Source: a virus
DNA length: 64,000 nt
Virus record (IMG/VR): IMGVR_UViG_3300019751_000003
Location: 19,395 to 83,394 of that record
Strand: one strand, 5' to 3'
Part shown: positions 1 to 64,000 of the stretch, piece after piece
How positions within the stretch are numbered: position 1 is the first letter of the stretch
Layout of the letters: each line of letters starts with the position of its first letter
The notes under the pieces: generated by a model
What the model was told of the DNA's origin: nothing
Databases searched by the model: none
Seen by the model: only the letters and a program-made list of their open reading frames with translations
Made by a program: the position numbers and the translations under genes

Positions 1-107
1 GTTGCATAGCAGGTATTATCTGATAAAGTATCAGAGGCAATTTGTCGAACTAATAGTTCAAACAGAATTCCTGTGTTTTTAAATTTACTATGTTTTAATT
101 TTCCCAT
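1..107 (-). CDS. 5' end of a gene running off the left edge (unknown head-region protein)
   Basis: Only the first 35 residues are visible; they begin MGKLKHSKFKNTGILFELLV and the frame stays open to the window edge. I do not recognise a fold. The gene follows the portal gene, so by T4-like synteny it probably belongs to the head or prohead block. It has its own late-type promoter motif (ATATTTATA) 31 bases upstream, and a leader without a clear Shine-Dalgarno site. It is truncated by the window, not broken. Confidence 0.6.
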   Translation of the reverse strand, partial: MGKLKHSKFKNTGILFELLVRQIASDTLSDNTCYA

Positions 108-137
108 TTTTATTACCTTAATTATTAACAACTACAC

Positions 138-145
138 TATAAATA
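138..145 (-). promoter_or_regulatory. Putative late promoter of the truncated left-edge gene
   Basis: The minus strand reads GATATTTATAGTG, matching the ATATTTATA 9-mer found before ten genes in this window. It lies 31 bases upstream of the start codon at 107. Confidence 0.5.
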
Positions 146-157
146 TCTAAAAAAAAA

Positions 158-2071
158 CTAAATCGTGTCATCTATTAAATTGTTCTCATCTAATAACCCA
201 CCTTTATCATTAGGTTTAGAGTCATCTTTCAAAGATTCAAGTATTACACTTCTTGTTTTTCTCTTCATCTTACTAAGACTACTTTTCATAGCTTCGGATT
301 GTTCATATGCCAATGGTGATATCTTATGTTTACTATAAGATGTCTCTGGCTTGGACGCTCTTCTATTCATTTTCTGTCCAATTGGGTCTCTTCCAAATGG
401 ATTATCATCCGTTTTGTAGTTCCCTGCCTTTGGTGGTCTTCCCGCTCCATCAAATCCACCATCTGGTGCACCAGGAGGGTTACTTGGAACGCCCGAATTA
501 CCATATTCGTTTTGTGAACCTTCTTCACCATCACCATTTTGTTGTATCATAGCTAAATCATGTGGAGTACCAAACGACTCACCTGATTTTATTGGGTCAT
601 TACCTTCAGATTCTATCTGTTCATGTCTGAAACCTAGTTTAAGGTCGTTTATTACCTTACCTTGTTCAAGTTTCCATTCATCGTCTGACATATTAAAGAT
701 GTTTTTGTATACCCATTCTTGAGATACCATCTTAAGGTCTTTTAAATCACTTGCAAGTCTTGTTTTTTCAGTCCAAAGATTTGCTTTCTCTTGTTCGTAT
801 ATGATTGATGGGTTAGTCAACTCTAATTCAAAGTTAACTAAGTCTGCATTTTCATATCCTTGTGAGTATAAGTGAATGATTGCAATCTTTGTTAATTCAG
901 ATAGTACAATTTTTTGTAATCTCTCAACAGTTCTTGCGAATCTAATATCTTCTTGTGCTAATGTTGCTTTACCTTCAACACCTTCTTCATATCCAATAAA
1001 TGCTTTTGGAACTTTAAGTGCCGCCATCATTCTATTCTTTAGATATTCGATATCATCAATACCACCAAATTCCATTCCACTTAGGGAATCAATCTCAGTA
1101 CCACTTTGACCACCCCTAACAGGCAGATAGTAATCTTCTAACATATTTTGAAGGTTGAACTTAAGGTTGTAGTCACCTGTATTTTGGTCGAGGTAAGGAA
1201 CTTTCTTCATTTGGTCAATAATACTTCTCATGTGATTATCAACTTCATTAGGTGGAATGTTACCTACATCAATTTTGAATACTCTTTTTTCAGGCGCTCT
1301 CATAATTCTATGAATCATCATTGCGTCTTCCATAAGAGTTAATTGTTTCCAAGTTTTTCTTGCACCTTCAATTAGAGAACGGCCATATGGAAGGAAGTTT
1401 GTATCTGACATTAATCTAAAGTGTGCCATTTGATAAAACTCCATATAGTCTGCTTGTTTGTTAGATGCGACACCATGAGCTGCGCCAGCTGAACCTAACT
1501 TAAATCTAACTTCATAAGGATTCTCTGGATTAAAACCTTCTTCTCTTTCTATTTCATATGCTGACATTGGTGATGCGTTTACAATACCCACACCTTCTTC
1601 AATATCAAGATGTAAAAAGTAATCACCATATTTATTCATACCTCTAATCCAAGACCAAAGGTTAAACTCTATATTCAGTACATCATAGAAAAGGTTTTGT
1701 AATATCTTTTTTACATTCTCGTCATTCGTCTTAATTCTAAGAACATCGCCCATATCATTTTTTAGGGTACATTCATCCGAGTATATATCTAATACAGATG
1801 CGATGATTGAATCTTTATCCATCGCTTCATAATCTGTATATAATTCTAATTTATTTGAATGGTAGTTGAATTGGTTATTATAAGTTTCCCAATGCTTTCT
1901 TGTAGTGTGTAATCTACCGAACCTATCATAATAGGACGAGCTCCTCAAGTTACCTTGTGATTGTAGTCTTTGAGTATCGATAGCTTGTGTGTTACCTTTA
2001 CCAATTCTACGAACAACAACTTGGGTGTTGAATAATTTCTTTAGTCTACCAAATAATGATTTATCTGCCAT
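158..2071 (-). CDS. 20: Portal vertex protein (T4 gp20-like)
   Basis: The 637-residue protein resembles T4-type portal proteins, which form the dodecameric ring through which DNA is packaged and to which the neck attaches. The N-terminal half has the family-typical run around YDRFGRLHTTRKHWETYN, an early acidic stretch (YSDECTL) and a conserved W-rich segment (FNLWSWIRGMNKYGDYFLHL). The C-terminal 130 residues are Gly/Pro/Asp-rich, then basic, as expected of a flexible tail. Its neighbour upstream is the terminase large subunit, the classical packaging pair. Both a host-type promoter (2114-2143) and the late motif (2110-2117) precede it. The start is the first Met, 39 bases after the late motif. 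Confidence 0.9.
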   Translation of the reverse strand: MADKSLFGRLKKLFNTQVVVRRIGKGNTQAIDTQRLQSQGNLRSSSYYDRFGRLHTTRKHWETYNNQFNYHSNKLELYTDYEAMDKDSIIASVLDIYSDECTLKNDMGDVLRIKTNDENVKKILQNLFYDVLNIEFNLWSWIRGMNKYGDYFLHLDIEEGVGIVNASPMSAYEIEREEGFNPENPYEVRFKLGSAGAAHGVASNKQADYMEFYQMAHFRLMSDTNFLPYGRSLIEGARKTWKQLTLMEDAMMIHRIMRAPEKRVFKIDVGNIPPNEVDNHMRSIIDQMKKVPYLDQNTGDYNLKFNLQNMLEDYYLPVRGGQSGTEIDSLSGMEFGGIDDIEYLKNRMMAALKVPKAFIGYEEGVEGKATLAQEDIRFARTVERLQKIVLSELTKIAIIHLYSQGYENADLVNFELELTNPSIIYEQEKANLWTEKTRLASDLKDLKMVSQEWVYKNIFNMSDDEWKLEQGKVINDLKLGFRHEQIESEGNDPIKSGESFGTPHDLAMIQQNGDGEEGSQNEYGNSGVPSNPPGAPDGGFDGAGRPPKAGNYKTDDNPFGRDPIGQKMNRRASKPETSYSKHKISPLAYEQSEAMKSSLSKMKRKTRSVILESLKDDSKPNDKGGLLDENNLIDDTI

Positions 2072-2109
2072 ATTTTCTACTTCTAATTATATTGTATACT
2101 TATACATTC

Positions 2110-2117
2110 TATAAATA
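2110..2117 (-). promoter_or_regulatory. Putative late promoter of the portal gene
   Basis: The minus strand reads TATATTTATAGAA, containing the shared ATATTTATA 9-mer, 39 bases before the portal start. It overlaps the -7 box of the host-type promoter at 2114-2143, so one site may serve two polymerase forms. Confidence 0.5.
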
Positions 2118-2143
2118 TACAAAAAAAATAGTTTATTTCCAAA
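2114..2143 (-). promoter_or_regulatory. Putative host-type promoter of the portal gene
   Basis: TTTGG (2143-2139) is followed 24 bases later by TATATT (2119-2114). This is the spacing shared by the host-type promoters in the window and fits the Bacteroidota -33/-7 pattern. Confidence 0.5.
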
Positions 2144-2145
2144 TT

Positions 2146-3720
2146 TTATAACAACCAAGTTAAATCTTGGTCATTACCATGCTGGTCTTTCTGTTTCCAA
2201 GGGTCTATTCCAAGGTTTCTATTGTTATAAGCACCTGGTTGATTCCTTTTTATGTGGGTTAATGTAGTTCTTGTTAAGTCCATACCTTGTTGTCTTAACT
2301 TCAATGCCGTATCTCTAACCCAAAGACCTGTTGAGAAAGATATTACTAAGTCATCATTATAACCTCGTTGAGCTTCTGCTCTACTACCATTCCATATGAA
2401 AACAAACAACTCATCGATTAATCTTTTTGACCTAATCAATGGTGTTCTTTCTCTCATATAAGTATCTAATTTAGATATAACCAATGGACGAGTTCTACTT
2501 GTCATTGAGAACCCAGGAACCATATCGTCTTTTCTTTTTAAATCAAAACCTTTTCTAAGATGGATATCTTCATCGACATAACCTAAATCTCTGTATGAAT
2601 AATATAGGTTTTGGTAGTTTCTGTCTATAACTTCTTGAATTACTGCCCAACCAATGTTTGCGTTTTCAATTACAAGTAATGCGTTGTTCCAATCAGTTGC
2701 AACCGATGTTAAAAATGCACCATATTGTTTTGTTTCAATCTTACCTTTGTATTCAGCAACTTGTTCCACAGTTTCGACATCAAAGACATGAAACGCAGAA
2801 TAGTCAGTAGAATCCCCACGAGCAACATCAGCCACAACAACATAATCACGAGAATAGTTAGGGTAATCCCATAACCAATAATTACCATCAAAACCTCTTT
2901 TTTCAATAGGGTCTTTAACATGCGTCTCTTCATACCATTTTAATGTTGAACCTTCTACTACTGTATAACCAGAACTGATGAAATCACAATCACATTCTTG
3001 TGCTGCTCCTTTTTCACCAAGTAACTTTGTTTGTTGTTCTCTCCATGCTTCATCTCTTTCTGGATGAACACTCCAATGTAATTCTATCGGATTCCATTGT
3101 TCACCTGCTTGTCCTTGTAACCATATTTTGTGAAAAAAGTTACCGACACCATTTGGTGTAGATAATACGATTGCCCCACCACCAGTTGATAGTGTTGATT
3201 GTGCAGATGTCCAAATTTCTTCTACATTATCGATAAACGCAGCTTCATCAATTACCAATAAAGATAATGCTTCAGAACGACCTGCGTCACCTGCAGCAGA
3301 TGTTGCTTTTATCTGAGAACCATTTCTAAGTCTTAATGATAACTTGTTATCTTCCTCAGTATTACCTCTTAACCAAGATGGTAAGTTCTGATGCATGAAT
3401 CTAACTTTAGTAACTAAGTTTTTTGCAACCTCTTGTTTAGTTGCAATTACTAATACATTTTTATCTTCATGAAATAACATAAGCCAGAGAGAATATCCGG
3501 CTGATAGTGTTGATATACCTAATTGTCGTGATTTAAGAATTACATTAAATCGATTGTCGGAAACTGCCGACATTAAGTCTTCTTGGAAGTCGTATAAATT
3601 AAAAAGAATTTTACCACGAGATGGGTGTTGAATATAACAATACTTTCTAAAAAAATATACGGGGTCTTTAGCACATTTTAAGTACTCTTCCTTTATGATT
3701 TGTTTGATTGGCTTTTGCAT
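2146..3720 (-). CDS. 17: Terminase large subunit (T4 gp17-like ATPase/nuclease)
   Basis: This is the DNA-packaging motor that pumps and cuts genomic DNA at the portal. The 524-residue protein shows the T4-type ATPase: a Walker A variant SRQLGIST at residues 64-71, Walker B LLVIDEA at 154-160, and coupling motif STPNG at 187-191. The C-terminal RNase-H-like nuclease has D298 (ADVARGDSTDYSA), E352 (LVIENANIG) and D456-D457 (GYNDDLV), matching the three carboxylates of gp17. The length is somewhat below T4 gp17 (about 610 residues). It sits between the portal gene and a small membrane-protein gene, with 4 bases to the latter. No small terminase is recognisable in the window. Confidence 0.95.
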   Translation of the reverse strand: MQKPIKQIIKEEYLKCAKDPVYFFRKYCYIQHPSRGKILFNLYDFQEDLMSAVSDNRFNVILKSRQLGISTLSAGYSLWLMLFHEDKNVLVIATKQEVAKNLVTKVRFMHQNLPSWLRGNTEEDNKLSLRLRNGSQIKATSAAGDAGRSEALSLLVIDEAAFIDNVEEIWTSAQSTLSTGGGAIVLSTPNGVGNFFHKIWLQGQAGEQWNPIELHWSVHPERDEAWREQQTKLLGEKGAAQECDCDFISSGYTVVEGSTLKWYEETHVKDPIEKRGFDGNYWLWDYPNYSRDYVVVADVARGDSTDYSAFHVFDVETVEQVAEYKGKIETKQYGAFLTSVATDWNNALLVIENANIGWAVIQEVIDRNYQNLYYSYRDLGYVDEDIHLRKGFDLKRKDDMVPGFSMTSRTRPLVISKLDTYMRERTPLIRSKRLIDELFVFIWNGSRAEAQRGYNDDLVISFSTGLWVRDTALKLRQQGMDLTRTTLTHIKRNQPGAYNNRNLGIDPWKQKDQHGNDQDLTWLL

Positions 3721-3724
3721 ACAT

Positions 3725-4336
3725 TTACTTTTTCCCCTTGAACGAGATTTTCCAATAGACTCTACCGATTACTATTGGTTGGAAGTTCTGATTAACACCA
3801 AGTCCTACTCCATATACATTATCTTTTTTAGATTTGTAAAGTAAGTCTCCAGATAAAAAGTTTATTTGCTTAGAATTACCACCGACACTTACCCCACCAA
3901 ACAATTTTGGTTTATTGAGGTAAATGTCATTAGTAATGGTTGTAGTTGGTATTAATACTTGGGAGTCAAAGTTTCTACTAAATATCTTGTTTTGAGATAT
4001 TGTATCTATAATAGTAATGTAACCCAACGAATCTAACTTAAGAGTATCTTGATAGACATACTTGCTATAATAATCTTTTAAGATTTCGAGGGTATCGATT
4101 TTAGTTTTTAATACTACTGTATCTGTAACAGTCTTTGTCTCTATTCTTGTTTTGTATTTTGGTACATAAACTTTTTTTTCTACTGTTAGAGTGTCGTATC
4201 GTGTTTCGATTTTAGTAACAATCTTTTCAGTAGTAACATCGTCACCACCACCACAAGTTTTGAGTAAGACAAGTATACAGAGGACAATAATTATTAAGTT
4301 TTGGAGTTTTGTTCCAGCCTTTTTAAATAGTCCCAT
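3725..4336 (-). CDS. Membrane-anchored protein of unknown function
   Basis: The 203-residue protein has one N-terminal hydrophobic segment (about residues 13-28, LIIIVLCILVLLKTC) followed by a Gly-Gly-Gly-Asp-Asp hinge. A Thr/Lys/Asp-rich region (35-90) has alternating charged beta-strand-like repeats built on T-x-T and D-T-L motifs. The C-terminal half is beta-rich with GVSVGG and GVGLGVNQ stretches, reminiscent of outer-membrane beta-strands. The Cys at the end of the hydrophobic stretch could be a lipoprotein acceptor, but the spacing is not classical. A spanin-like or envelope role is possible but not shown. It lies between the terminase and another small membrane-protein gene. Confidence 0.6.
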   Translation of the reverse strand: MGLFKKAGTKLQNLIIIVLCILVLLKTCGGGDDVTTEKIVTKIETRYDTLTVEKKVYVPKYKTRIETKTVTDTVVLKTKIDTLEILKDYYSKYVYQDTLKLDSLGYITIIDTISQNKIFSRNFDSQVLIPTTTITNDIYLNKPKLFGGVSVGGNSKQINFLSGDLLYKSKKDNVYGVGLGVNQNFQPIVIGRVYWKISFKGKK

Positions 4337-4356
4337 TACTATGTACTCCTATGAGT

Positions 4357-4731
4357 TTATTTTTTTCCGCGTCCTCTACCTGAACCTGAACCTGAAGATT
4401 TTCTTCCTCTTCCTCTACCTGAACCTGAACCTGAACTTGCTTTACGAGGTTTTCTACCTTTTCGGTTTTTACCCTTTGCAGCTGAGACAACATCTTTAGT
4501 TTGTTTACCGACTTCTTTTACTGCGTCAGCAACATCACCGAGCTCTTCTTTAACTCTTTTTGCTCTTCTCTTTACTTCTTTAGCAACTTTTTTAGCGTCT
4601 TCGATAGTATCTTCTACTTCATCTGGAATGTAGTCACCATCTCTGTCGTTAATTTTACCTTGCTTGTAAAAGTAATAGTATACACCTGCTCCAACAAGTA
4701 GTACACCTAAAATAATAAAAATTGTAGTCAT
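4357..4731 (-). CDS. Small membrane protein with basic Gly/Ser/Arg tail
   Basis: The 124-residue protein starts with a transmembrane segment (residues 2-20), then an acidic patch (NDRDGDYIPDEVED). A lysine-rich amphipathic helix (about 38-85) with VKEVGKQTKDVV periodicity resembles YtxH-type proteins. The last 30 residues are an imperfect duplication of SSGSGSGRGRG, encoded by a tandem DNA repeat. Such a tail could bind nucleic acid or be unstructured. A late-type motif lies 46 bases upstream. No enzymatic motif is visible. Confidence 0.6.
   Translation of the reverse strand: MTTIFIILGVLLVGAGVYYYFYKQGKINDRDGDYIPDEVEDTIEDAKKVAKEVKRRAKRVKEELGDVADAVKEVGKQTKDVVSAAKGKNRKGRKPRKASSGSGSGRGRGRKSSGSGSGRGRGKK
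4367..4440 (-). repeat. Imperfect tandem repeat encoding the SGSGSGRGRG tail
   Basis: Two copies of a roughly 36-base unit containing CCTCTACCTGAACCTGAACC (plus-strand reading) lie back to back inside the preceding membrane-protein gene. The copies differ mainly by a few codons. Confidence 0.6.
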
Positions 4732-4776
4732 AATTTTTCCGTTTTATTTGATTATTAATTAAACTTTGATTACTAA

Positions 4777-4784
4777 TATAAATA
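4777..4784 (-). promoter_or_regulatory. Putative late promoter of the 124-residue membrane protein
   Basis: The minus strand reads CATATTTATATTA, containing the ATATTTATA 9-mer, 46 bases before the start at 4731 and just after the glycosyltransferase stop codon. Confidence 0.45.
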
Positions 4785-4795
4785 TGTAAATTAAT

Positions 4796-5809
4796 TTAAT
4801 TAGTTGATTTTGGGATTTCTCTACAATTATCTTCTAACTTTTCTAAGATATCGTAGTACTCATCTCTTTTAAGAAGTTGGATGAAATCGTTATTTGCTCC
4901 AACCAAATCTTCTTTTATTTTATTCCAAACTTCATATAGTTCGGGCTTGTTTTCTTTTTCAGCTTGGTCATAAAATGTTTTTGCACCCCATAGATGAAAT
5001 ATCTGTGTACCCAACTCTTTCATAACTTGTGCTGGTGGTACATTCCAAACTTGGTGTTGAAATCCCAATGGTGTTGATAATGCATTAGTTAATGACTGAG
5101 ACTGAAATGGGGTTTCTCTCGATATTAGTTTACCCGTATTATCATATTCTTCTTGGAACATCATAGCACTTAGTAACCATTGTTCCATTGTAATTTGTGG
5201 CGCAGTACTATCTGTAAAGTCTGATTTTTCGAAAAACTTTTCAGAATAACCACCTTTATTATTTAGAACAAATCTAAAGTACTTGTCTGTATACCTTTTT
5301 AAAAATTCCATGTCTGTAAAACAAATAGCTGCACAATTTGCAGGCATTGTGTTTATAAATGCCATCACATCCCAATCACTCCATTTAAAAGCTTTTGGTT
5401 TATTTAAAACTGATGGGAATGCGTATGTTGCTGGTGATTCTGTATGTAAGAATGATACTTGTGCTCTTTCTAATACATCAGGTGTTATGTTGTGTAGTAC
5501 TAAATCGGTATCCAACATAAGGAAAGGTTCTTCTTGGTGTTTCATTACCCATAACTTTGGTGAAGACCAATAATCTTTAGAAATCTTATCACTTGGATAT
5601 TCGTCAAGTACTTCAGTATTGACTTCATCATATAAAGTATCCATACCAAATTTTTTATACTCGTTTAAAGTATAAGTGTCTACATACAACATGATTTTTT
5701 CAGAGGGACTTGATACCCTCAGTTTTACAACACTAAGTAATTGTGTTAGGAGTTCTAAGTCGTTAAAGGATTTACCCTCTTCGAGCTTATAAGTGTGAAT
5801 GTACTTCAT
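4796..5809 (-). CDS. Glycosyltransferase-like protein (DUF6734-like)
   Basis: The 337-residue protein has the layout of a GT-A glycosyltransferase. A Rossmann-like first half ends in FLMLDTDLVLH, where D100-T-D102 is a DxD metal and sugar-nucleotide motif. A Trp-rich acceptor half follows (WSDWDVMAFINTMPAN, WNVPPAQVMKELG). The overall pattern resembles the DUF6734 family. Substrate and acceptor are unknown; modification of host surface glycan or virion protein is plausible. It has its own late-type motif 20 bases upstream, so it is probably made with structural proteins. A second, unrelated glycosyltransferase (GT25) lies at 57711-58469. Confidence 0.65.
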   Translation of the reverse strand: MKYIHTYKLEEGKSFNDLELLTQLLSVVKLRVSSPSEKIMLYVDTYTLNEYKKFGMDTLYDEVNTEVLDEYPSDKISKDYWSSPKLWVMKHQEEPFLMLDTDLVLHNITPDVLERAQVSFLHTESPATYAFPSVLNKPKAFKWSDWDVMAFINTMPANCAAICFTDMEFLKRYTDKYFRFVLNNKGGYSEKFFEKSDFTDSTAPQITMEQWLLSAMMFQEEYDNTGKLISRETPFQSQSLTNALSTPLGFQHQVWNVPPAQVMKELGTQIFHLWGAKTFYDQAEKENKPELYEVWNKIKEDLVGANNDFIQLLKRDEYYDILEKLEDNCREIPKSTN

Positions 5810-5828
5810 AACTTGTTTTTTAGTTTTA

Positions 5829-5836
5829 TATAAATA
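5829..5836 (-). promoter_or_regulatory. Putative late promoter of the glycosyltransferase gene
   Basis: The minus strand reads CATATTTATATAA, containing ATATTTATA, only 20 bases before the start at 5809, which implies a leader of about a dozen bases. Confidence 0.5.
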
Positions 5837-5860
5837 TGTAAATTAATTTAATGAAATTGA

Positions 5861-7885
5861 TTACCATTTTTTACAAGACCAATATCTTGCTTTATGTCTT
5901 GGTCCAGGATTATCACAATTGTGTCTTGCTCTAAATGCTTTTCTTCTTTCAGGATTATTTTTTTTGATAGACATTGTCTTTTCATTACCCTTACCTTTGT
6001 GACCAAAGTTTACTTTTACTACATTTCCTTTTGGATTCTTAACATAAACTTTAAACTTCTTTACATCACCTTGCATTATTTTACCAAGTTTGACATCCCT
6101 ACCTTGATACTCTGCTTCATTTATATCAGCTTTGTATTCTTTCATAAAGTTAATAAATTCCTTTATGTCTTGTTCATTTTCTACATCATATTCTTCTACT
6201 ACTGAAAATCCTTCGTAGATAGATTTAAGATACTTTAAAAACTCTTTGTCTTTTCTCATGTCTTTAAAGTCTGCGTCTGAAAATACATTCTTGATAAAAT
6301 CTTTTGCGTCTTTAGAATCTTGTCTGATTTGGTCGATTACTTTAAACATACCCTCGTTTACTGATTCCATCAATCCAATTGCAGTAGTACCAACAACTCT
6401 TTCAGCACCATCTGCATATTTGTTGTTTAGAATTGCTATCTTTACCGGCTTGTCAATTATATACATTGGAAGTGGTGATGTACCAAATGAATATTTGATT
6501 CCATTCTTTTTTAATTCTTTACCAACATCCATAAATGATTTAGAATTTTTTACCATATCAGCAAGTTTATCTAAAATCACATCATGCTTACCTTCGTTTA
6601 CTGATTCTTTTACAAATCCTTCTTTGAATAAAATTTTACCTGTTCTATCTTCAATTGCGATAGTTGCTCGTGGGTATCCACCTTGCATCATTCTAAATGC
6701 AGCTGGAACTGCCATTGGAGTTTTTACTAATTCTTGTTTTACAACCTTACCTAACATAGTTGCCACAATACTAACAGGATAACTTCCTTTTTTAGCTGCT
6801 TTATGTATGATTGCAAGGCCTGTTGATTCATTTATTGATTCAAATAGTTCATCTCTTGTAAGTTTTCTACCAAAGGCCTTTTCAAATGCTTTAATCATTT
6901 TTACTTCGGTACTTGCATTTCTCCCAAGTAATTTTAAAACTCTTTTTAATTCTTCTTCAGAAAAATTATAGTTTACTTTTACTTCGTTTACTGATTCATC
7001 TATTGATTCAGGTATCATATCTACAATTACGGCTGCCATATCACCTTTTGCTAAACTTACATTTCCGTCTCTATTGTAAAGATAGTATTTTACACCATTT
7101 GGATTTTTTGGATTTTTTAGAATAATTCTTTCTACTTGAGCTTTACCAACTTTAGTTTTTCCTTTGGTTACTACAAGTACTGTTTCATTATCTTTTCTAA
7201 TTGCGTTACCAAACTTAATTCTAATCTTATCACCTTTTTTGAGTTTATCGTAAACTTTGAATTTTTTATTCTTATCCATAAATTTGGCTTCGTTTAGTGA
7301 TTCATCTGCTTTCATTACATCATACATCTTACTATTTCTACCAACTGATACAAGAGTTAAACCTTTATGTTTCTTACTTAACTTAGCAAGTTCTTTTTTT
7401 GCTTTCTTTAAATCACCATCACCAGGACTATCACCACCATCTTTGTAATACATTTTATCGTAATCTTGTTTTTTTGCATCAAACTTATCTACGATTGTTA
7501 ATATTTCATTTACTGATTCTTTTTTTACCTTTGCTACTTTAAATGCAACATTAACCATTTTAGGTAAAGAAAGTTTTCCGAAGTTTTTCTTGTTTGAATC
7601 ATTGATTGCATCATATACTGCAATTACTGCTGATGCTGAGAATGAATCAACTCTCATCTTTTTACCACTTACTGGGTCTTTGATTTTTGCGTTTTGTTTA
7701 TTCTTAAGAATATCTCTTAATTGAGAAATTACCTCAGGTTCTTTAACTTCGTTTACAAATGATTTTGCATAGGGATTAGAAATCACTTTACCTAACTCAG
7801 GTGTGAATCCATATTTGTATTCCATGAATGACTTAACATTTTGATATTCTTCTTTTATAATACTCTTAAGTTGTTTTTTATCCAT
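5861..7885 (-). CDS. Probable head-internal polyprotein with repeated prohead-protease sites
   Basis: The 674-residue basic protein is divided by eight short motifs of the form hydrophobic-N-E: VNE at residue 46, VNE 127, LNE 199, VNE 301, INE 353, VNE 431, VNE 511 and INE 590. Most are preceded by E-S. T4 gp21 protease cuts after (L/I)xE, so these look like processing sites releasing modules of about 50-100 residues. One module (about 200-290) is rich in beta strands (GDKIRIKFGNAIR). The C-terminal module (from 591) ends in a Cys/Arg-rich stretch with RARHNCDNPGP and YWSCKKW, a conserved ending I recall from other phage proteins. The N terminus KKQLKSIIKEEY resembles other head-packaged proteins. 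The individual functions are unknown; cleavage is inferred. Confidence 0.7.
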   Translation of the reverse strand: MDKKQLKSIIKEEYQNVKSFMEYKYGFTPELGKVISNPYAKSFVNEVKEPEVISQLRDILKNKQNAKIKDPVSGKKMRVDSFSASAVIAVYDAINDSNKKNFGKLSLPKMVNVAFKVAKVKKESVNEILTIVDKFDAKKQDYDKMYYKDGGDSPGDGDLKKAKKELAKLSKKHKGLTLVSVGRNSKMYDVMKADESLNEAKFMDKNKKFKVYDKLKKGDKIRIKFGNAIRKDNETVLVVTKGKTKVGKAQVERIILKNPKNPNGVKYYLYNRDGNVSLAKGDMAAVIVDMIPESIDESVNEVKVNYNFSEEELKRVLKLLGRNASTEVKMIKAFEKAFGRKLTRDELFESINESTGLAIIHKAAKKGSYPVSIVATMLGKVVKQELVKTPMAVPAAFRMMQGGYPRATIAIEDRTGKILFKEGFVKESVNEGKHDVILDKLADMVKNSKSFMDVGKELKKNGIKYSFGTSPLPMYIIDKPVKIAILNNKYADGAERVVGTTAIGLMESVNEGMFKVIDQIRQDSKDAKDFIKNVFSDADFKDMRKDKEFLKYLKSIYEGFSVVEEYDVENEQDIKEFINFMKEYKADINEAEYQGRDVKLGKIMQGDVKKFKVYVKNPKGNVVKVNFGHKGKGNEKTMSIKKNNPERRKAFRARHNCDNPGPRHKARYWSCKKW

Positions 7886-7893
7886 GATGTCCC

Positions 7894-8661
7894 TTAGTCT
7901 ATTGTTTTTGGAAACTTAGTTTTCTTAGCCAAATCTAAAAGTTTTTTTAAGTCTTCAGGATTATTTCTGTTGAATTTATCTGCATTCTTTTTATTTTTGA
8001 AAATTGCTGATACTTTCTTTCCGTTATCATCAATCATAATGATAATACCATTTTTACCAACATGCCTTTCATCAAATACAGATACCTTTTCTTCAATAGT
8101 CTCTTCTACATTTTCTTTTGTAGTTCTCCAACCACCACCTGCGGCTTTATATTGTTTTGCCGCCCATGCGTTTGCGTATGCTGATGGATATACATCGAAC
8201 TTCTTTTTAGCTTGTGATTTATAGTAAGACCATTTAGATGGATTTGTAGGAACATTCTTTTCAACAAGAACAGATAAGTTTTCTAATAATTTGTGTTCTT
8301 TATTTAGAGATTCATTTTTAAGGTCTTCAATTTTTGAACCAAGAGGTCTACCTATATACATTGATACAAAGAATCCAATTGCATCAAGAATGTCGTGTCC
8401 ATCCCACTTTGCGGCTGCGGCGATGTCCATTCCTTTAGACTCAAGATTATCTTCCCACTCTCTCTTACCAAAGTATTTTGCACCTTTAGCTTTTGGAAAA
8501 AGTTTATCTACTTTTTTAGATGTACTATGAAAGTTTGCATCTGTTAATGCACCTTTTAAAATAAACATAATAGCGTGATGTGCTTCTGGTGAGGACGCAC
8601 TTGTTCCTTTAAAATATGCGTCTAAATCTTTTTTTACTTTTTTATTTAATCTTGGATTCAT
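7894..8661 (-). CDS. Probable structural or head-internal protein with KFDVYPSAYANAWAA motif
   Basis: The 255-residue basic protein has three visible parts. The N-terminal helical region (1-120) contains KWDGHDILDAIGFF. A central motif near 150-180 (KKKFDVYPSAYANAWAAKQY followed by GGGW) is one I recall from structural proteins of marine T4-like phages. A C-terminal beta-rich region (200-255) follows. Possible cleavage-like sequences ESLNK and TIEEK lie between parts but fit the protease consensus less well than those of the downstream polyprotein gene. It is packed 8 bases from that gene and 2 bases from the upstream small gene, so all are probably co-expressed. Confidence 0.6.
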   Translation of the reverse strand: MNPRLNKKVKKDLDAYFKGTSASSPEAHHAIMFILKGALTDANFHSTSKKVDKLFPKAKGAKYFGKREWEDNLESKGMDIAAAAKWDGHDILDAIGFFVSMYIGRPLGSKIEDLKNESLNKEHKLLENLSVLVEKNVPTNPSKWSYYKSQAKKKFDVYPSAYANAWAAKQYKAAGGGWRTTKENVEETIEEKVSVFDERHVGKNGIIIMIDDNGKKVSAIFKNKKNADKFNRNNPEDLKKLLDLAKKTKFPKTID

Positions 8662-8663
8662 TG

Positions 8664-9074
8664 TTATGCCCCTGTTTTACTATTTGTAGGTTTTTTACCT
8701 TTAGTTCTGTTTCCACCTTTTTTTGCGTCACCACCTTTTTTCTGTGCCGCTCTTTTTCTTCTTACAAATGCGGCTCTACCTTTTGGTCCTAACTTATTGG
8801 CTTTCTCTTGTGATAGACATGCGGCGTAAGCACCACCTTCTTCACCATCACCACACTTACCTAACTTCTGTCCATCTGAACCATATCTGTCCCAACCACC
8901 ACCTGATGAGGTGCCAGTCTTTCCTTTACCAAACCACTTACGAAGGTCTTCATTCATTAGATTCTCTGATACTAATTTTTGATAGACATCAGAAATGGTA
9001 TACTCCAATGCTAACACATGAGGTACACCATCTGTCTTGTATGACTCGTAAGTTTCTTTTATAAAGGACTTCAT
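8664..9074 (-). CDS. Small basic Gly-rich structural protein
   Basis: The 136-residue protein has a 40-residue N-terminal helix that ends in LMNE, a good match to the (L/I)xE prohead-protease site. A Gly-rich segment with WDRYGSDGQKLGKCGDGEEG follows, then a strongly basic tail of GlyLys/GlyAsn repeats (RRKRAAQKKGGDAKKGG). The mature part would be a small nucleic-acid-binding-like basic protein, reminiscent of T4 internal head proteins. Its start codon overlaps the end of the upstream gene by 4 bases (ATGA), fixing the start. The function is inferred from charge, cleavage-like site and neighbours only. Confidence 0.6.
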   Translation of the reverse strand: MKSFIKETYESYKTDGVPHVLALEYTISDVYQKLVSENLMNEDLRKWFGKGKTGTSSGGGWDRYGSDGQKLGKCGDGEEGGAYAACLSQEKANKLGPKGRAAFVRRKRAAQKKGGDAKKGGNRTKGKKPTNSKTGA

Positions 9075-9655
9075 TTTTTAACTTCCCATTTTTTTAGATA
9101 GTTTTCTTTAAAAAGACGAAACTCGTTATCAATCTTCTCTTCAACATCTTCCCACGACATATCGTTCCATTCTTCTATTGAACCATCTTCATTAACGAAT
9201 TTCGCCTTTAATGCCGTTTTAACTGCCTGCTTTTCAATCTCGGCCTGTTTTAACCAAGACTTCATATTAGCATAAATCTTTTTTCGTTCATACTCATCGT
9301 ACTTACCTTCTATTCGTAATTGATGTTCCATATCAATAACACAATCGAAACACATACCATGAATTTTTTTCATGTATAGGTCGTTTCTTTTCGGGCTTGT
9401 ACAAGTACAAATATCTTTTTTACATTTTGGAAACTTTGTTAATTCTTCTCTTAACTTTGAAAGTTTACCAAGTTTAACCTTGTATCCTTTCTTTTGTTCC
9501 CAAAGTGTACCTTCGTCATCAGTCCATTGGTCACCAACTTTTCTTTTGATAAAGGATTTAGTCTCACCAAAACTAACATTAGTTTTTGTTTGACTTTTAT
9601 GTGTTCCGGCAATCATTTCGGTGACTGCTTTTACATTTTTTAACTTTTTTGACAT
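9071..9655 (-). CDS. Cys-rich putative zinc-binding protein, late-expressed
   Basis: The 194-residue protein is mostly charged helix with a four-cysteine cluster: CKKDICTC (about residues 97-104) and MCFDC (about 121-125). The spacing suits a zinc ribbon or treble-clef finger. A W-rich segment (QWTDDEGTLWEQKKGYKVKL) precedes it. I do not recognise a family. It is the first gene after a late-type motif (21 bases upstream) and heads the block encoding the putative head-internal proteins, overlapping the next gene by 4 bases. A role in head assembly or as a DNA-bound internal protein is possible. Confidence 0.6.
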   Translation of the reverse strand: MSKKLKNVKAVTEMIAGTHKSQTKTNVSFGETKSFIKRKVGDQWTDDEGTLWEQKKGYKVKLGKLSKLREELTKFPKCKKDICTCTSPKRNDLYMKKIHGMCFDCVIDMEHQLRIEGKYDEYERKKIYANMKSWLKQAEIEKQAVKTALKAKFVNEDGSIEEWNDMSWEDVEEKIDNEFRLFKENYLKKWEVKK

Positions 9656-9675
9656 AACACTTGTTTAATACTTTA

Positions 9676-9683
9676 TATAAATA
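9676..9683 (-). promoter_or_regulatory. Putative late promoter of the head-internal block
   Basis: The minus strand reads TATATTTATATAA, containing ATATTTATA, 21 bases before the start at 9655. Confidence 0.5.
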
Positions 9684-9691
9684 TACAAAAA

Positions 9692-12337
9692 TTAATAGAA
9701 AAGGCCAAGGATTTGATTAAGAGGTGCGAATGTACCTGTTAACTTGTATGTACCACCTTTATATAGGAATACAATACCCTCGTTTGGTACTATCTTATCT
9801 CTTCCACCAATACTCTTTAATCTTTCTAATTCCATTTTTAATTTTGTAATCTTTTTTGGGTCACCTGATTTCTGAACATCTTTGATTACTTTATCTAATT
9901 GTTTCTGAATATCACGAAGTGATTTATCAGGATTAACAGTAAGTGCTGATGACATAAATGAAAGTACTTCTGCACCAAGACCTAAAAATATATCTTCGAA
10001 TGGTTTCATATTATTCTTAGCCATTTTCGAGTGGTCTATTTTATCTGTCTTGTTTGCCCAATCTCTTGTTTTAGAATCAGAAATGTTTTTCTTATCTAAT
10101 CTAAATGATTTATCATAAAACGCCCATCGTTTTACTAACCCCATTTTAGTTTTATTATCTAATGTGGTTGGTGAGTTTTTATCTACAAAATCACTCCACC
10201 ATGCTTGATGGTAGTCTGCAACTCCATTAGAATCTTTTAGTTTAAATTCTTTTTGAAGTTTACTTACCTTCGATGAATAAATTGATTTCTTGTTTGATAA
10301 ATCTTGACTCCTCGGTATCTTAACAACTGGTGGTCCTTGGATAGTATAATTATCTTGAACATCGGCATTTACCTGCTTTATCATACCCGCTAATACTTTA
10401 GCGTCTGATGTATCAGCACCGATTGCTTTTCCATCTTCATTATATTCCATCGTTCCATGAAAGACTAATAGAGGTTGACCATATGGTATTACATTTACTG
10501 ACTCCGGCCATATAACTTCAAGGTTCATAAATTTTGAGCCATCCTTGAATATTTTACTTCTTTGCGCATCGGAGAGTTTTGAAATGGCTGATTCTAAATC
10601 TCTCATTGCGAAATTATACGCATCGGTCAACCCACCCCTATTAGCAAACTTATCGGCGACACCTTTGATGTCTAATGCGTTAAGTCCTCTGTCCTTGAGG
10701 TGTCCTTTATTTCTGGCAGCGATAATACCTCTATCTTTACGATATGATATAGCCAGAGCTTGTCCATCTGTTTTTTCTCTTGCAAATTCTAATGTACCTT
10801 CAAGAGCTTTTGATATGATTATTTTTAAATCACCAAATGTCAAATTTATTTCTGTATCGAATGGATGATTCATATGTCCATATGCTCCACCTTCCATAAT
10901 CATACTTTCATTAAATATATTTTGTGTTCCTGCATTTCCAACATAGGACACAAAGTATAATCGTTGTTTACCAACTTTTTTAGAAAGTACTTGTCCTTCT
11001 TTACCTGAGTTGTCAAGTTCTTTTTTTGCATTATCAGGTTTTAAGTAAAAGTTTCTCTTTTGTTTCATTAAAGATGCTTTTTTACTTTTTGATTTCTTTT
11101 TTGGTTTTTTCTTTTCGTCAATGGTTGGTTCGTTATCATTTCCACACTCGTGACAGATATATAAGTCATCACCACCATCTTCTATTTTCCAACTATGGTC
11201 ACATTCATCACATTCAATCTTATCACCTACGATAGCTTCAAATCGTTTTAAATCTTCTTTTAGTGAAGCGGATTTACCTTGTTGTTTTTTTGTGAGGGTT
11301 TTAGGAGTAAGGTTATCTAAATCTTTTGGTTCAGCGAATTTAACAAATTCCATACCCAATCTCAATGCAACTTTCTTAATATGTTTTGCCCATTTCCTAT
11401 AAGCAGGTCTACCAGTTATATCTTTACCATATCTCTTTTTCTGTCCATCCATAGTATCACCACTTGGAAAGAATGATACTTGATATCTACCAGGTCCATT
11501 TGGATAATGGGTGTTAAACGATTCCATTGAGTCTTCGTCCATTAAGTAGTTTACAATATCCCAACCCAAGTCCCCAACAACTTCTTCCATCTCTGCTTTA
11601 TAAGATTTCATATTACCATAGAATGCACCTGGCCCATCATCTACAATACCTTTACCACTTGTTGGAATTTGTGAAGCTTCATTGATTAAACTATTAATGT
11701 TAATTGATTGTAAAAAAGATTCCATTACGGATTCTACTGAGATTAATCTACCTGATACTAAGTTAAATATTTTTGGATTGAATTTACCATATACTTTTTT
11801 AAAGAATGATTTTCTTTGAGAATCACTCCCTCTCGACATTCCCTTACGAACATCAGTTCCACTTATATTACCAAATGATGGTGATACATAAACATACCCT
11901 TTATCATCGTACCCAGTATCAACACTTCCCTTTTTGTAAGGTAAGAAGTATTTTGAATAACCTGGACTTGTAAGTCTGCTTGCATCTTTTTTACCAACAA
12001 CAGTAATATATGCCGTTGTTTTAGATGGAAATTTTTCTATTACTTCTTTTGGTGAATATGGGTTTTTTACTTGAACAATTTTATTAGAAGGGATTTTAAA
12101 CATCGTAGTCATAACTTCTCTTTTTTCTCTGAAGTTAAATGGATGTCTTGGTCCACCTTGTTTGTTTGATGTACCTATGAATACATTATTCTTACCAAAC
12201 TTACTGACAAGATGTTCGTAAACTTTTGCGTGTCCAGAATGGAAGGGTTGAAATCTACCTGAGTAAACTACTACCTCTTTTTTTATATCTTCACTCAGTA
12301 TAGAGTCTACTACCCAATTTGTTAAAGTCTTTCCCAT
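9692..12337 (-). CDS. Fusion protein: NMN-adenylyltransferase-like, zinc ribbon and ligase-like nucleotidyltransferase
   Basis: The 881-residue protein has three recognisable parts. Residues 20-200 form an HxGH nucleotidyltransferase of NadM/cytidylyltransferase type: GRFQPFHSGH (H33, H36) and ISGTDVR (158-164). A zinc ribbon has CDEC (376-379) and CHEC (395-398). Residues 485-881 carry a covalent-nucleotidyltransferase pattern like RNA/DNA ligases: motif I KTDG (K522), a TRxG-like RNKG (542-545), motif III-like LEVIWP (606-611) and LLVFHG (623-628), motif IV EGIVF (853-857), and motif V-like YKLTG (864-868). Candidate prohead-protease sites LINE/A (220) and IME/G (482) separate the parts, suggesting packaging and processing. 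Substrates are unknown, and the ligase assignment rests on motifs only. Confidence 0.75.
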   Translation of the reverse strand: MGKTLTNWVVDSILSEDIKKEVVVYSGRFQPFHSGHAKVYEHLVSKFGKNNVFIGTSNKQGGPRHPFNFREKREVMTTMFKIPSNKIVQVKNPYSPKEVIEKFPSKTTAYITVVGKKDASRLTSPGYSKYFLPYKKGSVDTGYDDKGYVYVSPSFGNISGTDVRKGMSRGSDSQRKSFFKKVYGKFNPKIFNLVSGRLISVESVMESFLQSININSLINEASQIPTSGKGIVDDGPGAFYGNMKSYKAEMEEVVGDLGWDIVNYLMDEDSMESFNTHYPNGPGRYQVSFFPSGDTMDGQKKRYGKDITGRPAYRKWAKHIKKVALRLGMEFVKFAEPKDLDNLTPKTLTKKQQGKSASLKEDLKRFEAIVGDKIECDECDHSWKIEDGGDDLYICHECGNDNEPTIDEKKKPKKKSKSKKASLMKQKRNFYLKPDNAKKELDNSGKEGQVLSKKVGKQRLYFVSYVGNAGTQNIFNESMIMEGGAYGHMNHPFDTEINLTFGDLKIIISKALEGTLEFAREKTDGQALAISYRKDRGIIAARNKGHLKDRGLNALDIKGVADKFANRGGLTDAYNFAMRDLESAISKLSDAQRSKIFKDGSKFMNLEVIWPESVNVIPYGQPLLVFHGTMEYNEDGKAIGADTSDAKVLAGMIKQVNADVQDNYTIQGPPVVKIPRSQDLSNKKSIYSSKVSKLQKEFKLKDSNGVADYHQAWWSDFVDKNSPTTLDNKTKMGLVKRWAFYDKSFRLDKKNISDSKTRDWANKTDKIDHSKMAKNNMKPFEDIFLGLGAEVLSFMSSALTVNPDKSLRDIQKQLDKVIKDVQKSGDPKKITKLKMELERLKSIGGRDKIVPNEGIVFLYKGGTYKLTGTFAPLNQILGLFY

Positions 12338-12374
12338 ATCTATAAGTATCTTAGATTTATTAATTAGTTATTTC

Positions 12375-15300
12375 TTATCCACAATACAAGTATCCATATA
12401 CATTTTCCATTCTACCATTAGAATCCCATGAAGAGGATATCATACACTTTGCAACTGTATATGAGCTATGTGATTGTCTTTCTTCGTAAACTGGACTTGA
12501 ACCACTAAATGAAGTTACCACCCACTCTGATGGTTGTTTCATTAGATAACCAGGCGTATCTGATGAACATAGTAAATCCCCTTTACTTACATCACCACCT
12601 TGGTTACACAATTTAAAACCAGGCAAAACAAATGAACCTGATTCATCCTGCGTTACACTATCCCCAATAGAAGCCACTTTCCAAATTTCTTTAGAACCAG
12701 TTTGACTTACAGGAATATAATCACCAAATGAATCTTTTCGTGATGCGGAGTAATATTCCTCAGGTGGGATAAGTTCGTCTGAATCACTTTCGTTATTTTT
12801 TCCTAATGCAAATCCGTCAAATCTCGGAACTAAATTTAACTCAAGTTTTTCCCACAGAATTCCTACAACATTACTATCTTTTGCAGTTGTGACTTTTTGA
12901 AGTTCATTATTTAGACCCAATTTAACTAAATCACCAGAATTAATATCTGATGTTATATCTTTTTTGTATTGGTGTCCAAGTGTTGTTTCAAATCCAGAAG
13001 GTGCACCTGGCGAGGGTGATAATTTTGAAAGTGTGTTGTGTGAAAGTATTCCATTTGAAACATAGTTGTGAACTATATCTAATTCATAATTCCAAACTTC
13101 AACTTCTTCGTCAAAAGTTTCTACACTTTTTATTTTATCAATGAATATTTTTTCACCATCGACAACATATAACTCACCACCAATTCCAAGTTCATCTATT
13201 GCAATTTCAGAATTTGGATAATCGGGATGATATAGTAAATGTGAGTTAGAACATTTTAATTCTTTGTCTGATTCTGTTTTTATCAAACTCCACCCTTTAA
13301 CTTTATTAGTAGTAATTTCATCAATAGGTGACCATCCCCATTCTTTAGTTTCAAAGTTAAATACTTTTATTATATCATCGTCTTTGGTATCTTCTATATT
13401 TATCTCACCTCTTTTAGTAATTACTTTAGTACCAGGTAATACACAACTATAACTTCCACCCGATGAAATCGCAGATGAAATAGAAGTCAATTCAGTATCA
13501 ATATCATCTTCAAGGTCTGTAAATCTTGTAGCAGCATTTTTAATAAGTCCATCAGCATCTACAAATCTTGGTACTTTTAGAATTAAACCAGTTGAGTCTA
13601 CACCAAACATGGTATTAAATGCTTTTGTTGTACTACCAGACTTGAAGGTTGCGGTATCTTCAAGAATTCCTTTAAATGTTGCAGTACCATCTTGTGCAAT
13701 TTTAAATTCAGGTGCTGAAATATATCCTGAAGAACCTAATGTAAAATCACCATAAGTATCATTTGCGGTTGCCGTTCCTTTTACTCCAATATGTGATGAA
13801 CCAATTGTCCACCCACCAATAGAACCAGCTCCTGCGGTTACTGTACCATCAATGGATAATGTAGTTCCATCAAATTCAAGTTTTGGTGAACTTGTACCAC
13901 CCATTTTAAATGTTCCTTTATCAAGACTTATTATAGAACCATTGGTAGTACTTAAATTGTTAGACCTAATTGTTCCTGTCTTAATTGAATCACCGCTAAT
14001 TGTAGTAGAACCACCACCACCCGCGAACTCGGTAACTTTAATATAATCTATAAGTGTCTTACCTGCTTTATTAGAATAGTTTACAAGAATCATTGGTGCA
14101 AATGCGTTTGTTGTAGTCCAAACTTGACCTGGGTCATCAATGTTTGGGTGAAGGCCAGAAGTTTGGTAATATCCTGCAGTACCCTTAAAGTAACCTTTGT
14201 ATATTACCCATTCACCAACCGTTGGTTTTGCATTACTTGCAACAAAGTAGTGTTGAGAACCAAAATTACCTCCCGTACCAGTAGTATTACCTGCAGCATT
14301 AATTGCGGTAAGTTTCGTACTACCATCTGTATGTAATGAAGATGAGAATGCGGTTATACCTGCGTAAATTCCACCATCTCCTGAAGCTTCAGCTCTCTGT
14401 ACTCTGACTTCCATTTCATATAATGAGTTTGGATTAAATGGCATAACAGTATTTGAACTAAGCCAGGCCTGGTCGTCACTACCAGCATTATTACCAACTA
14501 TAACTACTGGCCCAAAGAATTGTCCGTAGTCTGTATCTGTAATTGAGTTGGCCGAAGTATTCGTTCCTGAATATAAATAAAATCCTACACCTGAACCATC
14601 TAATTTTGGATTATTTGATTGTTCTATATATGTGGGTCTTATTTCTCGTGTTGCTGGGTTAAAGTCTTCAAAGTATAATGCTTGTGGTTGATTTCTACCT
14701 ACAAGTTCAACATCACCAGTAATTTTAATATTACCATTAGAACCACTAATCGATGTATTACCTCTACCAAAGAAAAATTCTTGTACTGCGAAGTCAACAC
14801 CTGAACCTGATATCAATAATGTTTTAGCCGTATTGTCCCATGCGAAATACCCTGCACCCAATGGACCTGAACCACTTCCTAAGTAGAAGTTACCATCATT
14901 ATCCATAAACGCGCTCATGTCATCGATTGTAGCTGCGGAAGTTAATGTATTATGATATCCAAGAACTTCACTATTCATTACCAACCCAGCTGGCGCAGGG
15001 AATGGAACTGCGGATAATGTATCACCTAAGAAACTAAAGTCTTGATTGTCTGCACCTTGAGCACCTGTACTTCCTTTTGCACCTGTCGAACCTGCCGAAC
15101 CTGCCGCACCCTTAGCACCTTGACCACCTTGAGCACCAGCACCACCTTGAGCACCCTTACCACCTTGAGCACCTGCCGAACCTTGTTTAGATTTAGCAAA
15201 CGACATAGTTTTTGCAATTATTACTTTTTGTGAACCACTACCACTAATTGCGTTAATTTCTAATGAACCAGAATCTTGTGTCAGACCCGTTATGGTAAAG

Positions 15301-18300
15301 TGATTATGTCCGTTTGTTGTTGCGTTACCTGATGACCCACCTGCGGATTGTAGTTGACTAAATGAAACTCCATTTGAACCTGTACCTGCATACTTGTATG
15401 AATTAGTTTTATTGGTAATACCTTCAAATATAATCATATCAGTAATTGCACCATTCAATCCACCTGTTGCAATCGAACCTGCTGCGTTTGCAGGAATTGT
15501 ATGTGATTCATTTGTAAGGAACCCTGTTACCGCGTCAGAACCATCTGCACCTGGCGTTCCATCCGAACCACCTTCTACTTTAAATATTGTAATTGAATCA
15601 GATAAATCACTTGCATTGTTTGCTACCTCAATTGTAATTGGAAATTGATTTTTATTGGTAACTTTCCCTGCTGCATTGGATGCACCATTGTCAAATGTTA
15701 ATGTAAATGTTTGAGTACCTGAACCATTTGTTATTGTACCACTCAATGCTGGGGTTGTAATAGGCCCACCACCACCTTTAGTAATTGTAATATCACCTGT
15801 ATCAATTGTATGTGCTAAGTTCTGTTGAACTACACTCATGGTAATTGTAGTAGGAGTTGCAGATGTATCACTTGAATCGTCAAATGCAAAAGTTTGAGAA
15901 TCCGAAAGTAAAGTTAGTGACCTTGCCGTTGAACCATCCAAACCATCATCACCCTGTCTTGCTACTGCAACCGACATAGTTTTTGCAATTTGAGTACTTG
16001 AACTTACTGCCGTTAATACAATAGAACCACTAAATGGTGAAGTTGTATTTGTAATGGTTACTGGATTAGTACCACTCGTTGTTATATGTGCTGATTTAGT
16101 AACAGATATACTATAATCACTTGTACTATCAGTCACACCCTCAAATACTATCATCTCAGTACTTGCGCCTGCGAATGAAATAACTTCATCAGATGAACTT
16201 AATGGAAGTGTATGAGAATCGTTTGTTAAAAGCGCTGAAACTGCGGATGTACCATCTGAACCTGGCGAACCATCTGAACCACCTTCGACTTTAAATATTT
16301 TTACTGAATCAGTTAACCCATCTTTGGTACAAGAAATTTCAACAGGTAAAAATCCTTTAGTTTGTTGCATCCCACCTGCGGATTGTCCACCGACCCACTT
16401 TAAACTACCACTTACAATACCAGTTCCATTTGAAACATCACTATTATCAAAAGCAAATCCCGTTACTACCGAACCACCATTTCTTGTAATTGTAATATCA
16501 CTTGTTCCAATAGTACCTGTAAGATTTTGTTGTTGGAAACTAAATATAATATTAGATGGGGTTGCTGAAGTATCGGATGAATCATCGAAAGCAAATACAG
16601 GCGAATCTAAACTACCAATTAGTAATTTAGCGGATGTACCAGGATTACCATCTGCACCTTGTTTAGTTCGTGTAAGTGACATTGTTTTAATCAATCGTGT
16701 ACTTGAACTAACTGCGTTAATTGTTAGTGACCCCGAATCAGCATTTAGGCCTGTTATACTAAAATGATTATGACCTGCCGTTGTTGCATTACCTGACGAA
16801 CCACCTGCTGATTGTAAATGTGAAAATGTTGTTCCTGTCGATGCCGTAGCAGAGAATAAGTAATTAGATGATTTGTCTGTAACACCTTCGAATACTTTTA
16901 CATCAGTTACACCACCTGCGAATGATGCAATACTACCACCAGAATCTGCAGGGAAGTTATGATTCTCGTTTGTTAAGAAAGCGGTAACTGCATCCGTTCC
17001 GTCTGTACCAGATGTTCCACCTTCTACTTTAAATACTTTTATACTATCTGTAAATGTGTCTTTACTTACTTCAATTGTAATTGGTAAATGATTTTTAGAT
17101 ACGACTTTACCTGCCGCCGGACTTCCCCCATTTGCAAATAAAATACTACCACTTAATAAACCAGAACCATCACTTACATTACCACCTAATGATGGTGTTG
17201 TGATTGTTCCACCACCATTCTTAGTAATGGTAACATTACCTGTTGAAAGTGCCCCACTTAAATTTTGTTGATTGATAATAAACGATATTGAACTTGGTGT
17301 TGCAGTAGTATCTGCAGATGTATCAAAAGCGTAAACTTGAGAATCAACAGTAACTTGTAATGTTTTAGCATTAGAACCTGCGAGACCTGCAGTACCTTGT
17401 TTTGATTTAACCAAGGACATTGTTTTTGCAAGTTGTGTACTTGAACTTACTGCAGTAATTACTACTGACCCACTATCGTGTCCTGCTGCTGATATTGTTA
17501 ATACATTTCCATTTGTACCACCCAATGTTGATGTTACTCCTAAACTACCTGTTCTACTATAAGAATAGTTTTCAGTTACATCTACAACACCTTCAAAAAC
17601 AACCATTTCTGAAGTTGCGTCATCAAAACTAACAACTGTTCCATCTGATTGTGCAGCGAAGGTATGTGCTTCATTGGTTAAGAATGCCGTTACTGCATCT
17701 TGACCATCAGAACCTGGTGAACCATCTGAACCACCCTCTACCTTAAATAATTTTATTGTATCGGTTAATCCGTTTTTAGTTGCTGATATTGTAATTGGGA
17801 AATGTGACTTAGTTCCTTCTATACCACCTGCATTTAGATTATTTCCAAACACAATACTACCACTTGCTATACCACTATACTTTCCATCAGTAGCACTTAC
17901 ATTGGTATTATTGAAAGCAAAGTTTGTAATAGCATCATCACCTTGAGTTGTGATTGTAACATCACTACTTCCAATTGCGGCGTTTAAGTTTTGTTGGTTA
18001 AATGAGAATATAACATTTGCAGGTGTAGCTGAAGAATCACTTGAGTCGTCAAATGCCATCACTTGAGAATCTAAACTTGCTACTAATGTTTTAGCATTAG
18101 AACCTGCGAGTCCATCTGCACCTTTTGCACCTGCAGCACCTGCGGTTGATTTTGCAAGTGACATAGTTTTAACTAATTGAGTACTTGCACTAACTGCGGT
18201 TATTGTTAAAGAACCACTATCATGTCCCATTGAGGTTATACTAAATAAATTATCCCCAAAACCATGTCCATTTTGGGTATGGCCAAGTCCCACCGAACCT

Positions 18301-21300
18301 GTACCACTAAATTTATAGTTTGATGTACTGTCGGTGATACCTTCAAAGACAACCATGTTAGTAACACCTTGAGTGAAGTCTGATATTGTTCCTGATGAGT
18401 TTGCAGGGAATGTATGTGATTCGTTAGTTAAGAATGCCGTTACTGCATCTTGACCATCTGTACCTGGCGTTCCGTCTGCACCACCTTGTACTTTAAATAT
18501 TGTTGTACTATCAGTTATATCATCTTTAGTAACCGATAGTGTTAATGGTAAATCAGTTTTATTTAATGACAATCCACTAAAAGATAAACTACCACTTTGT
18601 TGTCCTGACCCTGATACTATTCCCGAAGCCCCACCTAATGATGGTGTTGATATTGATGAACCACCTGCTTTAGTGATTGTGATATCACTTCCTGCGATTG
18701 TAGCTGATAGGTTTTGTTGACTGATTGTAAAGTTAATTACATTCGGAGTTGCTGAAGTATCAGTAGAATCATCAAATGCGTACACCGATGAGTCGGTTGT
18801 TATTTGTAATGACTTTGCAGTTGCAGATTCCGTTACGGCGTTAATTGCTTCTTCTACTGATTGAAATCCACCGTCTGGTGCAGTTATTTGAATAGTACCT
18901 TTTACTACTAAGTTAGTACCATCCCATGTAAATTTATCACCTAATGAGAATTTTGAATCTGAACCTAAAAAGAATCCTGTGTTTGTATTACCATGTGTTC
19001 CGACACCTGTAAACAATTTGGAATCTTGCATTTTGATTCCACCAATAGAACCTGTGTTTGCTATTATACCACCTTGAAGGAATACATTATCAGTTGCCAA
19101 TCCAAATCCTGGATTTGAATTACCGAATACATAAGATGAGTTAGCCAACCCACTTAAGTCACCCAATCGAACTTTTAATCCAACATCATATAATCCACTA
19201 CCCGTCCTTTCAACAATATCCATAAACGGAGTATTGGTGTCTCGTGGATTTGCATTCATTTTAATGTAACCACTACCACTCAGTCCAGTTGATACTATCA
19301 CCTGACCTTCATCGTATGGTTGAGCTGCTGATGCTAAATCACCAACAAAATCACCTTGTGACCCACTTCCATATCCTCTTGTTACATATAGTCTACCATG
19401 TACTTCGTCTGCGCCAGAATTATCACCATCAAGTGATGCCGAGTTTACTAAAATATATTCTGTTTGGAATCCTGTACTATCTACTTTTTTAGCTAATAGA
19501 ATTTCACCAACAGTAAACCCACTTGCATTCTTAACTGACATTGTTGTGTCATTTGCAGTAATGTTTGACCCTGTTAATGTTGTTGCGTTAGTAACCCATA
19601 GTTGACCACCAACTGCGTTTACAGATTCTTTCTCAAATGTAGTTGTTCTTAGAGTACCTCTAATTCTTACATTTTCAAACTCTGCAGTTCCATTACCTTC
19701 TGAAGATATTTTCCATCCTTTAAAATTACTTGCGAAATCTTTTGTCTGTAAAATACCTTCTGGTTTCATTATAAGATTACCACCCTCAATGGATGATGTT
19801 GTAATGTCCCATCCACCAATAGATGCCGATTGGAATATAGCAAATCCATCAGCGTCAATAGATGACGATGCGTTTTGTCTTGTAGAAGGGTTTCCACTAA
19901 TTTGTGCAGGAGTACGAATGTTGTTTGCAGTAACTGCCCCTAAGATAGTTACACCATCTGTAATCGTACCACCTTCTATTAATACTTTTGATGCGGTTAT
20001 ATCACCTTGAGCTTTTAATCTTAATGAATTGTCTGATGACCTAATCTCATCTGAAACAACCTCAAATCCTGCAATAGATGCAGATGCGAATCTTGCAAAA
20101 CCATCTTGGTCAATTGACGATGATGCGTTTGCTTTAGTTGATGGTGCACCATTAACTACGGCAGGAGTCCTAATTTGATTTACTGTAAGTGATGATTTTA
20201 TTGTTGCGTTTGTACCAATTATCAATTGACCTGTGTTTGGGTCTAAGTGAAAGTCAGATGAACTAATTTCAATCTTACCATCCGAGCCACTCATAAATTG
20301 ACTACCCGGCGTACCTATAAAAAACTTCTCTGCTTTTACATCTAATAAACCACTACCTGATGTTGTGAATATAAGGTGACTCTTATCATTCTCAGATACG
20401 AACTCAAATCCGACACCTTCCATTAAGTCACTACCAACTACCAAGTTACCACTACCAGAATATATTAAAAATCCACCTGGCCCTTTTCCTTCGGATGCGG
20501 ATGTAAATCCTTTATATCCAACAGACCTTAAGAATCCACTACTTGCTCCACCGATTTCAATACCACTACCTAATGCGTTTGATATAAAAATAGAACCTGT
20601 TATTAAAGAACCCTTACCACCAATAAAAGTAGTAGAACCTGGAAATACCACATCTTCTATTATAATGAAGGTTTCCGATGGTTCGTTTTTACTATTTAAG
20701 AATTCTATTCTAATAGTCTTGGGGTCACCAATATGTTGAGATGGTATTGGTATTGTAAATATGAAGTCTGAACCATCAGTTGGTTCTATATATCGTGTTG
20801 TTGCAATTGTTTCAAAATCAGTACCAAGTCCTTGTGATTTAACAGAGGTTCTTAGCAATTCAATTTTACCTGCAACTGGGTCGGCACTTGTGATTGTAAA
20901 TGTAGATACTGTTTGTAGGTTTTGTGATGTTCCTACCGATGCCGATGAAAAATATTCTATAAAAGTAGGAATGGTATCTGCGTCACTAAATCTGTACTGG
21001 TGTTCTTGACTACCTGTTATAGGGTCTTTTATTTGTAATATGTTACTACTTGATACACTTAAGATAGATGATGTAAAACTTGTTGGTTGTTCAACACCCG
21101 TTTGTCTTGGGAAAATAGTGGTCGATGATAAGTCTAATCTTACCTCACCACCAATCATCATACTATTAAATCCACTACCAGCCGTTTTGGTTAGAATTAC
21201 ATCATCACCAAAAGTTGACCTTTGATACTTGACACTATGTGTATCTGTTGTTAATGTTAGGGTTGCGTTTCTACCCTGACCCAATTCATCTTCAGTTTCT

Positions 21301-21869
21301 TGATTTAATTCAAATGTACTAAATGGTTGTAAACTTGCAGATATTGATGCGAGTGGTAAAAGCTTTTCATTGAAAATAATATCGGAAGAAGACCCCTGAT
21401 TTACTCTTACAGGAATATCTCTATTCCACCTTACTGCGTTTCCATTTCTAGCCGTACCTATAATTGTTACTTTTGCAATTCCAGATGCGGTATTTTCTGA
21501 AGGGTCTGTTCTATCTGTATAAACCCAAATACTAACTATCTTACTTCCATCTCGGTCCTTTCCATTCATTATTTCAAAATAGATTGGATTTCCGTTTGAA
21601 TCAAGAACCTCTATTTGTATTTCAGAGTTTCTTTTAAGTGAGTTAGAACCCGTTAACCTTATTGTGTTTTTACCTGACCCAAAGAATTCGGGCACTTCCG
21701 TTACATTAAAAAATGTTGAGTTTGGATTGGTGTCTTCTACAACAGGTGGTTTCGCAGGTGAAAATCGTGGGGTCGGTCCAGACCTTGAATCTCTTAAACT
21801 CGCACTTGTTCTTGGTGCGAATTGTTTGTTTAGATTTTTCTTACCTCTTCTTCTGAATGGTATTGCCAT
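12375..21869 (-). CDS. Giant tail-fibre/structural protein with five repeat modules, collagen-like stretch and mini-intein
   Basis: The 3164-residue protein starts with a basic tail (PFRRRGKK). Beta-rich head modules with ASIGGW-type motifs (about 550-800) follow. Five tandem modules (about 1020-2225) each contain an AFDDSSDTSATP-like and an AVTAFLTNESH-like element separated by Gly-x-Asp-Gly linkers. A collagen-like Gly-x-y stretch lies near 2230-2275. Next come fibre domains, a mini-intein (C2809-N2945), and a 219-residue C-terminal domain ending GYLYCG. Such proteins form long virion fibres or whiskers for receptor contact. The late motif is 21 bases upstream, and a GGAG Shine-Dalgarno-like sequence precedes the ATG. 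If the intein splices, the mature chain is about 3027 residues. Confidence 0.8.
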   Translation of the reverse strand: MAIPFRRRGKKNLNKQFAPRTSASLRDSRSGPTPRFSPAKPPVVEDTNPNSTFFNVTEVPEFFGSGKNTIRLTGSNSLKRNSEIQIEVLDSNGNPIYFEIMNGKDRDGSKIVSIWVYTDRTDPSENTASGIAKVTIIGTARNGNAVRWNRDIPVRVNQGSSSDIIFNEKLLPLASISASLQPFSTFELNQETEDELGQGRNATLTLTTDTHSVKYQRSTFGDDVILTKTAGSGFNSMMIGGEVRLDLSSTTIFPRQTGVEQPTSFTSSILSVSSSNILQIKDPITGSQEHQYRFSDADTIPTFIEYFSSASVGTSQNLQTVSTFTITSADPVAGKIELLRTSVKSQGLGTDFETIATTRYIEPTDGSDFIFTIPIPSQHIGDPKTIRIEFLNSKNEPSETFIIIEDVVFPGSTTFIGGKGSLITGSIFISNALGSGIEIGGASSGFLRSVGYKGFTSASEGKGPGGFLIYSGSGNLVVGSDLMEGVGFEFVSENDKSHLIFTTSGSGLLDVKAEKFFIGTPGSQFMSGSDGKIEISSSDFHLDPNTGQLIIGTNATIKSSLTVNQIRTPAVVNGAPSTKANASSSIDQDGFARFASASIAGFEVVSDEIRSSDNSLRLKAQGDITASKVLIEGGTITDGVTILGAVTANNIRTPAQISGNPSTRQNASSSIDADGFAIFQSASIGGWDITTSSIEGGNLIMKPEGILQTKDFASNFKGWKISSEGNGTAEFENVRIRGTLRTTTFEKESVNAVGGQLWVTNATTLTGSNITANDTTMSVKNASGFTVGEILLAKKVDSTGFQTEYILVNSASLDGDNSGADEVHGRLYVTRGYGSGSQGDFVGDLASAAQPYDEGQVIVSTGLSGSGYIKMNANPRDTNTPFMDIVERTGSGLYDVGLKVRLGDLSGLANSSYVFGNSNPGFGLATDNVFLQGGIIANTGSIGGIKMQDSKLFTGVGTHGNTNTGFFLGSDSKFSLGDKFTWDGTNLVVKGTIQITAPDGGFQSVEEAINAVTESATAKSLQITTDSSVYAFDDSTDTSATPNVINFTISQQNLSATIAGSDITITKAGGSSISTPSLGGASGIVSGSGQQSGSLSFSGLSLNKTDLPLTLSVTKDDITDSTTIFKVQGGADGTPGTDGQDAVTAFLTNESHTFPANSSGTISDFTQGVTNMVVFEGITDSTSNYKFSGTGSVGLGHTQNGHGFGDNLFSITSMGHDSGSLTITAVSASTQLVKTMSLAKSTAGAAGAKGADGLAGSNAKTLVASLDSQVMAFDDSSDSSATPANVIFSFNQQNLNAAIGSSDVTITTQGDDAITNFAFNNTNVSATDGKYSGIASGSIVFGNNLNAGGIEGTKSHFPITISATKNGLTDTIKLFKVEGGSDGSPGSDGQDAVTAFLTNEAHTFAAQSDGTVVSFDDATSEMVVFEGVVDVTENYSYSRTGSLGVTSTLGGTNGNVLTISAAGHDSGSVVITAVSSSTQLAKTMSLVKSKQGTAGLAGSNAKTLQVTVDSQVYAFDTSADTTATPSSISFIINQQNLSGALSTGNVTITKNGGGTITTPSLGGNVSDGSGLLSGSILFANGGSPAAGKVVSKNHLPITIEVSKDTFTDSIKVFKVEGGTSGTDGTDAVTAFLTNENHNFPADSGGSIASFAGGVTDVKVFEGVTDKSSNYLFSATASTGTTFSHLQSAGGSSGNATTAGHNHFSITGLNADSGSLTINAVSSSTRLIKTMSLTRTKQGADGNPGTSAKLLIGSLDSPVFAFDDSSDTSATPSNIIFSFQQQNLTGTIGTSDITITRNGGSVVTGFAFDNSDVSNGTGIVSGSLKWVGGQSAGGMQQTKGFLPVEISCTKDGLTDSVKIFKVEGGSDGSPGSDGTSAVSALLTNDSHTLPLSSSDEVISFAGASTEMIVFEGVTDSTSDYSISVTKSAHITTSGTNPVTITNTTSPFSGSIVLTAVSSSTQIAKTMSVAVARQGDDGLDGSTARSLTLLSDSQTFAFDDSSDTSATPTTITMSVVQQNLAHTIDTGDITITKGGGGPITTPALSGTITNGSGTQTFTLTFDNGASNAAGKVTNKNQFPITIEVANNASDLSDSITIFKVEGGSDGTPGADGSDAVTGFLTNESHTIPANAAGSIATGGLNGAITDMIIFEGITNKTNSYKYAGTGSNGVSFSQLQSAGGSSGNATTNGHNHFTITGLTQDSGSLEINAISGSGSQKVIIAKTMSFAKSKQGSAGAQGGKGAQGGAGAQGGQGAKGAAGSAGSTGAKGSTGAQGADNQDFSFLGDTLSAVPFPAPAGLVMNSEVLGYHNTLTSAATIDDMSAFMDNDGNFYLGSGSGPLGAGYFAWDNTAKTLLISGSGVDFAVQEFFFGRGNTSISGSNGNIKITGDVELVGRNQPQALYFEDFNPATREIRPTYIEQSNNPKLDGSGVGFYLYSGTNTSANSITDTDYGQFFGPVVIVGNNAGSDDQAWLSSNTVMPFNPNSLYEMEVRVQRAEASGDGGIYAGITAFSSSLHTDGSTKLTAINAAGNTTGTGGNFGSQHYFVASNAKPTVGEWVIYKGYFKGTAGYYQTSGLHPNIDDPGQVWTTTNAFAPMILVNYSNKAGKTLIDYIKVTEFAGGGGSTTISGDSIKTGTIRSNNLSTTNGSIISLDKGTFKMGGTSSPKLEFDGTTLSIDGTVTAGAGSIGGWTIGSSHIGVKGTATANDTYGDFTLGSSGYISAPEFKIAQDGTATFKGILEDTATFKSGSTTKAFNTMFGVDSTGLILKVPRFVDADGLIKNAATRFTDLEDDIDTELTSISSAISSGGSYSCVLPGTKVITKRGEINIEDTKDDDIIKVFNFETKEWGWSPIDEITTNKVKGWSLIKTESDKELKCSNSHLLYHPDYPNSEIAIDELGIGGELYVVDGEKIFIDKIKSVETFDEEVEVWNYELDIVHNYVSNGILSHNTLSKLSPSPGAPSGFETTLGHQYKKDITSDINSGDLVKLGLNNELQKVTTAKDSNVVGILWEKLELNLVPRFDGFALGKNNESDSDELIPPEEYYSASRKDSFGDYIPVSQTGSKEIWKVASIGDSVTQDESGSFVLPGFKLCNQGGDVSKGDLLCSSDTPGYLMKQPSEWVVTSFSGSSPVYEERQSHSSYTVAKCMISSSWDSNGRMENVYGYLYCG
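13035..13445 (-). other. Mini-intein (Hint domain) inside the giant fibre gene
   Basis: The 137-residue insert begins CVLPGTKVITKRGEINIED (block A, C2809) and ends NYVSNGILSHN followed by Thr (blocks F/G, H-N at 2944-2945, +1 residue T2946). A His-containing block B (KCSNSHLLYH) lies in the middle. There is no room for a homing endonuclease. The terminal Cys, penultimate His-Asn and +1 Thr are the residues required for protein splicing. Confidence 0.85.
15045..15185 (-). repeat. Collagen-like Gly-x-y repeat in the fibre gene
   Basis: About 45 residues of Gly-x-y triplets (GAQGGKGAQGGAGAQ pattern) encoded by short GC-richer codon repeats. Collagen-like stretches of this kind occur in trimeric phage fibres. 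Confidence 0.75.
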
Positions 21870-21888
21870 TTATACTCTCCATATATAA

Positions 21889-24800
21889 CTATAAATATGA
21901 AACTTTTGAGAACCCACGAACTTTACTGATATCTATTATTTGGTCTACCATGTCTCTCGTTTTGTCAATATGACTTATTGTTACAATAAAATCAAATTGT
22001 GTCTTAAGGTAATCAAATAATAAATATAGAGAATTAAAGTTATCAGTATCTAAAGAACCAAATCCCTCGTCAATGGCGATAAAGTTTGGTCTTGGTAAAT
22101 TAGATACATTTATTAACGCAGTTCTTATTGCGATAGAAGATATAAACTTTTCCATACCACTTGTTAATTCAAGAGGCCAGTATTCATCAGTACCATATGC
22201 GATATATGAATTGATGTTTTTACCATCTGTATTTAGTAATACTTGGAAGTCTACTATCGGTTGTAGTATGTTGTTTATTTCTATTTCTAATTTTGGTAAT
22301 ACTTCTGATATTAGTTGATACGGAATCCCATCTCGTCTAACACACTTAAGATAAAACTCATATCCATCGTACTTGATTTCCATATCACGAAGTTTTTCTA
22401 TTGATTCATTAACTTGTTGTATAGACTTTTCTGCTAATTTTATATCAGAGTTAATCGACATTACTTCTTCGTTAACCTCGGATATTTTGTCTTTTAAACT
22501 TTCTCGTGTGTTTTTAAAAGAATCAATTCTTTCATTTACTAGCTTGTTGTGCTCAACTGCTTGTTGTTGCTTATTTGCTTTGTCAATTGTTTTAGATAAA
22601 GTCTGTATTTCGGATTTGTATTTATCTACTAACTTAATACAATCATCATAAACCTTTGTTGCATCTAACCACTCTTTAGCCAAATTCAATTGTTCATCTA
22701 TCAAGGTTTCATAGTCTTGTAATTGATTTTTAACATCAAAGTCATTTCGGTCCTCTAATACTTTTATCTTAGTTTTAATTAACTTTTCATATTTTGTATT
22801 TTGACTCTTAATGTCTTTTTGTAATTGTTCTGCTTGTTTAGCGAATGGTGTATTTTTATTCTGTACACAATGTTCACAATTATCATCAAAGGTTAATTGA
22901 CCGATACCATCTAAGTGAGACCTCATATGTTTTAAGTCTAACTCAATAGTCTCAGATTGTTTTTCTAAATTATTAAATTTTGCATTTAAAGTTTCATACT
23001 TAATATTTTTACCTTTAAGTTCTTTAATATTTAATTTCTTTAATTTAGATTCTATATCTTTTTGTTTGGCTTCGATATCATCAATCTGTAATTTATTGAA
23101 ATCACATTCTGAGTTTTGATTGTCTAAAAGAACTTTGACCTCGTCTAACTTAGATTCTAAGGTTTCGATGTCACCGATATCTTCGACTGGTTTTAAAGTT
23201 CTCATTTCAAACTCCATTTTCATATTGGTGTTATCTAACTTTAATTCGAGTTCATCTTTTCTTTCTTGTAACTCATCTAAAGAACCTGTGATTGATGTTA
23301 GAGATTGTTCTGCTTCAATTAACTGACTTGGAAAGTCTTCTTTCTTATATTCTCTAAGTAATGTGTTTAACTCTCTAATCTCTTCACTTGCTATCGCCCA
23401 TAAATCTTCGAATACATCCATATCCAAAAATTGTGCTAATAGTTCTTTTCTTTCCTTTTGAGATTTTTCTATGAACCCACTACTATTAGATTGTGTTGAC
23501 ATCGCAGTTAAAACAAAGTCTTCATATGTTCCAATGTACTCACGAATGATTGCGTTGGTCTCTCTTCTTTGTTCACCATTAAGTGATTGTCTTTCACCAT
23601 CTACAATACGATAAAACTCTACATCAACTTTTACAGTTCCTCTTTTTGGACTTTTCTTTGCCTTTCGTTCTATAAAGTATTGTACATTATTTAATTCAAA
23701 TTGGAACTTACAATCAAATCCCATTTTAGAATAGTTTAGAACATCCTCTGCTCTGATTGTCCTTGAACATTTATCAAACATACAAAAAGACAATGCGTCC
23801 CATAGAGTTGACTTACCACTTGCGTTTGGTGCGAATATCCCATATGCACCTTTCATGTTAGTAAAATCAATTACATTGTTAGTACCATACGAAAACATAT
23901 TAGAAAACTCAAATCTTCTTGGAATCCAAGTTGAATTACTAATAACATTATGTTTACCGAGCTTATCGTTTATGTCATTATTAATCTGAGTAACTACTTC
24001 AAGTTGTTCTTTTGTAAGATGGTCGGTCTCTTCTAAATATTCAGAAATTAATTTGTTTTGAAATCCTGTATCTCTTACATTTTGTAAAACTATTGATTGG
24101 TGTTCTACATCTCTTTTTCGAGTAAGAACTTTCTGTACTGTTAGTTCTTGAACATCCCTTCCCTTTTTTATTTCTGCTATAAGTTTATTTAGTTGCGATG
24201 CCTTAGTATCTTTTACCCTTACTCTTATTCTTGGTTTATTTGGAATGTAGTTATCAGATACTATCTTACCATTCTCAATATCAATAGTAACATAACCATA
24301 ATCATTGTGAACTTCGATAAACTTACTTTGTAAAGTTTCCATGTCCCAAACTAAAATACCATGCTTTGGATATTTAGCCTCACCATGATTTTGAACTATA
24401 AGAGAACCTGGATATTTTATATGTGAATTACCCATTACTGAATTATTAGGTTTATGAATATCACCTAATAAAACCAAATCAAAATCAGTAAAGTGAGATA
24501 CCTTAACATTTTTGTTTTGAATCACAAATCCATGTTCCGTTTCTATATTATCTACGGGGCCATGGAATACACCAATTCTACCATTATTCTTTTTATAGTC
24601 TTTTGCTTGTGGGAATCCTTCAGAAGTATCCCATATTGACTTATGTATAAATGTATAACCACCAATACCATAACCACCCGTATCTCTTAGGTAGTAAAGG
24701 TTTTTGTGGTCTAATGCTTTCATGATTGGACTGAGTGCATCAAGTCTTGATGTGTTGTTTAGATTTGCATCGTGATTACCAGGAATTACAATAGTTGGTA

Positions 24801-25059
24801 ATAAGTCTGCTAACTTACAAAAGAATTCTTGAGTTAAGTCTACAACCTCAGGTGACATATCTGTTTTTGCGTGAACAATATCACCTGCAATATAGATGAT
24901 ATCATTTTCACCCATAGTAGATAATATGTGTCCATACAATTGTGAGAATACCTCACGATACTCTTTATGTCTTTTTAGATTTCTAATATGAACATCGGCA
25001 ATATGATATATCTTATCAATTTTCTCAACACCGATGTCGATGTATTTTATTTTTCTCAT
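21889..25059 (-). CDS. Mre11-Rad50 single-chain fusion (T4 gp47+gp46-like, SbcD+SbcC)
   Basis: T4-like phages normally encode gp47 (Mre11-type nuclease) and gp46 (Rad50-type ATPase) separately; here both occupy one 1056-residue reading frame. The N-terminal metallophosphoesterase has HIADVHIRN (D22, H24), GDIVHAK (D60) and PGNHD (N95-D97). The Rad50 part has Walker A NASGKST near residue 415, a long coiled coil split by a zinc hook CEHC near 727, a signature LTSGMEK near 965, and Walker B FIAIDEGFGSLD near 995. The complex resects DNA ends for recombination-dependent replication. The gene overlaps the upstream primase gene by 4 bases and follows a resolvase gene, forming a replication/recombination unit inside the structural region. 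No stop or frameshift interrupts it. Confidence 0.92.
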   Translation of the reverse strand: MRKIKYIDIGVEKIDKIYHIADVHIRNLKRHKEYREVFSQLYGHILSTMGENDIIYIAGDIVHAKTDMSPEVVDLTQEFFCKLADLLPTIVIPGNHDANLNNTSRLDALSPIMKALDHKNLYYLRDTGGYGIGGYTFIHKSIWDTSEGFPQAKDYKKNNGRIGVFHGPVDNIETEHGFVIQNKNVKVSHFTDFDLVLLGDIHKPNNSVMGNSHIKYPGSLIVQNHGEAKYPKHGILVWDMETLQSKFIEVHNDYGYVTIDIENGKIVSDNYIPNKPRIRVRVKDTKASQLNKLIAEIKKGRDVQELTVQKVLTRKRDVEHQSIVLQNVRDTGFQNKLISEYLEETDHLTKEQLEVVTQINNDINDKLGKHNVISNSTWIPRRFEFSNMFSYGTNNVIDFTNMKGAYGIFAPNASGKSTLWDALSFCMFDKCSRTIRAEDVLNYSKMGFDCKFQFELNNVQYFIERKAKKSPKRGTVKVDVEFYRIVDGERQSLNGEQRRETNAIIREYIGTYEDFVLTAMSTQSNSSGFIEKSQKERKELLAQFLDMDVFEDLWAIASEEIRELNTLLREYKKEDFPSQLIEAEQSLTSITGSLDELQERKDELELKLDNTNMKMEFEMRTLKPVEDIGDIETLESKLDEVKVLLDNQNSECDFNKLQIDDIEAKQKDIESKLKKLNIKELKGKNIKYETLNAKFNNLEKQSETIELDLKHMRSHLDGIGQLTFDDNCEHCVQNKNTPFAKQAEQLQKDIKSQNTKYEKLIKTKIKVLEDRNDFDVKNQLQDYETLIDEQLNLAKEWLDATKVYDDCIKLVDKYKSEIQTLSKTIDKANKQQQAVEHNKLVNERIDSFKNTRESLKDKISEVNEEVMSINSDIKLAEKSIQQVNESIEKLRDMEIKYDGYEFYLKCVRRDGIPYQLISEVLPKLEIEINNILQPIVDFQVLLNTDGKNINSYIAYGTDEYWPLELTSGMEKFISSIAIRTALINVSNLPRPNFIAIDEGFGSLDTDNFNSLYLLFDYLKTQFDFIVTISHIDKTRDMVDQIIDISKVRGFSKVSYL
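21890..21897 (-). promoter_or_regulatory. Putative late promoter of the giant fibre gene
   Basis: The minus strand reads CATATTTATAGTT, containing ATATTTATA, 21 bases before the fibre start and overlapping the last codons of the Mre11-Rad50 gene. Confidence 0.5.
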
Positions 25060-25991
25060 ACATTAAAAAGCTGATACTCCATTAACTTTCTTAAGTCTAA
25101 TGATGGTGTATCATAAATTTTTTGGTTTATATTTTCATAACCCATATCGGATGCGTCTTCCTCACCCATATCAACCAAATGCGTATCTATCCCATACGAC
25201 ATAAACTTCTTTGAAAGACCTATGGCATTAGATAGAGCATCGGAATCTAAACAAATATACAACTTTTTTACTTTATTTGCAACTATTTTCTTTTCTAATT
25301 CCGATTGGATTGATTTTCCGAATAATGGTATTGCGTTTCTTCGTATTGCGATTGCGTCAAACGCCCCCTCACATAATACCAATGGTGTATCCCAATTTAT
25401 TAAAAGGTCAAACCCTATAATGTTTTTAGATACCTTTGGATTCTTATGTTTAAATTTACTTTGATAGAATGACCTACCTACAAAAAAGTTTAGCCGACCT
25501 CTGTCGTCATACGATGGTATAATAATCTTATCTTCATATTCTCCTGTTTCACAATATCCAATATTGTATTTAATTATATCTTCGGGTCTCAATCCCCTTT
25601 TTAACAAATAATTTAATGCGTGTTTATACTTGAAAGAATCTGACTTCTTATAAAGTGGTTTAAATTCCTTTGGTAATTCTACTTGCTCTATAATAGTGTC
25701 AGTTTGATAATCTGAATTGTATCGGTTTATCCTACTGAATATACTATTGTACTCATCCCATGTTGATTTGGATACACGAAGTTTCTTGAATAAGGTTTTA
25801 ATTGTACGACCCTTTTCATCCGATATCCAACAATGCCATGGATTCTTACCATCAGAAGTAATTTTAATATTTACTTCTAACTTAGGTTTATAGTGGTCAA
25901 CAAATGGTGAGTAAAACGCATAGTTATCACCTGATGTTCTCTTGGATTTACCAAGAACGGACTCCAATAATTGCAGTAGTCTATCTTCCAT
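25056..25991 (-). CDS. 61: DNA primase (T4 gp61-like, TOPRIM) with degenerate zinc ribbon
   Basis: The 311-residue protein has a TOPRIM catalytic core: LCEGAFDAIA (Glu of motif 1) and LYICLDSDA (D-x-D of motif 2), followed by EEDASDMG. This matches phage primases that make RNA primers at the fork. The N terminus aligns in pattern with the usual zinc-ribbon primase start (KPKLEVNI, then WHCW), but the usual Cys pairs are reduced to S28-P-F-V31 and C54-W-I-S57, so the metal site is probably lost. It overlaps the Mre11-Rad50 gene by 4 bases. A weak host-type promoter may lie at 26010-26038. No replicative helicase is visible in the window. Confidence 0.85.
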   Translation of the reverse strand: MEDRLLQLLESVLGKSKRTSGDNYAFYSPFVDHYKPKLEVNIKITSDGKNPWHCWISDEKGRTIKTLFKKLRVSKSTWDEYNSIFSRINRYNSDYQTDTIIEQVELPKEFKPLYKKSDSFKYKHALNYLLKRGLRPEDIIKYNIGYCETGEYEDKIIIPSYDDRGRLNFFVGRSFYQSKFKHKNPKVSKNIIGFDLLINWDTPLVLCEGAFDAIAIRRNAIPLFGKSIQSELEKKIVANKVKKLYICLDSDALSNAIGLSKKFMSYGIDTHLVDMGEEDASDMGYENINQKIYDTPSLDLRKLMEYQLFNV

Positions 25992-26009
25992 TTAATATAA
26001 AGTTACCTT

Positions 26010-26038
26010 AATATACGAAATTATTTCGAGAATGCAAA
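26010..26038 (-). promoter_or_regulatory. Weak host-type promoter candidate before the primase gene
   Basis: TTTGC (26038-26034) and TATATT (26015-26010) resemble the other host-type promoters, but the spacing is 23 instead of 24 and the -33 box has one mismatch. Confidence 0.3.
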
Positions 26039-26455
26039 GAAATTTTGTGAAGGTTTTTCATCTATCCATTCTTGTGGGATTTCCTTCTTTGCCCATTTGA
26101 ACCCATTCTTCTCACACCATTCAGCGTAAGTAGTTTTAGAACCTTTGTATATTTTACCATTCGGCGATTGTAATACAAACCTTAAATCCATCTCTGGATT
26201 TTGTTCTTTTATTAATAAATGTTTTTTTCTATCTTCAGGTAAAAACCACCCCTTGGATTCTATATAGATTCCATTTGGTAATTTAAAATCTGGTTTGTAA
26301 GTATGATGTGTTGCTGGTATTGTATATGATACTTCGTGTTGTTCATACTCACCATCAATACCTTGAGCTTGAAGTTGTTCATCAATTCGTGTCTCAAGGC
26401 CGGACTTATGTCCTTTTTGTTTTTGGATGTGACTCCAATTGCCTTTTTTATTCAT
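26021..26455 (-). CDS. Endonuclease I / Holliday-junction resolvase (T7 gp3-like)
   Basis: The 144-residue protein closely follows phage T7 endonuclease I over its whole length: SGLE near the N terminus, HTYKPDFKLPNGIYIESKG in the middle, DRKKHLLIKEQNPE, then YAEWCEKNGFKWA and PQEWI. The four catalytic residues of the T7 enzyme (E20, D55, E65, K67) correspond to E21, D56, E66 and K68. It resolves branched DNA before packaging. T4 uses the unrelated gp49 for this job, so a T7-type resolvase in a T4-like genome is a non-orthologous replacement. It sits 29 bases upstream of the primase gene and 2 bases after the stop of the LamG protein gene. Confidence 0.93.
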   Translation of the reverse strand: MNKKGNWSHIQKQKGHKSGLETRIDEQLQAQGIDGEYEQHEVSYTIPATHHTYKPDFKLPNGIYIESKGWFLPEDRKKHLLIKEQNPEMDLRFVLQSPNGKIYKGSKTTYAEWCEKNGFKWAKKEIPQEWIDEKPSQNFFAFSK

Positions 26456-26457
26456 AA

Positions 26458-28179
26458 CTATTCAAAATCTAATCGAATATCAATCGTTACATCAACATCT
26501 TGTCGTTTCTTTAATGGCGAACCTAATTTACCTATTGCGAGTAAATCACCCGTATCATTGTATAAACCTACTGATGTTATGTATGGTCTAAAATCTGACC
26601 CTGTTACAAACGCTTTTAATTCGTGATTATCTTCCGTACCACCTTTTCTTAAAGTGTTGTTTTGTGATACATTATATTCATTTTTTCCAATCTCACATAA
26701 TATGGATTGCATTTCTATTTTCTTTGTTGACTTATATGTAAACTCATATCCCTTGTCTGTATAGTCAAAGTCACCATTTCCTAAGAAACAATTTTGATAC
26801 TTAGGTCTTGGGTCTGTTACTACTATTAATCCTTTTTGATAATATACATAACCAACATCTCGTGTTTGATATGCTGACCCACTTATCACATGATTGTTTG
26901 ATAAAGAACCTACATGCGCAGGTGTTAAATGTCTGTTATAAATTCTGACCTCATCAACTGACCCACTTGTTCCTGTAAATTTTGTATCTGCTCCATTGTC
27001 ACACATTATAGTAATGTCAGCTTCATTTGCAAATGTTCGTCTGACATCTGTTGCAACAGTACCTTGACTTACACCATCGATATAAAAGTCAAATTTTTGA
27101 GCAGATTTATTTTTTGAATTATTATGAGTTACTATAATATTATGCCAATTATTATCATTATACTTTGTAGATGAACTTAAAGTCATTATAGGTTTTTTAT
27201 CTTCCCTACCATCACTATACTGAAAAACTATCTGTCCGTTTTTTGCACCTGCCGTTTGATTATGTACACTAATGTCAAATGGGAATTGCCCATCTGTTGT
27301 AGTATCCATTCGTCTGAAATATGATGGTTTGTTTGAATACGGGTCTACTTTTTGATTTGATTTCTTTATAAGAGTATTGGTAGTGTTATCTGTAAAAGAT
27401 TGACTTGGTGGTAACTTTACCCATAAAGAAATACCAAAGTCATTATTTTGTGTAAAGAAAGTGTAATAAGAACTTCCCATTGATGTAAATAAATGAGATT
27501 GTTCTGTCATGTGTACACCATATCCACTTGAACTAACTTCTCCTGTTGTAGTAATACCAGAAACAACTTTTGCTTTACTTATGTAAACATCTCTTCCATC
27601 AGGCCCATCGTCTTTAGACTTTTTGTAAAATGTATTAAATGTACCATCTTGGAATCCTAAGTAAAACTTTAAACTTTCTTTAGGTACAAAGTTAGTATTG
27701 TCTATTATTGTATCGTATAAGATACCACACTCGTTTGTATGTTTTGATTCACTTAAGAATAAAGAAGAAGATGCGGCTAATTTAGAATGGTCTGTTATTG
27801 TTACTGAACCTGGCTTTATACCTAATCCAAATTTATTTTGAGGTATTGATATAATAGATGCCGTTGGATGTAATAAGTGACCACCATGTCCATATTTAAA
27901 ACATGAGGTATTAATAGTGTCCCACATAATTTTCTGTGGAATCTTATTCATAACAGGAACTACTGCCCTTGATTGAGTAAGTAAGTCACTATCAAATTGT
28001 ATACCTTGATGTTTAGATTCAGAAACTTCTGTTCGAATACCATTTGGTGATATTGCTCTAAATGTAGATATTTCAAAAGATGATGAATGATTAGTATCAG
28101 TCACCACATAATTTTTATATGCCGTATAGGGATACTTGGTTATCCCTTGGTTGAATATCCTTTTGAAAACTTGACTCAT
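26458..28179 (-). CDS. LamG-domain tail/fibre protein
   Basis: The 573-residue virion-type protein has a concanavalin-like (LamG) sandwich at about residues 225-400. Diagnostic pieces are GISLWVKLP, NNWHNIIVTHN, KFDFYIDG and SGSVDEVRIYNRHL. Such domains bind glycans. The C-terminal 120 residues include EYNVSQNNTLRKGG and end in YITSVGLYNDTGDLLAIGKL, a module shared with the downstream gene at 28194. It lies in the tail-fibre block and probably forms part of the adsorption apparatus. It is separated by 14 bases from its upstream neighbour. Confidence 0.75.
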   Translation of the reverse strand: MSQVFKRIFNQGITKYPYTAYKNYVVTDTNHSSSFEISTFRAISPNGIRTEVSESKHQGIQFDSDLLTQSRAVVPVMNKIPQKIMWDTINTSCFKYGHGGHLLHPTASIISIPQNKFGLGIKPGSVTITDHSKLAASSSLFLSESKHTNECGILYDTIIDNTNFVPKESLKFYLGFQDGTFNTFYKKSKDDGPDGRDVYISKAKVVSGITTTGEVSSSGYGVHMTEQSHLFTSMGSSYYTFFTQNNDFGISLWVKLPPSQSFTDNTTNTLIKKSNQKVDPYSNKPSYFRRMDTTTDGQFPFDISVHNQTAGAKNGQIVFQYSDGREDKKPIMTLSSSTKYNDNNWHNIIVTHNNSKNKSAQKFDFYIDGVSQGTVATDVRRTFANEADITIMCDNGADTKFTGTSGSVDEVRIYNRHLTPAHVGSLSNNHVISGSAYQTRDVGYVYYQKGLIVVTDPRPKYQNCFLGNGDFDYTDKGYEFTYKSTKKIEMQSILCEIGKNEYNVSQNNTLRKGGTEDNHELKAFVTGSDFRPYITSVGLYNDTGDLLAIGKLGSPLKKRQDVDVTIDIRLDFE

Positions 28180-28193
28180 ACTTCATCGCTTTA

Positions 28194-29528
28194 TTAGAAA
28201 TCTAATTTAACTTTTATTAAAATTTCATTAGAGAAAGATTTCAATAGAGGTTTAGAAAGTTTAGCAATCGCCAACAACGCGTTGTCGTTATTATATAAAC
28301 CAACACTTGTGATATAAGTTTTAGGGTCACCGATATAAGTAGTTTGTGCTAACTTACCTTCTGAACCTGAAATGTATGTTGGGTTATTACTAAAGTTATA
28401 CTCTGCATTTTTAGCTCTAACAAAATAAAATGTAGACTTTATCTCTTCTTCATTTCTTGCTTGGAATCCGTTTGTAGCATCTGCAGCTGCAGCTCCACTA
28501 ATTGCCGTAAACAATCTATTGTGGTTTTGATTATCTGCTTGTGTTCTAACTGTTCCTAAAGATGCTGATGTGTCGAGTAATGCTGCACTTAATACAATGA
28601 TACCATGTTGTGGATAAACTTCACCGAATACTCTTGATGAGTTTTGGATTCCGTTTAATAATGAACCACTTACAATATTGTATTTAGTTTGTCTTGCGTT
28701 ACCTGATTGGTCTCTATCACCACTATCGTCAATTAACCTTAACATATCGTTTCCGCCAGAACCTGAGATACATAGTTCCCAATTTCCAGGGTCAAGTCTA
28801 TCTTTTAATCTTGCTCTGTTTATTGCGATTGCGTAGACATCGTTTTGGTTCGTGTCATTAAATCTAAAGAACTTTTGAGAAGATGGTAATAAGACTTGTT
28901 GTAGTTGTGAGTAAATCGCTGATGAAGGTGAATCTTCATTCGTTCCTGCTGACCCACTACCAGCGTAGTGACCATATGAGATTGAGAACTGAGGTTCGTT
29001 TGTTGATACAGTCGGGTCGCCATTATAGATTTCATAATAATATGCTTTTTGAGTAGCTGATTGAAATGATGATGTATGGAATACTGTTAGTTCACCACTA
29101 TTACCACTCCACAATCCTCGTGTTACTCTTTTAGTTCCACCTTCTACAATATCTTCATTTGTAAATGCAGTATATACTTTACCACTACCGAAGTCGTATG
29201 CACCTGCTCCGATTACTGGTGTTGTGTTATTAGTGTTATCGTCTCTTACTATATCTACAACTGGGTCTGTAACTACTACTGAACCACCACCTGTGTTTCC
29301 ACTTGTTACACCGACAGATACGGATGAACCACCGCCACCGCCGCCTCCATTTTGCATGAAGACTTGACCGCCGAGTCCGAGGTTACCATAATAAGGGTTG
29401 TCTGTACCCATACCGTAGTTACCAAATCCACCACCACCATATCCTAACATTCCGTCAAATGCTGATGTGTTTCCGCCTATCCCATTATTTGAGTAAACCA
29501 TTCCTTGTCCTGGATAAAACATTGCCAT
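28194..29528 (-). CDS. Tail/fibre structural protein sharing a C-terminal module with the LamG protein
   Basis: The 444-residue protein begins with a Gly/Asn/Tyr-rich segment (GYGGGGFGNYGMG and a polyglycine run near 60). A region with ITVFHTSSF- and YYEIYNGDP-like strands follows. The last 100 residues have EYNFSNNPTYISG and YITSVGLYNNDNALLAIAKL, clearly related to the end of the adjacent 573-residue protein. The shared ending may be an attachment or trimerisation module. It follows the 214-residue gene by 11 bases. No enzymatic motif is seen. Confidence 0.65.
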   Translation of the reverse strand: MAMFYPGQGMVYSNNGIGGNTSAFDGMLGYGGGGFGNYGMGTDNPYYGNLGLGGQVFMQNGGGGGGGSSVSVGVTSGNTGGGSVVVTDPVVDIVRDDNTNNTTPVIGAGAYDFGSGKVYTAFTNEDIVEGGTKRVTRGLWSGNSGELTVFHTSSFQSATQKAYYYEIYNGDPTVSTNEPQFSISYGHYAGSGSAGTNEDSPSSAIYSQLQQVLLPSSQKFFRFNDTNQNDVYAIAINRARLKDRLDPGNWELCISGSGGNDMLRLIDDSGDRDQSGNARQTKYNIVSGSLLNGIQNSSRVFGEVYPQHGIIVLSAALLDTSASLGTVRTQADNQNHNRLFTAISGAAAADATNGFQARNEEEIKSTFYFVRAKNAEYNFSNNPTYISGSEGKLAQTTYIGDPKTYITSVGLYNNDNALLAIAKLSKPLLKSFSNEILIKVKLDF

Positions 29529-29539
29529 AATCTATTCCT

Positions 29540-30184
29540 CTATGCGTTTGATGTTACTTTAGGCGTTACCGTTACATCAATCTCAGCTCTACCACCTGTT
29601 TCATTACCAATGATAACAATTCTTGTAGAAGTTGTTTGATTAATTGGTAAGTTTGTAGTTGGTTGAAATTGAAATGCAGTTCCTGTTACAGAAATTGCTT
29701 TTGCGGTTGCGTAAGTGTTAATATTAATAATTGCAGATTGTTTACCAGGTACTGCCCCTAATCCTGCGATAGTACCGACATCACTATTTAATAGTATTGC
29801 AGTATATCCTAAGTTTTCATTACCACCATTTTTGGTTACCACATTGATTGGTACAAGAATACTTTCCTCAGCAACATTAATCGATGAGATTGATGTTTCT
29901 AAGAATGGTAACTTAATAGTACTCTTTGGTAATGATAATAATTTATATTTCATTAGATATGATTCATCAGTAATTGCCTCTAACACAGGCATATTCTCTA
30001 TAACGATACCATAAAAATCACTACCTAATGAGTGTGCTGGATTCCAAAGGTCGTAATCAACCTCATCGTCAGCCAATGCAAATTGTGTTATTGCAAATTT
30101 GTCTCTGCCTTCAGCTAATAGCTCTCTACCCTTCTTGGTAAGTATTGCGTCTACTGTTACAGATGAATTATCTAAAAATCCCAT
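29540..30184 (-). CDS. Virion structural protein (tail/baseplate-associated, family unnamed)
   Basis: The 214-residue protein begins MGFLDNSSVTVDAILTKKGR, then FALADDEVDYDLWNPAHS. I recall this opening from tail proteins of marine T4-like phages. The C-terminal half is beta-rich (ARAEIDVTVTPKV-like ending). Its own late-type motif lies 22 bases upstream, and a GAGGAAAC Shine-Dalgarno-like sequence precedes the ATG. It follows the 1458-residue baseplate/tail gene and leads the fibre genes, consistent with a connector between baseplate and fibres, although this role is inference. Confidence 0.65.
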   Translation of the reverse strand: MGFLDNSSVTVDAILTKKGRELLAEGRDKFAITQFALADDEVDYDLWNPAHSLGSDFYGIVIENMPVLEAITDESYLMKYKLLSLPKSTIKLPFLETSISSINVAEESILVPINVVTKNGGNENLGYTAILLNSDVGTIAGLGAVPGKQSAIININTYATAKAISVTGTAFQFQPTTNLPINQTTSTRIVIIGNETGGRAEIDVTVTPKVTSNA

Positions 30185-30205
30185 AGTTGTTTCCTCTTTT
30201 ACTTA

Positions 30206-30213
30206 TATAAATA
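30206..30213 (-). promoter_or_regulatory. Putative late promoter of the 214-residue structural gene
   Basis: The minus strand reads TATATTTATATAA, containing ATATTTATA, 22 bases before the start at 30184. Confidence 0.5.
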
Positions 30214-30267
30214 TAGTTTTTTTTTAAATTAAATCATTTTTCTATTATGATTCTTATTTTCTCTATT

Positions 30268-33200
30268 TTAACCACCTCGGCGATTGTTTCTTATAAACCC
30301 ACCTAAAGTTGTATTTGGACTTGCAGCCCCTGTTGAATTAGGATTGGTTTCATTAAAAAATCCACCTTGTTGGTTTGGTCGTTGTTGTCTGCCACGAGTT
30401 CTGTTTATCATATCATTAGCAGCATTTGTGTTAATACGAACTGGACTTCCATTTGGTGTAGTTGTTGTAGTCGTTTGCGTACCTCTTGGTCTTGCTCTTA
30501 CAACAGGGTTTGTTGTACCTAAACCTAAACCAGGCAAACTTCTAAATATATTGTTTTCCAATACAACTGTTTTCCCTTTAGACTTTACCTCATTATTATT
30601 GTTGCTGAGAATGTGTTGTTTTACACTTACTAAAGTATCTGGGTCTGCAATTTTAACTGTATCAGGCAAGTCACCTTTAACTTCATCACCTTTTACTACA
30701 TTATCAGTATTGTATACTAATACATCTGATTCTACTTGAGTTACTATAATAACAGGCGAATTATCAGGAGTATCAGGAGATTTGGTTGTCAATGAATCAC
30801 TTGATATTTTACATCCTTCAAAAAATAAGTTCTTTAAGTTACCTGTTAATCTATCATCTTGAATTTGTGAAAAGTGGAATGATGCCGAACTTGCAAATTT
30901 AATTCCTAATGAAGCACTAACATCATTTGAATAAAAATACTTTGGTTCTAATGCGTACCTTGAAGGTCTTGAATCTAAGATTGTTGACCCTGTTGGTGAA
31001 TATTCCCAATAACCATTTGAACCTGTAAAGTATGCACCAGATGCCGTATTAAACAATGCGAGGTCGGTGAACTTATATATGGATGGTTTAAATGGGTCTC
31101 GTTCAATACTTGAAGTATAAGTTAAGTAAGAACCTGATACAACATTCAGTACACTAATTCCAGGTGCCTCATATTGATGTTGTGTGTAATCAATATTATC
31201 AGGCCTTTTGTAATTGTTTCTTTCAAAGACATGAGGTTCAATCATTATACCTTTATGCCAATCTGCTCTCGCAGGTACAAGTTGTCTCATACTATCAAAG
31301 ACAGACATATCATATCTTGATAACATTCCTATTATAATATTAAGAGCCGTTCCTCTATTATATTTTTGGAAATAGTTTCTTGCTCTAAAATCTAATAAAT
31401 CATACCCGTCAATATTTCTAACATCAGTATCACCAATTAAATCATCAACCTCAAAATATCCTTCAGATGCATAAATATCAAAGTTTACAGTATCAGTTGT
31501 TGAGAAGTAAGTTCCTAATAAGTTTGAATCATTTGGAGCTCTATCGTATTGACTTACTTCATTTGATGTGTCTCTTTGTAGTGGTCCTTGTAATGATGAT
31601 GACTCTACCCTTACTTTATTATTACTAAGGTTTAAAGCGCCTGCTGATGGGATTGATACAAAGTATGTATCCACTTCACCAGAAAGATTATCTGGCTGAC
31701 CATGTTCATATGACGCTGATAATATAAATCCTCTATCTGAAGATGTGAAATGTTGGTTAGGGTGTCTTGATTGAATTGACCCACTAACACTATTAAATAC
31801 ACTATCAGGGAATATTCTATAAAGAACATTTTCGTATGATGTATCTAAATCTAAATCAGTCGTGTTGGCGTCAGAATAATATGCTTCTCTATTTGCCGCA
31901 TGTCCTTCGAGAACCTCAGATGCTAATTTTGTTTTGTAGTATCTAATCTCTTGAATACTTGCAGTTGAGGTTGTTCCAAGATAAGGCGCCATTAACTTGT
32001 TGTTGTCTGATGAACCACTTGAGTTCCAAATAAAGTTCCAATTATTATTAGTTGTTGATGCGGTTGCGTGAACTAATACATCACCAAAGTCGTCTACATA
32101 TGTAGCTCCTAAATGATATCCACCCGATGCAGATGAAAATCCTATAACAACATCTCTCTCTTGTATATAAGGGAAGTAATCTGAAGTTACTGATATTACT
32201 GGTGAACCACCTCTTAGTCTTACTCTGGCTTTTTTTGTTGATTGTTGGTAATCCCAATGTAAGTCAATCTGCCCACCATCTTTTTGATTTAATCTAAATA
32301 CCGTATGATTGTCTGTTGGAAGTTTACCAACATACTCAATAGTCTTTGGTCTAATATTATTTATAGTATCCCAAATATGTTCACTTCTATTTTTACCATC
32401 TAATTGTAATTTGTAAACATATCTGTCGTGTTCATAAATGTTCTTTTGAGATTCTACTCTTGGACCACCATATTCTCTAATCTTCAAGAATGAACTTGGT
32501 ATTCCGTATGATGATATTAATGTTTTAAATGAACGAGCCGTACCTTTTGTCTTGTAAATGCCTGGCACATTATTTAACAATCGTCTCCAAGTCTCTTGTA
32601 CAATTTCTTTAGTCGGTTTGGAATACAAAGACCCTGATTGTTGTGGAGTACCATTTTGGTCAACACCAAATTCATATTGCCATAGACCTGTATCTGCGTA
32701 TCCATTATATAGTTTCCAACCAAATGATTCTGCTATTATGGATATTAGGTCATTTGCTAAACCATCTGCTGGGTGTTCTTCTCTTTCATTGATTGTTGTC
32801 AATGATTTTATGTAGTTCCAAGAAATGTCAAAATGTTGTCCTAACATATCTACAAATGTTTGATACTCTTCATTAAGTTTATCATCAGTTATATTTACAG
32901 GAATAACACTTCTTAATTTTGTTGGGTTTTGGTGGTCATATAAAGAGGCACTTGATAGTGTCTCAGTTAACCACGAACTACCTTGACTTGATGTACTATG
33001 ATACAATACATCAGGATTTCTTGTTTGTTTTGGATATGGATTAATAGTAAATGCTGAAGATGAGTGGTGACTATAAATCTGTGCGTCATGATTGTAATAT
33101 AACCAATACTCAAAGTCATCAAATGTACCTATAAGTTCTAATTTTCTTCTATTAGATGAAGATATGTTTGTTAATGCCTCAGAACCACTTACATTGTTTA

Positions 33201-34644
33201 ATACACCAATTCTTCTATCATATGCTTCAACTTGTTGTAACTTATAATAAAAGTTTCTAACTCGTTCTTCTGCTGATGAGAAGTTTACAAAGTTTGCAAA
33301 GTCAGAATAATCTATATTTAATTTTACATTTCCAAGAGAACCACTAAAATATCTATCTATTATTTTTTGTTGTGTAGGTGCGCCAGAGTCTAATAAACTA
33401 CTCCATGTTTCGTAGTCACTACTTGCCCCAGAACCATCATCTAAATCTATATTAAAGTTTGGGTCTGAGAAAAACTCAGTATTATCTTCACCCAATTCGT
33501 TAAATACTATAACTCGTTCTATATAAGATTTTTGTAGTTGTGCAGATGTTCCAACTGTATCATTTACATTTACTTCATCTGGTAGTGGACTATAAAGTTT
33601 TAATATAGCGGTGTCAACTGAAGTTACACTCATATTGAGTCGTTTGTACGCCATACTCCAATAACTTGGAGCAGATAATGGTACACCAACTCCACCACCC
33701 GGACTTCCATTGTTCCAAACACCTGCTAACTCTACTGATTCTCTAATACCATTTTCAGTAACATCTAATGGTAACGACCCCGATGTTGATACACTTCCTA
33801 AAGAAAACTTTCGTACCCAACTTAGAGTAGTATCAGGGTTTTGTTTAATTTTAAATTCATCAAATCTACCAGTAACCTCAAAGTGCCAGTTGCCTGTCAC
33901 AGGAGAGGTTTGTTCTGTTTTCTTCGTTACAATTACCTCGGTAAATGTATTGTAGTCAGACTCACCATCTAAATTCAATGAAGCTTCGATACCGCCTGAT
34001 TCAACTGGAAACCAAATACTATTTGGTGTATCACCTGGTGGATATGGTAAGTAGTCTTGTACTTCACCGACAATTGTACCATCAAATGCGGCGTTGATAA
34101 TTGGTATTAAATTATTACCACCAAGATTTATCATCAATGGTGTGTAAGTTGTACTTGGGTCTGTAAATGAGTTTGCTTGTATTTGTTGATTTTTATTATA
34201 CAATGCTGCAAACGAAGAAAGAGCGTCTTGAATAAATCCTTGAGAACCAATTACTTTAATTTCTTTTCTGTCCCCTGATATTTCTGTAATCTTTAGACTT
34301 GGTAGGTTGTGAAGAAAATTATAAACTATGTTGTATGTTCCTTGATTGAACCCTGCAGCTCTAATATCTGCCTCTGGTTTTACAAATACAGTATAACCAT
34401 TTTGTTCATCACCAATTTTTTGAATATTTCCATTTGTACTTGCAACAAGAGTTGCACCTGCGTAAAAGTGTTTTTCAACTTGGGGAGTTGATACTCCTGC
34501 AACACCAACGATATCGGCATCTCTAAGAGGCACTCTGATTTGGCCACCATCAAGTATTGATTGGTCACCATTATCAAAAATTTGACCATAAACTGGTTGT
34601 TTTGATAAAACCTCTGCTTGATTATAAAATCTATCTAATGCCAT
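30268..34644 (-). CDS. Large tail/baseplate structural protein
   Basis: The 1458-residue protein sits in the place of the big baseplate-wedge proteins of T4-like phages (gp7/gp10 positions). A conserved stretch near 620-720 contains DLISIIAESFGW and KGTARSFKTLISSYGIPSS, which I recall from tail proteins of P2 gpI/gp7-like type. A lectin-like region lies near 785-900 (FSSASGGYHLGATYVDD, IQEIRYYKTKL). The final 80 residues are Arg/Asn/Thr-rich low complexity (TTTTTTPNGSPVR). It starts 14 bases inside the end of the nucleotidyltransferase-like gene, with a late-type motif 25 bases before its ATG. The exact gp number is uncertain. Confidence 0.65.
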   Translation of the reverse strand: MALDRFYNQAEVLSKQPVYGQIFDNGDQSILDGGQIRVPLRDADIVGVAGVSTPQVEKHFYAGATLVASTNGNIQKIGDEQNGYTVFVKPEADIRAAGFNQGTYNIVYNFLHNLPSLKITEISGDRKEIKVIGSQGFIQDALSSFAALYNKNQQIQANSFTDPSTTYTPLMINLGGNNLIPIINAAFDGTIVGEVQDYLPYPPGDTPNSIWFPVESGGIEASLNLDGESDYNTFTEVIVTKKTEQTSPVTGNWHFEVTGRFDEFKIKQNPDTTLSWVRKFSLGSVSTSGSLPLDVTENGIRESVELAGVWNNGSPGGGVGVPLSAPSYWSMAYKRLNMSVTSVDTAILKLYSPLPDEVNVNDTVGTSAQLQKSYIERVIVFNELGEDNTEFFSDPNFNIDLDDGSGASSDYETWSSLLDSGAPTQQKIIDRYFSGSLGNVKLNIDYSDFANFVNFSSAEERVRNFYYKLQQVEAYDRRIGVLNNVSGSEALTNISSSNRRKLELIGTFDDFEYWLYYNHDAQIYSHHSSSAFTINPYPKQTRNPDVLYHSTSSQGSSWLTETLSSASLYDHQNPTKLRSVIPVNITDDKLNEEYQTFVDMLGQHFDISWNYIKSLTTINEREEHPADGLANDLISIIAESFGWKLYNGYADTGLWQYEFGVDQNGTPQQSGSLYSKPTKEIVQETWRRLLNNVPGIYKTKGTARSFKTLISSYGIPSSFLKIREYGGPRVESQKNIYEHDRYVYKLQLDGKNRSEHIWDTINNIRPKTIEYVGKLPTDNHTVFRLNQKDGGQIDLHWDYQQSTKKARVRLRGGSPVISVTSDYFPYIQERDVVIGFSSASGGYHLGATYVDDFGDVLVHATASTTNNNWNFIWNSSGSSDNNKLMAPYLGTTSTASIQEIRYYKTKLASEVLEGHAANREAYYSDANTTDLDLDTSYENVLYRIFPDSVFNSVSGSIQSRHPNQHFTSSDRGFILSASYEHGQPDNLSGEVDTYFVSIPSAGALNLSNNKVRVESSSLQGPLQRDTSNEVSQYDRAPNDSNLLGTYFSTTDTVNFDIYASEGYFEVDDLIGDTDVRNIDGYDLLDFRARNYFQKYNRGTALNIIIGMLSRYDMSVFDSMRQLVPARADWHKGIMIEPHVFERNNYKRPDNIDYTQHQYEAPGISVLNVVSGSYLTYTSSIERDPFKPSIYKFTDLALFNTASGAYFTGSNGYWEYSPTGSTILDSRPSRYALEPKYFYSNDVSASLGIKFASSASFHFSQIQDDRLTGNLKNLFFEGCKISSDSLTTKSPDTPDNSPVIIVTQVESDVLVYNTDNVVKGDEVKGDLPDTVKIADPDTLVSVKQHILSNNNNEVKSKGKTVVLENNIFRSLPGLGLGTTNPVVRARPRGTQTTTTTTPNGSPVRINTNAANDMINRTRGRQQRPNQQGGFFNETNPNSTGAASPNTTLGGFIRNNRRGG

Positions 34645-35215
34645 TCTTTAAATCCAAAAACTTACCATTATAAATATTTTCTCTCATTCGCTTCTTTACT
34701 TTAGAAGTTGTATAGTAATCATACCCTTCTATTTCATATAGACCCGTTGTCAATTCAGTTACATTTAAACTATCAGGCAACATTCTTTCTTGTAGAGTAA
34801 CCCCATTAAATGTTTTTAAACTTCGTTTATGATTCTTAACTCTTTTAAATTTATTTTTTGATTTAGATGGTCTTTCACATTTGTTTCTAAGACCTAAGTG
34901 GTCTTGCCATAACGCCTCATTTGACCATTTAATATCAATAAACATATTTCTTTGGAATCCTAAAATCATAGCAGTATCTAAAATATGTTTTAGGTATTGA
35001 TGATTTTTTATTTCATTTCGTAAGACAATATCTACATCCATAGTTGGAATATCTGCACCATAAATATTTTCTGCAAATGCACCAACCAAATAAACTTTAT
35101 AGTCTGATAAATCAACTTCTTTGTTGAAGTTGTTCCACCACCCTTTAAACTTATCATACCTTGGTCTTTCCCATGGTGTTGTAGTTTCGATATTTCCTAT
35201 TTTAAAATAAAACAT
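34631..35215 (-). CDS. Polymerase-beta-fold nucleotidyltransferase-like protein
   Basis: The 194-residue protein shows the pattern of minimal pol-beta nucleotidyltransferases: YLVGAFAENIYG (G-A/S loop near 44-52), D60-V-D62 in TMDVDIVL, and a third acidic strand FIDIKW (D94). These three carboxylates would bind two metals. The C-terminal half is very basic (KSKNKFKRVKNHKRS) and may bind nucleic acid or a protein partner. Similar proteins act as antitoxins, tRNA or protein adenylyltransferases, or are catalytically idle. It lies between two virion genes (overlap of 14 bases downstream, 8-base gap upstream), an odd place for an enzyme, so it is probably co-expressed with late genes. Confidence 0.7.
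   Translation of the reverse strand: MFYFKIGNIETTTPWERPRYDKFKGWWNNFNKEVDLSDYKVYLVGAFAENIYGADIPTMDVDIVLRNEIKNHQYLKHILDTAMILGFQRNMFIDIKWSNEALWQDHLGLRNKCERPSKSKNKFKRVKNHKRSLKTFNGVTLQERMLPDSLNVTELTTGLYEIEGYDYYTTSKVKKRMRENIYNGKFLDLKNGIR
34669..34676 (-). promoter_or_regulatory. Putative internal late promoter of the 1458-residue gene
   Basis: The minus strand reads AATATTTATAATG, containing ATATTTATA, 25 bases before the start at 34644. It lies inside the 3' end of the nucleotidyltransferase-like gene. Confidence 0.4.
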
Positions 35216-35223
35216 ATTTTTTC

Positions 35224-35826
35224 CTATGAGTCTAAGTATCCACCACCACCAAACATACTATTATAATATGGGTTGTTTTGTTGGAATGTTGTTTGATTTC
35301 CACTTCCAGCTCCTGGAGTTGCATATGGGTCATCAGTTACAACTCCACCACCACTCGTAGTATTGCCACCACTCGTAGTATTACCACCACTGGTTTGTCC
35401 TGATGAATTACCTACAAAATCATTTATTTGTTGAGGGAACGCGTTAGGTGGGAAACCATATCCATTTGGAATTCGTGAACCATCATCTAATTGAGTAATC
35501 GGTGGCCAAGGAATTGAATTCGTGCCTTGGATTGTTGTAAAAGGTCCTGATAAATATATAGAACCTAATCTTGCTCCCATCCTAGCTCTTTGTTGAACCG
35601 ATTGGTTTGGAACAATACCTCTCTCTGGAAAACTTAATTCTTTTATTTCAATGTCAAGATTATTAACAACATCACTTTGTTGATATCTGGCTACTTTTGT
35701 TTTTGAACCATCATCTTTATCAACAAAATAGATATTACCATATTGTTCCCCTTGTTGTTGAACGGGGTATGATACTATCTGTCCTCTGACATTTCTGTTT
35801 ATATCTCTTATTCCTTGTACACTCAT
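35224..35826 (-). CDS. Virion-associated protein with Gly/Thr/Ser tandem repeats
   Basis: The 200-residue protein has an N-terminal domain (1-100) with NIYFVDKDDGSKTKVARY and LGSIYLSGPF strands. A proline-rich segment (PWPPITQLDDGSRIPNGYG) follows, then a low-complexity tail of GGNTTS units encoded by an 18-base tandem repeat, ending in NPYYNSMFGGGGYLDS. The tail resembles flexible ends of fibre-attachment proteins. It overlaps the stop of the upstream 691-residue gene by one base (TAATG). The family is not recognised. Confidence 0.6.
   Translation of the reverse strand: MSVQGIRDINRNVRGQIVSYPVQQQGEQYGNIYFVDKDDGSKTKVARYQQSDVVNNLDIEIKELSFPERGIVPNQSVQQRARMGARLGSIYLSGPFTTIQGTNSIPWPPITQLDDGSRIPNGYGFPPNAFPQQINDFVGNSSGQTSGGNTTSGGNTTSGGGVVTDDPYATPGAGSGNQTTFQQNNPYYNSMFGGGGYLDS
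35348..35383 (-). repeat. 18-base tandem repeat (two full copies plus partial) in a structural gene
   Basis: The plus strand shows CCACCACTCGTAGTATT followed by G or A, twice in tandem, and then a partial third copy. It encodes GGNTTSGGNTTSGG. Confidence 0.8.
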
Positions 35827-37901
35827 TATCGTACTACCTTAAAGTAAAAGTTGTCATCGTAATATTTTATGTCACTTCCCTGGTCAACCCTAAAACAGAA
35901 TTTATAAAATCGTTCAGGTTGTAATCCGTTAAACCAAAAATTGAAATAGTTACCACTTGCGTCACAACTTAACTTTGTGTAGTTTGTATCGAATGGAATG
36001 ATAACTTGTTCGGTTTGGGAATCCACTACTGAGTAATATGATGTAGTTGGTAAATACTTTATCGTCTTTAAAGGTGACGATTCAAATGTCCTTGTTGGAT
36101 ATCTGTCTCTACCAAATACTCTAATCTTAGCTTTAGAACTTTCTTTATATTCTGTTGAAAGATTCTTAACATATAATATAAGGTCATCGCCTGTTAGTGC
36201 GCTTAAAGACCCTGTTACAAATGTAGAATCATCCCACCTTGCTTCTAATACAGGTGGATAGATTGTATGGGTATCAGTCGAAAAGAATTTTATTGAACCG
36301 AATTTTTTATCCGATGCCTCATCATTGTTAGACTTTTTAATAATCAGTCCGTTATTAACCCTTGTACCATTAATCATTTCGTTTACATACTCTGTAACTG
36401 GCACATTCAAATTGTCAGTTGATTTTGTAAACACTTGTTTGTAATGTGTGCCTGCACTATAAGATGATGTGAACCATGTTCCACCACCACTTGTTTTAAC
36501 AAACGATGCTTCCCATAATGTATCATGGAATGCTGACCCTGTTAGGTCATGGTCTGTTGATAATATTTTAAAGTTATCAATAGATGCACTTGATTGTATT
36601 GAACTTCCACTTGCAAAATATGACCATCTAAATAAATGTTGTCCTGTTTCTCTTGCTTGGAATTTTACTGTTGGTGTAAAACTTGATGTAATATATCGTA
36701 TTGCATTATCGAAATCATTAACATCAACTAATCTACCTGTTGGTGTTTGTATTGTAAACTCAACACCCAACGATGCACCTTCTGCATTTACTCTTGGGAA
36801 ACTTCCTGTATCTATTGAAAAACTTGCAGTATAGTTTCTACCTTCTTGTAATGAGAACTTTCTATTTAAAGTTGCACCACCATTATTGGATGCGCTTATA
36901 TTTAAAATATCGTTACCTATAAAAGCTGACCCTGTGATTCCTTGTGAGTTATCTATTCCCTCATTTATAAAATATGTAGATGGTAATCCACTTACATTTA
37001 CAGAGAACTGGTCATTTACTAATGTTGATGATGGTTCATCTTTAAAGAATAAGAAGTTGTCGATTGAACCTGCTGACCCATCTGAACCATTTTGGTCAAA
37101 GAAAGAAAATTGTAATTTATGAAGTCCAGAGGCACTTGCTGTAAATGCCATTTTATATGTTGCGGTTGATATTAGTGATTCTTGGAATCCTGCAATATCA
37201 TTATTCATTAAATCTCCTGCAGGGTTTACTACATTAAAGTCAACGCCTGATAAGGTCTCTCTATTGAAATCAAATTCTATTTTGTATATTTGTCCTGCAT
37301 CTAATGATGCTGATAAGTTTGCCGTACCACCACTAAACTCGGATGCGGACATTGCCATCTTACCACCAGAAACAAATAACAATGGTTCATCACCATTTGG
37401 TCCATCAATTTTGTCTACTAACTCAAATCCACCAAGACCTGATACAAAGTCTATTGAAGATATTAATGAGTTTATTAAACTTGAATCTTTTATCTCACCA
37501 ACCAATGCACCTGTTACATCCCAAGTTTCACTTGTGTTAGGTTGAGTCCATGAACACCCTTCTTCGTGATGTGGTGTATCTGCTTCTTGTCCTAATCCCT
37601 CTACCCATGATTGTTTGATTGGATAAACAAACAAATCGAAATCTTCTTGTAGGTCTGAACTTTCAACATTCTCTAATCGTAATCTATATTCAGGTGATGT
37701 TATTGTTCCGTCTGAAACTGAATTTGAGATTTCAGTTAAGTCGAATTGAACCAATGCCCTACTATTTCCTAACAAGTTAGTATTAGATGGGTCATACAAT
37801 TTATTCACCTCAAGAATTTGGTCTTTACCCGTATTCTGGCCCTTACGACTTGAATCTTCGTAAATTGTAGTATCTTTATTTGCGTATATTCTATAAATCA
37901 T
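35826..37901 (-). CDS. Baseplate/tail structural protein with N-terminal DNRLRE-like domain
   Basis: The 691-residue protein opens with YRIYANKDTTIYEDSS, ALVQFDLTEI and SWVEGLGQEADT, then GCSWTQPN. This pattern is like the DNRLRE/disaggregatase-related beta-sandwich that binds surfaces or carbohydrates. The middle contains two related beta-sandwich repeats: SGVDFNVVNPAGDLMNND and GVEFTIQTPTGRLVDVND with similar flanks. The C-terminal region (560-691) has FGRDRYPTRTFESSPL and FWFNGLQPERFYKF. Placement directly after the gp6 gene suggests a wedge or peripheral baseplate role. I cannot assign a T4 gene number. Confidence 0.65.
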   Translation of the reverse strand: MIYRIYANKDTTIYEDSSRKGQNTGKDQILEVNKLYDPSNTNLLGNSRALVQFDLTEISNSVSDGTITSPEYRLRLENVESSDLQEDFDLFVYPIKQSWVEGLGQEADTPHHEEGCSWTQPNTSETWDVTGALVGEIKDSSLINSLISSIDFVSGLGGFELVDKIDGPNGDEPLLFVSGGKMAMSASEFSGGTANLSASLDAGQIYKIEFDFNRETLSGVDFNVVNPAGDLMNNDIAGFQESLISTATYKMAFTASASGLHKLQFSFFDQNGSDGSAGSIDNFLFFKDEPSSTLVNDQFSVNVSGLPSTYFINEGIDNSQGITGSAFIGNDILNISASNNGGATLNRKFSLQEGRNYTASFSIDTGSFPRVNAEGASLGVEFTIQTPTGRLVDVNDFDNAIRYITSSFTPTVKFQARETGQHLFRWSYFASGSSIQSSASIDNFKILSTDHDLTGSAFHDTLWEASFVKTSGGGTWFTSSYSAGTHYKQVFTKSTDNLNVPVTEYVNEMINGTRVNNGLIIKKSNNDEASDKKFGSIKFFSTDTHTIYPPVLEARWDDSTFVTGSLSALTGDDLILYVKNLSTEYKESSKAKIRVFGRDRYPTRTFESSPLKTIKYLPTTSYYSVVDSQTEQVIIPFDTNYTKLSCDASGNYFNFWFNGLQPERFYKFCFRVDQGSDIKYYDDNFYFKVVR

Positions 37902-37912
37902 ATTTTAACCCT

Positions 37913-39835
37913 TTAAAATAGTGGTACTACTTTTCCTCTGATATCTTGTTCTGGGAATTTTATCTCAAATATAGATGGGTCTTTGGGTGGATATACAACT
38001 CCCTTTCTTGTTGCAGTTACAATATCATATCGTTTGTTGGAATAACTTCCACCATATTTGTTAATGACTTGTAAACCACCAAGACCATCTTTATCAGGTC
38101 GTACCACACTTTGTACCCCATCCACTTCATCTAACATTACATATATATCAGATAATAATATCGGTTGATTAATACTTCTTTTATTAATTGCAAAATAGTC
38201 CTTTATCTTTTTAATACATTTTAAAAGTACATCATTAGAATTAAAGTTAGGTTTAACTACGATTTCAAAATCAATACCTACATTTACAATGTAACCATCT
38301 TTGATATTGATTGCGTCAGTTAATATTCTATAATACGATAAATAATTTCTTAAATTTTGTTTAGTTGCCGGATTTAAAACTGTTAACTTTTTGTTTGCGT
38401 CATATCCTAAACAATAAAAGTTTATAGCTAATGGATTTAAAACACTTTCGTTTGTTAACGGACCATCATCAAGTGGTGTCTTGATTTGAAAATCAGGAGC
38501 AACAAACGCTTTTGCTATTGAACCGAATTGTGGTGGTAATGCGTATGCTCTTACTAAGTAATCTTCTCGTGTCACATTTCTATTCTGTGCACTAAAATAA
38601 GCTTTTGCGTTTTCTCTTACCTCTTCAATCTCTTCTTCAAACTTAGCACCAACCGCAGGTCTCTCATTTATTACTGCGATAGATTGTTTGATTTCGTTAA
38701 ACAACGCCGAATCTAATCCTATGCCCGTTGTTTCTATTTCAACCTCGGCTACTTGATTTAGGTCACCTGCGATTACATTATCAACTACACCAAGACCAAC
38801 TCTGTAAGTTACTGTTAGTTCTTGATTTGCAGGAGCGATTCCATATGTTTTACTATATAAAAAGTTTGATGGGTCTAATCCTTGATTTAGATTTCCGTTT
38901 GAGTTATATAATGCAGAACCCACATTGTCTGGATTGGGAAGTAACTCTTCGTCTGCGTTTGCAGATACACCTGCACCAAATTGAATTATGATTTCACCCT
39001 CATCGCTTATACGAGTTATATATCTTTTAGGAACTCTTTTTAGTTTTAACAAAGCGGGTGTATCATTACTAAATGCAGAATATGTTAATGAGTAGTCTGC
39101 CGTATTTGGACTTTCTGTAAATACAGTATCTTGTCCAAGGTAATCTACCTTAGTCCAAGCTTCACCATCATCGTCTGTTATTTTGATTACATCAATTAAC
39201 CCATCCTCATCTTGAAGTTTTATCTTGTCATAAATCTTTGGTGAACCAAATGTAAAAGTCTGAGTCTTTTCTTTACCACTTGTTGCCTGCACATATTTCT
39301 TTAAAAGATATTTTACAGGTAAGTTTGTACTATCATCTACTTGGTATACTGATATTTCAGTTGGGTCAAAAGATGATGAGTAATTAAATCTAACTTTTTG
39401 ATTTGTGCTAAACTCGATATCACCATTTGATTCTGCGATTATTTTTGCACCTTCTTTTATATTTAATGCGTATCTAAAATCTGGTCTTACATTTGCACCA
39501 CTACCAATTGCTGGTACTAATTGGAATACTGCCATATTTGTTGTTGCGGGTACATTTAATTTTGGTTTGTATCCATACGCCTGTGATATTGCAAATATAT
39601 TCTTTTTCTCTTGTGCTTGTTCTAATATAGATTCTCTAAGTTGAACATCAGTATAATATGAAAGTACATCCCCAACATATGAAGATAGTTCCAACATCAT
39701 CATACCTGGAGAGGACTCGTTAAAGTCGTTAAAAGTTTGAGGGAAATAAGTTTTTGTAAAGTCTACAAGATTCTGTCTTATAGAACCAAACTCTCTTCCT
39801 ATTAACTTAACATCTTTTTTAATTTTATCTGCCAT
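37913..39835 (-). CDS. 6: Baseplate wedge protein gp6-like (baseplate J)
   Basis: The 640-residue protein matches T4 gp6 in length (660) and opening: a helix with REFGSIRQNLVDFTKTYFP, then SSPGMMMLELSSYVGDVLSYYTDVQLRE, a signature of this family. The middle has GEIIIQFGAGVSANADEEL and the C-terminal NVTREDYLVRAYALPP, YGSIAKAFV-like core shared with baseplate J proteins. gp6 forms the hexagonal ring of the baseplate wedge. It follows the gp25-like gene by 11 bases, the conserved 25-6 order of T4-like phages. Confidence 0.92.
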   Translation of the reverse strand: MADKIKKDVKLIGREFGSIRQNLVDFTKTYFPQTFNDFNESSPGMMMLELSSYVGDVLSYYTDVQLRESILEQAQEKKNIFAISQAYGYKPKLNVPATTNMAVFQLVPAIGSGANVRPDFRYALNIKEGAKIIAESNGDIEFSTNQKVRFNYSSSFDPTEISVYQVDDSTNLPVKYLLKKYVQATSGKEKTQTFTFGSPKIYDKIKLQDEDGLIDVIKITDDDGEAWTKVDYLGQDTVFTESPNTADYSLTYSAFSNDTPALLKLKRVPKRYITRISDEGEIIIQFGAGVSANADEELLPNPDNVGSALYNSNGNLNQGLDPSNFLYSKTYGIAPANQELTVTYRVGLGVVDNVIAGDLNQVAEVEIETTGIGLDSALFNEIKQSIAVINERPAVGAKFEEEIEEVRENAKAYFSAQNRNVTREDYLVRAYALPPQFGSIAKAFVAPDFQIKTPLDDGPLTNESVLNPLAINFYCLGYDANKKLTVLNPATKQNLRNYLSYYRILTDAINIKDGYIVNVGIDFEIVVKPNFNSNDVLLKCIKKIKDYFAINKRSINQPILLSDIYVMLDEVDGVQSVVRPDKDGLGGLQVINKYGGSYSNKRYDIVTATRKGVVYPPKDPSIFEIKFPEQDIRGKVVPLF

Positions 39836-39846
39836 GTTGTATTACC

Positions 39847-40281
39847 CTATGCTATTGATAGACCACCTTGTTCATCTATCCCTACTATAATTATCTTGTT
39901 TGCTCCAGTTTCTCCTACTGAAAATGAAAATGAAAAGTTTACTCTGTTATTATCTTCAAGAGTATCAACTTTAATTTCTTTCATTTTAATATAAGGTAAC
40001 CAAAACTTAATATCTTTTTCAAGTCCACCTTTTAATCTTTCGATTAATTCGTCTGTTATATTTTCAAAAAGAAATGAAGGTAAGTCTGTTCCAAACAAAG
40101 GTTGAAAGGGTCTCTCACCCTTTCTTGTAAGTAATAAGTTTTTAAGATTTGATAATGCCTGTTCTTCGGTTGTCATCGTACTACGAAATATTGGAGCACC
40201 ACCCAATGGGAATGGAATCCCAATTGCAGTATTCTTTTTTAAATCTAATGGATTTATTTTTTTCGTAGGTCTTGTAGCCAT
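39847..40281 (-). CDS. 25: Baseplate wedge protein gp25-like (GPW/gp25 family)
   Basis: The 144-residue protein has the GPW_gp25 pattern: TEEQALSNLKNLLLTRKGER, then PFQPLFGTDLPSFLFE, both diagnostic of this sheath-initiating wedge protein. It is about the usual length (T4 gp25 132). It starts the sheath assembly at the baseplate together with gp6 and gp53. It overlaps the upstream small gene by one base, and gp6 follows. Confidence 0.93.
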   Translation of the reverse strand: MATRPTKKINPLDLKKNTAIGIPFPLGGAPIFRSTMTTEEQALSNLKNLLLTRKGERPFQPLFGTDLPSFLFENITDELIERLKGGLEKDIKFWLPYIKMKEIKVDTLEDNNRVNFSFSFSVGETGANKIIIVGIDEQGGLSIA

Positions 40282-40727
40282 TATACTCTACCCTTCTTCT
40301 TGTTTATTGCTTTCATTAAACCTGAATAATCTTTTGTTAATGCGTTTCCTACACCAGAACTCATCACTGCGTTTACATCAACCACTCTACCATCAGAATC
40401 TTTTGTTGGTATCATTGATTGTGGTGTTGGTGAACTACTAAGCCCCATCATAGACGCCATAGTCGACCTATCCATTCCTTGTGCATTATTTGCAGTCATA
40501 GTTCCACCACCCATTGTTGGCCAATGGTCAACTGTTTCATTTAATAGGTCTGAAAATTTCCCGCCCTTAAATTTAACACTTGGCTTCTTAACCTTTTTTG
40601 TTGGTTGTGGTGTACTCATTTCTTGAATAATAGATTCACGAATGGCAAGTTTCTCTTTTGCCACCTGCTTCTTTACTTCTTCTTTTATTAACAATCGTAT
40701 TGCTTTTACAAATTTATTGGTGTCCAT
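40281..40727 (-). CDS. Unknown protein in the baseplate operon
   Basis: The 148-residue protein begins with a basic amphipathic helix (FVKAIRLLIKEEVKKQVAKEK). A Lys/Pro linker follows (PTKKVKKPSVKFKGGKFSDLLNET). The C-terminal part is Met/Ser/Gly-rich and low in predicted structure, with NAMSSGVGN-like text. DLLNE resembles a prohead-protease site but no other head features are seen. Its position immediately before gp25 suggests a baseplate chaperone or hub accessory, which is inference. I do not recognise a family. Confidence 0.55.
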   Translation of the reverse strand: MDTNKFVKAIRLLIKEEVKKQVAKEKLAIRESIIQEMSTPQPTKKVKKPSVKFKGGKFSDLLNETVDHWPTMGGGTMTANNAQGMDRSTMASMMGLSSSPTPQSMIPTKDSDGRVVDVNAVMSSGVGNALTKDYSGLMKAINKKKGRV

Positions 40728-40750
40728 AATAATAAATAGTTTTATTTTAA

Positions 40751-41800
40751 TTAATTTTTCATTAAATTTAACTCTGTCGTTATTTTAGCGATTCTTGCTT
40801 GAATTCCTGTACATTGTCCCTTCAATGCACCACCTGCTCCAAGTAATGGACCATTCGGTATACCTGGTGGTGAACTTATATTTCCAAGAGCTCCTGAAGT
40901 TGCGAATGTACTAACTGCACTATTCAATGCATTGAGTTCGTTTTTAATTTCGTCTATTTGTGTAAACATATTATCCATCGCAGCTTTCCATGCTGGTGTT
41001 GATATATTCACATCTTCTGTTCCTGCCAATATAACTCTATCCTTTTTAGCATTTAATAATACTCGGTCAGAGTTAACCATAAATTGTGGGTCACCCCATA
41101 GGTTAGCAGGTTTTACTCCTAAAGAAAATGGATGTGCTTGACTTAAGGATATAGTTTGTTTGGATGTCATATATAATGAAGTATCATCCTCATCAACTTC
41201 CTCTATAACAAACTTATTCCAACCACTTGAATTTTGAGTATTTCTTAGTATTGTAATTGGTGATGTAGAGTCACCTTTCCAACTTGGTTTTTGAGTTGTC
41301 TGAGCTCCAGCTGGAGTATATCCAAGTCTGATTGATTGCCCAAACCTTCCTTCAACTATCACATCACCACTAAATGGTTGTAGTGCGGATACACCACCCA
41401 CCTCTTCAAATCCAAAATCAAATTTAAAAGGTTTAGTAGAACTTGCTTGTGGATTACCTGCAGATGCTTCTGCGTATCCACCTGCGTCAGCTGAATCACC
41501 TTCGAGTGTTGTGTATCCTGCTGGTAATGCGTTATGATTTGTATTCCTTTGTAATGACAAAGGAGTTACATAATACATTCGTGTTCTGCTTGATAGTGCG
41601 TTGGAATCAGGACCTCTTTCATTAACGAGGTATACCATTTCCCCTGCAACGGGTACTCTTTTTATGTTGGTATCCAACGGCCATGCAATTTTTTCAACCT
41701 TACTTCTACCTGATGCCATGTTTACCTCAACCTTAATTGAGTAAAGTAAGTCGGAATCAGAGTCTTGTAGTTTTACTTCTGTAACGAGACCTGTGGCCAT
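40751..41800 (-). CDS. Baseplate hub/spike protein (gp5 OB-fold-like, no lysozyme domain)
   Basis: The 349-residue protein looks like a phage spike. An N-terminal OB-like barrel has WPLDTNIKRVPVAGEMVYLV (residues 39-58, the metal-free gp5/VgrG N-domain pattern). A middle domain contains GDVIVEGRFGQSIRLG and a short beta-prism-like run DRVLLNAKKDRVILAG. A C-terminal helical coiled coil is at 270-349. T4 gp5 (575 residues) also carries a lysozyme domain, which is absent here. It would form the central membrane-puncturing device. It is linked to the 119-residue upstream gene by a one-base overlap. Confidence 0.75.
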   Translation of the reverse strand: MATGLVTEVKLQDSDSDLLYSIKVEVNMASGRSKVEKIAWPLDTNIKRVPVAGEMVYLVNERGPDSNALSSRTRMYYVTPLSLQRNTNHNALPAGYTTLEGDSADAGGYAEASAGNPQASSTKPFKFDFGFEEVGGVSALQPFSGDVIVEGRFGQSIRLGYTPAGAQTTQKPSWKGDSTSPITILRNTQNSSGWNKFVIEEVDEDDTSLYMTSKQTISLSQAHPFSLGVKPANLWGDPQFMVNSDRVLLNAKKDRVILAGTEDVNISTPAWKAAMDNMFTQIDEIKNELNALNSAVSTFATSGALGNISSPPGIPNGPLLGAGGALKGQCTGIQARIAKITTELNLMKN

Positions 41801-42159
41801 TATACTTCTCCTGTTTCTTCTTTAGGTAGGTCTTTTTCAACCTCGTCTATGGCGTCCATCAATTGTCTTTTTTCTTCATCAGACAACATATAGTTTCCAC
41901 CATCGGTGTTATTATCTTTCATCATTCGTTGAACAATTGCTGCAAGTTTTATTAATGCATCATCGTTCCTAACGGATATGTCGAGATACTCCTTTATTAA
42001 AGGAACAACTACTGAGGCATCATTTAGATTCTTGACCATTGGTTCAAGTTGTGCAATCAGTAGTTTTATTTGTCGGTCTTTCTTTTTCTGATTAGAGTAA
42101 ATGTCAGCCATTACATCTGAAAAAGATTTACCTTTAAAAATTTCATCGTCTTTGGTCAT
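41800..42159 (-). CDS. Unknown small helical protein
   Basis: The 119-residue acidic protein is predicted helical throughout: GKSFSDVMADIYSNQKKKDR, then DASVVVPLIKEYLDISVRND and a C-terminal EKRQLMDAIDEVEKD. It sits between the late sigma gene (overlap of 17 bases) and the spike gene (overlap of 1). The coupling suggests a regulatory or assembly partner of late gene products, but no family is recognised. Confidence 0.55.
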   Translation of the reverse strand: MTKDDEIFKGKSFSDVMADIYSNQKKKDRQIKLLIAQLEPMVKNLNDASVVVPLIKEYLDISVRNDDALIKLAAIVQRMMKDNNTDGGNYMLSDEEKRQLMDAIDEVEKDLPKEETGEV

Positions 42160-42886
42160 TGAATTCCTCGATTCTATGATTTATTTCTAAGTGTCCTTTT
42201 GAGACAAAATCGATGTACAACTCTTTATATACATTTTTTAATTTACCAATTACTTTTGTAATATATTGGGTTTGAACACCAGTTCTCTCTCTAATAAGTA
42301 TGTAAAGAGCCTTTTTGTTGTAAGAATATAAATCATGTCTTGTTCTAAATAACTCTGTAACTGAGTCTGCTATTTTCTGTTCTCTATCTTTAGAAAACAA
42401 CTTGTATAGATTTGCGTCAACATATCTAACATAGAAATCAAAAAAGTCTGCTATTGATTCTTTTAACTCCTTATCGTAAACTTCGTTACCTATATTTCTT
42501 GAACTATCAATATACTTTACTTCGGTCTTTTGTTTCATTCTTTGATAGTTCTGATTATTCTCATTGAATAAATAGTTTCTTGCTACCACAGTAAAATAAG
42601 AAAACGCCCTACCATTAGCTCCATTAAATTTATGAATCTTTTGGTTTAGGAACGCAACAACATTAGCTTTGACATCATCATATGGGACATCGAAATAGTA
42701 TGTCTTATATGTGTGAATAACATTTTCAGCTAACTTGTCAAATGGATAGTGAATAAATCTATTGTAGATTTTATTCTTCATCTTATAGTCGTCTGAATTG
42801 TTGTATGCGTTAATAGCCATTTCAGTAATCTTCGTGAAATACCTTTTACTCCTTTTCCTTCGTTTCCTCGGCATAATAATTTTCAA
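42143..42886 (-). CDS. 55: Late-transcription sigma factor (T4 gp55-like)
   Basis: The 247-residue basic protein has the organisation of phage late sigma factors. A conserved region 2-like block contains AFSYFTVVARNYLFNENNQN (residues around 95-115), the core-binding and -10-melting helix pair, preceded by KANVVAFLNQKIHKFNG. The C-terminal half is helical with TELFRTRHDLYSYNKKAL. T4 gp55 (185 residues) directs RNA polymerase to TATAAATA late promoters. This protein is the likely reader of the ATATTTATA motif before structural genes here. The start overlaps the 95-residue gene by 41 bases; the next Met (42874) is an alternative start. Confidence 0.85.
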   Translation of the reverse strand: MKIIMPRKRRKRSKRYFTKITEMAINAYNNSDDYKMKNKIYNRFIHYPFDKLAENVIHTYKTYYFDVPYDDVKANVVAFLNQKIHKFNGANGRAFSYFTVVARNYLFNENNQNYQRMKQKTEVKYIDSSRNIGNEVYDKELKESIADFFDFYVRYVDANLYKLFSKDREQKIADSVTELFRTRHDLYSYNKKALYILIRERTGVQTQYITKVIGKLKNVYKELYIDFVSKGHLEINHRIEEFNDQRR

Positions 42887-43133
42887 GTTTTTCTATGATT
42901 GTATATAACTGCTTAAATACAAATCCAGTTTCATCATCATTTTCAAATGCTCCTTTAGTATCTAAGTCCTTCATCTTTTGCATTGAGTCATCTACTTCCT
43001 TTGCAAAGTCAGATATAAATTTTTCTTGTTCTTCAACAATTTCTTCAGCAGCTTCATTCTTTCTCAGTAAATTCCAAGTAGTGAATGCAAATACTATTGT
43101 TGTTAAAGACAATATAATAATTGTTTGTACCAT
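42846..43133 (-). CDS. Small membrane protein with acidic helix
   Basis: The 95-residue protein has one N-terminal transmembrane segment (residues 3-22, TIIILSLTTIVFAFTTW). An acidic, helical cytoplasmic part follows (EEIVEEQEKFISDFAKEV, then KQLYTIIEKLENYYAEE). No motif for enzyme activity is present. It sits between the HD phosphohydrolase gene (4-base gap) and the sigma gene (41-base overlap). The function is unknown. Confidence 0.6.
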   Translation of the reverse strand: MVQTIIILSLTTIVFAFTTWNLLRKNEAAEEIVEEQEKFISDFAKEVDDSMQKMKDLDTKGAFENDDETGFVFKQLYTIIEKLENYYAEETKEKE

Positions 43134-43137
43134 AATT

Positions 43138-43929
43138 TTAATCTTCTACGATATCTTTAAATGCATCAAATACTTTTTTAGTATCCTCAGTCGATGTCTT
43201 TGAGGTATTAAATGTATCTGATAATTTTCCTTTTGTAGATGGTCTTCCGTTTGGATTACGAGTTGACTTTACTGGTGCCATCTCTTTTTGCCATCTTTCA
43301 TACTCATATCTAGCTGCATTGATATCTGCTTGATGCATGATATGAGGTAGAGGTGTTTTAAGGGTTTGGTCTTTATTGAAAGTAATATAATACTTTTTAT
43401 TAGACTCATCATACAACCCATCTGTAAGTTGTATTCCTATCCACTCCTCTTCACTACACTTAACTCCAAAATAGTTTAGAAGATAAAAACTTCTAAGACT
43501 ATGGTCCATATAATTTAGGTTTGGATTTGTTTTGTAAATCTTACCTTGGTTTTTAACATGCCACTCGGAGTCGTTTTTAATATAGTGGTCTTCTTCAACC
43601 GAACCAAGTTTACCTAAGTCGTGGTGTAACGCCGTAAATATAAGAGACTCTTTACTGAGTCCTTCTAAATCAAGACCCCACTTTTCTTGTAGGTCATATA
43701 TACTAAGTGCGTTTCTTGTAACTCTAAGTACATGGTCAATGTATCCACCAGGAAATGCATTATGATAATGTTCAACTGATGATGCAGGTGTATAAATTAT
43801 TCTCTCTTCAAAATGGTCATACATTTTGTTTAGTGATTCTAATCTCTCACCTGTAAATGTTTGGTTGATTAATTTTCTAAATTTTTCGTAATTACTTACT
43901 AATTCTTCTGCAGTAAAAAAGTTTGTCAT
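43138..43929 (-). CDS. HD-domain phosphohydrolase
   Basis: The 263-residue protein has an HD metal-dependent phosphohydrolase core: HNAFPGGYIDHVLRV (H66), FTALHHDLGKLG (H103-D104) and HIMHQADINAARYE (the last Asp). The YHNAFPGGYIDH signature resembles YhaM-type 3'-5' exonucleases and related HD nucleases. The substrate could be RNA/DNA ends or nucleotides. A basic Ser/Thr/Lys-rich tail follows residue 215. It lies one base from the ClpP-like gene, ahead of the sigma gene, in a block that bridges early and late functions. Confidence 0.8.
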   Translation of the reverse strand: MTNFFTAEELVSNYEKFRKLINQTFTGERLESLNKMYDHFEERIIYTPASSVEHYHNAFPGGYIDHVLRVTRNALSIYDLQEKWGLDLEGLSKESLIFTALHHDLGKLGSVEEDHYIKNDSEWHVKNQGKIYKTNPNLNYMDHSLRSFYLLNYFGVKCSEEEWIGIQLTDGLYDESNKKYYITFNKDQTLKTPLPHIMHQADINAARYEYERWQKEMAPVKSTRNPNGRPSTKGKLSDTFNTSKTSTEDTKKVFDAFKDIVED

Positions 43930-43930
43930 T

Positions 43931-44599
43931 TTATATTATTTTATCTATTATTCCAAGTTCTAATGCTTGTTCTGAAGATATAAAGTAATCATTGGATGAT
44001 ATACTTTCCCAATGTTCTTTATCTTTCTTTGTACACTCAGCCATAAGTTGATTACAATCACTTTCCAATTCTTCACTAAATTTAGCATTTGATTTTACAT
44101 CACTTAGTTTACCTACTACAACAGTAGACAATTGGTGTACCATAATCTTTGAGTGTTTGGATGCCATACGAGTACCCGTACCACACGCCAGTAATAATGC
44201 TCCTGCGGACATCGCAGCTCCTCTAACAATGATATTGTATTTGATACCTTGTTTTTCTTGAGACTTCATAAAGTCAATTAACCCAAGAGTTTCAATCACA
44301 TCACCGCCTGGTGTATTCAATAAGATATTGAATGTCTTAACATCACCACCATTGAGTTTATTTAGTAATCTTGATTTTGATATAACATCAAATGTCATAC
44401 CAGATTGGATTTCACCTTCTATAATAATAACATTATCTTGAGTGTCTATTCCATAATCAAAATGTCTGAAGTGTTTTCTGTCAGGGTCTTTATCTGACGC
44501 TGATGCTTGTTTTCTTTCAGCCTCACTTAACTCTTTATCATATCTAACTTCAAGTTCGTCTTGACTTGTAGTTGTCTCATTTCCGTATAATTCGTCCAT
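43931..44599 (-). CDS. ClpP-like serine protease (S14 family)
   Basis: The 222-residue protein carries the ClpP fold and intact catalytic triad: S131 in AAMSAGALLLACG, H155 in KIMVHQLST, and D204 in NDYFISSEQALELG, aligning with S97/H122/D171 of E. coli ClpP. The first 50 residues are a charged extension absent from typical ClpP. In phages, S14 proteases act in capsid maturation or as ClpP homologues; the portal and terminase lie 40 kb away, so a head-maturation role is not implied by position. It has its own host-type promoter (44622-44651), unlike neighbouring late genes, suggesting early or middle expression and a possible role in host or phage regulator turnover. Confidence 0.85.
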   Translation of the reverse strand: MDELYGNETTTSQDELEVRYDKELSEAERKQASASDKDPDRKHFRHFDYGIDTQDNVIIIEGEIQSGMTFDVISKSRLLNKLNGGDVKTFNILLNTPGGDVIETLGLIDFMKSQEKQGIKYNIIVRGAAMSAGALLLACGTGTRMASKHSKIMVHQLSTVVVGKLSDVKSNAKFSEELESDCNQLMAECTKKDKEHWESISSNDYFISSEQALELGIIDKII

Positions 44600-44621
44600 A
44601 GGTTTAATTATAATTTATACT

Positions 44622-44651
44622 AATATACAACATTTATTTGTAATTACCAAA
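44622..44651 (-). promoter_or_regulatory. Putative host-type promoter of the ClpP-like gene
   Basis: TTTGG (44651-44647) and TATATT (44627-44622) with the common 24-base spacing lie 23 bases upstream of the start. Confidence 0.55.
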
Positions 44652-44666
44652 TCTTATTGATTTTAT

Positions 44667-45827
44667 TTAAAGATTTCTCCATGCAGCGGTTTTCGAAGTA
44701 CCCTTAGTTATATTTGTAGAAGGTATCTTTTTAATTACAGGTGATTCATTCTCACCATATAGTTCTTTTGCATCTTCGTTTGGTACAAATCTAACTTGTT
44801 CATTATCATCAAAAGTTCTTACTTGATTTTCTGGTTGACTTTCTTCCAAAACTTCTTGTACTTCTTCTTGCTCAAGTTCTGTTTCTGATATTCTATTGTC
44901 GTCCACGCTTTCTTGTAGTTCTGATAATTCTTCCCCATCTTTTTCAATAATGGGTTCGTGAGAATCACTATCAGAGGGACTCCGACCATTCCCGTCATAT
45001 ATAATATTGCTTCCATCGTTGTCATCATGTCGTCCTATTAATTTGTTTAGTGCTATTACCATAGCAATTGCTAATGGGTCAAACACAAATACGATTAGTA
45101 ATGTAAACCAATTCACAATTACATTCATTGGTTTCTTAGTTAACTCTGCCATATATCTAAGTGGACCTATCTCAGCTGCCACTTCATTGTTTGATTCAAT
45201 ATCTAATACTTGTAATTCAAGTTTTGTAATTGAATCAGTCAATTGTTCAAGTTTGACATTTATATTTGTTCTTGTTTCTACCGCGGTATTTAATTCTTTC
45301 GTTAACAATTTTCTTGTTGAGGATGATTGCGTTGTAATAATTCTACCTAATGTATCTGTATATTGTATTCTGTTATTAGAGATACCATTCCTCAAGTCAA
45401 GGATAGATTTTGTTAAATTACTTTTTTCTATATTGTAATAATCAAGTTGTTCTTGAAATCGGTCTTTTTTTAACTCAATTACTTTAACTTGTTTTTCTAC
45501 AATTCCTAATTGGTCTGCGGTTGTTTGATATGCTGATGTTAAGAATCCATAGATACCTAATGATGTAATTACCATAAGTATACCAACTGCAAGGGTTAGA
45601 TACCATTTCATCCACCCTGCTTTTTTCCAATTGTTATGTAGGTATGAAGCAGTCACAAGTTTTGCCACTTCTAATGCACCTGCCATAATAATAACTTCAA
45701 ACTTAGCTCCTGCGAACAAAGAACTCAATCCAAATACTGAATAATAAGCCGCAGAACCTGCTACTGAGAAGGTACTGATAATCATTAATAGGACGAACCC
45801 ATTTGACCTGTTGAAAAGTTTTTTCAT
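44667..45827 (-). CDS. Multi-pass membrane protein with coiled coil
   Basis: The 386-residue protein has hydrophobic segments near residues 10-35, 42-65, 75-97 and 235-265. Between the third and fourth lies a long coiled coil (about 105-210, with LGIVEKQVKVIELKKDRFQ and LNTAVETRTNINVKLEQL). The C-terminal 110 residues are acidic, low complexity (DSDSHEPIIEKDGEEL). Topology suggests a periplasmic or cytoplasmic coiled-coil domain anchored by a helical hairpin. The function is unknown; lysis control, superinfection exclusion or membrane reorganisation are possible. A late-type motif occurs about 97 bases upstream in a region with repeats and a palindrome. Confidence 0.65.
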   Translation of the reverse strand: MKKLFNRSNGFVLLMIISTFSVAGSAAYYSVFGLSSLFAGAKFEVIIMAGALEVAKLVTASYLHNNWKKAGWMKWYLTLAVGILMVITSLGIYGFLTSAYQTTADQLGIVEKQVKVIELKKDRFQEQLDYYNIEKSNLTKSILDLRNGISNNRIQYTDTLGRIITTQSSSTRKLLTKELNTAVETRTNINVKLEQLTDSITKLELQVLDIESNNEVAAEIGPLRYMAELTKKPMNVIVNWFTLLIVFVFDPLAIAMVIALNKLIGRHDDNDGSNIIYDGNGRSPSDSDSHEPIIEKDGEELSELQESVDDNRISETELEQEEVQEVLEESQPENQVRTFDDNEQVRFVPNEDAKELYGENESPVIKKIPSTNITKGTSKTAAWRNL

Positions 45828-45882
45828 TTTTTTTCCTAAAAATTGGTTTTACTAACTTTTAAAATTGTACTTATATAAGACA

Positions 45883-45898
45883 AAGTCGCTAAGTCGCT
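45883..45898. repeat. Tandem 8-mer (AAGTCGCT x2)
   Basis: Two perfect adjacent copies of AAGTCGCT, followed by a partial third (AAGCT), lie in the 160-base intergenic region between the UV-endonuclease and membrane-protein genes. Confidence 0.8.
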
Positions 45899-45909
45899 AA
45901 GCTTCATCC

Positions 45910-45921
45910 GTACTTAAGTAC
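45910..45921. promoter_or_regulatory. 12-base perfect palindrome GTACTTAAGTAC
   Basis: A perfect inverted repeat directly abuts the late-type motif at 45924-45931 and could be an operator for the downstream membrane-protein gene. It is a short AT-rich palindrome, so chance is not excluded. Confidence 0.4.
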
Positions 45922-45923
45922 TC

Positions 45924-45931
45924 TATAAATA
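45924..45931 (-). promoter_or_regulatory. Putative late promoter of the coiled-coil membrane protein
   Basis: The minus strand reads GATATTTATAGAG, containing ATATTTATA. The distance to the start at 45827 is about 97 bases, longer than for the other late sites. Confidence 0.4.
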
Positions 45932-45987
45932 TCAAAAGTAAAAATAATAAAACAAATAAAAACAAGCTTTCCCCATAGTTGTGCCCT

Positions 45988-46890
45988 TTAGTGTCTACTA
46001 AAATTGGAAAGATAATTTAGAACAGTCAGTTCTTTTGCCTTAGCTTCAACCACAATATCAAGGTCATGACCATAAGTTTTAATTTCAGAGTACAAATAAT
46101 CTGAATGTGCCTGTGCTCGTGCAGTCTCATCCTCAAGTGTTTTTGACTCAGAGTAATGAACAACTGGTTTGACATCACCCCAAGTGGACATCGCCAACTC
46201 CAATGCCTCTTGTTCTGATAACCCACCTGTATTGAATGTATGGTGGTGATAATCAAAGACAATTGGAATACCAATCCTTTCGTGTATATACATTAAGTCC
46301 TTGACAGAATACATACTTGCCTTGTCATCATTCTCAACAGTAAGTCGTGTCTGAACAGATTCAGGCAACTTCTCAAAGTTTTTACAGAACCTATCCATAG
46401 CGGACATCTTATCACCATACACACCATTACAATGAATATTGATTTTGTTGTAAGGAGTGCGAGACAATCCCATCAAGTCAAATATCTCACCATGAATGGT
46501 TAAGTCTCTAAGAGTATTGTTTACTACTCGTTCATTTGGTGATACAAGAACATTGAATGGACCAGGATGAGATGTGATTCGTTGACCATACTTTTCTGCC
46601 AGATTACCTGCTCCCTTGAGGAGTGTAGATATCTTACGATAATCAGGCATATCTGATAACTTGAACTCACTAGCCCAAGGAACTAAATCAGAGGTCATAC
46701 GGAACAGATTGAATCCGTTCTGATGATTCCACTTGATAATCTCAATAAGGTCTCTTGTGTTTTGTAATGCGAGGTCTGATGACCTTGTGATTCCTTCCTT
46801 AAGGAATGTTCGTTTAATCATACTACGATTTGTAGTAATCTTGTTTTTGCGTAGTGTCATATTGATACACGCGTAACCTAAGTTTGTCAT
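45988..46890 (-). CDS. uvsE: UV damage endonuclease (UvdE/UvsE)
   Basis: The 300-residue protein matches the UVDE family over its length (typical 280-300). The TIM barrel supplies metal ligands: H108 in RITSHPGPF, H153 in NIHCNGVYGDK, E186 in LTVENDD, D213-H216 in VFDYHHHTFN and E282 in VVEAKAK. The enzyme nicks DNA 5' to pyrimidine dimers and starts alternative excision repair, useful for a surface-water phage. The family start NLGYACIN is present. It has its own host-type promoter at 46914-46943. Confidence 0.93.
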   Translation of the reverse strand: MTNLGYACINMTLRKNKITTNRSMIKRTFLKEGITRSSDLALQNTRDLIEIIKWNHQNGFNLFRMTSDLVPWASEFKLSDMPDYRKISTLLKGAGNLAEKYGQRITSHPGPFNVLVSPNERVVNNTLRDLTIHGEIFDLMGLSRTPYNKINIHCNGVYGDKMSAMDRFCKNFEKLPESVQTRLTVENDDKASMYSVKDLMYIHERIGIPIVFDYHHHTFNTGGLSEQEALELAMSTWGDVKPVVHYSESKTLEDETARAQAHSDYLYSEIKTYGHDLDIVVEAKAKELTVLNYLSNFSRH

Positions 46891-46913
46891 TTTTTATTAT
46901 TTAATTATTATAC

Positions 46914-46943
46914 AATATACGAAAATTATTTTACAATTCCAAA
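46914..46943 (-). promoter_or_regulatory. Putative host-type promoter of uvsE
   Basis: TTTGG (46943-46939) and TATATT (46919-46914) with the common 24-base spacing lie 24 bases before the uvsE start. Confidence 0.6.
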
Positions 46944-46944
46944 T

Positions 46945-47391
46945 TTAAAAGTTACCATCTGCAACTTGAAAACAAGTAATACCATTTGCTCTCCACATAT
47001 CGACAACTTTGTTTCTATCATCGAAGGTACATAGAACATTGTCTTTACCAATATCGTTTAACCAATCTTGTTTTAAGATATCATCGGGAGTAAAATCCTT
47101 CAAAGGTCTCATAAACAATCTGCTCCAAGGAACTTTGTGTTTGTTTAACCACGACTTGGTAGTGTGAATAGTACCTTTACTTCTACCACTAAAGATAATA
47201 ATCTTGTGGTCAGTAGACGCCAACATCTGTGCCATCTTTATAACAGGTATATTAGGTTTATCTAAATTTATATTTTTTGGGTCAAAGAATTTATCCCAAT
47301 CCATTTTTCCATTTGGTTTAGTAGATATCTTTCTTCTATCATCGATAAGAGCGAGAGTACCATCTAAATCAAAAATTACTATGTTCTTCAT
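46945..47391 (-). CDS. HAD-family phosphatase (polynucleotide-kinase 3'-phosphatase-like)
   Basis: The 148-residue protein has the HAD motifs: motif I FDLDGTLA (D8, D10), motif II IIFSGRS, and motif IV CTFDDRNKVVDMW. The arrangement, with WDKFFDPKNI after motif I and SWLNKHKVPWSRLFMRP after motif II, resembles the phosphatase domain of T4 PseT (Pnkp), without its kinase domain. It could remove 3' phosphates from damaged DNA or RNA, fitting the adjacent uvsE. The gene follows an intrinsic terminator, so it probably begins a new transcript; a weak promoter (TATCTTTA box) lies at 47413-47442. Confidence 0.8.
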   Translation of the reverse strand: MKNIVIFDLDGTLALIDDRRKISTKPNGKMDWDKFFDPKNINLDKPNIPVIKMAQMLASTDHKIIIFSGRSKGTIHTTKSWLNKHKVPWSRLFMRPLKDFTPDDILKQDWLNDIGKDNVLCTFDDRNKVVDMWRANGITCFQVADGNF

Positions 47392-47412
47392 ACTATTAAA
47401 CTTTACATAGTA

Positions 47413-47442
47413 AAGATAATAAAAAAAGGGGACTCTGGCAAG
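47413..47442 (-). promoter_or_regulatory. Weak promoter candidate of the HAD gene
   Basis: TATCTTTA on the minus strand (47418-47413 core) matches other -7 boxes here. The -33 position reads CTTGC, not TTTGG, and lies inside the terminator hairpin. Confidence 0.3.
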
Positions 47443-47447
47443 CCCCC
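47421..47447 (-). terminator. Rho-independent terminator after the Hsp20 operon
   Basis: On the minus strand, GGGGGCT-TGCCAG-AGTCCCC forms a seven-base-pair GC-rich stem (one G-U pair) with a 6-base loop, followed by seven Ts. It lies 16 bases downstream of the 67-residue gene. Confidence 0.85.
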
Positions 47448-47449
47448 TA

Positions 47450-47466
47450 TGTTAAGAAATTGTTAA
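47450..47466 (-). repeat. TTAACA-N5-TTAACA direct repeat (copy 1)
   Basis: The minus strand reads TTAACAATTTCTTAACA, starting within the stop codon of the 67-residue gene and running up to the terminator stem. The same 17-base element occurs at 52858, 55075 and 55294. Confidence 0.7.
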
Positions 47467-47666
47467 ATCTCATCGTACTCTACATCTGTAACTTCTTGGA
47501 GAAAATAGAAGTAACCATCACTTCCTCTGAGTACCATATCGCAGTTTAGATATTCTTTCCATGTTTCCACAATCGGTCTTCTTTCTTCATGGATTTTTCG
47601 AATGATTAAATATAGCGTATCATTATGTTGTAACTTCTTATACCTAAACCACGAATATGCTGACAT
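47463..47666 (-). CDS. Small protein of unknown function
   Basis: The 67-residue protein (MSAYSWFRYKKLQ...) is rich in Tyr, Arg and Glu, with a central LIIRKIHEERRPIVETWKEY helix and a beta-like end (YFYFLQEVTDVEYDEI). No signal or membrane segment is visible. It lies 5 bases after the Hsp20 stop and precedes the terminator, so it is the last gene of that transcript. The family is not recognised. Confidence 0.55.
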   Translation of the reverse strand: MSAYSWFRYKKLQHNDTLYLIIRKIHEERRPIVETWKEYLNCDMVLRGSDGYFYFLQEVTDVEYDEI

Positions 47667-47671
47667 CTAAA

Positions 47672-48022
47672 CTACTTAACTTTTACTGTAATATTCTTTG
47701 CTTTCCTATCTTCATACTTTGGAATCTCAATATTAAGAAGACCATCTTTACAAATGGCTGATGTAGAACCTAAGTCGAAGGACTCGTGAATCTTATATTT
47801 TCTTTCGAGTTTACGATTATCCTTTTCAGCTTTGATTAAAAGATATCGGTCTTCAGTTTTCACATCAACATCCTTGTTTGATAGTCCAGGAACTTCCAAC
47901 TCAATTTTCAAAACATCATCCTTAATCCAAGATGTTGGTGTTGAAATACTTCTTGCCTCGGTGTCCCAATTTAACATTGAATCCATAACAGTATCAAAAT
48001 TGCTATAAAATAAATTTGTCAT
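47672..48022 (-). CDS. Small heat-shock protein (Hsp20/alpha-crystallin)
   Basis: The 116-residue protein is an ATP-independent holdase of the Hsp20 family. It shows the alpha-crystallin domain: DDVLKIELEVPGLSNKDVDV, LLIKAEKD, the ERKYKIHESFDLG strand and the ending CKDGLLNIEIPK. The classical C-terminal I-x-I anchor is replaced by ITVKVK. Hsp20 is common in T4-like marine phages and probably protects phage scaffolding proteins. The 135-base region upstream has repeats and a palindrome, described separately, rather than a standard promoter. Confidence 0.93.
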   Translation of the reverse strand: MTNLFYSNFDTVMDSMLNWDTEARSISTPTSWIKDDVLKIELEVPGLSNKDVDVKTEDRYLLIKAEKDNRKLERKYKIHESFDLGSTSAICKDGLLNIEIPKYEDRKAKNITVKVK

Positions 48023-48088
48023 AATAACCTTTTTTTAATTAAACATTAATTTCTTTGATTATTATAGTACCAATTGTGTACCATTCCA

Positions 48089-48130
48089 TTTTGTAAGGGT
48101 ATAGTATGACATTATGTCAGTTTTGTAAGG
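48089..48130. repeat. Repeats and palindrome upstream of hsp20
   Basis: Two TTTTGTAAGG copies (48089-48099 with an extra G, and 48121-48130) flank a 13-base palindrome TGACATTATGTCA (48107-48119). The region between 48023 and 48157 has no gene and looks regulatory. Confidence 0.6.
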
Positions 48131-48157
48131 TTATATACTGACACTACTGACACCTTG

Positions 48158-48544
48158 TCAATTTAAGGATATAGCTGGTCCTTGTTTTATGACACGATAC
48201 TTTCTTGTGTCCTGGAAACTCTCTTCGAGTTCTAACATTAAACCATCCATTTGAAACATTCGGATAGTTTCATTCATCAACTTTTCATTATCACAAGTTA
48301 TCCAAAGAGAATCTAAATCAAGTATAACACTAACCTTTGTAGTTTTTGGTTTGTCTTCGGTCTCTGGAGTGAATTCGAACATAGGTTCATCGAAATCCCC
48401 ATCTTCGAAATCATCGTCCTCAAGTTCACCAAAAAGGTAGTCATGCATATAATAGACTTTCGTCATATCATCTAAACTCATGAAGTAATTAAATTCTGGC
48501 TCGTCCCATTCCATGATACTCCTTTTATTATAAGTATGACTCAT
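48158..48544 (-). CDS. Acidic small protein of unknown function
   Basis: The 128-residue protein is acidic, with a central run LEDDDFEDGDFDEPMFEF. A C-terminal domain with KVSVILDLDSLWITCDNE and KLMNETIRMFQMDGLMLELEE follows, a beta-alpha layout. The start at 48544 is preferred because its ATGA overlaps the upstream stop by 4 bases; a Met five codons upstream would give a longer overlap. An acidic protein of this kind could be a DNA mimic, but nothing else supports that. It is the gene before the hsp20 regulatory region. Confidence 0.55.
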   Translation of the reverse strand: MSHTYNKRSIMEWDEPEFNYFMSLDDMTKVYYMHDYLFGELEDDDFEDGDFDEPMFEFTPETEDKPKTTKVSVILDLDSLWITCDNEKLMNETIRMFQMDGLMLELEESFQDTRKYRVIKQGPAISLN

Positions 48545-48966
48545 GGTTTGTCTTTCCACAATTTATTTAGATATTCTAAACCTTCTTTATTGATAATCGT
48601 ATTATCTGCTTTTATGAAATCAATGTAGATATCAATTATGGTTTGTACAAACTCGCTGGTAAACCTATCCTTCATCTGGTTAAGTTTTGCCCCCATATTA
48701 ACAACATAGTTAGTATCAGGCGCCTGCTCTGAGTCTATAAGAGAATGAATCTTATTTTTAGCGATTGTGTAGTAGGGTTCTTTTTTAGCGACAACAACAT
48801 CTCTAACCGATGCGACATAGGTTTCAAGGTCAGACCTCTCACCAAGCGTATCATCTGCCAACATATCAAATATGTCGGGTGACGCGAAGTTCAAGTAATA
48901 CTTGTCGTGCCTACGAGACCTCATAATCCAGTCGTCATAATCTTCAGTTAAATGCCTATCATTCAC
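48541..48966 (-). CDS. Unknown helical protein
   Basis: The 141-residue protein begins with an acidic segment (RHLTEDYDDWIMRSRRHDKYY) and continues helical (LETYVASVRDVVVAKKEPYY, then TSEFVQTIIDIYIDFIK). There are no recognised motifs. It sits in the small early-gene array, 12 bases from its upstream neighbour and overlapping the next gene by 4 bases. Confidence 0.55.
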   Translation of the reverse strand: MNDRHLTEDYDDWIMRSRRHDKYYLNFASPDIFDMLADDTLGERSDLETYVASVRDVVVAKKEPYYTIAKNKIHSLIDSEQAPDTNYVVNMGAKLNQMKDRFTSEFVQTIIDIYIDFIKADNTIINKEGLEYLNKLWKDKP

Positions 48967-48978
48967 TAATAAAAGATT

Positions 48979-49275
48979 TTATAATCCTAATCTATATTTT
49001 TTCTTCGACAACTCAACTGCCTCAAAACAAGTCATGGCTAATTTATTTAACTCGGCCATTGTTACTTCAAATTCCTTATTGTCTATCTGAATGTAACCTA
49101 CCTTAGTAGCTCCATGTGGGTGATTTGAGAAATCAAATTGTTCGTGTACACGAAAATCTAAAGTGTTGTAGATATTTCCGTACTTCTTTTCGTTTCGTTC
49201 CTGTCTTTCTTGAGGAACTCCAAATGAGTGGTTTACATTACCATGCCTCACTTTGGTCTTATTATACTTTTTCAT
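48979..49275 (-). CDS. Unknown small protein
   Basis: The 98-residue protein has a basic His/Asn-rich start (KTKVRHGNVNHSFGVPQERQ) and a central FRVHEQFDFSNHPHGATKVGYI segment. The end is a helix with MAELNKLAMTCFEAVELSKK. No family is recognised. It is followed by a 12-base gap to the next gene, and a 55-base gap without features separates it from the upstream gene. Confidence 0.5.
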   Translation of the reverse strand: MKKYNKTKVRHGNVNHSFGVPQERQERNEKKYGNIYNTLDFRVHEQFDFSNHPHGATKVGYIQIDNKEFEVTMAELNKLAMTCFEAVELSKKKYRLGL

Positions 49276-49330
49276 AAGTAACTAATTGTTGGTTATATAC
49301 CAATAAATAGTTTTCTCAATACTAATAAAG

Positions 49331-49633
49331 TTAATTTTTCTTACGATTTCTTCGAGAAATTCTATCAAACTTTTTTTCATCGAATTTCATGTCTTGTTTA
49401 AGTGGGTGTGTTCTGTTAAAATGTTGTTCTATCTGACAAGACCTACTTGCCCAATACCATGCATCGTACACCTTCGATTGTGGTGGGATAAATAACTCCT
49501 CACCCACCACAGTACCAATACCACTCGATATGTAAAACATACCACTTGAATTCATTTGAACCTTTGCGTTAGGATACTTCTTCCTAACTTTTCTTTGGAA
49601 TGACTTAAACTTCCTCGTCTGAACTTTGTCCAT
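49331..49633 (-). CDS. Small basic protein of unknown function
   Basis: The 100-residue strongly basic protein has an N-terminal KFKSFQRKVRKKYPNAKVQ helix-strand. A middle with GMFYISSGIGTVVGEELFIP and YDAWYWASRSC follows, then a basic end RISRRNRKKN. The charge suggests nucleic-acid contact. It overlaps the stop of the upstream gene by 29 bases. Confidence 0.5.
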   Translation of the reverse strand: MDKVQTRKFKSFQRKVRKKYPNAKVQMNSSGMFYISSGIGTVVGEELFIPPQSKVYDAWYWASRSCQIEQHFNRTHPLKQDMKFDEKKFDRISRRNRKKN

Positions 49634-49844
49634 TTACTTTGTTTTTTAAATTCTTAGTAAGACCTTTATGAATATGGCAGGTTGACAATTCCTTATTTAC
49701 AGAACATCTGTCAACCTTCTTACCATTTTCAAGGAGTACTTCATATACCAAACCTCGTTTTAGTTTAGTTCGTTTCGTCACCATTCCAACTCTAAAGTGG
49801 CCGTTTACTTTTAATATAACACTATCTCCTTTTTCGAATACCAT
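49605..49844 (-). CDS. Small beta-barrel-like protein
   Basis: The 79-residue protein starts FEKGDSVILKVNGHFRVGMV and continues VYEVLLENGKKVD, a strand pattern like small SH3/KOW or Tudor-type barrels. A Cys/His cluster (CSVNKELSTCHIH) in the second half might bind a metal. It overlaps the neighbouring gene upstream by one base (TAATG). The function is unknown. Confidence 0.5.
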   Translation of the reverse strand: MVFEKGDSVILKVNGHFRVGMVTKRTKLKRGLVYEVLLENGKKVDRCSVNKELSTCHIHKGLTKNLKNKVNGQSSDEEV

Positions 49845-50044
49845 TACTTTATAACCTTAATTATTTTTGTTTCAATTACAGAACCAACTTCGAATTCAAT
49901 TCCTGAACCTTCGAAATCCTTTGTAACTTTCACCTCTGCGTCTGTAACAGACACTGCGTTAACAACATATTGTTCAGTTAACTTTTTCACTTTACCTTTG
50001 TCATCTGTGTGATGTACTTTTACTTTTGCGATGTAATACTTCAT
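49844..50044 (-). CDS. DUF4494-like small protein
   Basis: The 66-residue protein reads MKYYIAKVKVHHTDDKGKVK, then EQYVVNAVSVTDAEVKV, ending FEVGSVIETKIIKVIK. This matches my recollection of the DUF4494 family, which occurs mostly in Bacteroidota and their mobile elements. If correct, it supports the host assignment. The biochemical function is not known. Confidence 0.55.
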   Translation of the reverse strand: MKYYIAKVKVHHTDDKGKVKKLTEQYVVNAVSVTDAEVKVTKDFEGSGIEFEVGSVIETKIIKVIK

Positions 50045-50053
50045 AATTTAATT

Positions 50054-50272
50054 TTAATTGTTTAACATATTATCTAATTCTTGTTCATCAACAAGTTTAT
50101 ATTCCCCATTTGGATTTGCCGAATGGGCGTCTTCATATATAGTGTGGTAGAAACTCACGAAGTGTCCTTCACCGATATCTACCTTTCCTGCAGGTATCAC
50201 TACATACCCATAGTTTTCCCCCTGGTCTTGCCAATACTTAGCATCCCTTGGGAATTCATTTAATTTTGCCAT
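50054..50272 (-). CDS. Unknown small protein
   Basis: The 72-residue acidic protein contains YWQDQGENYGYVVIPAGKVD and FVSFYHTIYEDAHSANPNGE segments and an acidic helical end. No family is recognised. It overlaps the end of the upstream gene by 17 bases and is followed by a 9-base gap. Confidence 0.5.
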   Translation of the reverse strand: MAKLNEFPRDAKYWQDQGENYGYVVIPAGKVDIGEGHFVSFYHTIYEDAHSANPNGEYKLVDEQELDNMLNN

Positions 50273-50603
50273 TTTTCATTTTATTAATTAATGTTTCTAA
50301 ATCTCTACCTTTATCGGTAGTCTTGTATGCCAGTTTGCCATCTTCATTGACTACCATACTAACCAATCCCTTATCTACTAAGTTGGACAATGCCATATCA
50401 GTTTCGTATCTTTGATATAATTGGTATGCGTCCACAATAACTTCAGAAAGAAAATCTTGTGACTGCGATGTTTTTAAACCTTGTTTGATATAGTCTGCGA
50501 ATGTATCCCAATCGTTTATATCAAAATTACCTTCCATAAGTTCTGAGACTATTGATGAGGTCATGTCTTTAAGTTCTGATTCACTCCATCTCATCTTGTT
50601 CAT
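50256..50603 (-). CDS. Unknown helical protein with winged-helix-like end
   Basis: The 115-residue protein begins with helices (SESELKDMTSSIVSELMEG, then DTFADYIKQGLKTSQSQDFL). The C-terminal part, LSNLVDKGLVSMVVNEDGKL followed by YKTTDKG, resembles the last helix and wing of a winged-helix DNA-binding domain. It could be a transcriptional regulator, though this is weak. The next Met (50594) is an alternative start; both overlap the upstream gene. Confidence 0.5.
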   Translation of the reverse strand: MNKMRWSESELKDMTSSIVSELMEGNFDINDWDTFADYIKQGLKTSQSQDFLSEVIVDAYQLYQRYETDMALSNLVDKGLVSMVVNEDGKLAYKTTDKGRDLETLINKMKNGKIK

Positions 50604-50769
50604 CTTTAAATTCTACTAAACTATCTAAATAATCCATTGAGTCAGAACTGCCTATTAGACAATCCACCTTCGGTCCGTTGTATCTATTCAACACCGACTC
50701 GGCGCCCCAATCTTCAACCATCTTTTTAAGTTCTTGTATGGTTGGTAAATGTACTTTATTAAATCCCAT
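50581..50769 (-). CDS. Small acidic protein of unknown function
   Basis: The 62-residue product MGFNKVHLPTIQELKKMVED... has a central WGAESVLNRYNGPKVDCLIG and an acidic end (FKDEQDEME). I chose the start at 50769 because an upstream Met at 50874 would extend 105 bases into the preceding gene in another frame, whereas this start overlaps it by only 11 bases. The function is unknown. Confidence 0.5.
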   Translation of the reverse strand: MGFNKVHLPTIQELKKMVEDWGAESVLNRYNGPKVDCLIGSSDSMDYLDSLVEFKDEQDEME

Positions 50770-51040
50770 CTTTATTTTTTTTATCCCAAAAATGTTTCTC
50801 GTTTTCTTTTCCCATCTTCTTGATTGAATCCCATTTCTTTTTATCAATAGTGTCACCTCTAAGTGATGCGTCAAGGAAACTTATCTTTTTTAATTCATGT
50901 GAATTTAAAGGTCGACTTTTTGTTTTTAGATACGCTGATTTTGAATCAAGATATTCTAAGAACCAATCGAAATTATGTTGAGCCATCTTGTCAAGTTCTT
51001 TATCCGTAAGAGGATTTTCAGGGTCGTACTTTGTAGTCAT
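50759..51040 (-). CDS. Unknown small charged protein
   Basis: The 93-residue protein starts TTKYDPENPLTDKELDKMAQ and continues FDWFLEYLDSKSAYLKTKS, with a Lys-rich C terminus (EKHFWDKKNKDGI). It has its own host-type promoter at 51048-51077 and so heads the small early-gene array running to 47463. No family is recognised. Confidence 0.55.
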   Translation of the reverse strand: MTTKYDPENPLTDKELDKMAQHNFDWFLEYLDSKSAYLKTKSRPLNSHELKKISFLDASLRGDTIDKKKWDSIKKMGKENEKHFWDKKNKDGI

Positions 51041-51047
51041 AACTTTA

Positions 51048-51077
51048 AATATACAAAAATTTTACTTATTTACCAAA
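51048..51077 (-). promoter_or_regulatory. Putative host-type promoter of the small early-gene array
   Basis: TTTGG (51077-51073) and TATATT (51053-51048) with the 24-base spacing lie 8 bases before the start at 51040, so the mRNA would be nearly leaderless. The -33 box is within the end of the upstream gene. Confidence 0.55.
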
Positions 51078-51508
51078 CTTTGTCTGTTCAATTTTTCGAT
51101 GAGGTAAAACTCATAGACTTGTTCTGCGTCCATCAATCTACTCTTCATAACCTTATCCCAAAGACAAAATCCAAATTCTTTTTCTAATTCCTTTTTAAGA
51201 AGGTCTAATGTTTTTATTTCATCACGATGACCTTCCTCATCTAATTTATTTGCTCGGACATTTTTCATATAAGACTTTTGTCTAGCCTCATTTACATATC
51301 CCCAATAGTCATCTGAATTTGGATTCTTATAGTAACCTTCCATTACCTCATCGTAAATGGCAGAGGCCAGCTTTCTTGCTGCCTCTGCCTCTGAGTAATA
51401 ATAAGAGTAATCGAAATCACCATTGTTAATTTTTTCTATCAAGGGTTGTTTTACTGATAGTTTTTTCTTCCTACCATTTGTCCACCATCTAAATTTGTTA
51501 TATCCCAT
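51062..51508 (-). CDS. Unknown protein downstream of the MoxR-type ATPase
   Basis: The 148-residue protein begins with a Trp/Arg-rich stretch (GYNKFRWWTNGRKKKLSVKQ). A helical region follows (YSEAEAARKLASAIYDEVME and GHRDEIKTLDLLKKELEKEF). The end includes CLWDKVMKSRLMDAEQVYEF. It is separated from the ATPase gene by 3 bases, so it may be a third component of the ATPase/VWA unit, but there is no direct evidence. Confidence 0.55.
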   Translation of the reverse strand: MGYNKFRWWTNGRKKKLSVKQPLIEKINNGDFDYSYYYSEAEAARKLASAIYDEVMEGYYKNPNSDDYWGYVNEARQKSYMKNVRANKLDEEGHRDEIKTLDLLKKELEKEFGFCLWDKVMKSRLMDAEQVYEFYLIEKLNRQSLVNK

Positions 51509-51511
51509 ATC

Positions 51512-52774
51512 TTAGTAAGGAGCTTCTACTTCATCAGTATTAAACAAATCTTCATTCTCTGGAACCTCACCCAAAAACTTTTGGATGAATTGTTTCATAT
51601 AAACTCTTTCAGACTGAGCCCCACCACTTTGGTCAAACATTGGGTAGATAGTAATCTCAGCAGCTTCACCTAATTCGAAACCATCATAGAGTAGAGAACC
51701 AATCTCAACTGCCGTTCTCGTAGACAAGGCGTTACTTAACTTAGGAGTTTCTGACATCAAGTCAGCTCTTGTCATCGAAGTAATCTCAGCAACATTAGAC
51801 AAAATGTTTTCATCAACTGAAGGATACATCATTTGAAGAAGTTGAGTTTCCTCTTCGTGAGTTAGAGTGTCCATTTCGATAACAGTAAATCTGTCTAGCA
51901 TCGCTCTGTCAAGAGCTCTTGTAGCGGTGTACTCATTACCGATGTTAGCCGATGCGATGAAGGAAACACCCTCAGCGACTTTGACAACAGGAGCGTCAGC
52001 CGCCTCATCCAATCTCAAGTATCTTTGACCTTGGTCAAGAACCGTCATTAGAATGTTGTGAGCCTCAGGGTGAGCTCTCGTCAACTCATCAAGAATGATA
52101 ACAGTATTTGGTGTTTGAATCGCCTTAACAAAAGGTGAAGTGTTGAACACAGTACCTTGTTTGGAATCGAACTGAGTGTTACCAATCAGAGTTGTTCTTG
52201 GGTCTTGAGTAGAACCAAGGTTGATGATGAAGGTGTTGAAACCTTCGAGTGAATTAGCCGCTGCTTTAGCCGCCATAGTTTTACCACAACCGGCAGGGCC
52301 AGTCATCATAATGTTTTTACCTCTAAGAATGTTTCTTACCAAATACTTCCACTTTAGGGACTGCATGAATAACATCTTAGGTTTTAGACCTTCTGACTTT
52401 TCGTGAATGAAACTAAGAACATCAGAAGTCATCGCTTCAGTAGCGACAGAAACAGGTTCAGGTTTAGAATACTCAAGAGCGACAAGACCACCATTAGGAG
52501 CGGTGAAGTTACCAACTGGCTCAAGGTTTTCTTCTACCTTAGATGCCGGAACTCTTGTAAAGTCAATCTTACCATCAGTTAGTCTACCACTAACTCTAAC
52601 TTTGAACCCATACTTGTCGGGTCTTTTGAAGGATTGTCTTACCCTTTTGTAAAGGTTAGTACCTTCTTCATTGAACTCAGGAATCAAGAACTGCTTTCCT
52701 GCCGAATCTTCAAATAGAAACTTTCCATCTACTTGAACAATCTTTCCGAATACTGATTTTTGTGCTTTCATCAT
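51512..52774 (-). CDS. cobS: MoxR/CobS-type AAA+ ATPase
   Basis: The 420-residue AAA+ ATPase has Walker A GPAGCGKT (159-166), Walker B VIILDE (225-230), a sensor region SFIASANIGNEY (about 271-282) and an arginine-finger region ALDRAMLDRF. The first 110 residues form a separate beta-rich domain (VRVSGRLTDGKIDFTRV). Such ATPases are annotated as CobS in T4-like marine phages and work with VWA proteins as MoxR-type remodelling chaperones or metal-insertion machines. The VWA/CobT-like partner is the gene immediately upstream. It has its own host-type promoter. Confidence 0.88.
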   Translation of the reverse strand: MMKAQKSVFGKIVQVDGKFLFEDSAGKQFLIPEFNEEGTNLYKRVRQSFKRPDKYGFKVRVSGRLTDGKIDFTRVPASKVEENLEPVGNFTAPNGGLVALEYSKPEPVSVATEAMTSDVLSFIHEKSEGLKPKMLFMQSLKWKYLVRNILRGKNIMMTGPAGCGKTMAAKAAANSLEGFNTFIINLGSTQDPRTTLIGNTQFDSKQGTVFNTSPFVKAIQTPNTVIILDELTRAHPEAHNILMTVLDQGQRYLRLDEAADAPVVKVAEGVSFIASANIGNEYTATRALDRAMLDRFTVIEMDTLTHEEETQLLQMMYPSVDENILSNVAEITSMTRADLMSETPKLSNALSTRTAVEIGSLLYDGFELGEAAEITIYPMFDQSGGAQSERVYMKQFIQKFLGEVPENEDLFNTDEVEAPY

Positions 52775-52820
52775 TTTTACTTTTTAATTATTAATTACTC
52801 TTATTACTTATTACTCTACT

Positions 52821-52850
52821 AAAGTACGACATTAATTTGACAATTCCAAA
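52821..52850 (-). promoter_or_regulatory. Putative host-type promoter of the AAA+ ATPase gene
   Basis: TTTGG (52850-52846) and TACTTT (52826-52821) are separated by the standard 24 bases. A TTAACA-N5-TTAACA element lies immediately upstream. Confidence 0.6.
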
Positions 52851-52857
52851 TTTCTAA

Positions 52858-52874
52858 TGTTAAGAAATTGTTAA
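52858..52874 (-). repeat. TTAACA-N5-TTAACA direct repeat (copy 2)
   Basis: The minus strand reads TTAACAATTTCTTAACA. It includes the stop codon of the VWA gene and lies just upstream of the AAA+ promoter. With flanking bases (52849-52869) it can also form an AATTTCT/AGAAATT hairpin. Confidence 0.75.
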
Positions 52875-55018
52875 ATTTTCACCTCGAACTTTTTATTTAA
52901 TGTTTTGGCTAACTGAGTCATGTTATCAACATTGATGAACTCCGAATCCTTACCATACATTTCCTCAAACTGAGTCTTACTACTTCCATAGTACCCATCA
53001 GAGATAAAGTAAGATAGGACACCAACACCTGCGTTTCTAACTTTCTTAACTTGGTCTGCCGTATGTTTTACTGCGTAGTCACCACCATAACTAATTTCTT
53101 TGTTGTCAAAGCCAGGCCATCCATCTGAGAAATTGATTAGGTAACTTTCCACACCATTTTTTGTATTGGTCAACTCTTTTAGAATCGCTTCAAAACACAA
53201 CCCTTCAGGAGTAGTTCCACTTGGTGAAATATATTTAAACAAGTTTACAATTTTAGAAAACTTATCTTTTCTTGAATCATATGCAATCATCATTAGAGGT
53301 TGACACCCACTTCCACTATTGTAGTAGATACCTCTATAAGAAATCACTACATTCATATTGTCGGTCATCGATGCTGCCTTTGCAATCGCTACGGCTGCCG
53401 TTTGAGTGTTGTACCACTTGTCACCATTCATTGAAGAACTTGCGTCAATCGAGATATGTACTAAACAAGGAGTCGCCGTATTGATATTGATTTGGTCAAA
53501 GATTTGGAAGTTACCGAAACCAATCTCGTGTAACATTCTACCATTTAACTTACCACTCTTCATTCTTGGAGTGTTGTCAATTCTCTCTTCGTTTCTTGTC
53601 TTAAGTTTCTTACCTAAGATAGTTCCAAGCGTAATACCTTTTCTAACTGCCTCATCATTTCTCTCAACTCTCCAAGTACTTAAGTGACCAATCATATTTG
53701 AGTCAATCAATGATTGATTTACATTTCTGATTACATAAGTCTGAACACCTTGAGATTGATTTCTCCAATAACCTTGGTCAAGTCCTTTGCCTGTAACCTC
53801 AGTTTCGATATCAGCTTTATCAAGAACATCAATTTTCTTTTTGTCAGCCTTAGTGATTGTAGTTTTTTTGATATCACCATCTAAGAACTTCTTTTGTTTC
53901 TCGATAGCGTTATCTAACATTTTCTTTTGTTTATCATTCAAAGGTTGGAAGTCACCGCCAGCACCATTCTTATTACCGAGGCCAGTTGGTTGAGGACTGC
54001 CTTCTTCGGTAGAACCACCATCCTTACCATCATCACCCTTAGAGTCTTTACCTTTACCACTTCCGTTACCTTCCATTGGTGAACCATCGGAAGTTGGTTT
54101 GTCATCAGAAGACATCTCAGACTTACCATTAGTATCATTGTCATCACCACCCATTTCTTTTTGAGATGATTTAGATTCATACTCATTGTCTTGTACATTT
54201 TGGTGGATAATCATATAAATCTGACCTGCCACTTCGAGTGCGTCATTTGATGTTCTTAGTCTTGAAATATTTTTAAGGTCAAGAAGATTCCAAATCTGTT
54301 TCAATCCTTTAAGAGCTTTGAGGTCTCTGTTAGCGTTAGTGATGTTAATCAATCTAAACATATAAGAATCCCAAGTCTCGTCTCTATGTTCTGAAGACTT
54401 AAGACCTTTGTCCACTACATTAGAGTGGAAGTACTTGTTATACATTGACTCATAGTACCCTCTATAACCAGGCGCTGATTTGTAAATGTAATTGTCAATT
54501 CGTCTGTCCTCAACATAGTTAAGTAAATCTTTTAACTTACTTACAATGTCTTTTCTTTTTGACCACCATGCGGTAGAATACTCATCACCATCTTCAACCA
54601 TTTGAATATATGATGATAAAGTTTTTACCCAAGGTAACATAGAATTTGGAAACCCTTGAAGACCATTGTTGTCCATCAGAGTTTTTAACATTTCGAAGTC
54701 AGTAAGTTTGATGTGAGAACCTTCGTGAAGTGCTAACCCAACCACAGGGTCAAATTCTTTGTCATTCATTTTAGCTGATATAACAACCGATTTACCATCG
54801 GTGTAACTATCATCACCCCTACCATTAAAGGTAACGGGAATAGGTTGGCCTGTAACGATACTAACGAAGTTACTGATTGACTTTTTGTATGCCATCAACT
54901 TCATTAAGTCATTAGACTTCTTCTCAATTTTGTTAGGTTCATTATCCGTATCCCATATTGACTTGTCAAGCCAGAAGGAAGAATAATTCATGTGGTTTGT
55001 ATTTCGCATAATTCTCAT
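52871..55018 (-). CDS. cobT: VWA-domain protein with HExxH motif (CobT-like partner of the ATPase)
   Basis: The 715-residue protein combines an N-terminal metallopeptidase-like signature (ALHEGSHIKLTDF, H98-E99-x-x-H102) with an Asp/Gly/Ser-rich linker near 285-350. The C-terminal von Willebrand A domain has MIDAS motif IDASSSMNGDKW near 523 and conserved NFSDGWPGFD. This resembles CobT/DUF2201-type proteins, which act with CobS/MoxR ATPases. In the phage the pair may remodel a metal enzyme or a host complex; cobalt chelation is not implied by sequence alone. Its own promoter lies at 55038-55067. Confidence 0.85.
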   Translation of the reverse strand: MRIMRNTNHMNYSSFWLDKSIWDTDNEPNKIEKKSNDLMKLMAYKKSISNFVSIVTGQPIPVTFNGRGDDSYTDGKSVVISAKMNDKEFDPVVGLALHEGSHIKLTDFEMLKTLMDNNGLQGFPNSMLPWVKTLSSYIQMVEDGDEYSTAWWSKRKDIVSKLKDLLNYVEDRRIDNYIYKSAPGYRGYYESMYNKYFHSNVVDKGLKSSEHRDETWDSYMFRLINITNANRDLKALKGLKQIWNLLDLKNISRLRTSNDALEVAGQIYMIIHQNVQDNEYESKSSQKEMGGDDNDTNGKSEMSSDDKPTSDGSPMEGNGSGKGKDSKGDDGKDGGSTEEGSPQPTGLGNKNGAGGDFQPLNDKQKKMLDNAIEKQKKFLDGDIKKTTITKADKKKIDVLDKADIETEVTGKGLDQGYWRNQSQGVQTYVIRNVNQSLIDSNMIGHLSTWRVERNDEAVRKGITLGTILGKKLKTRNEERIDNTPRMKSGKLNGRMLHEIGFGNFQIFDQININTATPCLVHISIDASSSMNGDKWYNTQTAAVAIAKAASMTDNMNVVISYRGIYYNSGSGCQPLMMIAYDSRKDKFSKIVNLFKYISPSGTTPEGLCFEAILKELTNTKNGVESYLINFSDGWPGFDNKEISYGGDYAVKHTADQVKKVRNAGVGVLSYFISDGYYGSSKTQFEEMYGKDSEFINVDNMTQLAKTLNKKFEVKI

Positions 55019-55037
55019 TTTTTAATCTTACAGTATA

Positions 55038-55067
55038 AAGATAAGACATTTTTGTCTAATTGCCAAA
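55038..55067 (-). promoter_or_regulatory. Putative host-type promoter of the VWA gene
   Basis: TTTGG (55067-55063) and TATCTT (55043-55038) with 24-base spacing lie 20 bases before the start at 55018. Confidence 0.6.
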
Positions 55068-55074
55068 TTTCTAA

Positions 55075-55091
55075 TGTTAAGAAATTGTTAA
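55075..55091 (-). repeat. TTAACA-N5-TTAACA direct repeat (copy 3)
   Basis: The minus strand reads TTAACAATTTCTTAACA, covering the stop codon of the 46-residue gene and abutting the VWA promoter. It is identical to copies 1 and 2 over 17 bases. Confidence 0.75.
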
Positions 55092-55228
55092 ATTTTGCCT
55101 TTATGTTTTTCTTTACGAGTATAGTGTTTCTTGCTTTTATGAGGCATTGGAACCCTGAGTGAATCTCTCCACTCTTGAAAGGTAAGGGTTACCTTCTCTA
55201 ATTTGATATTTTTATCTGATTTAGCCAT
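55088..55228 (-). CDS. Small basic protein (46 residues)
   Basis: A short frame encodes MAKSDKNIKLEKVTLTFQEW..., continuing RDSLRVPMPHKSKKHYT and ending KHKGKI. It has a host-type promoter with exact spacing at 55257-55286, and its stop sits in the same repeat element as the stop of the VWA gene. Charge and organisation support a real gene. The family is not recognised; the basic end suggests nucleic-acid or ribosome contact. Confidence 0.65.
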   Translation of the reverse strand: MAKSDKNIKLEKVTLTFQEWRDSLRVPMPHKSKKHYTRKEKHKGKI

Positions 55229-55256
55229 AATGCCTTATCTCTTTCTTTACTATGTA

Positions 55257-55286
55257 AAGATAGTGAATTAAGTTGGTATTGCCAAA
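55257..55286 (-). promoter_or_regulatory. Putative host-type promoter of the 46-residue gene
   Basis: TTTGG (55286-55282) and TATCTT (55262-55257) with 24-base spacing lie 29 bases before the start. Confidence 0.6.
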
Positions 55287-55293
55287 CTTTAAA

Positions 55294-55310
55294 TGTTAAA
55301 ATTTTGTTAA
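55294..55310 (-). repeat. TTAACA-N5-TTAACA direct repeat (copy 4, diverged spacer)
   Basis: The minus strand reads TTAACAAAATTTTAACA. The two hexamers and 5-base spacing are kept, although the spacer differs from copies 1-3. It lies just upstream of the promoter of the 46-residue gene. Confidence 0.7.
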
Positions 55311-55338
55311 AGTTTTCAACACTATATGTTAATAACTA

Positions 55339-55689
55339 TTATAGTTTACCTTCGTCTCGTAGATTTTGACGAATTTTTGTAGCAGATATATCGTGAATAT
55401 CGCCTGGTGGGGTGTGTTCTATTATATCGTAACCAACACCTCGACCATAGTTTACAGATTCAATATCAGGTATTATTATTATTCTAACTCTACCATCATG
55501 TATAAGGTCTTGAAGTTCTATATGTAGATTCTCGTATACTTCTTGTGGTGTATATGGTTGGTTCTCATTCGGTTCAACATCACGAATAGCAACACAAACA
55601 TTCTTACCTTCGTTTAATCGTTGGTCGATTAACCATCGGTGTCCTTTATGCCAAGGTTGCCACCTACCTATGAATAGTGAGTACTTCAT
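55339..55689 (-). CDS. HxGH nucleotidyltransferase (cytidylyl/NMN-adenylyltransferase-like)
   Basis: The 116-residue protein has GRWQPWHKGHRWLI (H14, H17) at the start and ISATKIR near the end (about 103-109), the two motifs of the nucleotidyltransferase superfamily. Its size is near the minimum for the fold. It overlaps the end of the APS-kinase-like gene by 26 bases, so the two are probably co-translated. The substrate (NMN, sugar phosphate, glycerol phosphate or similar) cannot be decided from sequence. Other HxGH enzymes occur at 59489 and within 9692-12337. Confidence 0.8.
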   Translation of the reverse strand: MKYSLFIGRWQPWHKGHRWLIDQRLNEGKNVCVAIRDVEPNENQPYTPQEVYENLHIELQDLIHDGRVRIIIIPDIESVNYGRGVGYDIIEHTPPGDIHDISATKIRQNLRDEGKL

Positions 55690-56101
55690 TTAATGTTTGT
55701 ATTGGTAGTTTATCATCGGTACATAACCATATATCATCTGTACCTATTTCCATTGCGTCTGTATGGTAGTGTTCTCGTCCTCTAACTTCTTGTGTAAACA
55801 AGTAAAACATTTTAGGGTTTAAATCTAATAGTTCATCTCGTACATCTTTGTATGGACCAACAACTGATATGACTACATGAAAGTTTTTATGGTGAAGGAA
55901 TCTGGCAATAGTAGTAACCTTTCTCATATTGTTCTTACGGCCCTCTTCACTATAATCAGTATTACTAAACACCCCTCTCATAAAATCACCATCGATATGT
56001 ATTACAGGATTACCAATGGTCTTATATTCAAAGTGTTCTTTTAAAAGTTTTGCTATCGTTGTCTTACCTGCGCCGGGCTGACCATAGAACCAATATATCA
56101 T
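55664..56101 (-). CDS. APS-kinase-like P-loop kinase
   Basis: The 145-residue protein has a P-loop GQPGAGKT (residues 7-14), then HIDGDFMRGVF and TDYSEEGRKNNMRKV, the fingerprint of adenylylsulfate kinases (IDGD, FS, R-x-N). It continues with FHVVISVVGPYKDVRDELL. APS kinases phosphorylate the 3' hydroxyl of APS, but many phage and capsule-locus homologues act on other small phosphorylated molecules. I chose the start at 56101 because its ATGA overlaps the methyltransferase stop by 4 bases; a Met four codons upstream is possible. Confidence 0.78.
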   Translation of the reverse strand: MIYWFYGQPGAGKTTIAKLLKEHFEYKTIGNPVIHIDGDFMRGVFSNTDYSEEGRKNNMRKVTTIARFLHHKNFHVVISVVGPYKDVRDELLDLNPKMFYLFTQEVRGREHYHTDAMEIGTDDIWLCTDDKLPIQTLNEVLTIHR

Positions 56102-56727
56102 CCGTACAACCAATTGTCAAGTTCTTCGACTTGAATTAAACCTAAGTCTTCTTCTCGATTTGCATCCATGATATTAAACTCATAAAACGGATTGTGTCTT
56201 TGTACGATTGGTGTATCCATAAAGAAATTATTTTGAACAATACCAATACCCCAATCAGTATCTACTACGCAAACCTTTAAATCTCTTCTACTTGTTCTTA
56301 ACTCATAGATTGCTTTCCATACCGTACCATTCCATTCTCTATATTCACCATCCACCAAGTAGTCTTCTCTTGCCATAAAAGAATTTGGTGGATTACAATC
56401 GTGTAATAATATGTAACCATTTGGATTTAGATATCTAAGAGAATTGTGAATGTCTTTTTTTACCTGATAAGATTTGTGTAACCCATCTATGAATACAACA
56501 TCGAATCTATCATTAGGTCTTCTATCATCCATGAATCTAAAAAACTCATCAGATGTCATCTTATGGTCAACAGGATTTTCTTCGAACTCAACGCCAGGGT
56601 CTACACCCTCTTTGTGTTCACATTGTACTTTGTCAAAACAATGAGTAGGGTCACATACACCGATTTCAAGATACTTTTTAAAATCGTTCTCTTTTATTAG
56701 TTTGTTTATAATATCAAATCTATACAT
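56098..56727 (-). CDS. Class I SAM-dependent methyltransferase
   Basis: The 209-residue protein shows a Rossmann-type methyltransferase pattern: YLEIGVCDPTHCFDKV (motif I), VDPGVEF after beta 2, FDVVFIDGLHKSYQVKKD (motif IV) and GYILLHDCNPPN (motif post I). The FIDGLHKSYQ-HDCNPP combination resembles the Methyltransf_24-type enzymes that modify sugars or small molecules. The Met at 56727 is chosen since a longer frame would run into the tRNA-Glu gene. It heads the kinase-nucleotidyltransferase cassette and probably shares a transcript with the RNAs upstream. Confidence 0.8.
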   Translation of the reverse strand: MYRFDIINKLIKENDFKKYLEIGVCDPTHCFDKVQCEHKEGVDPGVEFEENPVDHKMTSDEFFRFMDDRRPNDRFDVVFIDGLHKSYQVKKDIHNSLRYLNPNGYILLHDCNPPNSFMAREDYLVDGEYREWNGTVWKAIYELRTSRRDLKVCVVDTDWGIGIVQNNFFMDTPIVQRHNPFYEFNIMDANREEDLGLIQVEELDNWLYG

Positions 56728-56741
56728 AATAAAATTTATTG

Positions 56742-56813
56742 TAGCCCCTAGGAGAATCGAACTCCTCTTTCCAGGATGAAAACCTGGCGTCCTAACCGAT
56801 AGACGAAGGGGCC
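56742..56813 (-). tRNA. tRNA-Glu (anticodon TTC)
   Basis: A 72-nt cloverleaf. Acceptor GGCCCCT pairs with AGGGGCT (one G-U at 1-72), the anticodon loop is TTTTCAT in a CCAGG/CCTGG stem, and a canonical T arm contains GTTCGATTC. The discriminator is A; no CCA is encoded. Confidence 0.95.
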
Positions 56814-56823
56814 AGTATGTTAG

Positions 56824-56895
56824 AGCGGAAAGGTGGAACTGCCCCACCATCTCCACATTGGTAATGTGGCGAGTTTCTTTTAACTCTTTTCCCGC
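56824..56895 (-). tRNA. tRNA-Gly-like RNA, element A (anticodon-position ACC, aberrant D and T loops)
   Basis: A 72-nt cloverleaf with exact tRNA geometry. Stems: acceptor GCGGGAA/TTTCCGC, D-type arm GAGT/ACTC, anticodon-type stem CCACA/TGTGG with loop TTACCAA, 4-nt variable loop, T-type stem GGTGG/CCACC. The D loop is TAAAAGAA (no GG) and the T loop GGCAGTT (no TTC), so canonical tertiary contacts are missing. G1-C72, C2-G71, T73 and C35-C36 match E. coli glycine identity elements. It pairs with element B, whose stems differ by compensatory changes. Confidence 0.7.
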
Positions 56896-56899
56896 TTAG

Positions 56900-56971
56900 A
56901 GCGGAAGGTTGGAACTGCCCCAACTCCTTTGTACTGGATGTACAACGACTTTCTTTTAAGTCTTCTCCCGC
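56900..56971 (-). tRNA. tRNA-Gly-like RNA, element B (anticodon-position TCC, aberrant D and T loops)
   Basis: A 72-nt cloverleaf superimposable on element A: acceptor GCGGGAG/CTTCCGC, D-type arm GACT/AGTC, anticodon-type stem TTGTA/TACAA with loop CATCCAG (position 33 is A, not T), variable loop AGGA, T-type stem GTTGG/CCAAC. The D loop TAAAAGAA and T loop GGCAGTT are identical to element A. Only 4 nt separate the two. A host-type promoter lies immediately upstream. Confidence 0.7.
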
Positions 56972-56983
56972 GATTGTTTACAC

Positions 56984-57013
56984 AATATACAAAATAAAAT
57001 TGACATGGCCAAA
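56984..57013 (-). promoter_or_regulatory. Putative host-type promoter driving the tRNA-like pair
   Basis: TTTGG (57013-57009) and TATATT (56989-56984) with 24-base spacing end 13 bases before the 5' end of element B. Transcription would start a few bases before it. Confidence 0.65.
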
Positions 57014-57020
57014 TTTTTAG

Positions 57021-57094
57021 TGGAGAATATCGGAGTCGAACCGATGACCTCTTCGGTGCAAGCGAAGCGCTCTAGCCATCTGAGCTAATTCCCC
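57021..57094 (-). tRNA. tRNA-Ala (anticodon TGC)
   Basis: A canonical 74-nt cloverleaf: acceptor GGGGAAT/ATTCTCC, D arm with GCTCAGATGGCTAGAGC, anticodon loop CTTGCAC in a CTTCG/CGAAG stem, T arm containing GGTTCGACTCC, discriminator A. It lies upstream of the promoter for the tRNA-like pair. Confidence 0.95.
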
Positions 57095-57103
57095 AATAAA
57101 GAT

Positions 57104-57373
57104 TTATCCTTTTAACAATTCCTTTTTATCCGATTCGGATACAGGAATGTCGTGACCATATTCTTTACCAAAGTTTTTAGTAAGTACCGACAACTTACCA
57201 GTTGCGGATTCTAACTTACCTAATAACTTATCGATTTCTTCTGTGTGTTGTGGATGTTCACCTATCGCAACAGGTGATTCAAAGTAGATTGATAATGTCG
57301 CCCTTGCGTCCATTATGTCTGCAGTATACTTTGCCTCTAAGGCTTGGTATAATCTTCTTGATAATTTACTCAT
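57104..57373 (-). CDS. Small helical protein of unknown function, late-type promoter
   Basis: The 89-residue protein is mostly helical: SRRLYQALEAKYTADIMDAR, then HTEEIDKLLGKLESATGKL. It is one of the few genes in the right half preceded by the ATATTTATA motif (30 bases upstream), so it may be a late or structural product. It ends 10 bases before the tRNA-Ala gene. No family is recognised. Confidence 0.55.
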   Translation of the reverse strand: MSKLSRRLYQALEAKYTADIMDARATLSIYFESPVAIGEHPQHTEEIDKLLGKLESATGKLSVLTKNFGKEYGHDIPVSESDKKELLKG

Positions 57374-57402
57374 AACAAATTTGTTTTTAATAGTTAACTT
57401 TA

Positions 57403-57410
57403 TATAAATA
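57403..57410 (-). promoter_or_regulatory. Putative late promoter of the 89-residue gene
   Basis: The minus strand reads TATATTTATATAA, containing ATATTTATA, 30 bases before the start at 57373. It is the only late-type site in the right third of the window. Confidence 0.45.
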
Positions 57411-57421
57411 TAATTTTATTT

Positions 57422-57721
57422 TTAATCAACGCTATATAGATTATATTTTAGCGTTATCTCTTCGTCACTTGGAATTGGTCTAAGTGTAAACAACATTAGA
57501 TTTCCATCGACATCTTGTCTTACTTCACAATTGGGAGTATCACTATGATTTATAAATCCACCTAATGGTGTTCTGATATATCCGTTTTCAAATTTATCAT
57601 TAGGTACATGAGTGACTCCGATAAATCTTGCGTGTGGTAATGACTTAGTTGAGTACAATCCCAATCCTTCAATTTCAGATTGTTTAATTGTAACTTCTTT
57701 TGGTAGTGGTCTATATGTCAT
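57422..57721 (-). CDS. SET-domain protein (putative lysine methyltransferase)
   Basis: The 99-residue protein has a compact SET signature: SEIEGLGLYSTKSLPHARFI (start of the fold), GGFINHSDTPNCEV (the NHS-x-x-PN motif that binds S-adenosylmethionine) and a late DEEITLKYNLY strand with the catalytic Tyr. The size is small for a SET domain. Phage and bacterial SET proteins may methylate host proteins; the target is unknown. It overlaps the upstream GT25 gene by 11 bases. Confidence 0.8.
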   Translation of the reverse strand: MTYRPLPKEVTIKQSEIEGLGLYSTKSLPHARFIGVTHVPNDKFENGYIRTPLGGFINHSDTPNCEVRQDVDGNLMLFTLRPIPSDEEITLKYNLYSVD

Positions 57722-58469
57722 GTGGTTGGGTTAATGAATTATTATACATCTCTGTTCTGTATTGTACACCGACACATTCATTCAATGCGAATGTAATCAA
57801 GTCTTTTTCAAAGATATAGTTGAGGTCTGTTCGTGGTGTTTCACAATATAATGCTGGTAGGAATTCGTCAACAGCAAATATCATTTTTTTATACTTGTCC
57901 AAATGATTCTCTACTAACTTTTTAATTCCGTTTTTACTTAACATCAATGCGTGGGTTTGATATGAGTAGCCAGGTTTACATATCATATCATCTATTGGAG
58001 TATCTTGAACACCCTCAAATCCTGTTTGAAGTAATCTACCTAAATAAAATAAATCATAGTTCATAGACTTTACTTTATCAAGTTGTGACCAATCCATGGG
58101 TTTTTCAAATACAAGGTCATCTTCATATACAAGTATATTATCATACCCATTCTTATATGCATCTTCCCATATAGCGATATGAGATAGTGTACATCCAATC
58201 TCACCTAATGTAACATCTCTTTGCCAGTAACGATTAGCATTGTCTTTTACATAGACATCACTTGTATTTAAGTTCCAATCTTTATATGCTTTAATCCCCA
58301 TCAATTGCATATGATGAGTTGTCAACTTCCTACCATCAATACCAAGTACTTCAAATGGAACTTCATGTGGTAGCCCAACCTTGTCTATTTCTTTTAGAAT
58401 AGATGCGATGTGTTCATCACTCCAATCTAAACTAACAATGTATATCTTATCTATCGCCTTTTCGGTCAT
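57711..58469 (-). CDS. Glycosyltransferase family 25 (LPS-type)
   Basis: The 252-residue protein has the GT25 pattern: IYIVSLDWSDEHI start, VTLGEIGCTLSHIAIWEDAY (residues 86-105), then ILVYEDDLVF with E116-D117-D118 as metal-binding motif. It is about the length of LPS galactosyltransferases. The likely role is modification of the host surface polysaccharide or of a phage protein. The start overlaps the 41-residue gene by 23 bases. Confidence 0.85.
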   Translation of the reverse strand: MTEKAIDKIYIVSLDWSDEHIASILKEIDKVGLPHEVPFEVLGIDGRKLTTHHMQLMGIKAYKDWNLNTSDVYVKDNANRYWQRDVTLGEIGCTLSHIAIWEDAYKNGYDNILVYEDDLVFEKPMDWSQLDKVKSMNYDLFYLGRLLQTGFEGVQDTPIDDMICKPGYSYQTHALMLSKNGIKKLVENHLDKYKKMIFAVDEFLPALYCETPRTDLNYIFEKDLITFALNECVGVQYRTEMYNNSLTQPHDI

Positions 58470-58572
58470 GTAACTCCTGTTGTAGTTTTTGGATTTGTAG
58501 TTTGTCCTTTTGAGTTTGAGGTCTTTTCATTTTCAACTCAAGAATCTTCGCAATGATTTCTTTGTCACTCAT
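58447..58572 (-). CDS. Small charged helical protein (41 residues)
   Basis: A short frame encodes MSDKEIIAKILELKMKRPQT..., continuing QKDKLQIQKLQQELHDR and ending GDR. It follows the stop of the upstream gene without a gap (TAA-ATG) and overlaps the GT25 start by 23 bases. It is a predicted coiled helix rich in Lys, Gln and Glu. Tight coupling supports translation; the function is unknown. Confidence 0.6.
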   Translation of the reverse strand: MSDKEIIAKILELKMKRPQTQKDKLQIQKLQQELHDRKGDR

Positions 58573-58923
58573 TTAGTTTTTCTTTTTCAATTGTGTTATT
58601 ATATCAGTTACAAACTCACCTGCGTAAACCTTAGAACCAACACTCCACTTAGTGTTAAATGTTTCAGCGACAGTCAACGCATCCCCACTTCTATATTGTT
58701 TGTCGGTTTTAAAATCATAGATGGTAAAACATGCGCCGTCCATTTCTCTTTTAAATACCCATTGTTTTTGAACCTTACCATCGGCACTTGGTTCAGAGAA
58801 TGTCGGTTCACCGAATGCTTGAATTAATTGTTTATAAGACCATCCAATAAGATAATCCTTCTTACTCGTCCCATTACATAAGGTGGACGCTAGTTGTTTG
58901 TCTCGAATTAAATTGTATTTCAT
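58573..58923 (-). CDS. Unknown protein
   Basis: The 116-residue protein has a helical start, then YKQLIQAFGEPTFSEPSADG, KQWVFKREMDGACFTIYDFK and SVGSKVYAGEFVTDIITQLK. The alternating beta pattern and the GEP motif suggest a small alpha/beta domain, but I cannot name it. A terminator-like hairpin lies upstream at 58951-58969. Confidence 0.55.
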   Translation of the reverse strand: MKYNLIRDKQLASTLCNGTSKKDYLIGWSYKQLIQAFGEPTFSEPSADGKVQKQWVFKREMDGACFTIYDFKTDKQYRSGDALTVAETFNTKWSVGSKVYAGEFVTDIITQLKKKN

Positions 58924-58950
58924 AGTGTGTTTTTTTTAATTTTTCGTGTG

Positions 58951-58969
58951 AAAAGGAAACTTCGTTTCC
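58951..58969 (-). terminator. Weak intrinsic terminator
   Basis: The minus strand GGAAAC-GAA-GTTTCC hairpin is followed by TTTT. It lies 31 bases after the stop of the upstream membrane-protein gene. The T run is short, so efficiency is uncertain. Confidence 0.5.
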
Positions 58970-58999
58970 ACCTTGCACCTTTGCACCTTGGCGGCTTAG

Positions 59000-59230
59000 T
59001 CACTTTTTCATATTGTCGAACCACGATTTCCAAAAGTTGTACCAAAATATCCATGCCGTTATCGGCCATAGAAGGAACGCCCAAATCCTTTGTTCGGTTG
59101 AGGGGTTGTAAGGTTGAGTCAATGCTCCCTTTCTATCCGCCCAATCCAATATAAGATTTATTATGATTGTACTGAGACATCCTACTATGATATACATAGA
59201 TATATAATCAAATGTTGTCAATGTGTTCAT
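59000..59230 (-). CDS. Small membrane protein
   Basis: The 76-residue protein has two hydrophobic segments, near residues 10-28 (ISMYIIVGCLSTIIINLIL) and 47-66 (IWAFLLWPITAWIFWYNF), and a short basic end. No catalytic motif is present. It follows the 47-residue gene region, where an interrupted frame is described separately. Confidence 0.55.
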   Translation of the reverse strand: MNTLTTFDYISMYIIVGCLSTIIINLILDWADRKGALTQPYNPSTEQRIWAFLLWPITAWIFWYNFWKSWFDNMKK

Positions 59231-59352
59231 ATTATTAATTTAGTTATCTATAATTATCTGAATCGGATATAGTTGTACATAGGTTCTTTTGGGTTACTCG
59301 TAGGTACGATACCTTGTCTATACGCTGGAGTATTAGTATCATATCTTTGAAT

Positions 59353-59496
59353 TCACCAAAATTTATACCATGGTTTAGGCGTCAACTCAATCTCATCTAT
59401 CAACCACTTCAATCTCTCACCTGCCATCATTGAACAATCCGATTCACATAACTCTGCGATTTGTTTCAATTGTTTTACTATCTTATTATTATCCAT
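59353..59496 (-). CDS. Small acidic protein ending at a TGA (47 residues), possible longer read-through form
   Basis: The frame encodes MDNNKIVKQLKQIAELCESD..., continuing SMMAGERLKWLIDEIEL and TPKPWYKFW before TGA. The start ATG overlaps the stop of the upstream nucleotidyltransferase gene by 8 bases. After the TGA the same frame continues for 32 codons to a TAA at 59254-59256. Whether the extension is ever translated is unknown. A shorter, purely 47-residue product is the conservative call. Confidence 0.6.
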   Translation of the reverse strand: MDNNKIVKQLKQIAELCESDCSMMAGERLKWLIDEIELTPKPWYKFW

Positions 59497-59995
59497 GTGA
59501 TGATGAGTATGCCGAGTTCGTTGCTTTCTCTAACAACCAACTTGATGATTGAACTTTATCTCCAAGATTCCATACCATATCTACTCCCATAGAATTACAA
59601 TAGTCCTCTTCTGGTACATTACCCTTTCCTCTATCACCACCATTTCCAAATGCCATAGGTAGTTTATCACCAATGAATCTATCATTAGTTCTATCTTTAT
59701 AATCTCTACGGAAGATATTCACCGCAGAATAAATTCCATCACACACAGATTTATCTGTTGCAATTCTTGGATTACATATAATAGTTTTAGTTACTCCCTT
59801 TATACGAGACATAATATATTCTCGTTCTTTCTCATCCATAAAAGGTTTCCCTTTCTTTTGAGTCAACCAATGGTCGTTATTTAGAATCACCCAAACTTCA
59901 TCTGCCATCTCATTAGCTCTTTCAATCATTTCAAGATGTCCTTTATGTACAGGGTCAAACCCACCACTAACTAACATTACTTTATACTTCTTCAT
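59489..59995 (-). CDS. Cytidylyltransferase-like HxGH nucleotidyltransferase
   Basis: The 168-residue protein opens with VMLVSGGFDPVHKGHLEMIE (H17-x-x-H20), the signature of glycerol-3-phosphate/HldE-type cytidylyl- and adenylyltransferases. A middle with WLTQKKGKPFMDEKEREYIM and the C-terminal DKVQSSSWLL follow, resembling the second motif. The GGFDPVHKGH form is typical of sugar- or polyol-activating enzymes and could supply an activated donor to the nearby GT25. It overlaps the 60-residue gene by 14 bases. Confidence 0.82.
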   Translation of the reverse strand: MKKYKVMLVSGGFDPVHKGHLEMIERANEMADEVWVILNNDHWLTQKKGKPFMDEKEREYIMSRIKGVTKTIICNPRIATDKSVCDGIYSAVNIFRRDYKDRTNDRFIGDKLPMAFGNGGDRGKGNVPEEDYCNSMGVDMVWNLGDKVQSSSWLLEKATNSAYSSSHG

Positions 59996-60164
59996 CTAAT
60001 GCTTGTTTAATTTGTGTTAATGCTATTTGATATGAGTCAACCTTACCTAAGCCTTTATCTTCTTCTTGTAACTTACTGGCTAACTGCATTACTTCTAATC
60101 GTATACCATATGCGTGTGCTTCGAATAGTATCTCTTCTATATGTTCTTCATTAGAGTAACTCAT
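59982..60164 (-). CDS. Small acidic helical protein
   Basis: The 60-residue protein is a single predicted helix pair (SNEEHIEEILFEAHAYGIRL and SYQIALTQIKQALDEEV). It is coupled by 4 bases to the upstream 49-residue membrane gene and overlaps the nucleotidyltransferase start. The function is unknown. Confidence 0.55.
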   Translation of the reverse strand: MSYSNEEHIEEILFEAHAYGIRLEVMQLASKLQEEDKGLGKVDSYQIALTQIKQALDEEV

Positions 60165-60310
60165 ATCGATTCCATTAAATTATGAATCAATACCGATAGA
60201 CCAATCACCACCATTGCGATTAAAGAAACCTTAATCCCAAAGAAACTATTCTCGTATTGTTGTCTACTTCTTCCTTGTCTGTAATCCATGTCTTCTTGTG
60301 TCATATCCAT
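60161..60310 (-). CDS. Small single-pass membrane protein (49 residues)
   Basis: A short frame encodes MDMTQEDMDYRQGRSRQQYE..., a hydrophobic segment ISVLIGMVVI-like (IKVSLIAMVVIGLSVLIHN in residues 28-46), and ends NLMESI. Its stop overlaps the next start by 4 bases (ATGA), typical of this operon. It may be a regulator of membrane or lysis functions; unknown. Confidence 0.65.
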   Translation of the reverse strand: MDMTQEDMDYRQGRSRQQYENSFFGIKVSLIAMVVIGLSVLIHNLMESI

Positions 60311-60311
60311 T

Positions 60312-60707
60312 TTAATTTAGTGCGTAATCACTTACCTTTGTAAATAACCATGCTTCACCTGCTCCACCTGCGGAGTCTGGTTTCATAACTACCATTTGCA
60401 TTCCTTTTAGAAAGAACATTAATCTATATTCCTCATTTTCTTTTTGGACATATAGATACTCTTCTTCTATTGTGAATTGTCCTGTTGCAGTTTCCTTACC
60501 ATCTTCTGTATGTGATACCCTTACAAAAGTATCAACATCACCATAATTCATATACAGAATACTTGACCCATCCCATGATGACCAAGTTCCATAAATGTTT
60601 TCATTCGATGATTGGAAACCCATCTTAGGTTTCTCGTTCTGTGCGTGTGTATTAAGACAATATGTTAGTGTCAATAATACAATCATAAATGTGTAAACTT
60701 TTTTCAT
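60312..60707 (-). CDS. Secreted or periplasmic small protein
   Basis: Starting at M60707, the 131-residue protein begins KKVYTFMIVLLTLTYCLNTH and AQNE, a type I signal peptide with a likely cut after HAQ. The mature part is beta-rich with YGTWSSWDGSSILYMNYGDV and EDGKETATGQFTIEEE, like a small lipocalin-like barrel. A longer frame from 60779 would overlap the upstream gene by 73 bases and hide the signal, so I chose the shorter one. The start overlaps the upstream stop (TAATG). The function is unknown. Confidence 0.65.
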   Translation of the reverse strand: MKKVYTFMIVLLTLTYCLNTHAQNEKPKMGFQSSNENIYGTWSSWDGSSILYMNYGDVDTFVRVSHTEDGKETATGQFTIEEEYLYVQKENEEYRLMFFLKGMQMVVMKPDSAGGAGEAWLFTKVSDYALN

Positions 60708-60997
60708 TACATTAGTGTTTTTACAAAGTGAATCGTCCATGCGATTAATCCATTTAGTTGTAGGGCTACTAAGTTCCATTGCTTCCTACTGAATACTTGA
60801 ACTAATACACAAATGAATCCCATGATAAATAATATAGGTTCAACAGTCCATTGACCTGCCATCAGGAATCCTGCTCCCATATATCCAACTCTTGATGACA
60901 TTCTTTCCGCGGCAGTAAGCTTTCGTTCTTTAACGAGAGTCTCTAAAAACTTTCGCCATGCTTTTGCTCGTAAGGTCTTTTTATTTTTAGATTTCAT
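60707..60997 (-). CDS. Small integral membrane protein
   Basis: The 96-residue protein has a basic N terminus (KSKNKKTLRAKAWRKF) and hydrophobic stretches near 38-70 (GFLMAGQWTVEPILFIMGFI) and 76-90. The topology resembles two or three transmembrane helices. It overlaps the upstream oxidoreductase gene by 11 bases. No family is recognised. Confidence 0.55.
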   Translation of the reverse strand: MKSKNKKTLRAKAWRKFLETLVKERKLTAAERMSSRVGYMGAGFLMAGQWTVEPILFIMGFICVLVQVFSRKQWNLVALQLNGLIAWTIHFVKTLM

Positions 60998-61574
60998 ATC
61001 CTAAATCTCTTCTAATATCTTTTTTAACAACTTGTAAATACTTCCATCGTTTCTTATCATTCACAAATGGTACAGACCAAAATTGTCTTGTCTTACGCCA
61101 TCTGGAAAGTTTCCATCCGAATACAAATGAGAATACACCTAGCACCAATCTCAACTTGACTGAGTTGAGATATAAGGTTCTAACAGGTAGAGATGGTGCT
61201 CCATGTGTGATGTATGTTCTTACTTTCTTATCCTTGAGGAATGGTTTCGGATATGCATATAGTTTAGTAAAGTTAACAAACTTGTATGCAAATCCTGGAG
61301 TCAATACCTCATCGAAAAAGATTTCCATTCGTGGTGTTAGTCTGAACCACCAAACAGGTGATATAAAATAAATTCTATCAGACCAAGTTACTAAGTCTTG
61401 ATAAGACTTCATTAATTCTTCTCGTGGTCTTTGAAAACTATCTCTATATAAATCAATAATTTCCAATTCCTCTTTATCCTTATGCTTTCTCAGTTCTCGT
61501 TTAAGAGTCTTGAGAATACCATTGTAACAGAATGACTTCTTATCAGGATGTCCTATAACTATTAGATTCTTCAT
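60987..61574 (-). CDS. Flavodoxin-fold NAD(P)H oxidoreductase (NQO-like)
   Basis: The 195-residue protein has the flavodoxin_2 pattern: NLIVIGHPDKKSFCYNGILK (phosphate-binding loop region), ISPVWWFRLTPRMEIFFDEV (FMN/FAD contact motif), and a late THGAPS. Such enzymes reduce quinones or other electrophiles with FMN or FAD. It overlaps the thyA stop (TAATG), so expression is linked. It may serve redox balance or nucleotide metabolism during infection. Confidence 0.82.
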   Translation of the reverse strand: MKNLIVIGHPDKKSFCYNGILKTLKRELRKHKDKEELEIIDLYRDSFQRPREELMKSYQDLVTWSDRIYFISPVWWFRLTPRMEIFFDEVLTPGFAYKFVNFTKLYAYPKPFLKDKKVRTYITHGAPSLPVRTLYLNSVKLRLVLGVFSFVFGWKLSRWRKTRQFWSVPFVNDKKRWKYLQVVKKDIRRDLGYEI

Positions 61575-62458
61575 TAGTTGTTTAAAGGTGCTTTAATTCT
61601 TGGGTGTGACTGATAGTTGATTAATTCATAATCAAACTCCCCATTCATTATATCTACATTAGATACCTTTAGTTCTGGTAAGTCGTAACCAATTCTTGTT
61701 GTTTGTTCTTTTGCTTGTTCAATATGATTATTGTATATGTGTACATCGCCAAGCGAACCAATCAGTTGGCCAGGTTTGTATCCAGTTTCTTCACATAGTA
61801 ATAGTAATAGTGTACCATACGATGCTATGTTGAAAGGTAACCCAAGGAAGACATCAACGCTTCGTTGATTCCATTTAAGTGATAACTTGTTTTCTGAGTC
61901 TACATAACATTGGAATCCATAATGACAGGGAGGTAGTTTCATTAAGGAAAGTTCTGAGACATTCCATGCGTTGACAAGGTGTCGTCTTCCATGTGGGTCT
62001 TCTTTCAATGATTTAATTAAGTTCTTAATTTGGTCATGACCATCCCAATCCTTCCATTGTTTACCATAGATAAATCCAAGGTTACCCCATTGTTTTGAGA
62101 AGTCATCATCCTCTAATATTTTTTGTTCGAATTCTTTGACATCATATTCAGGGTCTTCTAAGTCCCAATGATGTACTCGTTCATATACTTTGTATGCATC
62201 GCCAGTCCAGATGTGACAATTGTTTTGTAACAAGTATCTCAAATCAGTCCTACCTTTTAAGAACCATTTAAGTTCAGTCATCACAGATTTGACTGCCATC
62301 TTCTTGGTGGTTAACAAAGGAAACCCATCACACATACAATGTCTGATTGTGTAATCAAATAAAGATTTAGTTCCGTAGCCAGTTCTGTCGGGCTTATCGT
62401 AACCGATATCTAAAATTTCGTCTATTAGGTCTATGTATTGACTATCTATTCTATTCAT
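61574..62458 (-). CDS. thyA: Thymidylate synthase
   Basis: The 294-residue protein is ThyA, which makes dTMP from dUMP with methylene-tetrahydrofolate. It has the nucleophile C178 in LPPCHYGFQCYV, the R-x-x-D box WNQRSVDVFLGLPFNIASYG, GSLGDVHIYNNHIEQ and the TKKMAVKSVM start region. The length is slightly above the E. coli enzyme (264). A T4-type td intron is not present. Its own host-type promoter lies at 62479-62508. It supports DNA synthesis in an AT-rich phage. Confidence 0.97.
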   Translation of the reverse strand: MNRIDSQYIDLIDEILDIGYDKPDRTGYGTKSLFDYTIRHCMCDGFPLLTTKKMAVKSVMTELKWFLKGRTDLRYLLQNNCHIWTGDAYKVYERVHHWDLEDPEYDVKEFEQKILEDDDFSKQWGNLGFIYGKQWKDWDGHDQIKNLIKSLKEDPHGRRHLVNAWNVSELSLMKLPPCHYGFQCYVDSENKLSLKWNQRSVDVFLGLPFNIASYGTLLLLLCEETGYKPGQLIGSLGDVHIYNNHIEQAKEQTTRIGYDLPELKVSNVDIMNGEFDYELINYQSHPRIKAPLNN

Positions 62459-62478
62459 GATTCTATATTACATTGTGT

Positions 62479-62508
62479 AATATACAAATTTATTTTGACT
62501 TATCCAAA
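62479..62508 (-). promoter_or_regulatory. Putative host-type promoter of thyA
   Basis: TTTGG (62508-62504) and TATATT (62484-62479) with 24-base spacing. The -33 box lies inside the end of the upstream 63-residue gene. Confidence 0.6.
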
Positions 62509-62681
62509 TATTTTTTAGTGTATTTTTCTAAAAATGATTCACCAACTCCGACATCTAATATCTTACTACCGACTGGTATCCTTGTACTACGAGGAGCCAG
62601 TAACTTATCTACATGAATGTCAAACGCCTCCACTCTAACCTTCCTACCTCGTGGTGGTATGTATGCTACTATTGTTTTCAT
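62490..62681 (-). CDS. Small basic protein of unknown function
   Basis: The 63-residue protein begins MKTIVAYIPPRGRKVRVEAF and continues RSTRIPVGSKILDVGVGESF. It overlaps the methylglyoxal synthase stop by 4 bases (ATGA). The family is not recognised. The coupling to the MgsA gene suggests a shared transcript. Confidence 0.55.
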   Translation of the reverse strand: MKTIVAYIPPRGRKVRVEAFDIHVDKLLAPRSTRIPVGSKILDVGVGESFLEKYTKKYLDKSK

Positions 62682-63052
62682 TTTCTTGATAGGTGTTTGA
62701 TAAAGATATGACCTGCCTTATAGTTGGTTGCCAATGGTACATTATGTACATCACATAACCTCATCAACATAGACACATCAACTTCGTGTGCGTGTTTTCC
62801 AAGTGGGTCTCTAAAGAATATGACTGCTGATAGTTTACCTTCAGAAACCATACTTGCAATCTGTGCGTCACCACCAAGTGGACCTGACAATACTTTTTCT
62901 ATTCCGTTTACTCCGGCGTCTGTCATGAACTGACCTGTCGTTCCTGTTGTTACGATATCTACATCGTCTCTATTAAAAAAGTCTAATCGTTTCATAACGA
63001 ATGAAACCATTTCAGCCTTTTTACCATCGTGTGCTATTAGTGCTATTTTCAT
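62678..63052 (-). CDS. mgsA: Methylglyoxal synthase
   Basis: The 124-residue protein matches MgsA, which converts dihydroxyacetone phosphate to methylglyoxal and phosphate. Signature motifs are LIAHDGKKAEM (H8, D9), TGTTG (36-40), SGPLGGDAQI (D62, catalytic base in E. coli D71) and FFRDPLGKHAHEVD (H89, D92), then NVPLATN. It is slightly shorter than E. coli MgsA (152). Placed in a phage it may bypass lower glycolysis or release phosphate. It is coupled by 4-base overlaps on both sides. Confidence 0.92.
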   Translation of the reverse strand: MKIALIAHDGKKAEMVSFVMKRLDFFNRDDVDIVTTGTTGQFMTDAGVNGIEKVLSGPLGGDAQIASMVSEGKLSAVIFFRDPLGKHAHEVDVSMLMRLCDVHNVPLATNYKAGHIFIKHLSRK

Positions 63053-63321
63053 AAATGTTTATTATCTAAATGAATTATTTTTCCTAAGTGAAGTTCCCAC
63101 TTGTCTGTAAGTTTCTTGTCGATACATTCGACCACCATGTGTGTGGGGTTCTTGTGATATGCGTACTGAAAGTATATGTACTTGATGTCTTTATCTTTCA
63201 GCCGTTTAGTCCAATAGGGTGTGTTGTCTCTATACTCTATTGGTTTAGTCCCATTCATAATTCTTTCAAATGGGTCTCTCATCAAAACTAAATGTAAAAC
63301 TTCTTTATCTTTCCAAATCAT
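63049..63321 (-). CDS. ASCH-domain protein
   Basis: The 90-residue protein reads LHLVLMRDPFERIMNGTKPI EYRDNTPYW, the opening pattern of ASCH/EVE-like RNA-binding domains (two conserved strands with G-x-K and E-x-R-x-x-x-PYW). It continues DIKYIYFQYAYHKNP and VECIDKKLTDKW. ASCH proteins bind RNA or act as nucleases in some systems. No catalytic acid can be named. It overlaps its neighbours by 4 bases on each side. Confidence 0.75.
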   Translation of the reverse strand: MIWKDKEVLHLVLMRDPFERIMNGTKPIEYRDNTPYWTKRLKDKDIKYIYFQYAYHKNPTHMVVECIDKKLTDKWELHLGKIIHLDNKHL

Positions 63322-63554
63322 TTCCAGGGTAGCATTGTTATACCTATTTTGTTAAATATAAATTCAAAGATGATTACGAAAAGAATTCCACCTATTATTT
63401 GCCATGCCCAAAACTTCCAACCTGTCAACCCTTCTTGCCACTTACGGAATCGACTTTTCTTTGCCCACTCGTATAGTCCTAACTTAGAATTGATTTTGTC
63501 TGCCCACCAACCCATATCGAATAGGTTACCAAACATAATTAAAAGTTTTTTCAT
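63318..63554 (-). CDS. Small membrane protein
   Basis: The 78-residue protein has a basic middle (KKSRFRKWQEGLTGWKFW) followed by a transmembrane segment (about 48-70, WQIIGGILFVIIFEFIFN). It belongs to a run of 4-base-overlapping small genes. The function is unknown. Confidence 0.55.
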   Translation of the reverse strand: MKKLLIMFGNLFDMGWWADKINSKLGLYEWAKKSRFRKWQEGLTGWKFWAWQIIGGILFVIIFEFIFNKIGITMLPWK

Positions 63555-63670
63555 TTCTTTTTCTTTTTTGGAATTATATTTCCGTTCTCGTCAACCTCAG
63601 GTGCGATTTTCATTTCATAAAAAATCCATAACCAAATAACACCTAATGTTATAAATACGACTTTTACCAT
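63551..63670 (-). CDS. Small single-pass membrane protein (39 residues)
   Basis: A short frame encodes MVKVVFITLGVIWLWIFYEM, then KIAPEVDENG and a lysine tail (KKKKK). One hydrophobic helix near residues 3-19 suggests a membrane anchor. Its TGA overlaps the next ATG (ATGA), consistent with the operon pattern. The function is unknown. Confidence 0.65.
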   Translation of the reverse strand: MVKVVFITLGVIWLWIFYEMKIAPEVDENGNIIPKKKKK

Positions 63671-63673
63671 AAT

Positions 63674-63985
63674 CTAATATTTGTTTCTTTTTTTCTTTGG
63701 TTGGAACAGAGGTATCGTTACCGACATACCTACTCCACCAAGAGTTGTGGCGAATATATCTCTTTCATCGAAATCACCACCCCTTATATTATCAAGTAAT
63801 TCTTTTGTAATCCCTGCAACAAGTGATGTACATAAGCCAGTTATCATCGCCCTCTTTTTATCTTGATGTTTATTGTAAGACCATGTGTAACCTATTGCTG
63901 ATGTAACCATCCCTGCACTAAAGTGTAATTGTTTATCATTTTCTTTTAACAATACAAATGGATTGTATGTTGATTGACCAAACAT
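63674..63985 (-). CDS. YfiM/VanZ-like small membrane protein
   Basis: The 103-residue protein has NDKQLHFSAGMVTSAIGYTW, then KKRAMITGLCTSLVAGITKE and DERDIFATTLGGVGMSVTIP. This DK-x-x-HF-x-AG, K-E, D-x-x-AT pattern resembles the YfiM/DUF2279-type membrane proteins. Three hydrophobic segments are likely (about 22-38, 46-64, 78-95). Its role in the phage is unknown. It is the last complete gene at the right end, 15 bases from the edge. Confidence 0.6.
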   Translation of the reverse strand: MFGQSTYNPFVLLKENDKQLHFSAGMVTSAIGYTWSYNKHQDKKRAMITGLCTSLVAGITKELLDNIRGGDFDERDIFATTLGGVGMSVTIPLFQPKKKRNKY

Positions 63986-64000
63986 TGTGGTCTTAATAAA

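Follow-up and report, generated by a model that had tools for sequence, protein, structure and literature searches.

The locus and its four boxes

The DNA analysed here, called the window, is a stretch of 64,000 nucleotides from the virus record IMGVR_UViG_3300019751_000003, which measures 83,394 bp in full. A direct repeat of 17 bases, TTAACA-N5-TTAACA, occurs in the window in four exact copies, all on the minus strand and each followed by a promoter and a gene. These copies are referred to as boxes; the features are, in order of position:

46945..47391, minus strand: gene for a protein with a PNKP-type HAD phosphatase domain (PF25109), behind box 1
47411..47442, minus strand: promoter 1, CTTGC (-33), N19, TATCTTTA (-7), recognised by consensus match alone and predicted to drive 46945-47391
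47427..47448, minus strand: hairpin resembling an intrinsic terminator, with a T tail, overlapping the -33 box of promoter 1; fold z -3.22
47450..47466, minus strand: box 1, TTAACAATTTCTTAACA, including the stop codon of ORF 47463-47666
51512..52774, minus strand: gene for an AAA+ ATPase (AAA_5; CobS/MoxR-like), behind box 2
52819..52850, minus strand: promoter 2, TTTGG, N19, TACTTTAG, from sequence match
52858..52874, minus strand: box 2, TTAACAATTTCTTAACA, including the stop codon of the VWA gene
52871..55018, minus strand: gene for a 715-aa protein with a C-terminal VWA-like domain (DASSS motif) and an N-terminal HEGSH motif, behind box 3
55036..55067, minus strand: promoter 3, TTTGG, N19, TATCTTTA, from sequence match
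55075..55091, minus strand: box 3, TTAACAATTTCTTAACA, including the stop codon of the 46-aa ORF
55088..55228, minus strand: gene for a 46-aa protein with no assigned function, behind box 4
55255..55286, minus strand: promoter 4, TTTGG, N19, TATCTTTA, from sequence match
55294..55310, minus strand: box 4, TTAACAAAATTTTAACA, without the stop codon of the upstream gene

Dinucleotide shuffles of the window contain on average 0.10 exact copies, and none of 100 shuffles reached four. With two mismatches allowed, 24 matches were found in the window against 26 expected, which is no excess; therefore, the exact element alone is beyond chance. An earlier note on this DNA had placed the repeat at 47450, 52858, 55075 and 55294, with a stop codon inside three of the copies, and the exact scan of the minus strand bears out both statements, the ORFs concerned ending at 47463, 52871 and 55088. 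The whole 83,394-bp record holds no fifth exact copy, no copy on the opposite strand and no match to the pattern read backwards. Rather than being scattered through coding sequence, the element is thus found just at these four places.

Between each of the four copies and its -33 box lie exactly 7 nt. The -33 box is TTTGG in three cases and CTTGC in one, and after a further 19 nt comes a -7 box that reads TATCTTTA three times and TACTTTAG once. These two boxes fit the promoter type of the Bacteroidota (TTTG ... TAnnTTTG). The earlier note had three copies abutting promoters. This is right for those at 52858, 55075 and 55294, but the count falls short by one: the copy at 47450 also adjoins a promoter (CTTGC-N19-TATCTTTA), and therefore all four sit 7 nt upstream of a -33 box. 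When the whole contig was scanned with a position weight matrix derived from promoters of viruses, ten clear promoters of the Bacteroidota type were found, all on the minus strand. Four carry the element and have TATCTTTA or TACTTTAG as their -7 box; the other six, at about 2143, 44651, 46943, 51077, 57013 and 62508, lack it and have TATATT. This split suggests that the two groups differ in timing or control in this phage.

An AATTTCT/AGAAATT hairpin had also been proposed to form across two of the copies. The inverted repeat does exist at 52858 and 55075, but its strength is no better than chance (fold z -0.94 and -0.44), and over 151 viral promoters the inverted-repeat arms average 5.43 in length, against 5.46 with shuffled flanks. 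A hairpin as a functional part of the element was rejected on these grounds.

The VWA match of the 715-aa protein (E 0.0012) lies below the curated cut-off of Pfam. The DASSS/DASGS and HEGSH motifs are common to five aligned VWA-type proteins encoded behind boxes, that of the window included. A DNA similarity search with the 5-kb region found no match among cultured phages, and tblastn searches with the AAA+ and VWA proteins returned distant relatives only.

Phasing and conservation of the element in uncultured viruses

In IMG/VR, the element followed by N7 and TTTGG was found in at least 120 stretches, which hold at least 180 copies, and a -7 box stands at the right distance after 168 of 180 copies among the matches listed. 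Control motifs searched in the whole collection gave 31 stretches (permuted) and 12 (reversed), with a -7 box after 0/31 and 0/12, respectively. Spacing was studied in two scans with variable gaps, each covering the first part of the collection and using 80 of the at least 120 stretches found. Among the matches listed, with 0 to 20 nt allowed between the element and the -33 box, the commonest gap is 7 (71 of 93 distinct promoters); seven more promoters have 6 or 8, which makes 78 with 6-8, another 15 have 17-18, and no other gap occurs in the 93. Inside the repeat, with 0 to 16 nt allowed, the gap is 5 in 62 of 98 distinct promoters, 4 in 29 and 14-16 in seven, again with no other value in the 98 among the matches listed. 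As expected of a Pho box, the repeats are thus direct with a period of about 11 bp (a gap of 4-5 nt in 91/98 distinct promoters among the matches listed), and their position relative to the promoter keeps helical phase in 93/93 distinct promoters among the matches listed. Both gaps step by a helical turn, which is relevant because an activator touching RNA polymerase needs such phasing. Arrays of three or more hexamers with a 10-11-bp period also occur. In 23 box-bearing records, chosen for having the element, up to 29 copies are present, mostly on one strand; in 43 records picked by the control motifs the element is absent. The flanks are A-rich; since the query dictated the hexamers, their composition says nothing on the A-tracts of UP elements.

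Orthologues of the AAA+ protein (51512-52774) were collected by protein alone, with peptide patterns derived from aligned element-bearing orthologues and the element itself unused. From 80 loci, four with too little upstream DNA and 21 duplicates were removed, leaving 55 distinct upstream regions, with orthologues reaching down to about 60% amino-acid identity. The element is exact in 33/55 and present with at most one mismatch in 49/55, whereas at the same tolerance the controls score 1/55 (antisense), 0/55 (permuted) and 0/55 (reversed). In some of these regions the -33 box is changed to CTTGG, TTAGG or CTTGT and the element is usually still in place; three regions (L545, L547, L548) have an extra hexamer unit, as judged by eye. 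The suggestion in the earlier note that the repeat is an activator site at promoters agrees with its fixed phasing to the -33 box, its conservation before orthologues and the failure of the control motifs. On this basis, the element is almost certainly a conserved, helically phased activator site.

The same note had the element coordinating a CobS/CobT-like unit. This appears too narrow, as the copy at 47450 precedes a phosphatase gene of the polynucleotide-kinase type and the boxes of other viruses precede many unrelated small genes. A downstream protein could be assigned to 122 of 140 distinct promoters (18 had no usable or non-redundant downstream ORF); most of these proteins are small and without recognised function. 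What survives of the proposal is that AAA_5 is the commonest recognised family behind boxes, with 8 of the 122 among the matches listed. No phosphate-uptake family is present among the 16 Pfam families found behind viral boxes.

The terminase of this phage is 57.9% identical to that of Flavobacterium phage immuto and 57.5% identical to that of a phage recorded on Microcystis. Ranked by terminase, the closest distinct phage records are those of immuto, Microcystis phage Mel-JY01 and the uncultured LR756508; the element is absent from all three (160, 190 and 484 kb) and is therefore not a property of the whole lineage. Judging by promoter type and terminase, the host is probably flavobacterial.

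Host phosphate-uptake genes and the proposed regulator

The presumed host clade was surveyed in 80 Bacteroidia genomes (the class of the Flavobacteriales genome G024), taking the best loci of four gene families with the 300 nt that precede each of them. At one mismatch or less, the element is found in sense orientation before 9 of 28 Na/Pi cotransporter genes (5 exact; antisense 0) and before 7 of 22 PstS genes (1 exact; antisense 1), but before just 2 of 30 PHO4/PiT transporter genes (1 exact; antisense 1). SSF control transporters from the same 80 genomes have none at that tolerance (0/30 sense, 0 antisense). For Na/Pi and PstS pooled, the difference is significant both against SSF (16/50 versus 0/30; Fisher p = 1.8e-4) and against the antisense orientation (1/50; Fisher p = 3.9e-5). 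These counts cover loci with at least 150 nt upstream (2/30 NaPi and 1/23 PstS loci fell short), and an additional set of seven PstS-like loci, counted apart from the 22, has no box. A wider upstream stretch with another ORF rule gave 10/30 for NaPi at one mismatch and 2/30 in antisense. MoxR-type AAA genes of the hosts have the element in 4/30 cases (p = 0.056 versus SSF) and in 9/30 at two mismatches, with one in antisense, a hint that they too are preceded by it.

There is also partial agreement in register. Phage boxes end 31 nt before the -7 box. In the hosts, 14 of 22 box placements (some loci counted more than once) have a -7-like site at one mismatch or less, and nine of these 14 end at a distance of 19-20 or 31 nt from it. 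The complete phage-type promoter was found in 46 cellular stretches, by eye mostly before genes without a known phosphate link (HU-like, RecN, TetR and others). Three were judged by eye to precede phosphate transporters (L147, L160, L167), one of them, L160 in genome G024, being backed by a PF02690 match (G024:C222). Genome G106 encodes a regulator matching the phage-borne protein described below; pstS lies at a distance of about 2 kb and is preceded by an exact box.

A published motif points in the same direction. In Riemerella anatipestifer, which like the presumed host belongs to the Flavobacteriia, the DAP-seq motif of the response regulator PhoP has TTTAACA as its most conserved nucleotides, and PhoP directly activates moxR (AAA+) and batA (VWA), the protein types encoded behind boxes 2 and 3 (PMC9603813). 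That regulon is a host one, with no phage involved (PMC9603813), and the comparison with the phage element covers the core of the motif. The parallel between moxR/batA and the phage AAA+/VWA genes may be a coincidence.

Taken as a Pho-box-type site just upstream of an otherwise complete promoter of the Bacteroidota type, the element likely belongs to a response regulator of the OmpR/PhoB family. Two winged-helix domains of the host PhoB (PhoP in Riemerella) would occupy the two hexamers in head-to-tail fashion along one side of the helix, around -58 to -42, and the bound protein would touch RNA polymerase at the adjacent -33/-7 promoter. A shortage of phosphate in the host would then lead to more transcription of the phage AAA+, VWA, 46-aa and PNKP-phosphatase genes. 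The use of the host phosphate-starvation activator by the phage is suggested because the same tandem tag precedes host phosphate-uptake genes. From these patterns in the DNA we infer the regulator, its binding, the activation and the phosphate response alike, and we put the probability that host PhoB/PhoP reads the element in this phage at roughly two in three.

Other readings, phage-borne regulators and related systems

Motifs of this shape are common to OmpR-family regulators, and therefore another host member, for example an ArcA-, WalR- or RprY-like protein, could bind the element, with the phosphate-gene matches reflecting a shared motif shape. WalR sites are of the tandem TGTTAA type, and many host matches to the full promoter lie outside phosphate genes. 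In addition, the Riemerella PhoP motif itself is described as resembling that of E. coli ArcA (PMC9603813). We nevertheless consider this a minor possibility, given that the enrichment is specific to Na/Pi cotransporter and PstS genes and is nil before SSF, and that the phage-borne regulator is most like PhoB among solved structures.

The earlier note named an UP-type site as one of two options. In that case RNA polymerase itself would contact the element through its alpha C-terminal domains, making these strong constitutive phage promoters. The place just upstream of -33, the helical phasing and the A-rich flanks would all suit such a site. Whitaker's 2017 work is said to have found that strong promoters of Bacteroides phages need a tandem GTTAA motif. 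Two tandem copies stand at promoters of Bacteroides phage B124-14, in an orientation relative to transcription opposite to that of the element here. The UP-type reading seems, however, unlikely, because the element marks host phosphate-uptake genes and matches the published PhoP motif; besides, arrays of three or more hexamers at a 10-11-bp period fit a regulator binding in tandem, and six promoters of this phage lack the element. The 11 host genomes chosen for having a full-geometry copy have just 1-2 each, and a general host UP element of this exact form was rejected as too rare in host genomes.

The third alternative is a private middle-promoter system, in which a phage-encoded activator reads the element in this phage too. 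The OmpR/PhoB winged-helix domain PF00486 was searched for in 24 box-bearing records, a set that includes the record of this phage, and is encoded in two others of them (E-values 5.6e-21 for L308 and 4.9e-21 for L307); a protein search added a third record, L310, at 43% identity to the L308 protein. All three proteins lack a receiver domain, being too short to hold one next to the winged helix: 127 aa in L308, 185 aa for the listed ORF of L307 (shorter from an internal ATG) and a 134-aa frame in L310. Among PDB structures, the 127-aa protein is most similar to the DNA-binding domain of E. coli PhoB (E 4.9e-18), and its own recognition helix, VGDRTIDVHIRKIR, differs at 1 of 14 residues from VGDRTIDVHIRKLR in the host regulators L393-L395. 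The record that encodes it carries 14 boxes within 15 kb, including one in front of the gene for the regulator itself; the 310-kb contig of L310 contains the element six times, in no case in the 20 kb surrounding the regulator gene. An AlphaFold model of the 127-aa protein was poor (pLDDT 42) and played no part in the conclusions.

Such receiver-less proteins could free box promoters from the phosphate status of the host, and the existence of box and box-less promoters as two classes in this phage would fit an activator of its own. For the present phage this is very unlikely: its 83-kb record contains no PF00486 candidate, and 22 of the 24 box-bearing records, many of them fragments, have no PF00486 gene. 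Moreover, the isolated DNA-binding domain of Riemerella PhoP did not bind (PMC9603813), which is evidence against receiver-less phage proteins acting alone.

Finally, an origin by chance, or as a hairpin or terminator remnant at gene ends, might be read from the stop codons inside three copies, the inverted repeat across two of them and the AT-rich genome, yet it is scarcely credible with four copies against 0.10 expected and a hairpin not above shuffles, and is already contradicted by the 49 of 55 orthologous regions that keep the element with at most one mismatch.

Comparable sites are known from other systems. The PhoP box of Bacillus subtilis consists of direct TTAACA-like hexamers with spacers of about 5 nt and thus resembles the element, but in another phylum and at another promoter type. 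Strong Bacteroides phage promoters reportedly share the tandem TTAAC/GTTAA upstream of a promoter of the Bacteroidota phage type, and we know of no regulator for them. In phage T4, the MotA-dependent middle promoters form a separate class with an activator box, and the MotA box replaces the -35 region. The likeness lies in a separate, box-bearing class of promoters in a T4-like phage; here, in contrast, the promoters behind 4/4 copies retain their -33 box, at a distance of 7 nt, and the element is placed upstream of it.

Cyanophages (P-SSM2 pstS; S-PM2d) are already known to have host Pho boxes in their promoters, and gel shifts showed binding of host PhoB to some of these (PMC10976474). The same study also cautions that the prediction of Pho boxes in phages is unreliable (PMC10976474). 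Phage promoters with host PhoB sites, predicted in the present case, are common to both systems, but the cyanophage box is PyTTAAPyPyT/A (PMC10976474), whereas the element here is TTAACA-N5-TTAACA, and its distance from a Bacteroidota -33 box is fixed at 7 nt. It also precedes AAA+/VWA and phosphatase genes instead of phosphate-uptake genes. Among the titles and abstracts listed in literature searches, none describes Pho boxes in Bacteroidota phages.

Returning to the reading by host PhoB/PhoP, it would mean, if true, that host phosphate status steers gene expression in many uncultured Bacteroidota phages, beyond cyanophages, and that the motif and its register are ready for use in finding PhoB-controlled genes in Bacteroidota and their phages. 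It could be imagined, as a tentative extension that we regard as somewhat less probable than its opposite, that many of these phages, some of them T4-like, adopted host PhoB to activate an entire class of promoters, in the way T4 employs MotA, thereby tuning infection to host phosphate; that some carry a receiver-less PhoB which would release the promoters from host control; and that the AAA+/VWA pair copies the PhoP-controlled MoxR/Bat arrangement of the host. Under the main reading, a small phage protein would also become a candidate for occupying those sites in place of the host regulator. In a tblastn search against the phage collection, this winged-helix protein matched 66 records, mostly labelled as Listeria, Staphylococcus or unnamed phages.

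Promoters with and without the element

The element, TTAACA-N5-TTAACA, is absent at six TTTGG-N19-TATATT promoters of this phage on the minus strand of the window, and these form a second promoter class:

2143, 44651, 46943, 51077, 57013 and 62508, minus strand, TTTGG-N19-TATATT promoters lacking the element

The promoter that follows the copy at 47450 (box 1) has its -33 box inside a terminator-like hairpin, so that promoter and putative terminator have bases in common:

47427-47448, terminator-like hairpin with a T tail, containing this -33 box

The element in other genomes

The viral stretch L309 (IMGVR_UViG_3300023184_000864), 15 kb in all, has 14 element-bearing promoters; one precedes the gene for a receiver-less PhoB-like protein. 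Bacteroides phage B124-14 (L477) has TGTTAAA tandem repeats upstream of promoters, at 24560 and 38006; this is the same motif as in the element, oppositely oriented. In Prevotella and related genomes, the element occurs in the phage geometry at promoters of a repeated family of small genes, labelled HU-like by eye:

L131, L143, L149, L152, L158, L159, L161, L165 and L170, stretches with the element before genes of this family

Other genes of the window and phage affinity

Among cultured phages, the terminase comes closest to its counterpart in Flavobacterium phage immuto, at 57.9%, and the annotation there places that gene beside a T4-like Gp20. The VWA-like protein (52871-55018) carries an N-terminal HEGSH motif, kept across five aligned relatives, which by eye appears metallopeptidase-like. 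Further genes of the window are:

158-2071, portal
2146-3720, terminase
45988-46890, UvdE endonuclease
47672-48022, Hsp20
56741-57094, tRNA-Glu and tRNA-Ala
61574-62458, thymidylate synthase

What the first reader, a model, noticed from the sequence alone, without database searches (positions are those of the whole stretch)
56824..56971. Two tandem 72-nt glycine-tRNA-like RNAs with conserved but non-canonical D and T loops
Seen directly: two adjacent minus-strand elements (56895-56824 and 56971-56900) fold into cloverleaves with identical tRNA spacing (7-bp acceptor, 2 nt, D arm, 1 nt, 5+7+5 anticodon arm, 4 nt, 5+7+5 T arm). Between copies every stem except the outer acceptor changes by compensatory pairs (GAGT/ACTC vs GACT/AGTC; CCACA/TGTGG vs TTGTA/TACAA; GGTGG/CCACC vs GTTGG/CCAAC). 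Yet the loops TAAAAGAA and GGCAGTT are invariant and lack GG18-19 and TTC54-56. Acceptor G1-C72, C2-G71, T73 and C35-C36 match E. coli glycine identity. Established: staphylococcal tRNA-Gly isoacceptors with altered D/T loops escape EF-Tu and feed peptidoglycan synthesis. Inference: these may be charged but non-translational glycine tRNAs, or decoys against tRNA-cutting defences.
Basis: partly seen in the sequence, partly recalled or inferred. Interest (0 to 1): 0.88.

Follow-up and report, generated by a model that had tools for sequence, protein, structure and literature searches.

The report
Phage glycine tRNAs apparently barred from translation
A group of phages that probably infect Bacteroidota carries a conserved RNA, usually in two copies, shaped like a glycine transfer RNA: it keeps the marks needed to be loaded with glycine but has lost marks needed to work on the ribosome, so it probably serves as a decoy or a private glycine carrier.

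Summary
Both 72-nt elements fold as stated, are missed by ARAGORN and score below Rfam's tRNA threshold. Homologues occur in 34 other uncultivated-virus contigs (63 copies, 42 distinct sequences), usually two per contig, inside ordinary phage tRNA arrays. Helices covary strongly: 98.4% of cells paired, 12 of 24 pairs with two-sided changes, covariation score 0.483 against 0.183 for shuffles. Across 40 distinct copies G1-C72, C2-G71, G3-C70, U73, C35, C36 and A37 never vary, matching bacterial glycine identity. Translation marks are lost: U33 in 17/40 against 99/99 ordinary tRNAs of the same contigs, plus G18, U8 and T54-U55. Less-altered copies, one with a normal T loop, point to descent from tRNA-Gly(UCC). 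Many first copies have their own Bacteroidota-type promoter. No FemAB-type glycine transferase was found in the contigs examined, and no copy in 395 Bacteroidota genomes (a filtered search). Best reading: a glycine-charged tRNA kept out of translation. A sacrificial decoy for defences acting on the tRNA-Gly acceptor end is weakly favoured over a glycine donor. Charging, expression and use are untested.

The parts
56900..56971 (-). tRNA-Gly-like RNA, first copy (72 nt, anticodon UCC with A33, D loop TAAAAGAA, T loop GGCAGTT)
   Evidence: fold z -3.83; model R1 97.8 bits
56824..56895 (-). tRNA-Gly-like RNA, second copy (72 nt, anticodon ACC, same loops)
   Evidence: fold z -4.35; model R1 94.9 bits
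56983..56989 (-). -7 box TATATTG of a Bacteroidota-type promoter, starting 18 nt before the first copy
   Evidence: motif scan, same place in 11 other distinct copies; consensus match only
57010..57013 (-). -33 box TTTG, 20 nt from the -7 box
   Evidence: sequence read
56741..56813 (-). ordinary tRNA-Glu (UUC)
   Evidence: ARAGORN, Rfam 57.3 bits
57020..57094 (-). ordinary tRNA-Ala (UGC)
   Evidence: ARAGORN, Rfam 67.3 bits
57104..57373 (-). small protein (89 aa), gene upstream of the tRNA region; similar ORFs precede the tRNA-like copies in L003, L011, L014, L019, L043 and L083
   Evidence: ORF comparison; no Pfam hit
56098..56739 (-). methyltransferase-like gene downstream (213 aa, PF13578)
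   Evidence: Pfam E 4.7e-10

Best explanation
A conserved phage-borne, non-proteinogenic tRNA-Gly that arose from a tRNA-Gly(UCC). Seen in sequence: a covarying cloverleaf, an invariant glycine identity set, loss of several features the ribosome needs, and in many phages a promoter-like sequence of its own. Inferred: CCA is added and the RNA is charged by the host glycyl-tRNA synthetase (about 0.65), and it is kept out of ribosomal decoding (about 0.75). Weaker inference: the glycyl-RNA is a sacrificial decoy for bacterial effectors that act on the acceptor end of tRNA-Gly (glycyl-tRNA-acetylating GNAT toxins, toxSAS pyrophosphorylases); a damaged decoy cannot jam phage translation because it does not reach the ribosome (about 0.35). 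Next: a dedicated glycine donor for a host or unrecognised phage enzyme (about 0.2). The confidence given is for a charged, translation-excluded tRNA-Gly, whatever its use.
For: 63 copies in 35 contigs, 42 distinct; 98.4% paired, 12 of 24 pairs changed on both sides, covariation 0.483 against 0.183 shuffled. G1-C72, C2-G71, G3-C70, U73, C35, C36, A37 in 40/40; U33 in only 17/40 against 99/99 ordinary tRNAs; A8, A18, G55 in 40/40. Bacterial glycine identity is G1-C72, C2-G71, U73, C35, C36 (PMC9976931). Copies with anticodon ACC, described as absent from all tRNA-Gly gene sets (PMC8007984). Strong EF-Tu pairs G49-U65 and G51-C63 (PMC4052509) absent in 40/40, while phage tRNA-Gly(GCC) has G49-U65 in 7/7. 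Intermediate copies with near-normal loops. L084 and L085 hold an ordinary tRNA-Gly(UCC) as well. Promoter motif at 12/43 copies against 6/124 ordinary tRNAs. For the decoy: TacT needs U73 and G71; FaRel2 reads G1-C72, C2-G71, G4-C69, Pu5-Py68 (PMC11559606), and the family has pairs 1, 2 and Pu5-Py68 in 42/42 and G4-C69 in 32/42.
Against: No charging, EF-Tu or transcript data. 17/40 copies keep U33 and a UCC or ACC anticodon. Two ordinary phage tRNA-Gly(UCC) also lack G49-U65 and G51-C63, so that test is weak. No enzyme that would use the glycine was found, and no defence system was linked to the RNA. The sequences are related, so the counts are not independent.
Confidence: 0.55

Rival explanations
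1. Translating glycine tRNAs with unusual loops, as in some organelles, that read GGA (UCC copies) and GGU (ACC copies).
For: GGU (917) and GGA (389) are the main glycine codons in the window's ORFs; most contigs have no ordinary tRNA-Gly(UCC); 17/40 keep U33.
Against: U33 lost in 23/40 while 99/99 ordinary tRNAs of the same contigs keep it; U8, G18, T54-U55 lost. L084 and L085 keep an ordinary tRNA-Gly(UCC) besides. ACC tRNA-Gly is described as universally absent.
Confidence: 0.15
2. Glycine donor for non-ribosomal chemistry, as the staphylococcal isoacceptors are for cell-wall bridges.
For: Same class of D- and T-loop change and same UCC isoacceptor as in Staphylococcus.
Against: No FemAB hit over cutoff and no PF13480 hit in 24 contigs; Acetyltransf_1 in one contig only. 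A host enzyme cannot be excluded.
Confidence: 0.2
3. Uncharged structural RNA: a competitor or sponge for glycyl-tRNA synthetase, tRNA-processing or tRNA-modifying enzymes, or a processing signal between transcripts.
For: Own promoter and tight spacing in tandem; tRNA fold kept.
Against: A mere processing signal would not need U73, C35, C36 and A37 fixed.
Confidence: 0.2
4. Degenerating tRNA pseudogenes.
For: ARAGORN and Rfam do not recognise them.
Against: Stems kept by compensatory change in 42 distinct sequences, fixed loop bases, two copies retained in most contigs.
Confidence: 0.02

Closest known systems
Staphylococcal non-proteinogenic tRNA-Gly(UCC) isoacceptors that feed FemXAB
   Same: Glycine isoacceptor, glycine identity kept, G18 lost, altered T loop, thought to escape EF-Tu (PMC8007984, PMC4052509)
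   Different: Here phage-borne, loops changed to other bases (A18 with G19 kept; GGCAG T loop), U33 and even anticodon base 34 variable, T-stem pairs G49-C65/U51-A63 instead of A49-U65/A51-U63, no FemXAB found
Ordinary phage tRNAs that counter tRNA-cutting defences (T5 tRNA-Tyr against retron-Eco7)
   Same: Phage tRNA array, own promoter
   Different: Those are translating tRNAs that replace the destroyed ones (PMC11555353); these seem unable to translate
Rfam RF00005 tRNA / bacterial tRNA-Gly(UCC)
   Same: Cloverleaf dimensions, acceptor and U73, C35-C36, G10-C25 with G45
   Different: Below gathering score; U8, U33, G18 and T54-U55 not met

Membership tests
Canonical elongator tRNA-Gly | Cloverleaf 7/4-5/5-6/5 with tRNA spacing | tested here: met
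Canonical elongator tRNA-Gly | Glycine identity G1-C72, C2-G71, U73, C35, C36 | tested here: met
   40/40 distinct copies
Canonical elongator tRNA-Gly | U33 | tested here: not met
   17/40 against 99/99 controls
Canonical elongator tRNA-Gly | G18-G19 and T54-U55-C56 elbow | tested here: not met
   A18 and G55 in 40/40; only G19 and C56 kept
Canonical elongator tRNA-Gly | Recognised by ARAGORN or Rfam RF00005 at gathering score | tested here: not met
   exception L048:5445-5516 at 46.7 bits
Staphylococcal non-proteinogenic tRNA-Gly | Loss of GG at 18-19 | tested here: inconclusive
   G18 lost, G19 kept
Staphylococcal non-proteinogenic tRNA-Gly | Strong EF-Tu pairs G49-U65 and G51-C63 replaced | tested here: inconclusive
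   absent in 40/40, but replacements differ and ordinary phage tRNA-Gly(UCC) lack them too
Staphylococcal non-proteinogenic tRNA-Gly | FemXAB-type transferase in the same system | tested here: not met
   no hit over cutoff in 24 contigs, many of them fragments; host not examined
Staphylococcal non-proteinogenic tRNA-Gly | Charged with glycine, poor EF-Tu substrate | not testable with these tools
   needs biochemistry
Phage anti-defence tRNA | Rescues phage from a tRNA-targeting defence | not testable with these tools
   needs infection assays; acceptor determinants for TacT and FaRel2 are largely present

The most novel reading that the evidence does not exclude
Phages encode dedicated glycyl-tRNA decoys: tRNAs charged by the host but structurally barred from the ribosome, which absorb acceptor-end attack by tRNA-Gly-targeting defences. 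This would be counter-defence by substrate decoy, distinct from the known replacement of cleaved tRNAs.
Probability: 0.3. Interest if true: 0.9.

Novelty: new variant of a known kind. Interest (0 to 1): 0.77.

Why it matters
Non-proteinogenic tRNAs are known from staphylococcal cell-wall synthesis; a phage family of them was not found in the sources searched here. If charged, they show that a virus diverts glycine, or offers glycyl-tRNA as bait, without feeding translation. Because tRNA finders miss them, such RNAs may be hidden in other phage tRNA arrays. The prediction is cheap to test with synthetic transcripts.

Tried and rejected
BLASTN of the element against 50,697 phage records gave only short chance matches. 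An exact pattern in GTDB genomes gave nothing, and model R1 gave nothing in 395 Bacteroidota genomes (12 first-look candidates shown as scored per genome and no positive control, so weak evidence). Hits to two huge uncultured phages were ordinary tRNA-Gly, apart from one weak match. The nearest isolate by terminase, Flavobacterium phage immuto, has no match, and only three tRNAs were found in it. Two patterns meant to find host tRNA-Gly(UCC) found nothing, so no direct comparison with a host tRNA was made. A 16-base pattern aimed at divergent copies mostly returned unrelated contigs; 119 of them then served as a negative control: no model hit in 1.03 Mb. A phage-encoded FemAB or GNAT consumer was sought and not found, apart from one GNAT in one contig. 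A first ARAGORN parsing script returned nothing and was replaced. Paper searches on phage tRNA-like or non-canonical tRNA-Gly named no such phage RNA in titles or abstracts shown (open-licence library only).

Full report
WHAT IS THERE. The window is 64 kb of an 83,394-base virus record. By terminase the nearest sequenced isolates are Flavobacterium phages of genus Immutovirus (57.9% identity; T4-like Gp20 neighbour) and Microcystis phage Mel-JY01 (57.5%). A Bacteroidota host is inferred from the first of these and from TTTG/TAnnTTTG promoters (motif from general knowledge). On the minus strand lie tRNA-Ala, a promoter-like sequence, two 72-nt elements 4 nt apart, tRNA-Glu and a methyltransferase-like gene. 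Each element folds alone into a cloverleaf far more stable than shuffles. ARAGORN misses both; Rfam's tRNA model gives 23.6 bits to one, below its cutoff of 29.

IT IS A FAMILY. A pattern made of the D loop and T arm found homologues in IMG/VR. Fifteen contigs besides the window's own record had the full 7-bp acceptor, all with the window's 48-nt spacing; of the matches without a full acceptor only one had that spacing. Further patterns added more. A covariance model of 22 sequences then found 63 copies in the window and 34 other contigs, 42 of them distinct. Contigs usually hold two copies, sometimes one or three, including several contigs of 166-187 kb. The model found nothing at E <= 0.001 in 119 unrelated viral contigs, 1.03 Mb.

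STRUCTURE IS UNDER SELECTION. In 42 distinct sequences 98.4% of cells pair, 12 of 24 pairs show changes on both sides, and the covariation score is 0.483, against 0.183 for shuffles and at most 0.126 when partners are slid. RNAalifold returns the same cloverleaf on this model-fitted, gap-free alignment. All six anticodon-stem pairs, counting 32-38, covary.

WHICH BASES ARE KEPT AND WHICH LOST. In 40 distinct copies G1-C72, C2-G71, G3-C70, U73, C35, C36 and A37 never vary. Positions 33 and 34 do (33: A22, U17, G1; 34: U32, A8). A8, U14, A18, G19, A21, G55 and C56 are fixed; G54 and G58 occur in 39 of 40. Ninety-nine distinct ordinary tRNAs from the same contigs have U33 in 99, U8 in 98 and GG in the D loop in 97, and at least 89 have UUCRA at 54-58; my arm extraction misplaces some of the rest. 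G1-C72, C2-G71, C35, C36 and U73 are published bacterial glycine identity elements, and the G10-Y25:G45 triple belongs to the tRNA-Gly consensus (PMC9976931). G10 and G45 are also invariant here. So the contacts of glycyl-tRNA synthetase are frozen while several features needed by the ribosome are lost. G19 and C56 both persist, so the elbow G19-C56 pair may survive; this is inference, because invariant bases cannot covary.

ORIGIN. The most divergent copies approach ordinary tRNA. L048:5445-5516 has a normal T loop (TTCAAAT) and an 8-nt anticodon loop, and passes Rfam at 46.7 bits. L041:4964-5035 has TGCGATT. Others have GGCGGCT or GGCAGAA. Descent from tRNA-Gly(UCC) is the simplest reading; no tree was attempted on 72 nt. 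L084 and L085 carry an ordinary tRNA-Gly(UCC) besides the odd one, which resembles the staphylococcal division of labour. Many other contigs carry an ordinary tRNA-Gly(GCC), often directly after the second copy.

TRANSLATION OR NOT. Against translation: loss of U33 in 23 of 40 copies; loss of G18, U8 and T54-U55; and copies with anticodon ACC, described as universally absent among tRNA-Gly genes (PMC8007984). Strong EF-Tu pairs G49-U65 and G51-C63 (PMC4052509) are absent in 40 of 40, while phage tRNA-Gly(GCC) has G49-U65 in 7 of 7; the weight is limited because two ordinary tRNA-Gly(UCC) also lack them. For translation: GGU and GGA are the main glycine codons, and 17 of 40 keep U33.

EXPRESSION. 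A promoter-like motif (TT[TG][GC], 16-23 nt, TAnnTT[TG]) ending at most 16 nt before the gene occurs at 12 of 43 distinct copies, against 6 of 124 ordinary tRNAs (all tRNA-Leu) and 1.9% of random positions. Copies without it are mostly second copies or follow another gene closely. No transcript data were available.

MECHANISM. Staphylococcal isoacceptors with similar changes are charged but feed cell-wall synthesis. FemAB gave no hit over cutoff and PF13480 no hit in 24 contigs; Acetyltransf_1 gave one hit in one of 26 element-bearing contigs. A phage donor pathway is therefore unsupported but not excluded. Known effectors read the acceptor end of tRNA-Gly: TacT needs U73 and G71 on glycyl-tRNA; FaRel2, a toxSAS, reads G1-C72, C2-G71, G4-C69 and Pu5-Py68 (PMC11559606). 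In the family pairs 1 and 2 are invariant, pair 5 is Pu-Py in 42 of 42 and pair 4 is G-C in 32 of 42. The invariant C35-C36-A37 suggests that charging matters, which fits a GNAT-type target or a donor better than an acceptor-only decoy. I therefore favour, weakly, a charged, translation-excluded RNA acting as bait. Exclusion from the ribosome would stop damaged molecules from jamming translation. The known phage strategy replaces cleaved tRNAs with working ones (PMC11555353), which these RNAs seem unable to do.

LIMITS. Sequences are related, so counts are not independent. Contigs are mostly fragments. Absence from bacterial genomes rests on a filtered search without positive control. Nothing biochemical is shown.

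Noticed in passing
L003:~10085-10175, L014:~12643-12718, L026:~3882-3955, L037, L041, L048 (two copies), L083, L006:~12722-12795; outside tRNA arrays in L311, L313-L315, L317-L319; not noticed in the window: A second, unrelated structured RNA of about 55-120 nt, often between the tRNA-like copies: covarying closing stem, TTRAAG, hairpin with loop (G/A)ATAARRCCG, then ACCGG, with a possible CCG/CGG pseudoknot. RNAalifold: 7 of 13 pairs changed on both sides, closing stem. No Rfam family at gathering score in the loci scanned.
   Followed up: partly
L006:~12416, L011, L014, L026, L037, L085: A 54-56 aa ORF shortly after the first tRNA-like copy (about 600 nt in L085) looks like a small acidic lipoprotein (signal peptide, lipobox such as AAC or VAC by eye) in several of these phages.
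   Followed up: no
L019:74-135 (-): Rfam RF02979 freshwater-1 RNA (74.3 bits, cutoff 72) lies in the same tRNA region of a 186-kb contig, linking that motif of unknown function to these phages.
   Followed up: no
window 57422-57721; similar ORFs in L041 and L083: Short SET-domain protein (99 aa, PF00856, E 5.4e-11) beside the tRNA region, unusual for a phage.
   Followed up: no
L048:5445-5516: A tRNA-Gly(UCC)-like gene with normal T loop but an 8-nt anticodon loop (CATTCCAG), the kind of loop seen in +1 frameshift suppressor tRNAs (from general knowledge); could also be a step between ordinary and altered forms.
   Followed up: no
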